A stretch of 37,356 nt of DNA. It comes from Acidobacteriota bacterium. GTDB lineage: Bacteria > Acidobacteriota > Vicinamibacteria > Vicinamibacterales > UBA8438. This document shows, piece by piece, positions 1 through 37,356 of the stretch. Under the pieces are notes generated by a model. It worked only from the letters and a program-made list of their open reading frames with translations, was not told the origin of the DNA and did no database searches. The DNA lies in assembly GCA_002712885.1 (NCBI GenBank), contig PAUN01000056.1, positions 33,135 through 70,490 on the forward strand. The letters are read 5' to 3'. The translations under genes and the position numbers were made by a program. Each line of letters begins with the position of its first letter. Within the stretch, counting starts at the first letter, position 1.

Positions 1-1040
1 ATCCGCTCCGCCGACGGTTCTACGAAGCGAGTAATCGGAAGCTCCAGACGTGGGCTGCGTAACGCTATAACCGCTAGAACCAGTGCTACGCTCAATAACG
101 ACACACTGAGCCATGCGATGGGACGTTTCCAGATCACTAGATCCGATGGCGTTGCTGTGACGAACGGTGACGGCTCGGTCGTCTCGAATGCACCTTGCAT
201 CACGAGCCGCACATCGCCAATGTCCCTCACGCGCTCCCTGGGATCTTTCTCAAGGCAGCGGCGCACGAGATTATCGAGCTTCGATGGTAAATCTGTGGGC
301 AGCCGATCCCAATCCGGCTCTTGCAGCATCACCGCCGCCAATGTCTCCGACGCTGTCTCACCCCCGAAGACCCGTTTTCCACCCAACATCTCCAGCAACA
401 CGACCCCGAACGCCCAGATGTCCACCCGCTTGTCGACCGGCTTCCCCTTGGCTTGCTCTGGGGCCATGTAGGCCGCCGTGCCAATGACCATCCCCATCTG
501 CGTGGCCCCAGTGATCGACATCGTGGCTGACGTCGTCGCGCTGGTTCCGCTCGCGTCAGAGGCGACTGCTTTTGCCAACCCGAAGTCCAGCACCTTCACA
601 GTCCCATCGGGCTTTAGCTTCACGTTGGCCGGTTTTAGATCGCGGTGAATGATGCCCTTCTCGTGGGCCGCTTCGAGGCCATCCGCGATCTGCTTGGCGA
701 TGGTCAGGGCCTCATCGACTGGAATGGGTCCTTCAGCAATTCGGTCGGCGAGGGTCGGTCCCTCAATGAGTTCCAGGACAAGCGCCTGGGTGTCCCCGGA
801 GCTCTCCAGGCCATGAATCGCGCCAATGTTTGGATGGTTCAGCGACGCCAGGACCTTGGCTTCACGCTGGAACCGAACGAGACGATCAGGGTCAGCCGTG
901 AAGGCTTCCGGCAAGACCTTCAGCGCCACGTCGCGGTCGAGCGTGGTGTCGCGGGCCTGATACACCTCGCCCATTCCGCCTTCGCCGATCTTCGCGGTGA
1001 CTTCGTAGACGCCGAGCCGGGTTCCAGGTATTAGAGGCAT
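1..1040 (-). CDS. Membrane-anchored Ser/Thr protein kinase, C-terminus cut by window edge
   Basis: Cytoplasmic Hanks-type Ser/Thr kinase followed by a membrane anchor. Reading the minus strand from the ATG at 1040 gives 346 uninterrupted codons that leave the window without a stop. The kinase domain shows the glycine loop GEGGMG (residues 19-24), the ATP lysine K41 in VALKVL, the catalytic loop HRDLKPAN (132-139), the DFG motif (152-154) and the APE motif (193-195). A hydrophobic segment at about 308-330 (starting IAWLSVSLL) is a single transmembrane helix. Family knowledge: acidobacterial kinases of this layout usually carry an extracytoplasmic beta-propeller or TPR sensor after the helix; that part lies outside the window, so the signal sensed is unknown. 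The 5' side faces the 516-bp gap that also follows the PQQ dehydrogenase gene. Confidence 0.93.
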   Translation of the reverse strand, partial: MPLIPGTRLGVYEVTAKIGEGGMGEVYQARDTTLDRDVALKVLPEAFTADPDRLVRFQREAKVLASLNHPNIGAIHGLESSGDTQALVLELIEGPTLADRIAEGPIPVDEALTIAKQIADGLEAAHEKGIIHRDLKPANVKLKPDGTVKVLDFGLAKAVASDASGTSATTSATMSITGATQMGMVIGTAAYMAPEQAKGKPVDKRVDIWAFGVVLLEMLGGKRVFGGETASETLAAVMLQEPDWDRLPTDLPSKLDNLVRRCLEKDPRERVRDIGDVRLVMQGAFETTEPSPFVTATPSDLVIWKRPIAWLSVSLLSVALVLAVIALRSPRLELPITRFVEPSAER

Positions 1041-1556
1041 GGTGTATTAGCCATCCTACCGCTGACTGGCAGGGGGTTCAATGCGGCTCACGCGGCTCCG
1101 CGGTGGCATTGCGGTACCGCTCCCTCGTGTCAGGATTGCCCCGGCCCAGCGAGCCTTCAACCACGGAGACAAAGACCGCAGCAGATCCGCCCGACACCAC
1201 CTTTCTCCAATCGGTGCACTAATCAACAAACGCGCGAGGCGTACTATAGATGTGGACCAAGTGAGAGCATGAAAGAAGAGGGATCTTGAAGCAATGCCGA
1301 GAGGCCCAATGGATACAGATAGGATAAGCAGACTGGGTCACGCCGCATCTACAGCCTCAGCTCAGATGCTTCACCGCCCACCTTCGAGGCATCCGCCGGT
1401 CGACACCCGAGATGAATGCACGGTGTCGTCCGTCTTACACGTTTTATCCCATCGCTCTAGCGATAGACGCCGTCCGGCGCAATAGTCGGCAGACTGTATG
1501 CCGGTCGAGGCGTATCGCCACCGCCGCTGTCCACGCGACGAGCCGGGCCGAGACGA
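1041..1556. other. Gene-free spacer between two minus-strand genes
   Basis: 516 bp with no reading frame that looks like a protein: the frames open here are short and have no recognisable motif. It must hold the promoter of the kinase gene and the end of the PQQ dehydrogenase transcript. The only promoter-like element I see is TATAGT on the minus strand (complement of 1243-1248), which would leave a leader of about 200 nt and has no good -35 partner. No convincing hairpin terminator was found next to the stop at 1557. Confidence 0.5.
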
Positions 1557-3548
1557 TCACGGGACAGCGAGTGCGACATACTCGCTTTCCATGTCTCCCC
1601 AGCCGACCGCGACGACGATGTACTGCTTCCCGCCCGCCATGTAACTGATTGGCGCGGCGGTGGTGCCACCGGGGAGCGCCATCTCCCAGACGCGGTCGCC
1701 GGTGGCCTTGTCATAGGCCCGGAACATCCGGCTCCCACTGCCCTCCGGCAAGAACGCGCCACCAACGTTGGCACCGTCGCCGAGGAAGACCAGGGTTTTT
1801 GTGATCAACGGGGCGACTCGACCGCCCTGCCCAAGCGGCGGCAGGTTGAGGTGCGCGATCGCCGGATGGTCACGTGGTCCGTCGCCGTTGGCGATCGTCC
1901 AGAGAATCTCACCGGCGTTGAGGTCAATCGCCACCAGACGTCCGTAAGGTGGCTTGAAAAGTGGCAGGCCCTGGGGTCCAGGAATGTGCCGCGCCCCTTT
2001 CATGACCCAGTCGACGTCTGATCGCGGGTGGTCCGACCGCCCCAACCCGACGACCGTGCCGCTGTGGACCGACGGCACATACAGGATGCCGGTCTCCGGG
2101 TCGCCCCCGGCGCCGTTCCAGTCGGTGCCGCCCACCAGACCCGGCACGACCATCGTGCCCTGGGTGCCGCCGGGACGGTCATCGATCAATGACGGCGGCG
2201 TGAAGAACGCTCCCCAGACATAGTCGTCGAGCATCGCCACCGCCTCGGCCCGCAGTTCGGGCGTGAAATCGATGAGATCGTCCAGGGTCACGCCCTGCTG
2301 ATCGTATGGAGGGGGTTTGGTTGGGAACGGCTGGGTCTCCGCATACCACTCGCCCGGGACGTCGCCGCGAGGCACCGGTCGTTCCTCGATCGGCCAGACC
2401 GGCTCACCGGTGACGCGGTCGAAGACATACGTGCTGGCCTGTTTACTGGTAATGGCGACGGCCTTGATGTCGCGTCCGCCCACCCGGATGTCGAGCAACG
2501 TGGGCGCTGCCGGGAAGTCGTAGTCCCACAGCCCGTGGTGGACCGCCTGGAAGTGCCAGACACGTTCGCCGGTCTCGGCGTCGAGACACACCAGACTCTC
2601 AGCGAACAGATTGTCGCCGGGGCGATGCCCCCCGTAATAATCGCCGGTCGGGGTCGACAGCGGCAGGTAGACGTAGCCCAGTTCCTCGTCCGCGCTGGGC
2701 GACGCCCACATGTTGGTGTTCCCGGTGTACTCCCACGACCGGCGGTCCTCGTTGAGCCCGGTCAGCCAGGTCTCGTTACCGGGTTCGCCCTCGCGTGCGA
2801 TGGTGTGAAAAATCCAGCGCTGCTCGCCGGTACGCACATCGAACCCGCGCACGTCGCCGGGCGGCATCTCCTTCATCGCCGGCATGGTGGCATTGGTGAT
2901 GTCGCCGATGGCGGACCCGACCACGATGATGTCGTTGACGACGAGCGGCGCCGACCGCCAGCGGAAACGGGTGACCACCCGGTCGTCATAGCCCTCCACA
3001 AGGTCCACTTCGCCGTCGATGCCGAAGTCCGGGTAGCGCTCGCCCGTCTCCGCGTTCAGAGCCACCAGGCGTGACCCGATGACGGCAATGACGCGGGCAT
3101 CGTCGCCACCATCGTCATCGCTCCAGTAACCGAGGCCCCGGGTCGCGAACCCGCGTGGACGTTCTTCGCCCTCCGGCACCGGGGGCGTATCGAACCAGAC
3201 CACCTCCCCGGTCGTCGCATCGAGCGCGGTCACCGTACCGAGGGGGGTGCTGATGTAGAGCCGCCCTTCCGCCATGATCGGCGTATTCTGCGAAGCGCCG
3301 GGAGCACGCAGGTCGTTGCCCTGCCGCGTCGCGTCGGGAATCGTCGATTGTCGCCAAGCGATACGAAGGTCGTGCACCGTGTCGGCGTCAATCTGATCGA
3401 GCGGGGTGTACTTGGTGCTGGCCTTGTCACTCGCGTAGGCGCGCCACTCGCCGGTCTGACCGGCGATCCCGGAGACCGGCGTCAGGAGAAACAGCGCGAC
3501 TCCGACACAAACGATCGGTAGCGCGCGAGTCATCACCGCCTTGACCAT
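1557..3548 (-). CDS. PQQ-dependent dehydrogenase, glucose-dehydrogenase-like, secreted
   Basis: Periplasmic quinoprotein beta-propeller oxidising a sugar or alcohol and passing electrons to the respiratory chain; 663 aa. The open frame extends upstream to 3635, but the ATG at 3548 is preferred: AAGGAG lies 6 nt before it and a signal peptide follows at once (hydrophobic core near residues 9-23, cleavage near GIAG/QTGEW). Family signs are the N-terminal W-R-x-Y-x-S-D-K-A-S-T-K-Y-T-P-L block (residues 35-50), repeated propeller motifs of the LDATTGEVVW and LDAETGERVW type, the GGHRPGDNLFAESLVCLD block and VHHGLWDYDFPAAPTL. These match the soluble relatives of membrane glucose dehydrogenase; the N-terminal membrane domain of Gcd is absent. 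The substrate cannot be read from sequence. It stands alone, diverging from the MBL-fold gene. Confidence 0.85.
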   Translation of the reverse strand: MVKAVMTRALPIVCVGVALFLLTPVSGIAGQTGEWRAYASDKASTKYTPLDQIDADTVHDLRIAWRQSTIPDATRQGNDLRAPGASQNTPIMAEGRLYISTPLGTVTALDATTGEVVWFDTPPVPEGEERPRGFATRGLGYWSDDDGGDDARVIAVIGSRLVALNAETGERYPDFGIDGEVDLVEGYDDRVVTRFRWRSAPLVVNDIIVVGSAIGDITNATMPAMKEMPPGDVRGFDVRTGEQRWIFHTIAREGEPGNETWLTGLNEDRRSWEYTGNTNMWASPSADEELGYVYLPLSTPTGDYYGGHRPGDNLFAESLVCLDAETGERVWHFQAVHHGLWDYDFPAAPTLLDIRVGGRDIKAVAITSKQASTYVFDRVTGEPVWPIEERPVPRGDVPGEWYAETQPFPTKPPPYDQQGVTLDDLIDFTPELRAEAVAMLDDYVWGAFFTPPSLIDDRPGGTQGTMVVPGLVGGTDWNGAGGDPETGILYVPSVHSGTVVGLGRSDHPRSDVDWVMKGARHIPGPQGLPLFKPPYGRLVAIDLNAGEILWTIANGDGPRDHPAIAHLNLPPLGQGGRVAPLITKTLVFLGDGANVGGAFLPEGSGSRMFRAYDKATGDRVWEMALPGGTTAAPISYMAGGKQYIVVAVGWGDMESEYVALAVP

Positions 3549-3650
3549 GCCCATCTCCTTCTCGTTGAGCGCTCTTGACGAGCACGTCGTGCCGAGCATG
3601 TTCGCACCGCGCGCAGGGGTCAAGGCCGGATTCACAGAGCGCCCTACCGG

Positions 3651-3679
3651 TCGACTCCCTGGCTCCCGACCGGTATAGT
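3651..3679 (+). promoter_or_regulatory. Sigma70-like promoter of the MBL-fold hydrolase gene
   Basis: TCGACT (3651-3656), a 17-bp spacer and TATAGT (3674-3679) fit a housekeeping promoter (4/6 and 5/6 matches). Transcription would start near 3686, giving a leader of about 30 nt to the ATG at 3718. It lies in the divergent gap shared with the PQQ dehydrogenase. Confidence 0.5.
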
Positions 3680-3717
3680 CACAATCACATCTACGTTCGT
3701 CGCTGAAGGAGTTGAAG

Positions 3718-4665
3718 ATGAAACGCAGTATCTACTTGGCAGGCCTCACGGCCCTAGGCCTCATCGCGACCATGGTCACTTTCGAGGCCCGACAAGACCG
3801 GGCGAGCCTCACCGTGCATGAGATCGCCGACAACCTGTATATGCTGGCCAATGCCCCCTCCGTGGAAGGCATGGGCGGTGGCGGTAACACCGCGATTTTT
3901 GTAACCGACGGCGGCGTCACCTTGGTCGACACGAAGATCAAAGGCTACGGCCAGGACATCCTCGCCGCGGTACGCGAGCTCACCGACAAGCCGGTGACGA
4001 CGATCATCAACACCCACACGCACTGGGACCATTCGGGCTCGAACCCGGAGTTTCCGGATTCGGTCAACTTCGTGGCGCACGAGAACACCCGCGGGCACAT
4101 GGCGAGCCAGGATTGTGATGACGGCGCCGGGTTCCAGGGAGGCTCGATCAAGAACTGTGAATCGTTCACAGGTGCCAACGTGACCTACCTGCCGAAAACG
4201 ACCTTCTCCGATACGCTGACGCTCTTCAGCGGAGCGGACCAGATCGACCTGTATTACTTCGGTCGCGGCCACACCGACGGCGACATCTTCGTTGTCTTTC
4301 GCGCCGCACGCGTGATGCACTCGGGCGACATGTTCGCGCGCCGGGGGCTGCCTTTCCTCGACGTGCCGAACAGCAACGGAAGCGCCGTCGAGTTCGGTGA
4401 GACCCTCAAGCGCGCGATCAGTGGGATCTCGAACGTCGATACCGTGATTCCCGGACACAACCCGATCCCGCTCCCATGGAATGACTTCGTCAAGTACGAG
4501 GGCTTTTACAACGACCTGGTGATGAAGGCGCAGCAAGGGAAAGCGGCCGGTCGTTCGGTCGACGACGTCGTGTCGTCGTATCGCGTGCCGAGTGAGTACA
4601 GCAACTATGCAGCGCCCGAGGATCGTGTCCGGGCTACCGTGCAGTATCTGTTCGACGGACAGTAG
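3718..4665 (+). CDS. Secreted metallo-beta-lactamase-fold hydrolase
   Basis: Binuclear zinc hydrolase, 315 aa, substrate unknown. The ATG at 3718 is chosen over the in-frame TTG at 3712 because GAAGGAG (3705-3711) sits 6 nt before it. A signal peptide or N-terminal helix covers residues 1-22. The metal site is complete: HTHWDH with H100, H102, D104 and H105, then GRGHTDGD with H185, HSGDMF with D204, and VIPGHNP with H247. The gene is convergent with qhpB (16 bp apart) and divergent from a PQQ dehydrogenase. Similar hydrolases next to quinoprotein genes have been named quinoprotein relay system zinc metallohydrolases; whether this is one is inference from position only. Confidence 0.88.
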   Translation: MKRSIYLAGLTALGLIATMVTFEARQDRASLTVHEIADNLYMLANAPSVEGMGGGGNTAIFVTDGGVTLVDTKIKGYGQDILAAVRELTDKPVTTIINTHTHWDHSGSNPEFPDSVNFVAHENTRGHMASQDCDDGAGFQGGSIKNCESFTGANVTYLPKTTFSDTLTLFSGADQIDLYYFGRGHTDGDIFVVFRAARVMHSGDMFARRGLPFLDVPNSNGSAVEFGETLKRAISGISNVDTVIPGHNPIPLPWNDFVKYEGFYNDLVMKAQQGKAAGRSVDDVVSSYRVPSEYSNYAAPEDRVRATVQYLFDGQ

Positions 4666-4681
4666 GAAACGGCGAACGTCC

Positions 4682-5770
4682 CTAGTTCGGCACCACGAAC
4701 ATCTGTGACATGTCGCCGGGGAGCGTGATGGTGCGCAGGTAGCGGTAGGTCGAAGCTTCGTACAGGTCGATCGTGTCGCCGGCCTGGTGGATGTAGAGGA
4801 TCTGGCCGTTGGTACTGGGCGTAACGGCCATCCGCGGTCGCCCGTCAATGGCCTGGCGACGCTCGAGCCGCCGCCCCTCCAGGTCGAAGGTCCAGAACTC
4901 GTAGTGCCCGATCTCGCTGAGCAGCGCATGGGCCTTCCGGCGGCCCGGGGCCAACGCGAATGACCCTACGGGCTCGGACGGACCGAGCGTGTAGAAGTCG
5001 ACATCCCGCTCGGCCAAATTGATGCGCGCGATGCCCATCAGGCTGCGATTCTGCACCTGATCCCGTACCCGGAAGATACCGGAGTAGAACCCGGGTTCTT
5101 CATTCGGATCGTAGCGAAATCCGAAGTTGAACCGCCCGACTCCCCCTTCGTCGAGTTGGGACAGTTCCCACCGCTCGACCTCCTCGAATCCGGTGGTCTC
5201 CAGGGCCACTATCTCGTCGCCAAAGAGGTAGAGCAGATCGCCGCTCGGCGAGAACAGCATGTTCACACTGACCCGTTCCTCGCCGTCCGGCCACGGGATC
5301 TCGCGCAGCACCTCGTGGGTGGCGAGGTCGACCTGCACCAAAGCACGTGGCGCGATCTCAAATCTGTCGATCTGCTTCGTGGCAGTATCGATCAACAGAA
5401 TGATGGACGAGTGATCCGGGGCGGCGCGGAAACTCCGGATACGAACCTTGGTCTGTCCTTCGCTCAACGTCAGCGTGTCGATGGTGCGGCGGGTCGCGAC
5501 GTCCATCACCTCGAGCTGCTCGAACGTGCGGTCTCGCATGTAGAGCCGGGTCCGGTCCTCGGACAGCGCCATGCTGCTGGGCGGCCCGTCGAGCGTCATC
5601 GTGATGTCATCCACCACCTGTTCGGTCGCCTCATCGACGACAAAGACACGGCCCGGGTACCCGCCGACGTAGATAGTGCCAGTGCCGCCGGTGAGGTCCG
5701 GGGCGGTCTGGGCGGCCACACTTCCAGCGAGCGTGACGCTGCCGACGAGCAGGAAGAAGAAAAATCGCAT
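4682..5770 (-). CDS. qhpB: Quinohemoprotein amine dehydrogenase beta subunit (beta-propeller)
   Basis: Periplasmic seven-bladed propeller subunit of QHNDH, on which the CTQ-bearing gamma subunit sits and which forms part of the active-site pocket. 362 aa from the ATG at 5770, which directly precedes a signal peptide (MRFFFFLLVGS, cleavage near VAAQ/TAPD); an in-frame GTG at 5803 would add 11 residues and cannot be excluded. YncE/YVTN-type blade motifs recur: TIYVGGYPGRVFVVDEAT, LYMRDRTFEQLEVMDVATR, ILYIHQAGDTIDLYEAST. Last gene of the qhpG-A-D-C-B block, 45 nt after the qhpC stop (12 nt if the GTG is used). The fold alone would not give the name; the call rests on the fold, the length and the position next to an unmistakable qhpC. 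Synonym in Pseudomonas: peaD (from memory). Confidence 0.88.
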   Translation of the reverse strand: MRFFFFLLVGSVTLAGSVAAQTAPDLTGGTGTIYVGGYPGRVFVVDEATEQVVDDITMTLDGPPSSMALSEDRTRLYMRDRTFEQLEVMDVATRRTIDTLTLSEGQTKVRIRSFRAAPDHSSIILLIDTATKQIDRFEIAPRALVQVDLATHEVLREIPWPDGEERVSVNMLFSPSGDLLYLFGDEIVALETTGFEEVERWELSQLDEGGVGRFNFGFRYDPNEEPGFYSGIFRVRDQVQNRSLMGIARINLAERDVDFYTLGPSEPVGSFALAPGRRKAHALLSEIGHYEFWTFDLEGRRLERRQAIDGRPRMAVTPSTNGQILYIHQAGDTIDLYEASTYRYLRTITLPGDMSQMFVVPN

Positions 5771-5815
5771 CGACTGGTCCGGATAGCGCTGGTGCCCTGA
5801 CACACTCAGCCCACG

Positions 5816-6172
5816 CTACGGAAAGATGAGGTCGATCTTCCGCCAATCCTTCTGGGCAGCGGCGCACTTGCTCGTCCAGTCCGGCGCGTGGTTGAGCTGG
5901 TCTGGCACATGCGCCGGCCAATAGCATCCGAGGTGGCAATCGAACAGATCCCGTTCGACCGGCTGACACAACCCGGCCGTGCCGCCATTGCGGTCCGCCT
6001 CCCAGCCCGGCTGGAACGCCAGGGAGCACCCGAGCGGGATGTGGGGCCCTTCCGGCTGCTGGGGTGGACCGGAGCCCTGCTGCTGCAGCGCGACGACATC
6101 GCCCGCAGGCGCGGGGTTGGCGGCGGCCGCGATCCGGGCGGCTTTCCGATTGATAGGGGTCAGATGCTTCAT
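5816..6172 (-). CDS. qhpC: Quinohemoprotein amine dehydrogenase gamma subunit, CTQ precursor
   Basis: 118-aa ribosomally made precursor of the catalytic subunit carrying cysteine tryptophylquinone. In the Paracoccus gamma subunit the thioethers are Cys7-Glu16, Cys27-Asp33 and Cys41-Asp49, and CTQ is Cys37-Trp43. Here the residues fall at C49/E58, C69/D75, C83/D91 and C79/W85, with identical spacing throughout. The motifs GLCQPVERDLFDCHLGCYWP and AHVPD also match the family. The first 40 or so residues form a non-hydrophobic leader (starts MKHLTPINRKAARIAAA) with no Sec signal, as expected of a peptide recognised by QhpD and QhpE. Placing the N-terminus by homology predicts a leader of about 42 residues against 28 in Paracoccus. 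Oddities: Tyr84 where Paracoccus has Trp, and an additional Cys103. Starts 7 nt after qhpD. Confidence 0.96.
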   Translation of the reverse strand: MKHLTPINRKAARIAAAANPAPAGDVVALQQQGSGPPQQPEGPHIPLGCSLAFQPGWEADRNGGTAGLCQPVERDLFDCHLGCYWPAHVPDQLNHAPDWTSKCAAAQKDWRKIDLIFP

Positions 6173-6179
6173 GGCGTTC

Positions 6180-7616
6180 TCACGAGTCGAACCGGTTCAG
6201 AAAACGGGGACTCCGTTCGGCGATCTCGCCGTAGATACGCAGGCAGATATCGGTCCACTCGCGGATCCAGTCACAGTAATGCAAGTTCGGATGCGTGGTC
6301 GTGCCGTAGCGCGTATGGGCCTCATGGTAGCACCCCCCTGAACACAGCGGCCGAGCCCAGCAGGTGTGGCAATCGGTCTTGTGCGCAATGTGATTGCGCT
6401 CGAGAAAGGCCTGCTGCGCCTCCCGGTCAAGCCCCTCAGTCACGCTGCCGAGATTATGTTCGTCCGACCCGGCGAAACGATGGCACAGCGCGACGTCACC
6501 CCCCGTGGCCACGCCGATGAGCCCGAGTCCGGCGCCACACGGATACGCCTTGCTGACGCCCTTGTGGATCTCCCCCAAGGTTTCGCTGACGTTCGAAAAC
6601 CCGTGGTGCTGACCGGCCAGCGCGGCGCGAAGAAACTCATCGGCCAACGCTTTAAACTGCGTGACCATCTGGTCGAACCCCGAGCCGTCGAGGGCGTGGT
6701 CGCGACCGGGTGACGTGGTGACTGGGGCGAACCCCACTTCCTGGAACCCGATCTCTTCGGTCAAATGCTGATAGATACCGAGGATGTCGTTAACTTGCGA
6801 GGTGAGCGTCACCCGGGCGCCGATGGGCCGGCTGCGATGCCGTTGGAGCAGCTCGCGGACCCGCGGCAGCATCACGTCGTAGCTGCCGCTCCCGTCATGA
6901 AACACGCGAAATCGGTTCTGCATGTCGCGCGGTCCATCAACGGAGACGGTCACCGAGATGTCTTCCTGGGCCAGGAACTCGATCATCTTGGTGGTGAGCA
7001 GCGTCGCGTTGGTCGTGAGGTTGAATTCGACCCGTTTGCCGTGCGCCTCAGCCTGGGCCTTGGCATATGGCACGGCCCGGCTCAGCACCGGATAGTTCAT
7101 CAAGGTCTCGCCGCCGAAGAAGCTGACGTGGACCACCTCGACCTCACCCGACTCGCGAAACAGCAGGTCGATACTCTTCCGCGCCGTCTCGTCAGTCATG
7201 AACTTGGGCTGCGCGCCGTTGGTGGTATCGACGATCTTGTCTTCGCTATACTCGTAGCAGTAGCCACAACTCAGGTTGCACTGGTTCGTGACGTTGAGGA
7301 CCGCCGTCGTGAGGGGAAACGACTCGACCGGGGTCAGCGGAATGATGGCCGGCATCTCCGGCACCGGTTCGGCGGCGGGCCGGACCGCGTGGATCTGCTC
7401 GAGCTCGGTCAAGAGGGCATCGAGGTCCATCGCCGGAAACTCCGGCGACACGCGGGCAATCAACTCGGCGCGGTCGACCGGCTGGTCACCCAGCGCGTCG
7501 ATCAAGGCGCCCGCCGGGGCATCCAGCGCAAAGACGGCCGCGCTGGGGACCAGATACAAATACCGCTGGTCGGCGGCCTCGAACGCATGGTGTTCTCCGA
7601 GGCAAAGCATGGTCAT
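6180..7616 (-). CDS. qhpD: Radical SAM/SPASM peptide maturase forming gamma-subunit thioethers
   Basis: Cytoplasmic radical S-adenosylmethionine enzyme, 478 aa, the usual size for QhpD. It installs Cys-to-Asp/Glu thioether cross-links in the QhpC precursor. The radical SAM cluster motif is C113-x3-C117-x2-C120 (NQCNLSCGYCYEYS), followed by FFGGETLMN (residues 166-174) for SAM binding. The C-terminal SPASM/auxiliary-cluster region holds C360, C378, C416, C419, C425, C429, C448 and C458, including DCHTCWARPLCSGGCYHE. Residues 1-100 have the peptide-recognition-like make-up typical of RiPP maturases. Its ATG overlaps the qhpA stop (ATGA) and is preceded by GTGGAG 5 nt upstream, so translation is coupled. 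Synonym peaB (from memory). Confidence 0.95.
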   Translation of the reverse strand: MTMLCLGEHHAFEAADQRYLYLVPSAAVFALDAPAGALIDALGDQPVDRAELIARVSPEFPAMDLDALLTELEQIHAVRPAAEPVPEMPAIIPLTPVESFPLTTAVLNVTNQCNLSCGYCYEYSEDKIVDTTNGAQPKFMTDETARKSIDLLFRESGEVEVVHVSFFGGETLMNYPVLSRAVPYAKAQAEAHGKRVEFNLTTNATLLTTKMIEFLAQEDISVTVSVDGPRDMQNRFRVFHDGSGSYDVMLPRVRELLQRHRSRPIGARVTLTSQVNDILGIYQHLTEEIGFQEVGFAPVTTSPGRDHALDGSGFDQMVTQFKALADEFLRAALAGQHHGFSNVSETLGEIHKGVSKAYPCGAGLGLIGVATGGDVALCHRFAGSDEHNLGSVTEGLDREAQQAFLERNHIAHKTDCHTCWARPLCSGGCYHEAHTRYGTTTHPNLHYCDWIREWTDICLRIYGEIAERSPRFLNRFDS

Positions 7617-9295
7617 GGACGCTCCACTGCGGTCGGATCCCAGCGCAGGTAGTTCGGCACGGTCACCAGCAGGTGAGCCCGCGCGCGGAGCGTGCGCGAC
7701 CCCGCCGGATAGGTGGCCACGACCCAGACGTCGCCCACATTGTTTCGGTTCCCGTTGCGCTCCGCGTTTGGTCCGTCGAGGGCCGGGGTAAACCGGCCCT
7801 GCCCGTCGATGGCGCCGACATACCGGAGGTCGTCGTCTCCGAACGTCGCCGCGTATTCTTCGAGGGCCCAGGTCGCGTCGACCAGCCCCAGATCGAGGTC
7901 GTCGTCGGTGTTCGCTTCACCGTCCGGCCCATCGTGATACGCCCGCGCTTCGAATTGTTGAAACTGCTTCGGCACGCGGACCCCACCGACCCGGGCCATG
8001 CCGGCATCAGGCGTCACCGCGATCCGGGAGACCGTGTCGTAGACCATCAGGGCATCAGCGAGCGAGGTCTGGTCGAGAAAGAGGTCTCGACGGCCGACCC
8101 GCGCATCGCCATCGACCCGTACCTCGGCCGTAACGAGACCCGCGGTGGCACTGACGACACGGAGCACCTCCAGCCCCGGGCCAAGGTCCAGGTCCGCGGT
8201 GGTCGCGGAAGCCAGATGCTCGCCGTACAGCTGCAGCGTGACCGTCTGCCCGACCTGAATCGACGCGGGGTGCACGCCGGTCACGACCGGGGCAGTCCCC
8301 ACGCGCTCGAGGGCGATGTCGAGGCCGATCTCGTCGTAGCCGCCCGTGAACCAGCGCCCCTGCATCGACTGCCAGTCGCGGTCGACGAACATCACCTCGC
8401 GGAGGCCATCCGTATCGTTGGCGCCTTCGAGCGACCGGCCTCGCCACTGAAACCCGGTGTAGACGATGGCCTGTCCGACCCTGGTGACACGACGTCCATC
8501 TCGCGCGTAGACATAGCTGGTGTCGGTCGTGAATTCGTCGTCGGCACCTGGCGTCGGGGTGATGGTGACCTGACCGTAGACGGCGCCCACACCCGGCGCA
8601 TGGCCACGCAGGGCCCAGATGCCCGCGATCCGCGGAGCACGCATCGTAGCCGACCATGCGGACCACTCCGGAGACTCGAGCGGGAAACGCTCGCTGAGAT
8701 GCTCCACCGCATGATCAACCGGCTGGGGTTCATCGTTCTCTCCCGACCGTCGGAACGCCTGAAAATCTGTGAATGGATAGTAGCCCCTATGCATCGCGGT
8801 CACGAGCCGCCATTCCTCGGCGGTCCGGCGCTGGCTCACGACCCGCCCCATCGAGTGGCAGGTGGTGCAAGTCTGCTTGACGTCGGCGTCCTCGTACGCT
8901 TGGTCATCCGACCGACGCTCGGCCTCGAACGCAGCTGGACCGGCTTCTTCGGGAGCCAAACCAAGGTTGTTGGCCAGGTACCGGACGACCTCACGCGCCG
9001 TCTCGGGAGCGATCGTCAGATCATTCAGCATCACCATCCTGCGGATGGTCTGCTGCCAGCCTTCGGGCGTGGTGCGCCGAAATGAGATGCGAGACAGCCG
9101 ACCAGCGTCGTCTGGGGCATGGCATGACCCGCACGCCTCACGGACGGTGGCGTCCGGGATCGGGATGCCCGACTCGTCGGCCTCCGCCGCCGCTGCGGTT
9201 CCCTGGGCTGCAGCCATCGACGGCGTCACGGTCACGAGCCCCAGCCCAACGACCAGCAGGCAGTGCAGACGAATGGCAACGGGTGGCAGGCGCAT
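7613..9295 (-). CDS. qhpA: Quinohemoprotein amine dehydrogenase alpha subunit, dihaem cytochrome c
   Basis: Periplasmic electron-transfer subunit of QHNDH, taking electrons from CTQ through two haems c to an external carrier. 560 aa from the ATG at 9295, just before a signal peptide (MRLPPVAIRL start, cleavage near AAAQ/GTAA); the frame is open up to 9502, but that extension does not look like protein. Haem motifs are CGSCH (C55, C58, H59) and CTTCH (C143, C146, H147). Domains in order: haem domain (about 48-205), beta-barrel domain (about 220-320, APRIAGIWALRGHAPG onwards), an Ig/IPT-like domain (about 325-405, GVHPASIQVGQTVTLQLYG) and a last beta domain to 560. This is the four-domain plan of the family. 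The stop overlaps the qhpD start. A 128-nt gap with a hairpin separates it from qhpG. Confidence 0.94.
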   Translation of the reverse strand: MRLPPVAIRLHCLLVVGLGLVTVTPSMAAAQGTAAAAEADESGIPIPDATVREACGSCHAPDDAGRLSRISFRRTTPEGWQQTIRRMVMLNDLTIAPETAREVVRYLANNLGLAPEEAGPAAFEAERRSDDQAYEDADVKQTCTTCHSMGRVVSQRRTAEEWRLVTAMHRGYYPFTDFQAFRRSGENDEPQPVDHAVEHLSERFPLESPEWSAWSATMRAPRIAGIWALRGHAPGVGAVYGQVTITPTPGADDEFTTDTSYVYARDGRRVTRVGQAIVYTGFQWRGRSLEGANDTDGLREVMFVDRDWQSMQGRWFTGGYDEIGLDIALERVGTAPVVTGVHPASIQVGQTVTLQLYGEHLASATTADLDLGPGLEVLRVVSATAGLVTAEVRVDGDARVGRRDLFLDQTSLADALMVYDTVSRIAVTPDAGMARVGGVRVPKQFQQFEARAYHDGPDGEANTDDDLDLGLVDATWALEEYAATFGDDDLRYVGAIDGQGRFTPALDGPNAERNGNRNNVGDVWVVATYPAGSRTLRARAHLLVTVPNYLRWDPTAVERP

Positions 9296-9408
9296 ACGTA
9301 ACGGCTCCAGTCGTAGAACCTGCCCTTTGTAGCACACGTCCCGTAGAAGCGGAGAGGAATTCGCGCCAAGCAAGCCGCGCACAGTGCGGCTCACGGCCGC
9401 GGAGACTT

Positions 9409-9421
9409 GGGGCGCAGCCCC
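9409..9421. repeat. GC hairpin just after the qhpG stop
   Basis: Read on the minus strand, GGGGC-TGC-GCCCC follows the qhpG stop codon by two bases. It is a 5-bp stem with a 3-nt loop and no T-tract. The same core appears just after the TonB-receptor gene at 27444-27458. It could reduce read-through from qhpG to qhpA or protect the 3' end of the mRNA. Confidence 0.45.
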
Positions 9422-9423
9422 AT

Positions 9424-10947
9424 CTAAGTGATAACCAGCGCCCCCTTGGCCAACAGCACCGACAAGGCCCCCAGAAAGTCGGGCAAGCTGACCGGGGGGC
9501 ACCGCCGAACATACGCCTCGAAGAGGTCCGGCACCTGCTCATACTCAGGGGCGAGTTCCACCAGCCGCACCAGATCGATATCCCGCAGGAACCGGATGCC
9601 ATGACCGTCGGCTGGCCAGGTCGGGAGGACGAGCCGCTCTTCGAGGACCACCTCCCGGGTGGTAAGCGCCGGCCTCGCTTCGATCCGGAGCCTGTCGCCG
9701 CGACGCAATCCGATCTGGCGTGCTCCACGAAGCGCCTCGAAGGCGGCGAGCACGGCTGCATCCTCGCGCAGCCGGGCGATGTCGACATCCGCCGCCGGTT
9801 CTGGGCCCGCTGGGTCCCCGGCGCCTGCGCGTCCTGTCCAGAACGGGTGCAGGTGACGCGCGGCAGCTTCGGCGAAGAAGGTTGTCGACTGCCGGACGGA
9901 GGCGTCGTGAATCTCCCGCTCCCGCGTTGTAAACAGATCGAGGGCCACACCGGCGAGCGAGACGTTGGTCAACGAAGTGTGGACGACGACCGCCGCCAAC
10001 CACGCCGACGCGAGCGCCTTCTTGACGCCGTAGGACGACAGGGGGTCGATGAACGAGGCCGCGTCGCCCACCAGCAGGACGCCCGGACCACCGCAGACGT
10101 CTGCGTGGTACAGGGATGCGTCGCAGCCCCACGGGACCGTGTTCCGGGTCGCGCCCTCGAGCAGACCACGCAGTGCCGCCGTCTTACCGATCTCACGTTC
10201 GTATCGGGAAATCACGCCGCGATCGCCCCCCAAGTCCGTGGTGCGAGGGTCGACCATGACCGTGACGTAGCGTCGCAGTGGGGTGACCGGCACCGACCAC
10301 GCCCAGCCATCCGCATAGGTCTCGACCAGGGTGTGACTGGCATCGGCGAGGCCCCAGCCATCCGGCCGCGTCCAGGTCGCCGCCAAGGCGAGCGTCGTCT
10401 GGGTGGGGTCCGCGACCCGGTAGCCACGTCGAGCCACCACGCCGGTCCGGCCGGAGCAATCGAGCACGAAGGAGGCCTGCACCTCGTGGCGACTCTGGTC
10501 ATCGGTGCCGTACTCGACGGTGGACACCGCGGGACCAGGGCGACCGTTCGCTGACGCGAGCCGTACGTCGCGCACGAGCGCGCCCCTCACCACCTGGGCC
10601 CCGGCCGAGGCCGCGAGCCGCAGCAACAGTGCGTCGAAGTCGTGCCGCACCACCTGCCACCCGGTGGCCCCGTCGACGAACGCGGCCGTCCGCGTGGTGC
10701 CCTCACCCCACCACACCGTGTTGCCGGTGCTGGTCAGGAACCCGCCATTGTTAATGGCGTCGGTGGCGCCGAGCAGGTCGAACAGCTTCTCGCAACTGGG
10801 TGGCAGCGATTCGCCCAGCGACCGCGTGTGGTCGACCGTTCGTGTCAACAACCGAACGGAGTGCCCCCACGAGGCCAGCAACCGGGCCGCGGCGGCCCCG
10901 GCCGGTCCACCCCCAATGATGACCGCGTCGAACGGTTCGCTGACCAC
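9424..10947 (-). CDS. qhpG: FAD-dependent monooxygenase for CTQ tryptophan hydroxylation
   Basis: Flavin monooxygenase of the tryptophan-halogenase-like/PHBH fold, 507 aa. In the Paracoccus system QhpG adds oxygen to the tryptophan of the cross-linked gamma peptide, preparing it for CTQ formation. FAD-binding features: N-terminal GGGPAG (12-17) in DAVIIGGGPAGAAAARLL, a conserved arginine/GES region (RSLGESLPP, 42-50), VLDCSGRTGVVARR near 161-174, and the second flavin motif GDAASFIDPLSSYG (294-307). No in-frame ATG lies upstream; the start is a GTG at 10947. It heads the minus-strand qhp block and diverges from qhpF. Other flavin halogenase-like enzymes could look similar; the qhp context decides the call. 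Confidence 0.9.
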   Translation of the reverse strand: MVSEPFDAVIIGGGPAGAAAARLLASWGHSVRLLTRTVDHTRSLGESLPPSCEKLFDLLGATDAINNGGFLTSTGNTVWWGEGTTRTAAFVDGATGWQVVRHDFDALLLRLAASAGAQVVRGALVRDVRLASANGRPGPAVSTVEYGTDDQSRHEVQASFVLDCSGRTGVVARRGYRVADPTQTTLALAATWTRPDGWGLADASHTLVETYADGWAWSVPVTPLRRYVTVMVDPRTTDLGGDRGVISRYEREIGKTAALRGLLEGATRNTVPWGCDASLYHADVCGGPGVLLVGDAASFIDPLSSYGVKKALASAWLAAVVVHTSLTNVSLAGVALDLFTTREREIHDASVRQSTTFFAEAAARHLHPFWTGRAGAGDPAGPEPAADVDIARLREDAAVLAAFEALRGARQIGLRRGDRLRIEARPALTTREVVLEERLVLPTWPADGHGIRFLRDIDLVRLVELAPEYEQVPDLFEAYVRRCPPVSLPDFLGALSVLLAKGALVIT

Positions 10948-11001
10948 CCGCGCATTGTGTCCCGTGTCGCGACGATGGAGCCAGCCATGCGGCTTTCCAC
11001 A

Positions 11002-11047
11002 TACAATCCGATCCGACCTCCAGGCTCGCTCCTGACGAGATCGGATC
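11002..11047. promoter_or_regulatory. Divergent qhpG/qhpF control region with inverted repeat
   Basis: The 106-bp gap between qhpG and qhpF holds GATCCGA (11010-11016) and its inverted copy TCGGATC (11041-11047), 24 bp apart. The right arm lies inside the smaller palindrome AGATC-G-GATCT. TACAAT at 11002-11007 could be a -10 box toward qhpF, but no good -35 box is 16-18 bp upstream. The repeat is a candidate operator. No regulator gene (the AraC-type qhpR of Paracoccus) is in the window. Confidence 0.35.
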
Positions 11048-11053
11048 TGCCGT

Positions 11054-12907
11054 GTGATCGATCCGCACTTCCGCCGCGCTTTGACCTACCTGACGCCGTA
11101 CTGGGGACGACTGACCCTGGTGCTGGTGCTGAGCCTGGTCTCGACGGCAACGTCGTTGCTGATTCCGCTGCTCTCGCAGTGGCTCATCGATGACGCGATC
11201 CTTGGGGCAGACCCGGGCGCCCTGCGCCTCGTGGTGCTGTCGTTTGTCGGCACCACGGTGCTCGGGTTCGTGCTCAACGTCTGGAGCGGGCTCCGATACA
11301 CGCGGGTCTCGGCCGACATCCTCTTCGACATGCGGCTGGCGCTCTACCGACACCTGCAAGCGCTGTCGCCGCGCTTCTACGCGCGGACCCGGTTCGGCGA
11401 CATCATGTCGCGGCTGAACACCGACATCGGCGAAATTCAGCGCGTGGCGGCCGAAGTGGTGCTGGCCTGGGTGGGCAACGTCCTGTTCCTGCTGGGCGCC
11501 GTCGGCATGCTCGCATACCTCGACATGCAGCTCTTCCTGGTCGGCATCGCCCTGCTGCCCCTCAGCCTGTGGGCGTTGGTGCACTACCGTCGTCGCCTCG
11601 AAGGACGCGTCGCCACCCTGCGCGATCGCAGCGCCGACATCGGCAGCTTCCTCATCGAGACCCTGCAGGGCGTCAAACTGGTCGTCACGTCCAACGCCCA
11701 GCCGCGCGAGGTGGCGCGGTTCCGGGAACGCAACGCCCGCTTCATCGACGCACTGATGGCGATGCAATGGACCAGCTATCTGTCCGGCGGGTTGCCTGGA
11801 GCGGTGCTCTCTGGCGGCTCCGCGCTCGTGTTCTTGTACGGAGGGCTCCGCGTCATCGACGGCACGCTCACGCTGGGGACGCTCGTGGCGGTCATGGCCT
11901 ACCAGATGCGGTTGTTCGGGCCGGTGCAGGCCCTGATGGGGCTCTATACAAGTCTGGCGACGGTGCGGGTCTCCCTACGGCGGGTCCATGAAATTCTGGA
12001 TGTCGCGCCGGAAGTGGTCGAAAGCGCTACGCCCGTCTCTCTCTCCGCCGTGCGTGGCGAGATCCAGTTGGACGATGTCACCTTTTCGTTCGATCGCGGT
12101 GCGCCGGTGCTGGAGCATGTCAGCGTGTGGGTCGCGCCGGGCGAGTGCCTCGCGATCGTCGGACCGAGCGGCGGCGGCAAGAGTACCGTCGCGGACCTGT
12201 TGCTGCGTCTGGTCGACCCCGATGCGGGGTGCGTTCGGTTGGATGGACACGACCTTCGGACCTTGCGACTGGCGGAACTGCGGACCCACGTCGCGCTGGT
12301 CGACCAGGAGCCGTCGGTATTCCACGCCTCCGTCGCTGACAACATTCGCTATGGGCGGCCCGACGCCAGCGACTCGGCGCTGGAGGCGGCCGCGCACGCC
12401 GCCGGCCTCGACGCGTTCATCGCGACGTTGCCAGACGGCTTCGAGACCACGCTGGGGGAGCGAGGCGCCGCCTTCTCGGCCGGAGAGCGTCAACGCGTGG
12501 CGGTGGCCAGAGCGTTGCTCGCGGACCCGACCGTGCTCGTGCTCGACGAAGCGACCGCGGCGCTCGACCCCCAGTCAGAGCGGAAGGTCATCGACGGCTA
12601 CGAGGCCGTCATGCGGGGGCGCACAACAATCCTCATCACCCACCGGGCCTCGGTGGCCAGCCGGGCCGACCGGGTCGTGGTGCTGGACGGCGCGCGGATT
12701 GTCGAAGAGGGAACGCCGGCCGACCTCTTGACACGATCGGGCCGGTTCGCCGAGCTCTTCGCCGTAGATGAGGATGGCTCCAGCGATCCGCCTCGGTCAC
12801 TGACGGAAGCCGGACATCACCTGGCCGCCGAGGCGATCCCCGCGGCGCCGACGACCGGTCCGTCGGCGGCAAAGATCTCGCCATCGTCCGAGACGAACAG
12901 CGGGTGA
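11054..12907 (+). CDS. qhpF: ABC exporter of the QHNDH gamma subunit
   Basis: Inner-membrane half-size ABC exporter (MsbA/type I layout), 617 aa; in Paracoccus QhpF is needed to move the matured gamma subunit to the periplasm. Residues 1-320 form the six-helix transmembrane domain (first helices near 13-35 and 50-75). The nucleotide-binding domain shows Walker A GPSGGGKST (370-378), Q-loop LVDQEP, signature FSAGERQRVAVARAL, Walker B VLVLDE (D498, E499) followed by the D-loop ALDPQSE, and the switch histidine in LITHRAS. A 40-odd residue tail rich in Ala, Pro and Ser follows the domain. The start is a GTG at 11054 with a weak ribosome site. The stop overlaps the start of qhpE (TGATG), so the two are translationally coupled. 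Confidence 0.9.
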   Translation: MIDPHFRRALTYLTPYWGRLTLVLVLSLVSTATSLLIPLLSQWLIDDAILGADPGALRLVVLSFVGTTVLGFVLNVWSGLRYTRVSADILFDMRLALYRHLQALSPRFYARTRFGDIMSRLNTDIGEIQRVAAEVVLAWVGNVLFLLGAVGMLAYLDMQLFLVGIALLPLSLWALVHYRRRLEGRVATLRDRSADIGSFLIETLQGVKLVVTSNAQPREVARFRERNARFIDALMAMQWTSYLSGGLPGAVLSGGSALVFLYGGLRVIDGTLTLGTLVAVMAYQMRLFGPVQALMGLYTSLATVRVSLRRVHEILDVAPEVVESATPVSLSAVRGEIQLDDVTFSFDRGAPVLEHVSVWVAPGECLAIVGPSGGGKSTVADLLLRLVDPDAGCVRLDGHDLRTLRLAELRTHVALVDQEPSVFHASVADNIRYGRPDASDSALEAAAHAAGLDAFIATLPDGFETTLGERGAAFSAGERQRVAVARALLADPTVLVLDEATAALDPQSERKVIDGYEAVMRGRTTILITHRASVASRADRVVVLDGARIVEEGTPADLLTRSGRFAELFAVDEDGSSDPPRSLTEAGHHLAAEAIPAAPTTGPSAAKISPSSETNSG

Positions 12908-13602
12908 TGACCGACAGGCCGATTCGCGTGGCCGTGATTGACAGCGGCGTGAACGCCACCCACCCGCACATCGGTGGCGTGGCGGGAGGCGTCGCCATCG
13001 CGTCCGACGGCTCGACCCACCCTGACTATCTCGACCGGCTTGGACATGGGACCGCGGTGGCGGCCGCCATCAAGGAACGCGCGCCCGGGGCTGAGTTATT
13101 CTGCGTGAAGGTGTTTCACCGCGACCTCACCGCCACGATCGCGGCGCTCATCGCCGCCATCGACTGGTCCGCGGGCCAGCGGGCGGATCTGATCAACCTC
13201 AGCCTGGGCACGTCGAACCCCGACCACGCCGCCGGGTTGCGGGACGCCGTAGAGCGGGCCACTGACGCCGGTGCATTGCTGGTCGCGGCCGGCACGAGTG
13301 GCGGGGTGGACTACCTGCCCGGTAGTCTCACGGGCGTGGTCAGGGTCGAACTCGACTGGGCGTGTCCGCGGCTGGGGGCAACCGTGTCCGGGGAGGGCGC
13401 CGCGGCGGTGTGCGGCGCATCGGGTTACGCGAGACCGATGCCCGGTGTGTCGCCCGAGCGCAACTTGAAGGGGATCAGTTTCGCCGTCGCGAACACCACG
13501 GGTGTTCTCGCCCGAGAGCTGCGACCCGGTAGCCGAGCTACTGTGTTGACTGCTATCGAGGCCCTACGACGCGTGAGCACCGGGATCGAGCAACGCCCGT
13601 AG
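12907..13602 (+). CDS. qhpE: Subtilisin-like leader peptidase of the QHNDH gamma subunit
   Basis: Small S8-family serine protease, 231 aa, without signal peptide or prodomain, as expected for a cytoplasmic enzyme that removes the QhpC leader after cross-linking. The catalytic triad is D12 (VAVIDSG), H47 (LGHGTAVAAA) and S191 (GISFAVANTTG). The ATG at 12907 overlaps the qhpF stop; a GTG at 12904 in the same frame is less likely. The block LLVAAGTSGG has Thr where S8 proteases usually have the oxyanion-hole Asn (AAGN). At 231 aa it is much shorter than secreted subtilisins, in line with its dedicated role. Last gene of the plus-strand qhp arm. Confidence 0.88.
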   Translation: MTDRPIRVAVIDSGVNATHPHIGGVAGGVAIASDGSTHPDYLDRLGHGTAVAAAIKERAPGAELFCVKVFHRDLTATIAALIAAIDWSAGQRADLINLSLGTSNPDHAAGLRDAVERATDAGALLVAAGTSGGVDYLPGSLTGVVRVELDWACPRLGATVSGEGAAAVCGASGYARPMPGVSPERNLKGISFAVANTTGVLARELRPGSRATVLTAIEALRRVSTGIEQRP

Positions 13603-14344
13603 ACAGGAGTCGCTGATCCCTCACCGGCGCAGCGGGCCGACTAGGGCTCTATTCGCAAGATAGCCTTTCGAAACTCCGAGACGCCGATGAGGCGGCGTTC
13701 AGCTTGGCGCGGCTGATTGGTCACGTTCGGTGGCGGCGGCGCGGCCCGCCCGACGTGCGGCGCGGCTCACGACGACGTTCCCGCGGGGAACGCCGTCGGC
13801 CGACTCGCTCACCGGTCTCAGCCGACGAGAACGGCCGGCATAGGACCGCTGGCGTCGCCCTGAGGAGACACCATGGATTGGTCCTAGTTCTTGCGCAGGA
13901 GCGCACCGAAAAGCTGTCAAGCGCTAAATGGAGAGGTGGTGTGATTAGGGTCCTGGTCGAGCATCGGCGCCGGGTGGAGACTGGTCCGCCTATTTTTCGA
14001 ACGAGAGTGGCACCGACGATGTCTGACAAGCTCCGCTCGCCGGTCGCGTCCTCCAAGGGTCCCGCCCCCAGCTAAGAACAGACACGCCCAAGACGACCAG
14101 GGCGATGAGCCCCAGGAGCATGATGCCGTCACACTCGATGGGGACCCAGGCCCAGGTGGGCAGGCCCTTCTTCGCCGGTCCTGAACCGGGTGGGCCAGGT
14201 GCGCAGCAACCGAGGCGGCGGGAGGAGGGGTCGGAGAGCCTGGCAGGGGCGGCGGCCCGGGGTCGGACCCCGTTATTTCTTTTCTCGAGGAATCGGCAAG
14301 AGGACCGACCTCACGGCCGGCCCTCATCAGCCCGCAATCGAACG
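13603..14344. other. Long convergent gap with no recognisable intact gene
   Basis: 742 bp between the 3' ends of qhpE and the DUF6265 gene. Several frames are open because of base composition, but they are Arg/Pro/Ser-rich and match nothing I know. One minus-strand frame near 14120-13990 reads as a short hydrophobic stretch (MLLGLIALVVLGVSVLSWG) and then stops after about 43 codons; without a good ribosome site this may be a small membrane protein or a gene remnant. A strong hairpin lies at 14258-14272. The gap may be a scar of a lost gene. Confidence 0.4.
14258..14272. repeat. REP-like or terminator hairpin
   Basis: CGGGGTC-G-GACCCCG is a perfect 7-bp inverted repeat around one base, followed on the plus strand by TTATTTCTTTTCTC. 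It could end transcripts coming from qhpE. From memory, nearly the same GGGGTC/GACCCC core next to an AAATAAC tract recurs as a REP element in acidobacterial and deltaproteobacterial genomes; this needs a genome-wide count. Confidence 0.5.
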
Positions 14345-14806
14345 CTAGTGGCCCTGTCGGGTCAACGGGATATCGAACGTGCCATTGACGGTGATGGTGA
14401 ATGTATCGCCGACCAGGCTGTAGCTCAGCTCGTCAAGCCCGGCGACGTCGCCGTTGTTCTTGAAGCTCACGGAGTTGTCGCCGATTGCGGTCAGATTCAT
14501 CACCTGAAAGCCGTCGTACCGCGGCTCCATGCCCGGGTTCCACTGTTTGAGACGCAGCACCAGGGAATTCCCCACTTCCTCGACGACAATGAACTCCATC
14601 ATATTCATGGCCCCGTCACCATCCATCCCCCTCACCAGCGAGGCGATGGAACCACCTCTGGGCGGGGCCCAATTCTCTTCGAGACCATCGCTACTGTAGC
14701 GACCGGTCATCCAGGAGAGATCAGTGACCTTGGCCGACGGCCCCTGCGCGAGCGCGGGGACGGACACCAGGAGAGCAAGCACAGAGAGGATAAGCAGACG
14801 CCGCAT
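14345..14806 (-). CDS. Secreted DUF6265-family protein
   Basis: 153-aa exported protein of unknown function. An N-terminal signal peptide (starts MRRLLILSVLALLVSV, cleavage after ALA/QGP) is followed by the DUF6265 pattern: L-S-W-M-T-G-R (about 30-36), the ENWAPPRGGSIASLVRGMDG block (44-63), then MEFIVVEE and LRLKQWNPGM. These are lipocalin/calycin-like small barrel proteins whose ligand is not known. The ATG at 14806 is preceded by GAAGGGAAG at a fitting distance. It starts 41 nt after the DUF1552 gene and probably is the last gene of that operon. The family assignment is by motif recall. Confidence 0.7.
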   Translation of the reverse strand: MRRLLILSVLALLVSVPALAQGPSAKVTDLSWMTGRYSSDGLEENWAPPRGGSIASLVRGMDGDGAMNMMEFIVVEEVGNSLVLRLKQWNPGMEPRYDGFQVMNLTAIGDNSVSFKNNGDVAGLDELSYSLVGDTFTITVNGTFDIPLTRQGH

Positions 14807-14847
14807 GGCACTTCCCTTCAGAGTAGAGGAACGAGAAAACGAGTCCT

Positions 14848-16179
14848 TTACACGCCGGACAACAACGGCAACTCGCCGGTGCTGTCGCCGAATGACTCCA
14901 CGTTGACACCGAACTTGTCCAAGAGACTCACCGACAGGTTCGCCAGCGGAGTGCCCTTCGGGTAGACGAGGTGGCGATTCCCCGCCAGCCCATTCTCTGG
15001 CCCGCCAATGACGACGACCGGCACGCTGTAGTTGTTGTGGGTGTTGCCGTCGCTCATGCCCTTGCCGTAGAGAACGACCGTGCTGTCCAGCAGCGTCCCA
15101 TCGGCTTCCGGAATCGACTGCAGTTTGTTCAGGTAGTACGCAAGGGTTTCGACGTGATAGGTGTTCAGCTTCGAGAAGTCTTTCATCTTCTCCGGATTGT
15201 TGCCGTGGTGCGACATGGAATGGTGCGCCTCCGGCAAGCCAATCTCGTTGTAGGCACGATTGATGTTTTCGCGCGCCATCATGAACGTCGTGACCCGGGT
15301 CACGTCCGCCTGGAACGTCAAGACCTGCAGGTCGAACATCAGCTCGGCGTATTCCCTGAACGTGTCTGGCACCCCGACCGGACGTTCCGGGAGATCGAAG
15401 TCGCTGTTGGTCGACTCGGCCCGGGCGATGCGCTGTTCCACGTCGCGAATCGAGCCGAGATACTCGCCGAGCTTGGCCCGGTCCGACCCGCCCAGCTTGT
15501 TCGAGAGCGTCGCGATCTCCTGCGACAGGCCGTCGAGAATACTGCGGTCTTCCTGCACGCGCACCGCGCGCTCCTCAGCAGTGTCCCCACTGCCAAACAA
15601 CCGCTCGAACACGAAGCGCGGGTTCGTTTCCGCCGGCAGCGGCATCGTGGGGCTCTTCCACGCCATCGAGTTCATATAGGCGCAGGCGTAACCGTGGTCG
15701 CAGGCGCCCACGACATCGTTCCGATCCACCGACACTTCCAACGACGACAGCTTTGAGTCGCGGCAGATGCGCTCGGCGATCAGTTGATCGACGGTGGTGC
15801 CGGCCTGCACATCCGCACCCTCGGTCTGCTTCGGATGTACCGAGCTCATGAACGCGGGAGCGGCGCGGGGGTGCTGACCGCCGGAGTCGCCCTGGTCCGT
15901 CGCCGGGAAGTTGTCCAGGCCGGTGAAGACGAGCATCCGATCCCGGTAGGGCTCCAGCGGGGTCAGGGTCGGCGAGAGCTGGAACCCGACCCCCTCAGTG
16001 GGCGGCGTCCAATCGAACATGTTGGCACCATTCCCAACGTAGATCGCCGCGAACCGCGGCGTCCCCGGAGCCCGAGCCGACAGGGCCGGCACCATCGCAT
16101 CGAGGAACGGTAAGGCCAGCGTGGCGCCCATGCCGCGAAGGAACGTCCGTCTCGGTAACGCCATCTTGGTGAGTACCAT
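14848..16179 (-). CDS. DUF1552 protein, Tat-exported
   Basis: 443-aa protein of the DUF1552 family, nearly always found beside a DUF1592 protein in Acidobacteriota, Planctomycetota and Verrucomicrobiota; biochemical role unknown, fold related to sulfatase/phosphatase-like DUF1501 proteins. A Tat signal is plain: P-R-R-T-F-L-R-G with the arginine pair at residues 10-11, then MGATLALPFLDAMVP. Family motifs include FAAIYVGNGANMFDWTP, FTGLDN, GGQHPRAAPAFMS, HHSMSHHGNNPEKM and VLYGKGMSDGNTHNNYSVPVV. The ATG at 16179 is chosen because the Tat signal follows directly; the frame is open up to 16266. It starts 34 nt after the DUF1592 gene, in the same operon. Confidence 0.88.
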   Translation of the reverse strand: MVLTKMALPRRTFLRGMGATLALPFLDAMVPALSARAPGTPRFAAIYVGNGANMFDWTPPTEGVGFQLSPTLTPLEPYRDRMLVFTGLDNFPATDQGDSGGQHPRAAPAFMSSVHPKQTEGADVQAGTTVDQLIAERICRDSKLSSLEVSVDRNDVVGACDHGYACAYMNSMAWKSPTMPLPAETNPRFVFERLFGSGDTAEERAVRVQEDRSILDGLSQEIATLSNKLGGSDRAKLGEYLGSIRDVEQRIARAESTNSDFDLPERPVGVPDTFREYAELMFDLQVLTFQADVTRVTTFMMARENINRAYNEIGLPEAHHSMSHHGNNPEKMKDFSKLNTYHVETLAYYLNKLQSIPEADGTLLDSTVVLYGKGMSDGNTHNNYSVPVVVIGGPENGLAGNRHLVYPKGTPLANLSVSLLDKFGVNVESFGDSTGELPLLSGV

Positions 16180-16213
16180 GAACAACAACCTTTCAGAGAT
16201 TCTGCACCAGCAA

Positions 16214-18649
16214 TTAGTTCGCGTGCTCTTGCGCCATCCGCATTTGAAACGGAGCGCTGGCGACAATGCCTTGTATCAGCGAGGCAAAGGCGTAGTCGTC
16301 CCTCGCGGCGGCTCGCTTGATCTCCCGTACCACGGGCGCATCGGTCGCCTCCAACCCTCTCCCCAGCGCATAGGTCAGCAGTCGGTCAGTCACCGTGGTC
16401 AAGAAGTCATCCGAGTGACTCAACAACACCGCGCGAAGCTCGGCCGGGCCGGCGAAAGTCGTGCCATCGGGAAACTTGGCTGATGGGTCGATCGGCACAC
16501 CGGACGGATAGATCTCCCTCCATTCGCCGATCGCGTCAAAGTTTTCAAGCGCGAAACCGAGCTGGTCCATCTGCGCGTGACAACTCGCGCAGACGGGGTG
16601 GGCCCGATGCGCCGCCATCTGCTCGCGGATCGGCAGCACCTTCCGCGGGTCTCGGACCTCTTCGAGGTCCGGTACGTCAGGCGGTGGCGGCGGTGGCGGG
16701 GCTCCGAGAATGTTGTCCAGAATCCACTTGCCGCGGATGACCGGCGAAGTCCGATTCGCTCGCGAGGTGCCGGTGAGAATAGAACCCTGCCCGAGCAGCC
16801 CGCGGCGAACGCTGTCGGCCGGAAGCGATACGCGTCTAAACCGCGCTCCGTGGACGCCCGGAATCCCGTAGTGAGTCGCCAGCCGCTCATTCAGGAACGT
16901 GTAGTCCGCATCCAGCAGGTCGAGGACACTCCGGTTTTCGCGAATGATGCTGTCGAAGAACAGCTGTGTCTCGCGCTCGAAGGCGTTCCGTAAACCGTCG
17001 TCGAAGTGAAACAGTAACTCCGGGCTCGGTTGCAACGTCGCCACGTTGCGAATATGCAGCCACTGACCGGCGAAGTTGTCGACCAGCGCCTGCGAACGCG
17101 GGTCCGCCAGCATGCGTCGCACCTGCTCTTGCAAGATCGAGGGTTCGCGTAGCGTCTCTTGCCCGGCCAAGTCGAGCAGTTCGTCGTCCGGGATGGTGCT
17201 CCAGAGAAAGAATGAGAGACGCGTGGCCAGTTCGAGATCCGAAATGCGATAGGGGGTCTCAGCCACGGCTGACGCCGGCTGCGCCTCGAACCGGAACAGG
17301 AAGTTCGGGCTGACGAGGATGCCGCGCACCGCCAGTTCGATACCGGACTCGAACCCGCCGGCGCGCGCACCGTCACGATACAACGACAGTGGGCCCTCGA
17401 GATCCGCATCAGTGACCGGGCGCCGATAGGCCCGCCGTGCCAGCGTCGCGATGATGGTCTTCGCGCAGGCCACGTCGTCTTCAGACGTCGGCGCGCAGAC
17501 CAGCAATCGGCGACGACTGGGCGAGTCGCCTACGGACGCCGCGCCGGCCGGAGGACCGATAATGGTCACACTGGAGATCGCCGGCTCGCCGTTGCCGGCT
17601 CGGTACGGATCTCGACGCAGGTCCGGGTCGAACAGATCCTCGACGTAGGCCGAGGTCTTGGCCGCGAAGTACACCTCCACCTGATACGCACCAGCCTTGA
17701 CCGGCACCTGGAATCGCAGGCTCTCCAAAATCGCGGCGATACGATCGTCTCCGCGCAGCCCCTCCAGGGCGGGTCCACCGACCGTACCGGTCCAGACCCT
17801 GACCCCATCGAGACTCACGTCGAGCTGATGCGGCTCGGCCGTGACCCCCACGAACCCACCATCGACGCCGCCCTCTCTCGGCCGCATGTCGAAGCGGTAG
17901 TCCCCGTCGACCGGGAAGTAGTAGCGAAACACGGTGCCGCCACGCGACCCAAATGGCAGGTCGTCGCTAATACGGACACCCTGATCGCGATCGGTGGGCA
18001 CCAAGATCGTCTCCGGTGGCGGCGACCCTCGTAGCCGTCCAAGCGCCATCTGACTGATCTTCGCGGCCGCGCTCAGATACCGCTCGGTCAAGGCCGACGA
18101 CAGCGTCAGCGCGTCCGCATTGTTGTCGAATCCATAGGCGGCGTTGTCCGCCGGCAACAACGACGCATCAACGTCGACCGCGAGCAGGTCGCGCACCGCG
18201 TTGCGATACTCGGCGCGGTTCAGTCGATGCAGCGTGGGCCGACCCGGGTTGGGATGCTCCAGCGCCGCGCGGTCGAGCTGCGTCTCAAGCCATGTGGCCA
18301 CGTCACTCGAGGAGGCGGCGTCTGGCCGCGGACGTCCGGCGGGGGGCATCGCGCCCGTCCGCAGCTTGCGGATGACCTGTTCCCACACGTCCGCACGCGC
18401 GGGCACCTGGGCCACGTCCAGGGTGTCGAGCGCGAGTCCGCCGATCTGAGCCCGTTCGTTGTGACACGCGAAGCAGTACTGCCGCAACACGGCCCGAACC
18501 TCCGGCTCGGCCACCTCGGCGGGCTTCTGGGCCATGCGACCGCGAGCCCGCGTTAGAGTAGGGCCTGCCGCCCCCACCCGCGCGTGAGCGAAGACGGCGG
18601 CGACGATACAGACGAAGCCGATGACCCGGGTCGATCGCGGGGCCGTCAT
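16214..18649 (-). CDS. DUF1592-family protein with cytochrome-c-like motif
   Basis: 811-aa exported protein with the standard multi-domain order: signal peptide (1-28), a planctomycete-type cytochrome c motif CFACH (59-63) in QYCFACHNERAQIGGLALD, DUF1587 (HRLNRAEYRNAVRDLLAVD), a carbohydrate-binding-like beta domain, DUF1595 (TLARRAYRRPVTDADL), DUF1592 (ELATRLSFFLWSTIPDDELL), DUF1588 (SRANRTSPVIRGKWILDNIL, a run of seven prolines, and CASCH in HPVCASCHAQMDQLGFALE) and DUF1585 at the C-terminus. Two CxxCH motifs suggest haem binding. The function is unknown; a link with polymer breakdown is often proposed. The start ATG overlaps the ankyrin-gene stop (ATGA), so the two are co-translated. Confidence 0.9.
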   Translation of the reverse strand: MTAPRSTRVIGFVCIVAAVFAHARVGAAGPTLTRARGRMAQKPAEVAEPEVRAVLRQYCFACHNERAQIGGLALDTLDVAQVPARADVWEQVIRKLRTGAMPPAGRPRPDAASSSDVATWLETQLDRAALEHPNPGRPTLHRLNRAEYRNAVRDLLAVDVDASLLPADNAAYGFDNNADALTLSSALTERYLSAAAKISQMALGRLRGSPPPETILVPTDRDQGVRISDDLPFGSRGGTVFRYYFPVDGDYRFDMRPREGGVDGGFVGVTAEPHQLDVSLDGVRVWTGTVGGPALEGLRGDDRIAAILESLRFQVPVKAGAYQVEVYFAAKTSAYVEDLFDPDLRRDPYRAGNGEPAISSVTIIGPPAGAASVGDSPSRRRLLVCAPTSEDDVACAKTIIATLARRAYRRPVTDADLEGPLSLYRDGARAGGFESGIELAVRGILVSPNFLFRFEAQPASAVAETPYRISDLELATRLSFFLWSTIPDDELLDLAGQETLREPSILQEQVRRMLADPRSQALVDNFAGQWLHIRNVATLQPSPELLFHFDDGLRNAFERETQLFFDSIIRENRSVLDLLDADYTFLNERLATHYGIPGVHGARFRRVSLPADSVRRGLLGQGSILTGTSRANRTSPVIRGKWILDNILGAPPPPPPPDVPDLEEVRDPRKVLPIREQMAAHRAHPVCASCHAQMDQLGFALENFDAIGEWREIYPSGVPIDPSAKFPDGTTFAGPAELRAVLLSHSDDFLTTVTDRLLTYALGRGLEATDAPVVREIKRAAARDDYAFASLIQGIVASAPFQMRMAQEHAN

Positions 18650-20220
18650 TTCACCAGGATCTCCTCGGGAATCGCGGCCGCGCACGGAGCCGGGCACGGG
18701 ATCTCCAGGGCGCCCAGCGCCCGTAGCAGCACCGCGGTCTGCGGGTGCGCGGCGAACGAATTGCCGTACTCGACCCCGTCGGCAACCCGCAACGGCGTGC
18801 GTCCGTCTTTGGCGACCACGTCGAGCCGCGCGCCTCGATCAAACAGATACTGCACCACGCTGTTGGCGCCCCGATAGGCCGCCGCGTGCATGGCGGTCTC
18901 GCCGACATCGCTCACGAAGTTGACCTCAGCTCCGTGCTCTTCCACGAGCAGCCTGACCGCCTCGAGGACCTGGGCTTCGCTGGCACGGTCCTGGTTCGAC
19001 GCCCAGGAAATACCGGCCGCCGCCATCAACGTGGTCGTATTGTCCACGGTGTTGATCGTCGGGTCGGCTCCATGCTCGAGCAATAAACGCATCACTTCGA
19101 CATCGGCGGCCTTAGCCGCGAGCATCAACGCCGTCGCGCCCGTCATGTGCCGGCGATACCGGGCGCCAGACCATCGTGGCTCCTCCTGCGTGTTCCGCCC
19201 GTTGACGTCGGCGCCGTGCGCCAGCAACGACTCGATCACCCGCAACCGGTCGAGGTTCACGACGATGAACTGATCGCTAATGTGCCAGTTGGCCACGTGC
19301 ACCGCGGCCTGCAACGGTTTCCCGAAGATATTGCCCCTCGGCACCGTCTCGGAATCGCGCTCGCTGTACCCGATTTTCCTGAACTCCAGCGGCATCGGCC
19401 GGGCCCGAACCCCCTGCACCGTCAGCCGAGTCGATCCTCCCTCGACGTTGGGGTCCGCGCCATCATCGAGCAGGAGGTCCACCAGGTCTTCGTGTCCGTT
19501 GATCACCGCCATGAGCAACGGACTCGCGCCATCAGGACGCTGCTCGTTCACGTCGGCCCCGGCCGCGAGCAGAGCCCGGACGACGGAGAGGCCCCCCTTG
19601 CGCACGGCAAACATGAACGGCGTCGCGCCGCTGTTCGAGTGCGCGCGGATGTCCGCACCCTGATCGATCAGGGCTTGGACAACGGGAACGTGCCCTTCGA
19701 TCGCCGCCCACATGAGCGCGGATTGTCCGTTCCAGGTTTCTGTCGCGTTGATGTCGGCGCCGGCAACCAGAAGCCCGTGTACCGCATCGACGTGTCCGGA
19801 ACGTGCCGCATGCATGAGCGGGGTCTCGCCGGCATTCACCGCGTGCCGCGGGTCGCTCGGATCAGCACCGGCGGCTACGAGCTGCTCGATGATCGCCGCG
19901 CTGCCGTTTTGCGACGCCAACCCGAGCGGCGTCACGCCATAGTTGTTCGGCCGGTTCACATGGGCCCCGGCCCCGATCAACAGCGCCGTCGTCTCCGCGT
20001 CGTTCACATACACGGCCCAGTGCAAGGCGGTCGCGCCATCGCCCAGTGGCGCGTTGACATCGACCCGCGCCGCGAGCAGCGACCGCACGGCGGCAGTATC
20101 GCCCCGCCGCACCGCGTCGACCAGCGGCACGTCTTCCCCGGCGGCCCCGAGGCTGCTTCCCGCCAGGCCAAGACCGGCCACGATTACCGCCACCGCCGGC
20201 ACACATCGCACTCGCATCAT
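18646..20220 (-). CDS. Secreted ankyrin-repeat protein
   Basis: 524-aa exported protein made almost entirely of ankyrin repeats. The signal peptide covers residues 1-26 (cleavage near SLGAAG/ED). Repeats of about 33 residues start near 33 with patterns such as GATALHWAVYVNDAETTALL, GETPLMHAARSGHVDAVHGL, GQSALMWAAIEGHVPVVQAL, GASPLLMAVINGHEDLVDLL and, after an irregular middle part (about 265-340), GATALMLAAKAADVEVMRLL. Such proteins bind partners; the partner here is unknown. It heads the operon with the DUF1592, DUF1552 and DUF6265 genes. AGGA stands 5 nt before the ATG. The adjacency suggests it may help assemble or protect the DUF1592/DUF1552 pair (inference). Confidence 0.9.
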   Translation of the reverse strand: MMRVRCVPAVAVIVAGLGLAGSSLGAAGEDVPLVDAVRRGDTAAVRSLLAARVDVNAPLGDGATALHWAVYVNDAETTALLIGAGAHVNRPNNYGVTPLGLASQNGSAAIIEQLVAAGADPSDPRHAVNAGETPLMHAARSGHVDAVHGLLVAGADINATETWNGQSALMWAAIEGHVPVVQALIDQGADIRAHSNSGATPFMFAVRKGGLSVVRALLAAGADVNEQRPDGASPLLMAVINGHEDLVDLLLDDGADPNVEGGSTRLTVQGVRARPMPLEFRKIGYSERDSETVPRGNIFGKPLQAAVHVANWHISDQFIVVNLDRLRVIESLLAHGADVNGRNTQEEPRWSGARYRRHMTGATALMLAAKAADVEVMRLLLEHGADPTINTVDNTTTLMAAAGISWASNQDRASEAQVLEAVRLLVEEHGAEVNFVSDVGETAMHAAAYRGANSVVQYLFDRGARLDVVAKDGRTPLRVADGVEYGNSFAAHPQTAVLLRALGALEIPCPAPCAAAIPEEILVK

Positions 20221-20367
20221 TGACGTCCTGTAGTGACTTCAAATCCTACTATGTCTCGGGCCGCGCAGGAGTGCGATAAGCTTCCCGGCGGCATCGGTCG
20301 AGCATGGCGCGGCGGAGAACTGTACGATGTACCGCGTTCGTGTCGTTGAAGAGTGGAGGCTACCGAC

Positions 20368-21306
20368 ATGAGATTTCGGACCCTGTGCCATCTACTGATC
20401 GGGTGCACCCTGGCGACGGCGGAACAGCCGCTGCACGCCGTACAAACGGACCCGCTACAGGCAATGGTGCTGACCGGTCAGAACAACCACGGATGGCAGG
20501 TCCTCAGCGCCCACTACAAGAACATCCTGGAGGAAACGGGTCTGTTCGAGGTGGACGTGGTGACCAGTCCGCCGCCGGGCGGTGACATGACCGATTTCGC
20601 CCCTGACTTCAGCCGGTACGACGTCGTGGTGATCGAATACAACGGCGATGAGTGGCCGGCCACGGTCAAGCGGTCATTCGAACGTTATATGGAGCACGGC
20701 GGCGGCATGGTGTACGCGCATGCGGTGAACCACACGTTCACGGACTGGCCGGCCTTCAACGAGATGATGGGCATCGGCGGATGGGGTGGACGCGACGAGA
20801 GCGCTGGCCCCTACGTCAAATACCGGGACGGCAAGATGGTGCTCGACCACCGTCCCGGACACGCCGGAGAGTGCGTGGACGCCCACGCGTTCTCCGTCGT
20901 CACCCGCGACACGGCACATCCGATCATGCGTGGGCTTCCCTCTGCGTGGCTCCACGGAACCGACGAGCTCTACAGCAACCAACGGGGTCCGGCCAAGAAT
21001 ATGACCATCCTGGCCACCGCCTATTCAGACCCCGCTCGCGAAGCGCACTGGGGGGTCGAAACCCACGGCACCGGAGAACACGAGCCGATGATCTACACCA
21101 TCGGATACGGGGAGGGTCGGGTGTTCGGCACCGCGATGGGCCACGTTGACGGCGGCGCGCCGGTCGATTCGGAGCCGTGGCCAGCCATCGACTGCGTGGG
21201 GTTCATCACGTTGATCCAGCGTGGGACCGAGTGGGCGGCGACAGGCGCGGTCACCCAGACCGTTCCGGACGCCTTTCCGACCGCGACCGAGGTCAGTCTC
21301 CGGTAG
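20368..21306 (+). CDS. Secreted ThuA-like domain protein
   Basis: 312-aa exported protein with a ThuA/GATase1-like fold (trehalose-utilisation family name; true reaction unknown). The start ATG at 20368 has GGAGG 9 nt upstream. A signal peptide covers about residues 1-24. Family features: LTGQNNHGWQVLSAHYKNIL (about 36-55), DVVVIEYNGDEWP, the glycine elbow YMEHGGGMVYAHAVNHTF, AHPIMRGLP, HGTDELY and IYTIGYGEGRVFGTAMGH. This set is typical of the acidobacterial and planctomycete ThuA proteins linked to sugar catabolism. It diverges from the ankyrin operon and is followed 107 nt later by another secreted protein. Confidence 0.85.
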   Translation: MRFRTLCHLLIGCTLATAEQPLHAVQTDPLQAMVLTGQNNHGWQVLSAHYKNILEETGLFEVDVVTSPPPGGDMTDFAPDFSRYDVVVIEYNGDEWPATVKRSFERYMEHGGGMVYAHAVNHTFTDWPAFNEMMGIGGWGGRDESAGPYVKYRDGKMVLDHRPGHAGECVDAHAFSVVTRDTAHPIMRGLPSAWLHGTDELYSNQRGPAKNMTILATAYSDPAREAHWGVETHGTGEHEPMIYTIGYGEGRVFGTAMGHVDGGAPVDSEPWPAIDCVGFITLIQRGTEWAATGAVTQTVPDAFPTATEVSLR

Positions 21307-21413
21307 TGCGTGGACACGCTCGTGCCCCATCGAACCGACGCGTACCATGACGCATGGTCCTAGTCTCGGCCGTCGGCACACTGCCCCGCATCGGGCCCCA
21401 AGGGAGTTTTCAG

Positions 21414-22466
21414 ATGACAGCCCATCGTGTCTTCGTGTCGCACACCATGTTCCTCTTTGCCGCCACGTTGCTGGTGTCTCTGGCCGCCAGCCCGGCCGCG
21501 GCCCAGACGCTGCGCACGGCCGATGGCCGGCCCGACCTGCAGGGGGTGTGGGACTTTCGCACCATGACGCCGCTCCAGCGCCCGAGTGACCTGGGCGAGA
21601 AGGCGTTCCTGACGGCCGAAGAGGCCGCGGCTCAAGAAGCCGGTGTGGCTGAACGCCGGGCGCGATTGCTCGAGCCGAGCGAGGTGCGCACCGAACCGCT
21701 ACCGGCCGGTGGCGGTGGCCGCGCAATCGGTGGCTACAACGACTTCTGGCTCGACTACGGCACCACGATCGTGGACAACCGCCGAACGTCACTGATCGTC
21801 GATCCGGCCGACGGGCGTCTGCCCGCGCTGACACCGGAGGGCGAGGCGCTACGACAGGTCGGCTCACTCATGGAGGACCTGCCGATCGAAGGACTCGTAC
21901 GCGTCCGTAGCGCCGGGACCGGGTCCGACCACCCGGAAGACCGCGGGCTGGCCGAGCGCTGTCTGGTCGGATTCAACAGCGGACCGCCGATGATGCCGAG
22001 CGGCTACAACAACAACATGCAACTGTTCCAGACGCCGGGCGCGGTGGTCATCCTCAATGAGATGGTGCACGACGTCCGCATCATCCCGCTCGACGCACGG
22101 CCGCATCTTCCGGGCTCCGTCCGCCAGTGGGCCGGTAGCTCGGTGGGTCGCTGGGAGGGCGACACGCTCGTGGTCGAAACGACGAACATGACCGACAAGA
22201 CGGCGAGCTTCGAACCATCGGCCACGACCGCGATCGGCACCGGTGTCACGATGACGTTGACGGAACGGTTCAGCCGACTGAACGAAGACACGCTGCTCTA
22301 CGAGTACACCGTCGACGACCCGACCATTTTTGCCGGTCCGTTCACCGTCGCCGTCCCGATGCGCCGGTCCGACGAGCCGATGTTCGAATACGCGTGTCAC
22401 GAGGGGAACTACGGCCTGCTGAATATCCTGATCGGAGCCCGGGTGACGGAGGCGGCCGCACGCTAG
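21414..22466 (+). CDS. Secreted protein of unknown function, acidobacterial type
   Basis: 350-aa exported protein without a function I can name. GGGAG stands 9 nt before the ATG at 21414, and a signal peptide follows (cleavage near AAA/QTLR). The mature N-terminus TADGRPDLQGVWDFRTMTP and the downstream block VVILNEMVHDVRIIPLDARP, then QWAGSSVGRWEGDTLVVETT and a late LTERFSRLNEDTLLYEYTV, are the pattern of a large paralogous family of secreted proteins in Acidobacteriota, often several per genome. The beta-rich sequence suggests a beta-sandwich or barrel. The TAG stop is the first codon of a large palindrome (22464-22572). Confidence 0.8.
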   Translation: MTAHRVFVSHTMFLFAATLLVSLAASPAAAQTLRTADGRPDLQGVWDFRTMTPLQRPSDLGEKAFLTAEEAAAQEAGVAERRARLLEPSEVRTEPLPAGGGGRAIGGYNDFWLDYGTTIVDNRRTSLIVDPADGRLPALTPEGEALRQVGSLMEDLPIEGLVRVRSAGTGSDHPEDRGLAERCLVGFNSGPPMMPSGYNNNMQLFQTPGAVVILNEMVHDVRIIPLDARPHLPGSVRQWAGSSVGRWEGDTLVVETTNMTDKTASFEPSATTAIGTGVTMTLTERFSRLNEDTLLYEYTVDDPTIFAGPFTVAVPMRRSDEPMFEYACHEGNYGLLNILIGARVTEAAAR

Positions 22467-22572
22467 GTTTCCGGGCGAGGCGTTCGTCTGGCCAGGCGCA
22501 AGGAGGGAGCAGCCAGGCGGGCTGTGACCGACGCAGTAACGCCGCCAGACGGACGCCTCGCTCGGAAACCTA
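22464..22572. repeat. 109-bp palindromic element between convergent genes
   Basis: The 28-bp arm at 22464-22491 and the arm at 22545-22572 are inverted copies with 26 of 28 positions matching. Between them is a second, smaller hairpin (CAGCC-AGGCG-GGCTG), so the single strand would fold into a long stem with an internal stem. The outer ends supply the TAG stop codons of both flanking convergent genes. It may work as a bidirectional terminator, but the length and near-perfect arms look more like a REP/MITE-type mobile palindrome. Confidence 0.75.
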
Positions 22573-23505
22573 AAGCACCGCTGGGACCCGCACCAGCAGG
22601 TAGGTGATGTGTCCCCCCTCGGGCACCAGGTACCCGTGGGGCGTCGCGGCCGGGATGTGAAGCATGTCCCCAGCGGCTACGGGATACCGCGTCCCGCCGG
22701 CGATCCCTGAACCGAACGTCCCATCCCGATCGAGCATCTCGCCGCCGACCAGCAACTCCCCCGCCCCGCTCTTCACGAACACCAGGTCAATGATGTCATC
22801 GTGAATCTCTGGACGCCCGTCGGCGTCGCGATGGATGAACCGGAAGCGATGGGACCGTGTCGGACTCCCGAAATCGGCGAGCGTTTCGCGGGCGGACCGA
22901 TCGGGTCGGATTCTCGTGGCCAGCGACGCGTCTCGGCGCGCCAGATCGTCGGCGCCCCACCGCACGAAGCCGGGTGGTTGTAAGTCGAGAACAGGCGCGT
23001 CGTCAGGGATCACACCCCCGGCGAGCAGCGCGGGAATGCGCACGAGCACGTACGTGACGTAACCTTTCTCAGGCACCAGATAGCGGTGCGGGGTATCGGC
23101 CGGAATACGCAGAATGTCGCCTGGGCCAACGATGTGCCGCACACCGCCGGCGATGTCAGTGCCGGTGTATTCGCCATTCTCGCCGCCGGAACTGTCGACC
23201 AGATCGCCGCCCACGAGCAACGTGGCCGACCCGCTGCAGATGTAGACGACATCGTCGATGTTCGCATGCTGCTCAGGCACGCCGTCCGCGTTCCGATGGA
23301 TGAGTCGGAAGCGATGGGACCCACTAGGGTCACCGTATTCCGCGAGCGTCTCGCGGGCCGAATGATCGGGGCCCACACGCGCGGACAGGGCCGCGTGCCG
23401 CCCCCGCAGATCGGCCGCGGTCCACTTGACGAAACCAAGCTCCTCGGTCTGCAGGGCTGGGAGCGCGACCGCCGCCGCGAGAATGAACCGAAGTGACGTC
23501 GTCAT
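22570..23505 (-). CDS. Exported tandem-cupin protein
   Basis: 311-aa protein with a short signal peptide and two homologous cupin domains (about 25-160 and 180-311), clearly an internal duplication: FVKWTAADLRGR and FVRWGADDLARR, SARETLAEYGDP and SARETLADFGSP, SHRFRLIHRNADG and SHRFRFIHRDADG, IPADTPHRYLVPE and IPAATPHGYLVPE. Candidate metal histidines are H80 and H140 in the first half and H235 and H290 in the second. The substrate is unknown; bicupins include oxygenases, isomerases and decarboxylases. AAAGGAG 6 nt before the ATG at 23505 fixes the start. It lies 19 nt after the VOC gene and forms a two-gene unit with it. Confidence 0.82.
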   Translation of the reverse strand: MTTSLRFILAAAVALPALQTEELGFVKWTAADLRGRHAALSARVGPDHSARETLAEYGDPSGSHRFRLIHRNADGVPEQHANIDDVVYICSGSATLLVGGDLVDSSGGENGEYTGTDIAGGVRHIVGPGDILRIPADTPHRYLVPEKGYVTYVLVRIPALLAGGVIPDDAPVLDLQPPGFVRWGADDLARRDASLATRIRPDRSARETLADFGSPTRSHRFRFIHRDADGRPEIHDDIIDLVFVKSGAGELLVGGEMLDRDGTFGSGIAGGTRYPVAAGDMLHIPAATPHGYLVPEGGHITYLLVRVPAVL

Positions 23506-23524
23506 GACCCGCTCCTTTGACGAT

Positions 23525-23952
23525 TCAGTGTGCCCACGGATCGTAGTCTCCGAAGCTCCACACATACCCCTCGAGATCCTTGCAGGTGTGTCCGCGGCCG
23601 CCGTAGTCCTGGTCCTGGATGTCCAGCACCATCTTGGCCCCGGCCGCCTTGGCGCTCGCATAGTGGGCGTCGGCGTCTTCCACGATCACGTAGGCGCTCT
23701 GCGTGTTGGTGCCGGCCTCAGCCGGAGTGGAGACGAGGTCGTCGTAGCCGCCGCTGTGCGTGGACGCGCTTCCGGGCATGATCATGCTGTGGCCGAAGAC
23801 CAACTGGGCGTGCGCGATGGTTTCACCCTCGCCCGGCACGACGAGCTGCTTCTCGAAACCGCACGCGCGGCACAGCACTCGATCGCTTTCTGAGCATCCT
23901 TGTAGCGAAAACCGGGGATCAGAGTAGCGGTCGTGTCTTTGGGTCTAGCCAT
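23525..23952 (-). pseudogene. VOC/glyoxalase-family gene with a one-base frameshift
   Basis: The minus strand reads from ATG 23952 (AGGAG 8 nt upstream) as MARPKDTTATLIPGFRYKDA and on to KAIE, then loses frame near 23876; the rest continues in another frame as LCRACGFEKQLVVPGEGETI to DLEGYVWSFGDYDPW and a stop at 23525. Intact relatives read A-I-(D/E)-W-L-C-x-A-F-G-F-E-K here. The sequence GAGTGCTGTGCC would be restored by one G (TGG CTG), so a single G appears deleted. The family is the VOC superfamily, metal-dependent glyoxalase/bleomycin-resistance-like proteins, function unknown. Either a recent pseudogene or a sequencing error. The full-length product would be 142 aa. Confidence 0.85.
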
Positions 23953-24185
23953 GGGTGCTTCTCCTAGTGTCCCGCGCGGACCATCGGGTACGGCCGAGCC
24001 CGGTTAACGGTATTGGACCGCCCGACTCAATGCAATGCGTGGTTGCACCACGGGCCGCACGCCCGAGTCGCTCACATTCGGGCCAATCTGTCGTCTCCCC
24101 TCCCGTGCCGGGGTAACATCCCGCACCTGACTTGTGGGTCACTCAGTTCCCGCATCCAGAATCGCGTCCAACGGAAGGAACAACC

Positions 24186-24800
24186 ATGGCGGAAGAAGAC
24201 GTCCAGGCAGCCACGCCGGAACCGGAGCTCGCGCCGTACCTGCTCGAATCCGCTCGTTCGAGCCGTTCGAAGTGCCGTACCTGCAGACGAAAAATCGACA
24301 AGGATACGCTACGGCTCGGGATTCTCCTCGAAGGCCCATTTGGCACGGGCTACCTGTGGCATCACCTCACCTGCGCCGCGCGGCGTCGACTCGAGGACGT
24401 CGAAGCCGCGTACGAGCAACAGGCGTTCGCCGATGGACTGCAGGTGCCCCCACTGGCCGAACTCCAGGCGCTCAAGGAGAAGGCGGAGCAAGCACGGGCG
24501 GAGCGTAAGGAGCTGCCATACATGGAACGCGCCCCGAGCGGGCGGTCGAAGTGCAAGAACTGCGGCAAGGCCATCGACCAGGACGCGCTGCGCGTGGTGC
24601 TGGCGCGGGAGGTCTCCTTCGGCAACCAGGTCCGAGCGACCCCAATCAACGTCCACCCCGAATGTGTCCACGCGGAACTCGAATCGGAGGACTGCATGAC
24701 CGAGGTCGAAGGCTTCGAGGCCCAGCTGCGCCAGAACAGCACGCTCGAATCGTCGGTCGTTGACGAAGCCGTGGCGGCCATTGGCGTGCTCGAAGGCTAG
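24186..24800 (+). CDS. Protein with two PARP-type zinc fingers
   Basis: 204-aa soluble protein with two copies of the PARP-type C-x2-C...H-x2-C zinc finger, a motif that in eukaryotic poly(ADP-ribose) polymerase 1 and DNA ligase III senses DNA strand breaks. Finger 1: SKCRTCRRKIDKDTLRLG with C30, C33, H60 and C63 (WHHLTC). Finger 2: SKCKNCGKAIDQDALRV with C123, C126, H157 and C160 (VHPEC). A charged helix (about 85-110, LKEKAEQARAERKEL) links them. No catalytic domain is present. AAGGAA before the ATG at 24186 supports the start. It stands alone, divergent from the VOC gene. A role in DNA nick binding is inference from the motif. Confidence 0.75.
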   Translation: MAEEDVQAATPEPELAPYLLESARSSRSKCRTCRRKIDKDTLRLGILLEGPFGTGYLWHHLTCAARRRLEDVEAAYEQQAFADGLQVPPLAELQALKEKAEQARAERKELPYMERAPSGRSKCKNCGKAIDQDALRVVLAREVSFGNQVRATPINVHPECVHAELESEDCMTEVEGFEAQLRQNSTLESSVVDEAVAAIGVLEG

Positions 24801-24987
24801 CCGTGTCTTCGCCTGGTTCGCGAGGCGCCCTGTGGACGGCGCTCACGGTCCTGCGGACCGGCATTGCGGCCCCTCTACGGGACGAGAGCGAGCCAACGGC
24901 GTATGTGCGTCTGGGGTTCCCCTTTTGAGCCCGAACCAACCTGGAGCTTGGTCCAGGACCTCACGCGGGCGCTGTGCGGGGTCCCCG

Positions 24988-27435
24988 CTGTACCCCACTC
25001 CGCGCCCGGCCGTCCGGGCTCGCCATCTCCTACTGTTCGCGCTCATGGCCGCGCCAGCGGCAGCCATCGCGCAGCCCCCAGTGACGGTAACCGGGCACGT
25101 CATCGACGGTGTCACCCAGGAGCCGCTGGCCGGGGTGCGGGTCGAAAGCGGCCACGACGTGGTGACCACCGAGCTGGGTGGCCGTTTCTCTATCGATGTC
25201 GGCGTGGCCGACACCACACTGCGATTTCAAGCCGACGGATACCTGGACACGGTCGCTCCCATCGACGGGCCGGAGCTGGAGGTTCGACTCTTCCCGAACG
25301 CGTTCGCCGAAACCGTGGAGGTGCTCTCGGGAACCGACCCGCAGGAGCGACCCTCATCGACCCCGGTCACCCCGGCCGACGTCTTTCAAGCGCCCGGCAG
25401 CATCGACAACGTCTTCCGGACACTCGACACCCTGCCTGGGATTGCATCCACCGACGACTTCGGCAGCCGGCTCGCGGTGCGCGGCGGCACCCCTGACCAG
25501 AACCTGACGGTGATGGACGGCGTCGAGGTGCACAACCCGTATCGTCTCTTTGGCATAGCCAGCGCGTTCAACCCCGAAACGGTCGAAAATTTCCAACTGA
25601 GCGCCGGCGGATTCGGCGCGGCGTATGGCGATCGATTGTCGTCCCTGCTGATCGTCGAGAACCGCCCTGGCGACGACGAGTTCGGGGGGGCTGGCGCGTT
25701 GAGCGTGACGGATGCCAACGTCGTGCTGGAAGGGGCGACGCCCGTTGGAGACAACGGCACCTGGCTCTTCAGCGCCCGGCGCACGTACTACGACCTGGTC
25801 GTGGGGCGTCTGCAAGATCAGACGTTCCCGTCGTTCGCGGACCTCCAGCTGCAAGCGGGATGGGAGTTCGGCGCGGGACATCGGCTGACACTCACGGGAC
25901 TGCGCAGTATCGAAGACGCCGACTTGAACTTCGACGTCAACCGGGAGGGCGAGCGGGCCGCGCTGGGGTCGGACGTGACCAATGGACTGGCGTCGGCCCG
26001 TCTCGATGCCATCCTCGGCGAGCGGGCCACGTCGACGACCATCGTGTCGTGGTATCGCAACCGGGAGCAGTTCAACTTCGACGGTCAGGTGCGCGCCGAC
26101 GCGAGGCGCTCGAACACCCCGGACAACGACCTCGCATTCGGACTCAACACCATCCTCTTCGACCGGTCGTTCGACGTTCGTGACGTCTCGATGCGACAGG
26201 AACTCGGGATTCAGGTATCACCCCGACACCTCCTCGGCGCCGGCATCGAGCTGCATTACCTCGAAACGGGTGTCGGCTTCACCATCGTGGGGGACCGGAA
26301 CCAGACCCAGGCGAACGGCTCGAGCATTCGGGGAGGCGCGGGCCTGCCCGACAACCTGCAGTCCGCGCTGCGCGGCACGCGGGGCGGACTCTGGCTACAG
26401 GACACCTACACCCCGTCCCCCCGCGTATCGTTCGAACCAGGTCTGCGGGTGGACTGGAGCACCATCAACGGCGGCACCACACTGTCACCCCGCATCGCGG
26501 CGAGCTACGCGGTGGGCCGTGGCGCGCGCGTGCGCGTGGCCGGCGGGTTGTACACACAGAGCCCCGGCTACGAAAAACTCACCCAGTCGGACTACTTCCT
26601 CGATCTGTCGAGTCCGCGTGAGCAAGGTCTGCGGCACGAGCGGGCGACACACGTCGTAATCGGCCTCGAGCAGGCATTGGCTAGCGCGTTGACGGCGCGG
26701 GTCGAGGGCTACTACAAGCGCTTCGACGATCTGCTCCTGGGCCGCCTCGAGAACGAGCCTGAGCGACTCGAGCGGGTGGCGCAGTACGACTTTCCAGAGC
26801 CCCTGAGCGCGAGTGTACCCACCGCACCGCTGATTCTGAGCGCCCCCTCGAATGACGCCGGGGGCACAGCCTACGGACTCGACGTGTTCCTTAGTCACAC
26901 CGACGCGGCGGCGCGGCTCACAGGGTGGCTCTCCTACGCGTGGGGTCGGGCGAATCGCGAGAGCTACGGCCGGCGGTACGCGTTCGAATACGACCGACGC
27001 CACGCGTTCAACGCGGTGGGTCGCTATCGGCTCACCCGGCGGTGGGACGTGGCAGCGACGGCCCGACTCGCCAGCGGTTTCCCGCACACGGCCCCGGTCG
27101 GGGTGCGAATCTCGGCCATCGAGGATGATCGGGGCCGACTGGTGCCGGAGACGGACTCAACCGGCGCCTTCATCTACACGGTCGACTACGGCAGCGTGGA
27201 CAACCTCAACGAAGCCAGGCTGCCCTACTATGCCCGTCTCGATGTCAGAGCGACGTATCGGCGAGCCCGGTGGTCGCTCTACGTCGAGGTGCTCAACCTG
27301 CTCGGTCGGGACAACGCGATCAGCCTGGACCCGCGGCTTAGGCACGACCCTGACTCGACAATGCCCCGAGTCTCGGAAGTGCCGTCTGAAGGTTTCCCGC
27401 GTATTCCAACGTTTGGTCTGCGCGTGCGGTTTTAG
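24988..27435 (+). CDS. TonB-dependent receptor with carboxypeptidase-regulatory-like domain
   Basis: Outer-membrane receptor, about 815 aa, importing an unknown substrate with TonB energy. A signal peptide is clear (RARHLLLFALMAAPAAAIAQ), but no ATG precedes it. The nearest possible in-frame starts are a CTG at 24988, a GTG at 24832 and a TTG at 24760; the CTG gives a normal signal peptide and is used here with low certainty. Then come a carboxypeptidase-regulatory-like domain (TVTGHVIDGVTQEPLAGVRV), the plug (PGSIDNVFRTLDTLPGIAS, RLAVRGGTPDQNLTVMDGVE) and the beta-barrel, ending in R-V-R-F with the terminal Phe needed for outer-membrane insertion. The 5' region holds a palindrome (24976-24988, GCGGGG-T-CCCCGC). 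A GC hairpin follows the stop. Confidence 0.88.
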   Translation: MYPTPRPAVRARHLLLFALMAAPAAAIAQPPVTVTGHVIDGVTQEPLAGVRVESGHDVVTTELGGRFSIDVGVADTTLRFQADGYLDTVAPIDGPELEVRLFPNAFAETVEVLSGTDPQERPSSTPVTPADVFQAPGSIDNVFRTLDTLPGIASTDDFGSRLAVRGGTPDQNLTVMDGVEVHNPYRLFGIASAFNPETVENFQLSAGGFGAAYGDRLSSLLIVENRPGDDEFGGAGALSVTDANVVLEGATPVGDNGTWLFSARRTYYDLVVGRLQDQTFPSFADLQLQAGWEFGAGHRLTLTGLRSIEDADLNFDVNREGERAALGSDVTNGLASARLDAILGERATSTTIVSWYRNREQFNFDGQVRADARRSNTPDNDLAFGLNTILFDRSFDVRDVSMRQELGIQVSPRHLLGAGIELHYLETGVGFTIVGDRNQTQANGSSIRGGAGLPDNLQSALRGTRGGLWLQDTYTPSPRVSFEPGLRVDWSTINGGTTLSPRIAASYAVGRGARVRVAGGLYTQSPGYEKLTQSDYFLDLSSPREQGLRHERATHVVIGLEQALASALTARVEGYYKRFDDLLLGRLENEPERLERVAQYDFPEPLSASVPTAPLILSAPSNDAGGTAYGLDVFLSHTDAAARLTGWLSYAWGRANRESYGRRYAFEYDRRHAFNAVGRYRLTRRWDVAATARLASGFPHTAPVGVRISAIEDDRGRLVPETDSTGAFIYTVDYGSVDNLNEARLPYYARLDVRATYRRARWSLYVEVLNLLGRDNAISLDPRLRHDPDSTMPRVSEVPSEGFPRIPTFGLRVRF

Positions 27436-27443
27436 GACTCAGA

Positions 27444-27458
27444 CGGGGCTGCGCCCCG
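27444..27458. repeat. GC hairpin after the TonB-receptor gene
   Basis: CGGGGC-TGC-GCCCCG, a 6-bp stem 8 bases after the stop, without a T-tract. It repeats the core found after qhpG (9409-9421), so it may be a recurrent 3'-end element of this genome. Confidence 0.45.
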
Positions 27459-27509
27459 AACCCCACGCGGCCACCTGTTTCGTTGCACAGCGGTCCTGCG
27501 GGTGGTCTC

Positions 27510-27830
27510 CTATCCGTCGCGCAACGCCTCGGTCGGGTCGACCCGCAGGCCGCGACGGGCCGGTCCGGCCGCCGCCAGCAACCCGACGACGATCATGAAG
27601 ACGGCGGTCATCGAAACGATCCCGTGGATACTCCCGTGACGCATGTCCTCGATCCCCGTCGACAGGAAGCGGTTGAGCGGAACCCCCAAGAGGATGCCGA
27701 CCGCTGCGCCGGCCCCGACCTGGCGCAACGCCCCCCGGAAGATACCGGCCAGCAAGCGTCTGGGTTGTGCGCCCAAGGCCGACCGAATGCCGATCTCACG
27801 TGTACGGCGGTTGACGCTGAACGACATCAA
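27510..27830 (-). pseudogene. 3' remnant of an ADOP/MacB-type permease gene
   Basis: The minus strand encodes the last 106 or so residues of an FtsX/MacB-type ABC permease of the acidobacterial ADOP family: the conserved [20 protein letters not shown] block, RRLLAGIFRGALRQV, two hydrophobic helices (GAGAAVGILLGVPL and SMTAVFMIVVGLLAAAGPA) and the terminal DPTEALRDG. A full ADOP protein has about 800 residues; everything before the last transmembrane part is missing. Upstream of 27830 the sequence belongs to the AlkZ-like gene. It is most likely a dead fragment left by a deletion or rearrangement. Confidence 0.85.
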
Positions 27831-28638
27831 CGCGTGAGGCCAACTGATACACGCCACGCGCCGGTGTGATCGCGTATCCGTCCGCTACCAGTGCCCGATT
27901 GCCTAGACCGGCCTCGGGGCGAGACAGGCCGGTCACGCGCGCCAGTTCGCCAGGAATCGTCAGACCGGCTCCAGCCAGAAAGCATCGAGCGATTTCCCGG
28001 ACCGCGTTGTCTCGGCGGACTCGCCGAGTGAGCGATGCAGGAAACCGCCCGATGCCCAGCGTCCAGATGTAGGTGAACCTCGGTTGGTAGACGACCTCGC
28101 TGGGGACGACGAGCATCACCGCCTGGAGCTCATCGATGGCTCGGGTAAACGCCCGTCGCTCGGTCACCCCCGATTCGCTCCGCAGATCGGCGGTGGCGAG
28201 CTCCCACTCGTGGCGCAAGACGCGCAGGACCCGACTGGCGTCCTGGCTCAGGCGCCGCGTCTCTTCGGACTTGCGGATACCCCACACCGCATGAAAGTAG
28301 GGGATCATGCGCGGCGCGAGGAACATCGCCTTGCCGCGCGACAGCTTGGCGTAATACGTCTTACCGCGCCGCACGAGCTGGTCCTTCAACTGCCAGGTGA
28401 GCGACGCCTCGGGGTCTTTCTGAACGTTGCGCGGCATGACGGCGTCGCGGCGTCCACACACCGCAACATAGAGCGATGCACCGGGACGGCGTGCGTCAGT
28501 GAGGCAGGCGGCGAACCCGTTGCGCTCAACGAACTGTTCCGCGTCGAGGGGGGTCTCGACCTGGAGGCTCCCTTCCCGCTGCCAATGTTCGTCGCGGTAA
28601 TCTTCGACGTCCGGTGGAATGTGCGGACGAGGTCTCAT
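27796..28638 (-). CDS. AlkZ-related winged-helix protein, C-terminus possibly altered
   Basis: 280-aa soluble protein resembling the AlkZ-related (YcaQ-like) winged-helix family, some of which are DNA glycosylases. Supporting blocks, from family recall: [18 protein letters not shown], the W-x2[15 protein letters not shown] segment (about 83-103), [15 protein letters not shown], and winged-helix-like parts [16 protein letters not shown] and [19 protein letters not shown]. The typical AlkZ catalytic Q-x-Q/Q-x-D motif is not evident, so activity is uncertain. The last 12 or so codons ([14 protein letters not shown] region) run in another frame over the first codons of the permease remnant, so the natural C-terminus may have been replaced at the junction near 27830. 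Confidence 0.55.
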
Positions 28639-28821
28639 GCGGCTGAACTCAGGCGTGAGGCTTGTCAGTCAGCGTCCACGCAGGCGACGTTCGCCGAGGC
28701 GTCATGCGACCTCCACGATTGAATCGTAGGATACCGCGCCCACGCCATTCTTCCGCAACTCCTAGGGGACGCGCACCACGCCCCATCCGCGCGATATGAT
28801 TGCCGGCATATCGGAGGCACC

Positions 28822-30753
28822 ATGAACAGATTCGCGCCAATTCTCGTCGCCGCCACCACCCTCGCACTGTTGCTGCCTGGAAACGCGGTCGCGCAGATCG
28901 CAGAGTTCGATCTGGAGGTTATCGAATCGCCCGCGCTCGAGGGACGGCATTTCGGCGCGGCCGGTCAATATGAGCTGTTGCGGGGCATCGTCACCGGGGC
29001 GATCGACCCGGACGACCCGCGCCACCGAAACATCGTGAATCTCGACCGAGCGGCTCGGAACGACACCGGGCACGTCGAGTACCGCGCCACCGTCGAAATC
29101 TACCGACCGGTCGATATGACCCGGTGGAACCGCGGGATTTACCACACCGTGTCGAACCGGGGCCGATCCGGCGCGGCCGAGGTCGCGCTCCTCGAACGGG
29201 GCTTCGCATTCGTGCAGGTGGGCTGGCAGGGTGACCTCACCTCCAGCGAATCGAACATCGTCGCCTATCTCCCTACCGCCACGCAGGCGGACGGATCGCC
29301 GATCGTCGGCCCGACGCTCGAGGAATTCATCTTTGATGACACCGAGCGTGTGTCCCGTCGGCGCTTGACCTATCCCGTCGCGTCACTCGGATCGCGCGGC
29401 GGGATGATCTCGATTAGGACGAGTCAGAACGCGCGGCGCCAGACACCGGAGGATTTGGATTGGGTTTTTGTCAGCCCTACCGAAGTCGAGATTACGCGAC
29501 CGGCCGGGTTCGATGGCGGCGCGATCTACGAGTTCATCTACGAAGCCAAGGACCCGATCGTGATGGGTCTGGGATTCGCCGCGATGCGCGACGCCATCTC
29601 GTTCCTGCGCTACGAAGACACGGATACCGCCGGGCACGCGAATCCACTCGCCACCCCAGGCCTGCCCCGCACGGCGATCTCCCTCGGCGTGTCGCAGAGC
29701 GGTCGAATGTTGCGGGACTTTCTGTATCAGGGCTTCAACGAAGACGTGGCTGCCCGGATTGTCTTCGATGGCATGCACCCGAACATCGCGGGGTCACGCA
29801 AGAGCTTCACGAACTATCAGTTCTCTCAGCCGGGTCGCTGGCAGAAGCAACATGAGGACCACAACTACCCCGGCGACCAGTTCCCCTTTACCTATGCCAC
29901 GTTGACGGATCCGATCAGCGGCCGCACGGATGGGCTGCTCGAGCGATGCCGCGTGTCGGACACCTGTCCGAAGATCATCCACAGCGACGGCGAGGCGGAA
30001 CTCTGGCAGGCGCGCGCGTCCCTGGTCGTGACCGACTCGCGTGGCCAGCACATCGAACAGCCGGACAACGTGCGGGTGTATCTGATTGCGGGTGTCCGAC
30101 ACGGTGGTGGTCCCGGCGTGCACGCGGCGACGCCGACGCAGGGCATCTGTCAAAACCTGAACAATCCGCTGGCGCTGAGTCAGACCCGCGCGGCGCTGAG
30201 TATCGCGCTGCAGGAGTGGGTGGCGCAGGATATCGAGCCGCCGGCGAGTCGGTTCCCCACCGTTGCGAACGGCGGACTTGTCACCGCCACCCGCGTCGGC
30301 TTTCCGGACATTCCGGGGGTGACATACTCGGGATCGTACAACCCGCTGTCGCTGGCGGACCATCGCTCGATGCCGCCGATGCAGGGCGCCCCCTACACCG
30401 TGCTCGTGGCACAAACCGATACCGACGGCAACATGACCGGCGGCGTGCGGCATCCCAATCTCGCCGCGCCAATCGGCACGCATACGGGGTGGAACCTGCG
30501 GCGTCAGGGCTTCGCCGCGGGCCAGCAGTGTGGAGGCGCAGGGTCGTACATTCCGTTCGCCGCCACGCGCAGCGCGCGCGAGTCGGCTGGCGACCCGCGG
30601 GCGTCGATCGAGGAACGGTATCCGAATCACGCCGCCTATGTGCGCGCGATCTCTGACGCGGCTGACGCATTGGTACGCGACCGGCTGCTGCTCCAGAGCG
30701 ACGCGGACGAGATCGTCGCGCTGGCGCGAGGCAGCCGAGGCAAGACGAACTAG
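28822..30753 (+). CDS. Secreted alpha/beta-hydrolase (Abhydrolase_10 type)
   Basis: 643-aa exported hydrolase, probably an esterase or lipase-like enzyme of unknown substrate. GGAGG lies just before the ATG at 28822, and TATGAT (28795-28800) could be its -10 box. A signal peptide ends near NAVAQ/IAEF. The family pattern is present: GQYELLRGIVTGAIDPDDPR, YHTVSNRGR, a strand followed by LGVSQSGRMLRDFLYQGF with the nucleophile candidate S291 (G-V-S-Q-S-G-R), FDGMHPNIAGSRK, QFPFTYATLTDP, LIAGVRHGG and GTHTGWNLR. It opens a run of six closely spaced plus-strand genes; its stop overlaps the next start by one base. Confidence 0.85.
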   Translation: MNRFAPILVAATTLALLLPGNAVAQIAEFDLEVIESPALEGRHFGAAGQYELLRGIVTGAIDPDDPRHRNIVNLDRAARNDTGHVEYRATVEIYRPVDMTRWNRGIYHTVSNRGRSGAAEVALLERGFAFVQVGWQGDLTSSESNIVAYLPTATQADGSPIVGPTLEEFIFDDTERVSRRRLTYPVASLGSRGGMISIRTSQNARRQTPEDLDWVFVSPTEVEITRPAGFDGGAIYEFIYEAKDPIVMGLGFAAMRDAISFLRYEDTDTAGHANPLATPGLPRTAISLGVSQSGRMLRDFLYQGFNEDVAARIVFDGMHPNIAGSRKSFTNYQFSQPGRWQKQHEDHNYPGDQFPFTYATLTDPISGRTDGLLERCRVSDTCPKIIHSDGEAELWQARASLVVTDSRGQHIEQPDNVRVYLIAGVRHGGGPGVHAATPTQGICQNLNNPLALSQTRAALSIALQEWVAQDIEPPASRFPTVANGGLVTATRVGFPDIPGVTYSGSYNPLSLADHRSMPPMQGAPYTVLVAQTDTDGNMTGGVRHPNLAAPIGTHTGWNLRRQGFAAGQQCGGAGSYIPFAATRSARESAGDPRASIEERYPNHAAYVRAISDAADALVRDRLLLQSDADEIVALARGSRGKTN

Positions 30754-31640
30754 TGCCCGTGGCCGACGCCGCCTCTGTTTCGAATCGCGGGCCTCAGCAG
30801 TACGACCATTTCGCCGACATCTACGGCGTTTGGACCGAGACCGCCTCATCGACGCGTGCCAATCTGCCGTTCTACGTCGATGCCTACTTGGCCGCCCAGG
30901 GACCAGTCGTGGAATTGGGCGTGGGTGACGGGCGTATCGCGGTTCGGGCGGCGACACGTGGCTGCCGGGTGATCGGCGTAGACACATCCACCGCCATGCT
31001 GGATCTGTGCCGGGCGCGCGCGACACGCGCCCGTGTCACGGACTGCGTCGACCTGCGGCAGGCCGATTTCCGCGACTTCACGCTGACGGAACCGGCCGAT
31101 CTCATTGCGCTCCCGTACCACAGCATCGGGCACCTGACCACACTCGACGACAAACGCCGCGCACTCCACCAGGTGTTCGCACAACTTCGACCGGGCGGAC
31201 GGTTCATCTTCGATGATTTCCTCATGACCCCCGCGCTCATCACGCACATGCGGCAGGTGCAACTTCGAGCCATGTATCCGTCGTCATCATCATCCCCTAC
31301 CCCGTCGCCGGGCGCATCCACCTCGCGCTCACCGGAACAGGACACCCTGCTGTGGGTCACCTCTCTGGTGAACGAATCGTCCCAAACGCTCACCGTCGTC
31401 ACTTGGGAGGATCTCCTGCACCCCGACGGGCGTCTCGACACGCGGCGCTATCGCCGCCTGAGTCTGAGCTGGCTGCTCCCGACCCAGGCGCGACAATTGC
31501 TCGACGACGCCGGATTCGAGGTTGAAGCCTGTTTCGGCGACTTTCAGCGCACGCCCTTCGCTGAAACCACCGCGGTGGAGCAGGTCTGGATCGCCCGCAA
31601 GCCCTCAACACACAGCGCAAACGTGAGGACCGCGACGTGA
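30753..31640 (+). CDS. SAM-dependent class I methyltransferase
   Basis: 295-aa cytoplasmic methyltransferase, substrate unknown. Motif I is VVELGVGDGRIAV (E54, glycines 56, 58 and 60), the acidic end of strand 2 is D77 in VIGVDTSTAML, and the later blocks are RQADFRDFTL, IALPYHSIGHL and LRPGGRFIFDDFLM. The YHSIGHL block is typical of small-molecule methyltransferases of the Methyltransf_25 kind. The start is GTG at 30753, sharing a base with the preceding stop (TAGTG); a GTG at 30759 is also possible. Its end overlaps folB by four bases, implying coupled translation with a pterin enzyme. Confidence 0.8.
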   Translation: MPVADAASVSNRGPQQYDHFADIYGVWTETASSTRANLPFYVDAYLAAQGPVVELGVGDGRIAVRAATRGCRVIGVDTSTAMLDLCRARATRARVTDCVDLRQADFRDFTLTEPADLIALPYHSIGHLTTLDDKRRALHQVFAQLRPGGRFIFDDFLMTPALITHMRQVQLRAMYPSSSSSPTPSPGASTSRSPEQDTLLWVTSLVNESSQTLTVVTWEDLLHPDGRLDTRRYRRLSLSWLLPTQARQLLDDAGFEVEACFGDFQRTPFAETTAVEQVWIARKPSTHSANVRTAT

Positions 31641-31999
31641 CGATCGGGACGACGGGGCTCAAGAATCTGCGGGTCGACTGCGTGGTCGGCGTCTACGACT
31701 ACGAGCGCGCGGCAGCCCAGCCGGTGCTGTTCGACATCGAGTTGGACTACGATTTCGCAGCCGCGGCCGGCTCCGACGCCATCGGCGACGCCATCGACTA
31801 CGACCGCGCCGCCACCGCCGTCACCGCGCTGGTCCAGGAGCGCCAGTTCGCGCTGCTGGAGAGCATGGCGGAAGCGGTCGCGGCGCGCTTGCTGGACGAG
31901 ATGCCACCGGTACAGATCGTGCGTCTGGAGATCAGAAAGCCGCAGGCGGTGCCGGCCGCCGCTGGTGCGTTCGTACGGGTGGAGCGCACACGCGTATGA
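31637..31999 (+). CDS. folB: Dihydroneopterin aldolase
   Basis: 120-aa FolB: cleaves 7,8-dihydroneopterin to 6-hydroxymethyl-dihydropterin and glycolaldehyde in folate synthesis, and may epimerise it. The usual length and key residues are present: V-G-V-Y-D-Y-E-R with the substrate glutamate E23, Y55 in IDYDRAA, LLES with E75, and the catalytic lysine K101 in LEIRKPQA. The start is GTG (GTGA overlap with the methyltransferase stop), and its stop overlaps the next start (ATGA). It is linked to a pteridine-reductase-like gene, which strengthens a pterin role. No folE, folK or folP is in the window. Confidence 0.9.
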   Translation: MTIGTTGLKNLRVDCVVGVYDYERAAAQPVLFDIELDYDFAAAAGSDAIGDAIDYDRAATAVTALVQERQFALLESMAEAVAARLLDEMPPVQIVRLEIRKPQAVPAAAGAFVRVERTRV

Positions 32000-32727
32000 G
32001 TGTGTCCGGCGACGGACCGGTGGCGGTGGTGACCGGCGGAGCCCGGCGACTCGGTCGCCATCTGTGCTCGACGCTGGCCGCACGCGGCTTCGACCTCGTC
32101 GTGCTCTATCGCACGGCGGAGGCGGACGCCCAGTCACTGACGGCAGCGATCGAAGCACGCGGTCGCCACGCCCGAGCCCTACCGGTGGATGTTGCCCTCG
32201 AGGCGGACGTGGCGTCGGTGTTTCGCGACATCCGAGCCACCGAGGGCCGCCTCGATCTCCTGGTCAACAACGTCGGCAACTACAACCCGCAGCATGTGAC
32301 CAAGCTCGACCCGACCGCGTGGGATGCGACCCTCGCCGCCAATCTATCGGGTGCCTTCTACTGCTGCTATCACGCGCTTCCGTTCATGTCTGACAATGGG
32401 AACATCATCAATGTCGGCATGGCCGGCTTGGAGGGGATCCGCGCCAATGTCCACGGCACCGACTACTACGTCAGCAAGACCGGTCTGCTCGTGCTGACGC
32501 GCGCGCTGGCGGCGGCGCACGCCGACCGTCGGATCCGCGTGAACATGGTGTCGCCGGGACAACTCGACAACTCCATCGATCTCCCGCCACCGGACAAGAT
32601 CGGCCGGACCGTGCCGCTGGGCCGGGCCGGGCATCTCGACGACGTCACCCAGGCCGTCGAATATCTGCTCGACGCCAGTTACGTCACCGGCGTCAACATC
32701 GACATCTCAGGCGGCTACCGGCTCTAG
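31996..32727 (+). CDS. Short-chain dehydrogenase, pteridine-reductase-like (FolM type)
   Basis: 243-aa NADPH-dependent Rossmann oxidoreductase. The cofactor motif T-G-G-A-R-R-L-G-R (13-21) is the T-G-x3-R-x-G variant of pteridine reductases PTR1/FolM, and NNVG (91-94) and Y157-x3-K161 are present. The catalytic serine expected 13 residues before Y157 is replaced by Gly144 (INVGMAGLEG); pteridine reductases also depart from Ser here, but with Asp. The likely role is reduction of dihydropterin or dihydrofolate to the tetrahydro form, by motif and by the ATGA overlap with folB. A general SDR with another substrate remains possible. Confidence 0.75.
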   Translation: MSVSGDGPVAVVTGGARRLGRHLCSTLAARGFDLVVLYRTAEADAQSLTAAIEARGRHARALPVDVALEADVASVFRDIRATEGRLDLLVNNVGNYNPQHVTKLDPTAWDATLAANLSGAFYCCYHALPFMSDNGNIINVGMAGLEGIRANVHGTDYYVSKTGLLVLTRALAAAHADRRIRVNMVSPGQLDNSIDLPPPDKIGRTVPLGRAGHLDDVTQAVEYLLDASYVTGVNIDISGGYRL

Positions 32728-32739
32728 TGGCGTCGAACC

Positions 32740-33927
32740 GTGCGTCTCAGCGGACAGTCCCTGGCCACCTCCGCGACATCCCTGCGCCCACTCTGGGATC
32801 GGGCGGCCGAGTGGGAGTGCCGTCTCCGCATGGTGGCCGGAGCTCGGCAGTTCCTGTATCTATCGACCTACTACCTGGAGTACGACGCGTACGGCGCCGA
32901 ACTGGTCACAGCCCTGGTCGAGGCGCAGCGACGCGGGGTGGCGGTGCACCTGCTGGTCGATCGCTTTGGTCAGACACTTGGCGGCGTGCTGATGAGAGAG
33001 GACGTCAAGGCGACGCTTGCCGCCCGACTCGACGACCTGCTCGCGGCTGGAGCGACGGTCGAGTTCTACGCGCCGAGACACTACCTGCAGCGGCAACTGG
33101 GCGGCGGCCAGCATGTCAAGATTCAGGTCTCCGAGGCGGGTGAGGCCCTGTTCGGGAGCAGCAACATCACCGCCTCGAGTTTCGAGCGCTGGCACGAATA
33201 CTCCGTCGCGGTGCGCGGACCAATCGTGTCCACGCTGTTGGCCAGTTACGACGAAATTGGCGGCACGGTGGACGACGCCCACCTGCGGCACCTGGAGGAG
33301 AACCCAGCCGTTCAGCCGGCGGACATCGCGCGCGACGTCGACCTCGAATACTGGTTCTGCAACCCCAACCTGCACCAGGGCCGGCGAGGGCCACTGTGGT
33401 GGCGCGGACGGAATGTGGTGACCGACCGCTTGGTGGACTTGGTGGACAGCGCCCGCGAGCGACTCCAGATCACCGCGTTCTACTTCAAGCCGATTCCGGT
33501 GCTCATGGACGCGGTGCTCCGAGCCGCCCGCCGAGGGGTGCGGGTGGAGGTGTACCATTCGCATCGGGAGGCGCTCGACGCCACCGATCTGGCGTGGATC
33601 GCGGCGGCGGCGAGCTACGACCGGCTGCTGGCCTCGGGCGTGCGCATCTATGAGCATCGGTGCGGCGAGCACTCGAAAATCGTGCTCGTGGACGCTGGCC
33701 CGGTTGCCTTCGGCAGCTACAACTTCGAGGACGCTGCGCACGACCGGTTGGCGGAGGCGATGCTGGCCACACCCGACCCGGGTGTCGTGGCCCACGCGTC
33801 ATCGATTTTCGACGAGCTGCGTCAGGACCCGAACAACATTCCGGTCACGCACGAGTTTCGAGGCCGACTCTCCCGATCGCTGCGGTGGCAACTGGCGCTG
33901 ATGGGCCGTTTCAAGCGATGGATGTAG
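32740..33927 (+). CDS. Phospholipase D-like protein (cardiolipin-synthase type)
   Basis: 395-aa protein with two PLD motifs, as in bacterial cardiolipin synthases and other phosphatidyltransferases. Motif 1 is H125-x-K127 in QHVKIQVSE with FGSSNITASS after it; the usual Asp is Glu here. Motif 2 is canonical: H311-x-K313-x4-D318 (EHSKIVLVD) followed by FGSYNFED. There is no N-terminal membrane helix pair as in ClsA, so it is closer to soluble or peripheral ClsB/C types. The start is a GTG at 32740, 12 nt after the SDR stop. The substrate (lipid or nucleic acid) is not decided by sequence. Confidence 0.83.
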   Translation: MRLSGQSLATSATSLRPLWDRAAEWECRLRMVAGARQFLYLSTYYLEYDAYGAELVTALVEAQRRGVAVHLLVDRFGQTLGGVLMREDVKATLAARLDDLLAAGATVEFYAPRHYLQRQLGGGQHVKIQVSEAGEALFGSSNITASSFERWHEYSVAVRGPIVSTLLASYDEIGGTVDDAHLRHLEENPAVQPADIARDVDLEYWFCNPNLHQGRRGPLWWRGRNVVTDRLVDLVDSARERLQITAFYFKPIPVLMDAVLRAARRGVRVEVYHSHREALDATDLAWIAAAASYDRLLASGVRIYEHRCGEHSKIVLVDAGPVAFGSYNFEDAAHDRLAEAMLATPDPGVVAHASSIFDELRQDPNNIPVTHEFRGRLSRSLRWQLALMGRFKRWM

Positions 33928-33943
33928 TCGAGAGGACACCGGC

Positions 33944-34531
33944 GTGACGCCCGAGGATCTGCGGTTCACGGAAATCGAGCACAAGTTCCTAGTCGACGAC
34001 CAGTTCGACCTGGCCGTCTTCGACACGACCTTGCGCGACCTGGGCCCTGAGAAGACCACATCAATACAGGTTCGCGACCGCTACTACCTGACCGCGGGCG
34101 GGCAAGCCGGAGGATTTCTCATCCGGCATCGTTTCGACCCCGAGTTGCACCACCTGACGCTGAAGGCCGTGGGACCGGACACCGAGGCGCGCTCAGAGAT
34201 CAACCTCGACCTCGGCCACCATGCCGGCGACCAGCAGGCCGCGGTCGACGCGTTTCTCGACCGGCTTGGGGTTGAGTGGCGCGGCACGCTCCAGAAGGAC
34301 CTGCGTGTGTGGCAATTCGCGGATATCGAAGTCGTCCACTACTGCGCCACGACCGAGACCCGGGCCGTCCGATGTGTGGAGTTCGAAGCGACCCACAAAC
34401 CCTCGCTTACCGACGCGCTCGACGTCGTGCACCGGTATGAGCGTGCGACCGGGTTTGACGAGCGGGATCGGTCACGCCTGTCACTTCCGCAAATGCTCTT
34501 TCCGGAAATCGCGGTGGCGTTCGGGGACTAA
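33944..34531 (+). CDS. CYTH-domain triphosphate tunnel protein
   Basis: 195-aa cytoplasmic protein of the CYTH superfamily (class IV adenylate cyclase, thiamine triphosphatase, inorganic triphosphatase). The defining E-x-E-x-K is E10-I-E12-H-K14 near the N-terminus. Further tunnel-lining charges follow in VRDRYYL, IRHRFDPELHHLTLKAVG, RSEINLDL and VEFEATHKP. The sequence cannot tell cyclase from triphosphatase; the short form without a CHAD domain fits either. The start is GTG at 33944, 16 nt after the PLD gene. Last gene of the plus-strand run, ending in a hairpin shared with the convergent PQQ dehydrogenase. Confidence 0.8.
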   Translation: MTPEDLRFTEIEHKFLVDDQFDLAVFDTTLRDLGPEKTTSIQVRDRYYLTAGGQAGGFLIRHRFDPELHHLTLKAVGPDTEARSEINLDLGHHAGDQQAAVDAFLDRLGVEWRGTLQKDLRVWQFADIEVVHYCATTETRAVRCVEFEATHKPSLTDALDVVHRYERATGFDERDRSRLSLPQMLFPEIAVAFGD

Positions 34532-34558
34532 CGCGAGCGACCGGCAACCGGGTCGCGT
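34531..34558. terminator. Bidirectional hairpin between convergent genes
   Basis: GCGACC (34537-34542) pairs with GGTCGC (34551-34556); GG and CC inside can extend the stem around a CAA loop with one bulged G. The hairpin fills the whole 26-bp gap between the CYTH stop and the PQQ dehydrogenase stop and could serve both, although no T-tract follows. Confidence 0.45.
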
Positions 34559-36300
34559 CAGGGCAGCTTGAAGACGAACAGCGTGTTGCCGCGACCTGGC
34601 TGCTGGATCTCCGGCGTAAGTCCGCGGAAATTGATACCGCCACCGGCCGCAATGGCGAGGTATTGCACGCCGTCGTGCATGTAGGAGACCGGAAACCCGC
34701 CCGCGCTCGAGTTGAGAATCTGCTCCCACAGGATGTCGCCACTGCGGGCGTCGAAGGCGCGAAACCGCCGGGCGTCATCGGTCACGAACACCAGACCGCC
34801 ACCGGTGGTCAGCACCGAACCACCCATGCCGGCCCGCTGCCGATACACCCAGAGCGGCTGGCCGGTGGTCAGGTCCATGGCCGTGAACTGACCGATTTCG
34901 CCGTCGATGTCCGGGGCCGGTGCCTGCGCGATCCGGGCCGACCCGTGGTGGGCGCCAGGCCGGTCACGGAACTGATTGAGCGTCAGGTCCATGCAGACGT
35001 TGTTGGTCGGCGCGTACAGCGCGTTCGTTCCAGGGTGGTAGGCGGTCGCCTGCCAGTTGATACCACCCAAGGCGCTCGGGCAGACGAACACGGGCTTCCC
35101 CACCTCCGGGAACTTCAACGCTGAATTGAGAATGACCCGGCGGCTCTCGGCGTCGATATCCACCACGACGTTCTGATAGTTGGTGGGCTCGGCCCACAGG
35201 AACGCACCGGTCGCGGCGTCTAGGGCCCAGACGATGCCGGTCTTGCCCGGGATGCCGGTCACGATCTTGCGGCGCCCGCCCGGCGTGATCGAGCTGTTCT
35301 TCCACCGAACCGCGGCGTCCGGCGAGACCTCTGTCTCGACCACTAACCGGGCGTAGGGATGGTCGAGATCCCACTCGTCATTGGGAATGTGTTGAAAATA
35401 CCAGACGATGTCTCCCGTGTCGGCATTCAACGCCAGCGTGGAATTCGTATAGAGGACGTCGCCGTCTCCGGTTCCGCGCTGGACGGAGCCCCATGGAATC
35501 GGCACCCCCACTCCGGTATAGATCAGGTTCAACTCCGGGTCGTAGCTCGGTGAGTTCCACGCGGAGCCGCCGCGACGGTCCTCGTCCGGCACGTCACCCC
35601 AGCTGTCGTAACCAAACTCGCCCCGGCCAGGGATGGTGTAGGTGCGCCACGCCTCCTCACCCGTGTCGACGTCGTGGGCCGACACCCAGCAGCGGGTGTT
35701 GAGGTGATAGCAGCCCGACATGCCAGCGACGACGCGCCCTTTGATCACCATCGGGCCGCCGGAGTAGTGCTGGCCGATGGTCCAGTCGCCGACCTCCACG
35801 TCCCACGCGACGTCGCCCGTACGCGCATCCAGGGCGACCAGATGGGCGTCGTGAGTCGCGATAAACAACTTGTCTTGATAGAGGGCACCGTTGCGGTTCG
35901 CACACGACAACCTCGCCGCGTGGTCGACGCGCTCGCGGCGATACTGCCAAATGCGGGACCCGTCACGCACGTCGAGCGCCTCGACGAAGTCGCATGCCTG
36001 CACCAGGAACATCATCCCGTCGTGCACCAGCGGGGTCGTTTCCTGAAGACCTTCGCCCATTGTCCAGGCCCAGGCGAGACGGAGGGTGCCGACATTGGAT
36101 GTGTTGATCTGGTCGAGTGGACTGTGGCCCCAGTGGCCGTAGGTCCGCCGCCACATGGGCCAATCGCCGGGCGCCGGGTCCACCAGCATTTCGTCGGTCA
36201 CCGGCGTGTAGCTGTCGGCGACCGACTGCGCCGACACGACAGACCCGGCGACCACGACGAGGCACAAGACACCAATCACCCACCGGCACGCTATTCGCAT
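34558..36300 (-). CDS. PQQ-dependent alcohol-dehydrogenase-like protein, secreted
   Basis: 580-aa periplasmic quinoprotein of the alcohol/methanol dehydrogenase propeller family. The ATG at 36300 has GGAGAGAG close upstream and starts a signal peptide (cleavage near VVSAQ/SVAD); the frame is open to 36363. Propeller motifs include ALDARTGDVAWDVE, LNADTGDIVWYFQ and AMDLTTGQPLWVYR. The catalytic Asp region is kept as IPNDEWDLD (D308, D311, D313). Two usual metal-ligand sites differ: GVGVPIPW (263-270) has Val266 where the family has G-T-G-N-P-x-P-W with a metal-binding Asn, and AGMSGCYHLNTRCW (192-205) replaces the G-A-E-x-G glutamate site and contains a Cys pair (197, 204). Metal and substrate are therefore uncertain. 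There is no cytochrome domain, so an external acceptor is needed. Confidence 0.84.
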   Translation of the reverse strand: MRIACRWVIGVLCLVVVAGSVVSAQSVADSYTPVTDEMLVDPAPGDWPMWRRTYGHWGHSPLDQINTSNVGTLRLAWAWTMGEGLQETTPLVHDGMMFLVQACDFVEALDVRDGSRIWQYRRERVDHAARLSCANRNGALYQDKLFIATHDAHLVALDARTGDVAWDVEVGDWTIGQHYSGGPMVIKGRVVAGMSGCYHLNTRCWVSAHDVDTGEEAWRTYTIPGRGEFGYDSWGDVPDEDRRGGSAWNSPSYDPELNLIYTGVGVPIPWGSVQRGTGDGDVLYTNSTLALNADTGDIVWYFQHIPNDEWDLDHPYARLVVETEVSPDAAVRWKNSSITPGGRRKIVTGIPGKTGIVWALDAATGAFLWAEPTNYQNVVVDIDAESRRVILNSALKFPEVGKPVFVCPSALGGINWQATAYHPGTNALYAPTNNVCMDLTLNQFRDRPGAHHGSARIAQAPAPDIDGEIGQFTAMDLTTGQPLWVYRQRAGMGGSVLTTGGGLVFVTDDARRFRAFDARSGDILWEQILNSSAGGFPVSYMHDGVQYLAIAAGGGINFRGLTPEIQQPGRGNTLFVFKLP

Positions 36301-36390
36301 TGCTCTCTCCCTGGACCAGCGCCCACCCGAAGACCGTATCCGCCCCACCTGGACGGGAAACAAGAACGGTTAACTTTTGCCGCAAGCAAG

Positions 36391-36415
36391 GCAACATAAA
36401 TGTTGCGTAATACGC
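36391..36415. promoter_or_regulatory. Two overlapping palindromes, candidate operator
   Basis: GCAACAT-AA-ATGTTGC (36391-36406) is a perfect 7-bp inverted repeat, and GCGTA-A-TACGC (36405-36415) follows, sharing its first two bases. They lie 91-115 bp upstream of the PQQ dehydrogenase start and about 160-180 bp upstream of the aquaporin start. Such spacing fits a dimeric repressor or activator site; no regulator is encoded nearby. Confidence 0.45.
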
Positions 36416-36489
36416 AAACGCGCCCGATTCCATGAGAACGCAACTCGTCGATGGCTGCTTCAAAAGACTGCTTTCACGTCATTCAACCG

Positions 36490-36518
36490 TTGACAGAATT
36501 GGCACAGAAGCCTCTAAT
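36490..36518 (+). promoter_or_regulatory. Sigma70 promoter of the aquaporin gene
   Basis: TTGACA (36490-36495) is a perfect -35 box, followed by a 17-bp spacer and TCTAAT (36513-36518, 5/6). It is the best promoter in the window. The start site would be near 36525, leaving a leader of about 45 nt with AGGAG before the ATG at 36572. Confidence 0.7.
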
Positions 36519-36571
36519 GCGGGAACTCAGCGCTCGACAACCCAAGCAATAACAGCACAGGAGATCGCGTT

Positions 36572-37264
36572 ATGAACGTCAAGGCTACGATCGCAGAACT
36601 TATAGGCACCTTCATCCTTGTTTTCATTGGAACAGCCACGGCCGTTCTGGCTGGCTCAACACTACTCGGCGAGAGTGGCATGCCCATTCTAGCGATTGCC
36701 TTCGCATTCGGCTTTACCCTGATGGTGCTGGTTTACACGATCGGACCAATTTCGGGCTGTCACATCAATCCGGCCGTGACGATTGCGATGCTCATCGCCA
36801 AGAAGATTTCAGTTAAAGATGCTGTCCCCTACATGGTTGCACAAGTCATTGGCGGCATTTTGGCCAGCGTGGTTCTGCGGGCGCTGTTAACAGGCATCCA
36901 GACCTACAGCGTCGGACAACATGGGCTCGGCGCCAACGGCATCGCGCTCGGCGACCTCATGACACCTGGATCGATGCTCGGTTTCGAAATCGTGCTGACA
37001 GCCCTCTTCCTTTACGTCATCTTCAACGCCACATCGTCCAAGGCAACCCCCGGCGCAGCCGGCCTGGCCATCGGCGGATTTCTGTTTGTGGCCCATTTGA
37101 TCGGCGTACCGCTGGGCGACTCGTCATTGAACCCAGCCCGTAGCATTGGCCCAGCTCTACTGCAGGGCGGTGCAGCCGTCAGCGAGCTTTGGATCTTCGT
37201 CGTTGGCCCAATCGTTGGCGCCGTGATTGGCGCCTTGCTCTACAAGCTGACCGCTGACGAATAG
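36572..37264 (+). CDS. aqpZ: Aquaporin, AqpZ-like water channel
   Basis: 230-aa six-helix major intrinsic protein of the inner membrane. Both pore signatures are present: GCHINPAVT (N66-P67-A68) and SSLNPARS (N187-P188-A189-R190). Alignment by motif to E. coli AqpZ puts F46, H175, S184 and R190 at the selectivity filter, close to AqpZ Phe-His-Thr-Arg, so a water channel is more likely than a glycerol facilitator. AGGAG lies 8 nt before the ATG. The gene and its flanks are visibly less GC-rich than the rest of the window and have a near-consensus promoter, which suggests horizontal transfer (inference). No partner gene is visible downstream before the window ends. Confidence 0.92.
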   Translation: MNVKATIAELIGTFILVFIGTATAVLAGSTLLGESGMPILAIAFAFGFTLMVLVYTIGPISGCHINPAVTIAMLIAKKISVKDAVPYMVAQVIGGILASVVLRALLTGIQTYSVGQHGLGANGIALGDLMTPGSMLGFEIVLTALFLYVIFNATSSKATPGAAGLAIGGFLFVAHLIGVPLGDSSLNPARSIGPALLQGGAAVSELWIFVVGPIVGAVIGALLYKLTADE

Positions 37265-37356
37265 AGTTCGCCGAAAGGCAATTCCCCAAAACGCTGAGCC
37301 ACAAACGGCAGACGCGATGCCCCGCTGGCAACAGCTGTTGCGAATCATGGTTACAG

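Follow-up and report, generated by a model that had tools for sequence, protein, structure and literature searches.

The window, the whole 37,356-nucleotide stretch of DNA analysed here, carries a gene cluster that we read, with a probability of about 0.9, as encoding a quinohemoprotein amine dehydrogenase (QHNDH) from a branch of Acidobacteriota, together with all the proteins that mature it. Established here are which genes are present, the families they belong to, the residues for cross-linking, two haem motifs and tree agreement; the chemical steps, the localisation and the substrate class would be those worked out in Paracoccus and Pseudomonas. As an earlier note on this DNA had claimed, the seven genes are adjacent, with qhpG, A, D, C and B on the minus strand and qhpF and E on the plus strand, and they form seven uninterrupted open frames across exactly the interval it gave, 4682-13602. 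The source genome is a draft assembly (94% complete, 5.6% contamination), and GC content is even across the window, at 60-70%. Features are as follows.

4682..5770 (ORF open back to 5803), minus: qhpB, divergent beta-propeller beta subunit (profile and fold matches)
5816..6172, minus: qhpC, gamma-subunit precursor (118 aa) with the CTQ site (PF08992, NF037958; 1jju_C and 1jmx_G)
5831..5833, minus: codon of Asp72 (Asp114 in the precursor), to which Cys61 may be linked (93/93 rows with Cys61, 2/17 others)
5864..5866, minus: fifth-cysteine codon (precursor Cys103, mature Cys61), in 93/110 distinct QhpC
5939..5941, minus: codon of Asp36 (precursor Asp78), adjoining the CTQ cysteine (91/93 rows with Cys61, 0/17 others)
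6089..6172, minus: QhpC leader, 28 residues ending in DVVA, aligned with the 28-residue QHNDH leader
6180..7616, minus: qhpD, radical SAM/SPASM thioether maturase (TIGR03906, 567.7 bits, cut-off 453)
6243..6245, minus: codon of QhpD Cys458, an extra cysteine of the window's branch (QhpD/QhpC pair comparison)
7613..9295 (ORF open back to 9502), minus: qhpA, dihaem alpha subunit with signal peptide (TIGR03908, 482.9 bits, cut-off 274.35)
9424..10947, minus: qhpG, 507-aa FAD monooxygenase expected to dihydroxylate peptidyl-Trp (NF049967, residues 9-476)
10948..11053, no strand: qhpG-qhpF intergenic gap of 106 bp between divergent genes, predicted promoter region
11054..12907, plus: qhpF, ABC exporter, predicted to carry processed QhpC to the periplasm (PF00664, PF00005)
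12904..13602, plus: qhpE, subtilisin-like leader peptidase (NF049966, 166.8 bits, cut-off 165)

Subunits and maturation proteins

The earlier claim that an acidobacterium here has the whole gene set for a CTQ amine dehydrogenase held up in profile searches, where the 118-aa peptide fitted its own family above both cut-offs (PF08992, 110.2 bits against 25; NF037958, 120.6 against 50) and QhpA and QhpD exceeded their QHNDH cut-offs. The gamma-subunit cross-link pattern is likewise present: all eight cross-link and CTQ residues are found in the window QhpC, and C7/E16, C27/D33, C41/D49 and C37/W43 are invariant in 110 distinct QhpC, save one X at position 27. QhpE is predicted to cut this precursor before Leu29. 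The alpha subunit is dihaem as described, with CGSCH and CTTCH motifs, Pfam alpha-subunit domains II-IV, a haem-binding domain and a match to 1jmx_A (2e-80); its start is more likely at 9295, which gives 560 aa and is followed by a signal peptide, than at 9502. In QhpD, the three radical-SAM cysteines and all seven SPASM cysteines were found, in keeping with its assignment as the maturase, and its score against NF047865 was 270.1 bits, under the cut-off of 340.

QhpB, for which 5770 is the probable start, scored 55.8 bits against TIGR03907, far below the cut-off of 223.2, yet covered nearly the whole profile. Its alignment profile retrieved 1jmx_B (1.6e-21) and 1jju_B (4.2e-18) from the PDB in second and third rank, and for its AlphaFold model (pLDDT 85.5) 1jju_B (4.6e-20) and 1jmx_B were the two best PDB folds. 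QhpG has NF049967 as its best family (215 bits, below the cut-off of 240) and lies within the operon; a single-sequence PDB search placed halogenases on top and the QhpG structure 7ctq_A eighth. As a genome-wide test for QhpG we rejected NF049967, which matches in 100/100 relatives and 14/14 controls, and this lack of specificity means that QhpG calls rest on high scores or operon position.

The proposed peptidase and exporter were also recovered, QhpE through its family model and QhpF through ABC domains and position only: QhpF, which matched no NCBIfam model above cut-off, is a putative MsbA-like exporter named by its place in the operon, and qhpF adjoins qhpE in relatives too. Although QhpR is reported as part of the qhp operon, in variable arrangement (PMC7876137), a Pfam scan of 25 window proteins turned up no AraC-type qhpR; the protein at 22570-23661 is matched by cupin and AraC-type ligand-binding domains but by no helix-turn-helix domain, and qhpR may lie elsewhere in the genome. 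This negative result, the low QhpB and QhpG scores, the halogenases ranking above 7ctq_A and the changed QhpG arginines described below are the points that speak against the main reading. A neighbouring metallo-beta-lactamase gene was rejected as part of the system, since it adjoins qhpB in one related locus (L002) and was undetected in four others (L003-L006).

By analogy with the studied enzymes, QhpD would form the thioethers Cys7-Glu16, Cys27-Asp33 and Cys41-Asp49 in leader-bearing QhpC, QhpG would add two oxygens to Trp43 in the cytoplasm, QhpE would cleave off the 28-residue leader and QhpF would export the peptide. In the periplasm, QhpC would assemble with dihaem QhpA and propeller QhpB, Cys37 and Trp43 would become CTQ, and the enzyme would deaminate amines and pass electrons on via the haems.

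Place in the family and origin

The QHNDH of Paracoccus denitrificans and Pseudomonas putida (1JJU, 1JMX, 7CTQ) shares with the window the structural and maturation genes (QhpG being putative in the window), four cross-link pairs, the 28-residue leader, the dihaem alpha subunit and the propeller beta subunit. The window differs in that its gamma subunit has Cys61, Asp72 and Asp36 and a mature N-terminus 14 residues longer, its QhpG is 507 aa long with altered QhpC-contact arginines, its QhpB falls far under the family cut-off, it has no identified qhpR, and qhpF and qhpE are transcribed away from the other qhp genes. The fifth conserved cysteine, the altered QhpG contact residues and the divergent QhpB were missed by the earlier note.

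Trees of QhpD (65 rows), QhpA and QhpB (41 rows each) split into the same three groups, and all three place the window in an Acidobacteriota branch, apart from the studied Paracoccus/Pseudomonas clade, with sphingomonad and Acetobacter copies nested within that branch. The QhpA and QhpD trees concur on the main groups. With the family matches above, neither outcome that the earlier note named as refuting its claim was seen: a 118-aa peptide without a family, or QhpA/QhpD homologues that group with unrelated cytochromes or maturases. An acidobacterial setting had been claimed from the flanking genes, and it is borne out by the closest QhpD copies, which come from Acidobacteria/Vicinamibacterales MAGs at 76-97% identity; such a setting is usual, since PF08992 occurs in 39/100 near relatives and 29/396 Acidobacteriota, and comparable gene sets were seen in acidobacterial relatives. 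The qhp genes of Novosphingobium, Acetobacter and Acidobacteriia share the Cys61/Asp72/Asp36 gamma type and the window's branch in all three trees. Theirs is a short QhpG, of ~330-410 aa ORFs scoring 50-68 bits to NF049967 (six tested), and in sphingomonads and Acetobacter it sits between qhpB and qhpF.

That the cluster is a recent import from Proteobacteria, as the proteobacterial origin of the studied clusters and the plasmid location of several relatives might suggest, is very improbable: the studied copies form their own clade (SH-aLRT 99 for QhpD, 100 for QhpA and 98 for QhpB), sphingomonad and Acetobacter copies sit inside Acidobacteriota, and GC shows no break in the window. We give equally little credence to a decayed or inactive cluster. 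The scores of QhpB and QhpG under their curated cut-offs would fit decay, but the frames are whole, the haem, SPASM and cross-link residues are intact, and related genomes hold copies at the QhpD identities given above.

Taken as a plain QHNDH cluster, the window is one further example of a system whose operon, by published count, occurs in >1300 bacterial species (PMC7876137). The cluster itself is ordinary, and the interest lies in variation across the family, which matters because the family has two deep branches and the studied enzymes belong to just one. The second branch, mainly acidobacterial in our sample, has the conserved fifth cysteine, and some of its members show an apparent replacement of QhpG by a U32-related pair. 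Either a Cys61 cross-link or the U32 swap would, if true, revise the accepted route to the tryptophylquinone cofactor.

The fifth cysteine of the gamma subunit

Cys61 is absent from the studied Paracoccus/Pseudomonas clade. Among the rows that have it, 26/72 QhpC columns are invariant, and Cys61 and Asp72 are as fixed as the known cross-link residues. Asp67 occurs in 92/93 of these rows (the remaining one has an X) and in 15/17 rows without Cys61. Three residues show the reverse distribution, being present in 17/17 rows without Cys61: Asp12 (3/93 with it), Asp39 (1/93) and Trp42 (2/93). On the maturase side, QhpD Cys458 is found in 93/96 distinct pairs with gamma Asp36 and Cys61 and is missing in 7/100 distinct Cys61 pairs, and position 458 is Gly in 17/17 pairs without Cys61.

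One possible, though rather doubtful, explanation is that QhpD ties Cys61 to Asp72 (or to Asp36 or Asp67), making a fourth Cys-Asp thioether and a fifth cross-link. The conservation of Cys61 and its constant pairing with Asp72 favour this, as does the order of residues, the cysteine preceding its acceptor in all three known thioethers and likewise from 61 to 72. QhpA conserves just its four haem-ligand cysteines, and beyond its signal peptide the window QhpB is free of Cys; half of the non-canonical QhpB rows have a Cys pair at 301/321, which the window lacks, so that no conserved candidate was found in either subunit as a disulfide partner for Cys61. The extra Cys458 in most QhpD of the window's branch points the same way, as does the relationship of QhpD to PapB, the radical SAM/SPASM maturase of the ranthipeptide freyrasin, which is reported to form six Cys-Asp thioethers (PMC8172795), although its substrate becomes a peptide product and that of QhpD an enzyme subunit, and although QhpD stays under the NF047865 cut-off, as given above. 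Against it, the pattern tracks few evolutionary events and offers no independent covariation, some Cys61 pairs lack Cys458, and residues 61 and 72 would be far apart if the stretch is helical. Cys61 is also shared by L141, which branches as sister to the studied clade, and may therefore be ancestral and lost once. Asp36 as sole acceptor is weakened by one genome (G1147), whose two QhpC types carry Cys61 with G36 and A36. The AlphaFold model of QhpC (mean pLDDT 41.8) is unusable for placing residues 36, 61, 67 and 72.

We give about even odds to a reading without any extra cross-link, in which the thiol of Cys61 stays free or has a structural role, and Asp36, Phe/Tyr42 and the loss of Asp12 and Asp39 mark another substrate range or another mode of QhpG docking. 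This would fit the residues kept without Cys61 and mostly lost with it, the strongly divergent QhpB, and the QhpG of Vicinamibacteria rows, which lacks Arg47 and Arg70, both modelled QhpC-contact residues. For an exported protein, however, a free cysteine that is invariant across 93 sequences would be unusual, which counts against a free thiol. The window QhpG retains the equivalents of Glu42, Trp74 and Arg89 and has Arg47>Ser, Arg70>Asn and Glu84>Gly, and docking of QhpC must differ in the window because of the first two changes. For Ps. putida QhpG, mutation of Arg47 and Arg70 is reported to nearly abolish activity and/or to weaken the binding of QhpC, and the modelled contact is described as formed by acidic gamma and basic QhpG residues. 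The computed mass of the window's mature gamma subunit is 9916.0 before any modification and 9910.0 once three thioethers are formed; with CTQ added it is 9937.9 for three thioethers and 9935.9 for four. The fifth cysteine could already have been noted when QHNDH was first described in JBC, PNAS and Biochemistry.

U32 proteins in related loci

The window keeps its putative QhpG. In 5/90 loci QhpG is missing and a pair of UbiU/UbiV-like U32 proteins is present, a gene arrangement which suggests O2-independent hydroxylation of the cofactor precursor. We consider it a toss-up whether in several acidobacterial members this presumed iron-sulphur pair replaces QhpG and hydroxylates the CTQ tryptophan without O2. 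Telling against it, 4/7 acidobacterial genomes with U32a (G040, G044, G049, G069) have that gene away from qhp and have a linked QhpG as well, and G1039, a genome with such a U32-bearing operon, has a 183-bit QhpG-like flavoprotein elsewhere. Neither QhpG nor U32 lies in the stretch in a further 6/90 loci; the genome of one of these (L014, genome G102) has a short QhpG elsewhere, so absence of QhpG from a locus proves little alone.

U32b of three loci (L142, L153, L156) scores 88-95 bits against UbiU, whose cut-off of 440 it does not reach, and is also matched by TrhP, a prephenate-dependent tRNA hydroxylase; its partner U32a had no NCBIfam match and no significant Pfam match. Like UbiU with UbiV, U32b is paired with a second protein, and cysteines are conserved in three pairs; the pair differs from UbiU/UbiV by its place inside qhp operons. 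Our literature search for U32 with tryptophylquinone or with quinohemoprotein found nothing. The proposed exchange would parallel ubiquinone synthesis, where UbiUV takes the place of UbiIHF, and, if real, would give U32 hydroxylases, described as characterised for ubiquinone and RNA, a protein substrate. Two loci of one genus have qhpD, C, F and E and the U32 pair, with the alpha and beta subunits absent nearby.

The amine dehydrogenase cluster and its acidobacterial setting

Between positions 4682 and 13602 lie seven genes, all intact and arranged as two divergently oriented blocks, and all seven products match the expected families in profile searches, QhpF as an ABC exporter only.

within 4682-13602, minus strand: qhpG-A-D-C-B
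within 4682-13602, plus strand: qhpF-E

These frames and matches confirm the full CTQ amine dehydrogenase cluster that the earlier note had read on these strands, and its interpretation is correct; as a kind, the cluster is ordinary. The proposed dihaem alpha subunit, QhpA, carries the motifs CGSCH and CTTCH, the proposed radical SAM/SPASM maturase, QhpD, retains ten cluster cysteines, and the gamma-subunit cross-link pattern holds: across 110 distinct QhpC sequences, the eight residues that make up the four cross-links never vary, apart from a single X. Two assignments stand in part: the flavin monooxygenase QhpG matches its own family over residues 9-476, but with 215 bits against a cut-off of 240, and the dedicated exporter is recognised no more specifically than stated. 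The predicted QhpC leader, which ends in DVVA, has 28 residues, as in the studied Paracoccus/Pseudomonas/Cupriavidus type, whereas the mature N-terminus is 14 residues longer. We infer that qhpA and qhpB likely start at 9295 and 5770, respectively, where their signal peptides begin.

QhpB gave the weakest family match (55.8 bits, cut-off 223.2) and was therefore tested further. An 18-row profile retrieved 1jmx_B (1.6e-21) and 1jju_B (4.2e-18) with nearly the whole profile covered; the surface-layer propeller 1l0q_A scored slightly above both, its best stretch being short. For the AlphaFold model (pLDDT 85.5, pTM 0.82), the two best PDB folds of the predicted structure were 1jju_B (E 4.6e-20) and 1jmx_B (E 8.5e-19).

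The window lies on G000:C63, in an assembly of 82 contigs and 3.83 Mb. The closest QhpD copies come from MAGs titled Acidobacteria or Vicinamibacterales (76-97% identity), in agreement with the acidobacterial setting first proposed. PF08992 occurs in 39/100 relatives, in 19/28 genomes of the family to which the window belongs (a count that includes the window's genome) and in 29/396 of its phylum; such a setting is therefore usual. PF08992 was also found in 7/398 genomes of the phylum and 7/337 of the class of an Acetobacter genome (G101), and a statement in PMC7876137 puts the operon in more than 1300 species.

Quick trees of QhpD (65 rows), QhpA (41) and QhpB (41), midpoint-rooted and without bootstrap, with several long rows and many inner forks unresolved, each part the studied type as one clade (SH-aLRT 99, 100 and 98, respectively) from the Acidobacteriota branch, bearing out the tree agreement for which a QhpD phylogeny had been suggested. 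In all three, sphingomonad/Acetobacter copies are nested within the Acidobacteriota branch, and L141, an acidobacterial locus, groups with the studied clade.

By analogy, the overall route is most likely that established for Paracoccus and Pseudomonas. QhpD would form three Cys-Asp/Glu thioethers in QhpC, QhpG would dihydroxylate Trp43, QhpE would remove the leader and QhpF would export the product; QhpC would then be assembled with QhpA and QhpB, completion of CTQ formation being proposed in the periplasm. The window belongs to a variant branch whose members differ from this textbook route in two ways that can be tested.

The fifth gamma-subunit cysteine and the QhpG contact residues

Of the 110 distinct QhpC sequences, 93 have Cys at mature position 61 (103 in the precursor) and the remaining 17 have Ala or Val there. 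Asp36 is present in 91/93 rows with Cys61 versus 0/17 without, Asp72 in 93/93 versus 2/17, and Asp67 in 92/93 (plus one X) versus 15/17; seven columns (F11, G22, W57, C61, D67, D72, P76) are invariant in Cys61 rows only. The conserved Cys columns of QhpA are the four haem ligands only and the window's QhpB has zero Cys past its signal peptide, thus no conserved disulfide partner for Cys61 was seen in either. An extra QhpD cysteine, Cys458, accompanies Cys61 in 93/100 distinct pairs and is found in 0/17 pairs without it. Taken together, these patterns make a fourth thioether at Cys61 a fair hypothesis, although the residue pattern stems from few evolutionary events, which weighs against it. L141, sister of the studied clade, carries Cys61 together with Gly36, so the cysteine may be ancestral and have been lost once.

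Compared letter by letter, the Ps. putida QhpG numbering of PMC7876137 agrees with P. nitroreducens L099 at the positions tried between 14 and 111; later ones are shifted. The window's QhpG retains Glu42, Trp74 and Arg89, and carries Ser for Arg47, Asn for Arg70 and Gly for Glu84. Passages of PMC7876137 place Arg47 and Arg70 at the channel entrance, where they presumably bind acidic residues of QhpC, and report that their mutation almost abolished activity and/or weakened binding. Two residues of the acidic QhpC face, Asp12 and Asp39, are both Asp in 17/17 rows without Cys61, versus 3/93 and 1/93, respectively, with it. From these alignments, we read the QhpG and QhpC changes as a docking surface that was probably re-fitted, rather than as loss of function.

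Variation of the hydroxylase module

The comparison covered 90 loci that span at least 10 kb and carry both qhpC and qhpD. A short QhpG is present in 49 of them, a long QhpG in 30 and a pair of U32-type proteins (U32a, U32b) in five, and six have none of these in the stretch; QhpG and the U32 pair occur together in 0/90. At L156, L176 and L153 a UbiU-like pair lies within the operon where QhpG is missing (A-D-C-B-U32a-U32b, then F-E; qhpF was not detected in the L153 locus). Two loci of one genus (g232) have the order D-C-U32a-U32b-F-E.

L142 (genome G1147), 6016-12401: qhpD, qhpC, two U32-type genes, qhpF, qhpE
L177 (genome G1175): qhpD, qhpC, two U32-type genes, qhpF, qhpE

Alpha and beta subunits and QhpG were not detected in the stretch of about 15 kb around these genes at either locus, which may thus show a gamma-like peptide of the QHNDH kind in a different context. 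The other locus of G1147, L141, contains qhpA, D, C and B.

U32b scores 88-95 bits against UbiU (cut-off 440) and also matches the prephenate-dependent hydroxylase TrhP and PF01136. UbiUV is described in PMC10470549 as hydroxylating ubiquinone precursors without O2 and as able to replace the flavin monooxygenases UbiIHF, and a passage in PMC11574389 names prephenate as its oxygen source. Genome-wide searches of the five U32-pair genomes (G1039, G1065, G1147, G1175, G1272) found no short QhpG, the profile reaching at most 38 bits versus 261-427 in three genomes possessing one; the long model stayed below 100 bits in four, and in G1039 reached 183 bits with a flavoprotein unlinked to qhp.

U32a was found in 7/396 Acidobacteriota, all seven among the 29 with a gamma subunit (at most five candidates scored per genome). 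The hypergeometric value of 5e-9 ignores relatedness and assumes that both surveys drew the same 396 genomes, as counts and listed handles suggest. U32a is linked to qhp in three of the seven and unlinked in four, whose qhp contigs have QhpG. More distant U32a/U32b pairs (L172, L173, L174, L175) lie away from qhp in four gamma-positive genomes of the window's order with a linked QhpG. The window's genome gave no U32a match among five of six candidates scored; the window has QhpG.

Neighbouring genes and other loci

1557-4665, beside qhpB: PQQ-type dehydrogenase (PF01011) and metallo-beta-lactamase-fold protein
14345-20220, after the cluster: DUF6265, DUF1552 and DUF1592/1588/1585 cytochrome-type proteins, ankyrin-repeat protein

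The metallo-beta-lactamase-fold protein next to qhpB is weakly like quinoprotein relay hydrolases; its gene has the same place in locus L002 and was not detected in L003-L006. Locus L178 (G1278) has qhpA, C and B without an adjoining qhpD, and a search of that genome for short QhpG gave no match. L180 (G044) is rearranged as D-C-A-B, then F, E and QhpG. A single cluster at G067:C112:35455-37162 (L082, L109) holds two copies of qhpC, separated by some 1.5 kb, with coordinates identical to those in the genome of L008. Loci L007 and L057 are acidobacterial-type qhp clusters in public MAGs whose titles read Woeseiaceae and Bordetella parapertussis; their gamma-subunit coordinates equal those of G094, from the window's order, and G975, from its phylum, so these titles look wrong.

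Follow-up and report, generated by a model that had tools for sequence, protein, structure and literature searches.

A divergent Acidobacteriota gamma-subunit precursor of quinohemoprotein amine dehydrogenase with a clade-fixed fifth cysteine and a predicted longer mature N-terminal tail

Results

The window analyzed here, a stretch of 37,356 nucleotides from an Acidobacteriota bacterium, contains a 118-amino acid open reading frame at 5816-6172 on the minus strand that is an intact qhpC gene. QhpC is the small cross-linked gamma subunit of quinohemoprotein amine dehydrogenase (QHNDH), a bacterial amine-oxidizing enzyme. In a profile search the protein scored above the curated cut-offs of both QhpC families, PF08992 (4.9e-32, 110.2 bits, cut-off 25) and NF037958 (120.6 bits, cut-off 50), and its residues 47-118 align without a gap to the solved gamma subunits of Paracoccus and Pseudomonas (1jju_C and 1jmx_G). 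Genes recognizable as qhpA, qhpB, qhpD, qhpE and qhpF, as well as a qhpG-like gene, all lie in the window, with the qhpG-like gene, qhpA, qhpD, qhpC and qhpB on the minus strand and qhpF and qhpE on the plus strand. The radical SAM/SPASM maturase gene qhpD (6180-7616) scored 567.7 bits against TIGR03906 (cut-off 453) with its ten cluster-type cysteines invariant, and its product also matched the PapB model at 2.6e-80, below that model's cut-off. The alpha-subunit gene qhpA, with two CxxCH motifs, occupies an open reading frame at 7613-9502 whose true start is probably further in (TIGR03908, 482.9 bits). The beta-subunit gene qhpB (4682-5803) is divergent, as its 55.8 bits against TIGR03907, the only family match of its product, fall below the cut-off of 223.2; it adjoins qhpC in relatives too. 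A flavin monooxygenase gene at 9424-10947 has NF049967 as its best family match and lies in the operon, but it missed that cut-off (215 bits against 240) and its product has S, N and G at the sites of R47, R70 and E84, so we refer to it as QhpG-like. On the plus strand, a qhpF-like ABC exporter gene (11054-12907; PF00664, PF00005) is followed by qhpE (12904-13602), which encodes a subtilisin-like leader protease that passed the NF049966 cut-off (166.8 bits, cut-off 165) and contains the catalytic triad motifs (D13, H48, S192). The gene is thus a QHNDH gamma-subunit precursor of a divergent branch within a complete Acidobacteriota qhp locus. Beside qhpB ends a plus-strand gene of the metallo-beta-lactamase fold (3712-4665), whose best NCBIfam matches were SoxH-related 'quinoprotein relay' hydrolases at 74.8 bits, far below the cut-off of 280.

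The cross-linked core of the protein (residues 49-118, 5819-6028 on the minus strand) contains the pairs C49/E58, C69/D75 and C83/D91 and the CTQ pair C79/W85, which correspond to C7/E16, C27/D33, C41/D49 and C37/W43 of 1jju_C and 1jmx_G. This gapless alignment agrees with a preliminary description of this DNA, which had found all eight residues in place, and all eight were invariant in the 162 distinct QhpC homologues that we gathered. With these residues in register, the thioethers and the CTQ are predicted for the window QhpC as well.

The same description had pointed to Cys103 (codon 5864-5866, minus strand) as an extra cysteine relative to Paracoccus and had suggested an alignment across phyla. 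Cys103 is indeed a fifth cysteine, at mature position 61, where 1jju and 1jmx have alanine, and the comparison of Acidobacteriota, one small phylum and Pseudomonadota showed it to be a clade feature. It was present in 85/85 distinct QhpC proteins from many Acidobacteriota families and from two genomes of the small separate phylum (G396 and G405), hereafter the Cys clade, and in none of 77 from Pseudomonadota, in which the site was A in 53, V in 15, T in 5, K in 2, I in 1 and S in 1. The relatives were the best 80 of at least 552 matches in a contig scan, together with a draw of Pseudomonadota genomes in which 7 had a match; since most of the Pseudomonadota proteins were selected because they resembled a Cys103-bearing query, any bias would favor cysteine there. 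Cys103 is not confined to proteins as divergent as that of the window, as it also occurs in otherwise ordinary QhpC of Acidobacteriota and the one other phylum that have a short tail and retain Trp42, the residue beside the CTQ tryptophan.

On a tree of QhpD, one branch (SH-aLRT 99) separates the Cys103 state from the others. Within the Cys clade, the side branches that split off first retain Trp42, which indicates that Cys103, Tyr84 and the long tail did not arise together. Changes were counted on this tree, whose two halves have equal total branch length (17.4). Cys103 changed 0 times in the Cys clade and 8 times in the other half, and the corresponding counts were 0 and 6 for Asp109, 1 and 13 for Asp/Glu114, and 0 and 15 for Pro46. 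As a control, QhpD of the Cys clade keeps its ten cluster-type cysteines in 101/101 proteins and a spare cysteine, Cys458, in 76/101. Cys103 is therefore a strong clade marker, invariant throughout the clade and under constraint. The spare QhpD cysteine, which lies near the C-terminus and was found in 0/84 Pseudomonadota, was considered as a counterpart of the change in the gamma subunit and rejected, as it is not invariant and mostly follows the clade with F or Y at site 42 rather than Cys103.

The first cysteine is residue 49 in the window protein and residue 35 in Paracoccus, confirming the reported excess of about 14 residues ahead of it, but these residues had been assigned to a longer leader, and that assignment needs correction. 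The earlier measurement ran up to the first cysteine, while here the cut site was used as the landmark. The alignment of the mature PDB chains begins at residue 29 of a Paracoccus precursor, directly past a VVA motif, and PMC7876137 describes a leader of 28 residues that is removed by QhpE. In the window protein, residues 24-28 read GDVVA and L29-Q comes next, which places VVA at 26-28 exactly as in Paracoccus. The predicted leader (6089-6172, ending in DVVA) is therefore of the standard 28-residue length, and the 14 additional residues fall in the mature N-terminal tail (residues 29-48, 6029-6088). This tail is predicted to read LQQQGSGPPQQPEGPHIPLG before C49, 20 residues compared with 6 in Paracoccus. 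An internal start that would shorten the leader is unlikely because members across the family share the start motif MKHLxPxNxKA, in which M1, N8, K10 and A11 did not vary among 78 sequences.

The tail ends in PH[IVYFL]P in 69/85 Cys-clade proteins, and Pro46 is present in 85/85 of them versus 1/77 from Pseudomonadota. In the 75 members of the clade whose motif is clear, 6 to 22 residues of tail precede the first cysteine. Leader length was 28 in 76/77 Pseudomonadota proteins and 20-42 in the Cys clade, so some relatives do have longer leaders, and a leader that is itself 14 residues longer and alters recognition by QhpD and QhpE would also account for the residues gained before the first cysteine. 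We consider that improbable for the window protein, in which VVA sits where it does in Paracoccus and the additional length comes after it. Assignment of the extra residues to the mature tail assumes that the same motif is cut, and QhpE of the Cys clade could cut elsewhere.

The third reported difference, a tyrosine in place of the tryptophan beside the CTQ tryptophan, was likewise placed in a wider setting. Tyr84 (codon 5921-5923, minus strand) does lie at the Trp42 site, but it is not special to the window protein. The site is Trp in 77/77 Pseudomonadota proteins, whereas the 85 Cys-clade proteins have F in 50, Y in 28, W in 6 and G in 1, and it changed 10 times in the Cys clade and 0 times in the Pseudomonadota half of the QhpD tree. 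Tyr84 is thus ordinary for the clade, and the aromatic site that it occupies is loosely conserved. According to the published docking model, a QhpG pocket accommodates Trp42, and an acidic patch of the gamma subunit, to which Asp12 and Asp39 belong, is proposed to contact a cluster in QhpG that contains Arg47 and Arg70; activity and/or affinity for QhpC suffered when R47 and R70 were mutated (PMC7876137). Gamma Asp12 was kept in 1/79 and Asp39 in 0/79 of the F/Y/G proteins of the clade, each being present in 77/77 from Pseudomonadota. On the other side of the interface, QhpG R47/R70/E84 read S/N/G in 23/27 clade members, in a numbering that was transferred by matching published residues. This numbering can be relied on only in the N-terminal part, from A14 to R89, and no sequence in our set reproduces all published positions. 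The change at site 42, the loss of both aspartates and the S/N/G state of QhpG together place Tyr84 within a docking surface that has changed on both sides in the clade, and these natural changes agree with the published model.

Discussion

Taken together, the evidence makes it very probable that the window gene encodes a QhpC precursor with a 28-residue leader, a longer mature tail and a clade-fixed Cys103. It resembles QhpC of Paracoccus denitrificans and Pseudomonas putida in its four cross-link pairs in register, its MKHLxPxNxKA start, the VVA that ends at residue 28, and its neighbors qhpA, B, D, E and F and a QhpG-like gene. It differs from them in having Cys103 for alanine, tyrosine at the Trp42 site, a mature tail that is 14 residues longer and contains PHIP, and an altered acidic patch, in which Asp12 and Asp39 are lost and Asp36 is gained. 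The Trp42-type QhpC proteins of Acidobacteriota (loci L002, L031 and L030) and of the small phylum (L043 and L114) share Cys103, Asp109, Asp/Glu114 and Pro46 with the window protein but, unlike it, keep Trp42, have a short tail and are without Asp36.

By homology, QhpD would bind the 28-residue leader and form the thioethers C49-E58, C69-D75 and C83-D91, the QhpG-like enzyme would dihydroxylate Trp85, QhpE would cleave after Ala28, QhpF would export the product, and the CTQ would arise between Cys79 and Trp85. The resulting subunit would carry a Gln/Pro-rich N-terminal tail, 14 residues longer than usual, with the conserved PHIP.

The preliminary description had proposed that Cys103 might form a further bond. 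Its invariance in the clade, the two acidic residues fixed alongside it and the lack of a conserved partner cysteine in QhpA or QhpB strengthen this proposal into a testable prediction, with the bond itself a candidate. Known QhpD links join a cysteine to an Asp or Glu at +6, +8 or +9. Downstream of Cys103 the only acidic residues left are Asp109 (codon 5846-5848, minus strand) at +6, in a C-X5-D arrangement with the spacing of C27-D33, and Asp114 (codon 5831-5833, minus strand) at +11. Both sites are acidic in 85/85 Cys-clade proteins, site 109 being Asp in all 85 and site 114 Asp in 83 and Glu in 2. For this reason a fourth thioether made by QhpD, from Cys103 to Asp109 or Asp/Glu114, is the most specific hypothesis for this candidate, and Asp114 is the less likely acceptor of the two. 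Outside the clade, Asp109 is also found in 65/77 Pseudomonadota proteins without Cys103, and site 114 is acidic in 26/77. Because the state of Cys103 changes once on the tree, its co-occurrence with Asp109 and Asp114 counts as one event and not as independent covariation. A thioether from i to i+6 would, moreover, be strained if residues 103-109 form a regular helix, and AlphaFold2 models of the window precursor (78 sequences, mean pLDDT 53.3) and of the Pseudomonas mature subunit (60 sequences, mean pLDDT 48.8) were of too low confidence for geometry. We therefore regard the fourth thioether as a tentative prediction; should it form, the mature gamma subunit would hold five covalent cross-links including the CTQ, an outcome that we hold equally tentatively. 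Asp78 (site 36) was rejected as a partner for Cys103, as it is missing from Trp42-type proteins that bear Cys103.

At least as likely, though still short of an even chance, is that Cys103 makes no bond and serves as a structural thiol, a small residue that is packed in the C-terminal segment and was fixed by neighboring changes. Pseudomonadota mostly have a small, hydrophobic residue there, and P46, G64, P90 and F117 are likewise fixed in the Cys clade alone, so that fixation by itself is no proof of a bond. Less easily explained by packing are the six residue types, including Lys, that the site takes in Pseudomonadota over 8 changes when there are none in the Cys clade, and the failure of the spare QhpD cysteine of the same clade to become invariant. 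Conserved cysteines of exported proteins often form disulfides, but an inter-subunit disulfide of Cys103 with QhpA or QhpB in the periplasm is highly improbable and was set aside, as clade QhpB has no conserved cysteine (0/87 at every column), window QhpB has none at all, and mature QhpA of the clade has no conserved cysteine beyond its four heme cysteines. A disulfide that links two gamma subunits, or one of them to another protein, is possible.

QhpD is a model for radical SAM enzymes that place several thioethers in one protein substrate, and a branch with one more invariant cysteine and two newly fixed acidic residues offers a direct test of how the number and position of its cross-links are set. 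PapB, which makes freyrasin, and the enzymes of other ranthipeptides share with QhpD the radical SAM chemistry that links Cys to Asp or Glu, but their products are peptide natural products rather than enzyme subunits and have no quinone cofactor. PapB is described as a QhpD homologue that makes Cys-Asp S-Cbeta thioethers (PMC8172795).

A separate observation concerns qhp operons in which qhpG was not detected. Among the 120 loci that span 10 kb or more, 11 have a pair of U32-family genes in or beside the operon, the share being 10/36 for loci without detected qhpG and 1/84 for those with it (Fisher 1.9e-5, a value that ignores relatedness and repeated loci per genome). The pairs were located at 9856-11885 in L153, 10918-12892 in L156, 10624-12659 in L167, 10774-12872 in L189, 4874-6981 in L043, 11837-13753 in L032, 9472-11617 in L050, 12047-14003 in L078 and 12464-14445 in L060. 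Carriers include Sedimenticola selenatireducens (L078) and a Thauera (L060) that has both the U32 pair and qhpG. Most Trp42-type loci (L153, L171, L189, L190 and L043) carry the pair instead of qhpG, unlike the window, which itself has a qhpG-like gene. The typical order is A-D-C-B-u1-u2-F-E (L156, L189 and L043). The u1 product is a divergent UbiV-like protein with exactly four invariant cysteines, and that of u2 resembles UbiU at 82-96 bits, so far below the 440-bit cut-off that it probably belongs to a different subfamily. Both UbiU and UbiV contain a [4Fe-4S] cluster, and their hydroxylation of ubiquinone precursors proceeds without O2 (PMC10470549). By analogy, the UbiU/UbiV-like pair points to an O2-independent stand-in for QhpG, the Trp dihydroxylase; such a route to CTQ would raise a new question in quinone-cofactor biogenesis, and no mention of U32 together with tryptophylquinone was found in the literature searched.

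Further departures from the usual gene content were seen among the loci. L153 (8016-14401) and L171 are second qhp copies in genomes G377 and G962, and each consists of a qhpD-qhpC-u1-u2-qhpF-qhpE cluster that encodes a CTQ-type gamma precursor without the usual alpha and beta subunits, there being no qhpA or full qhpB nearby. In L185 (8121-11391, G1065), qhpA, qhpC and qhpB are adjacent and no qhpD was found within the 19 kb read. In L177 (7327-10289, G923), the gamma-beta gene pair is tandemly duplicated (C-B-C-B) within one qhp operon.
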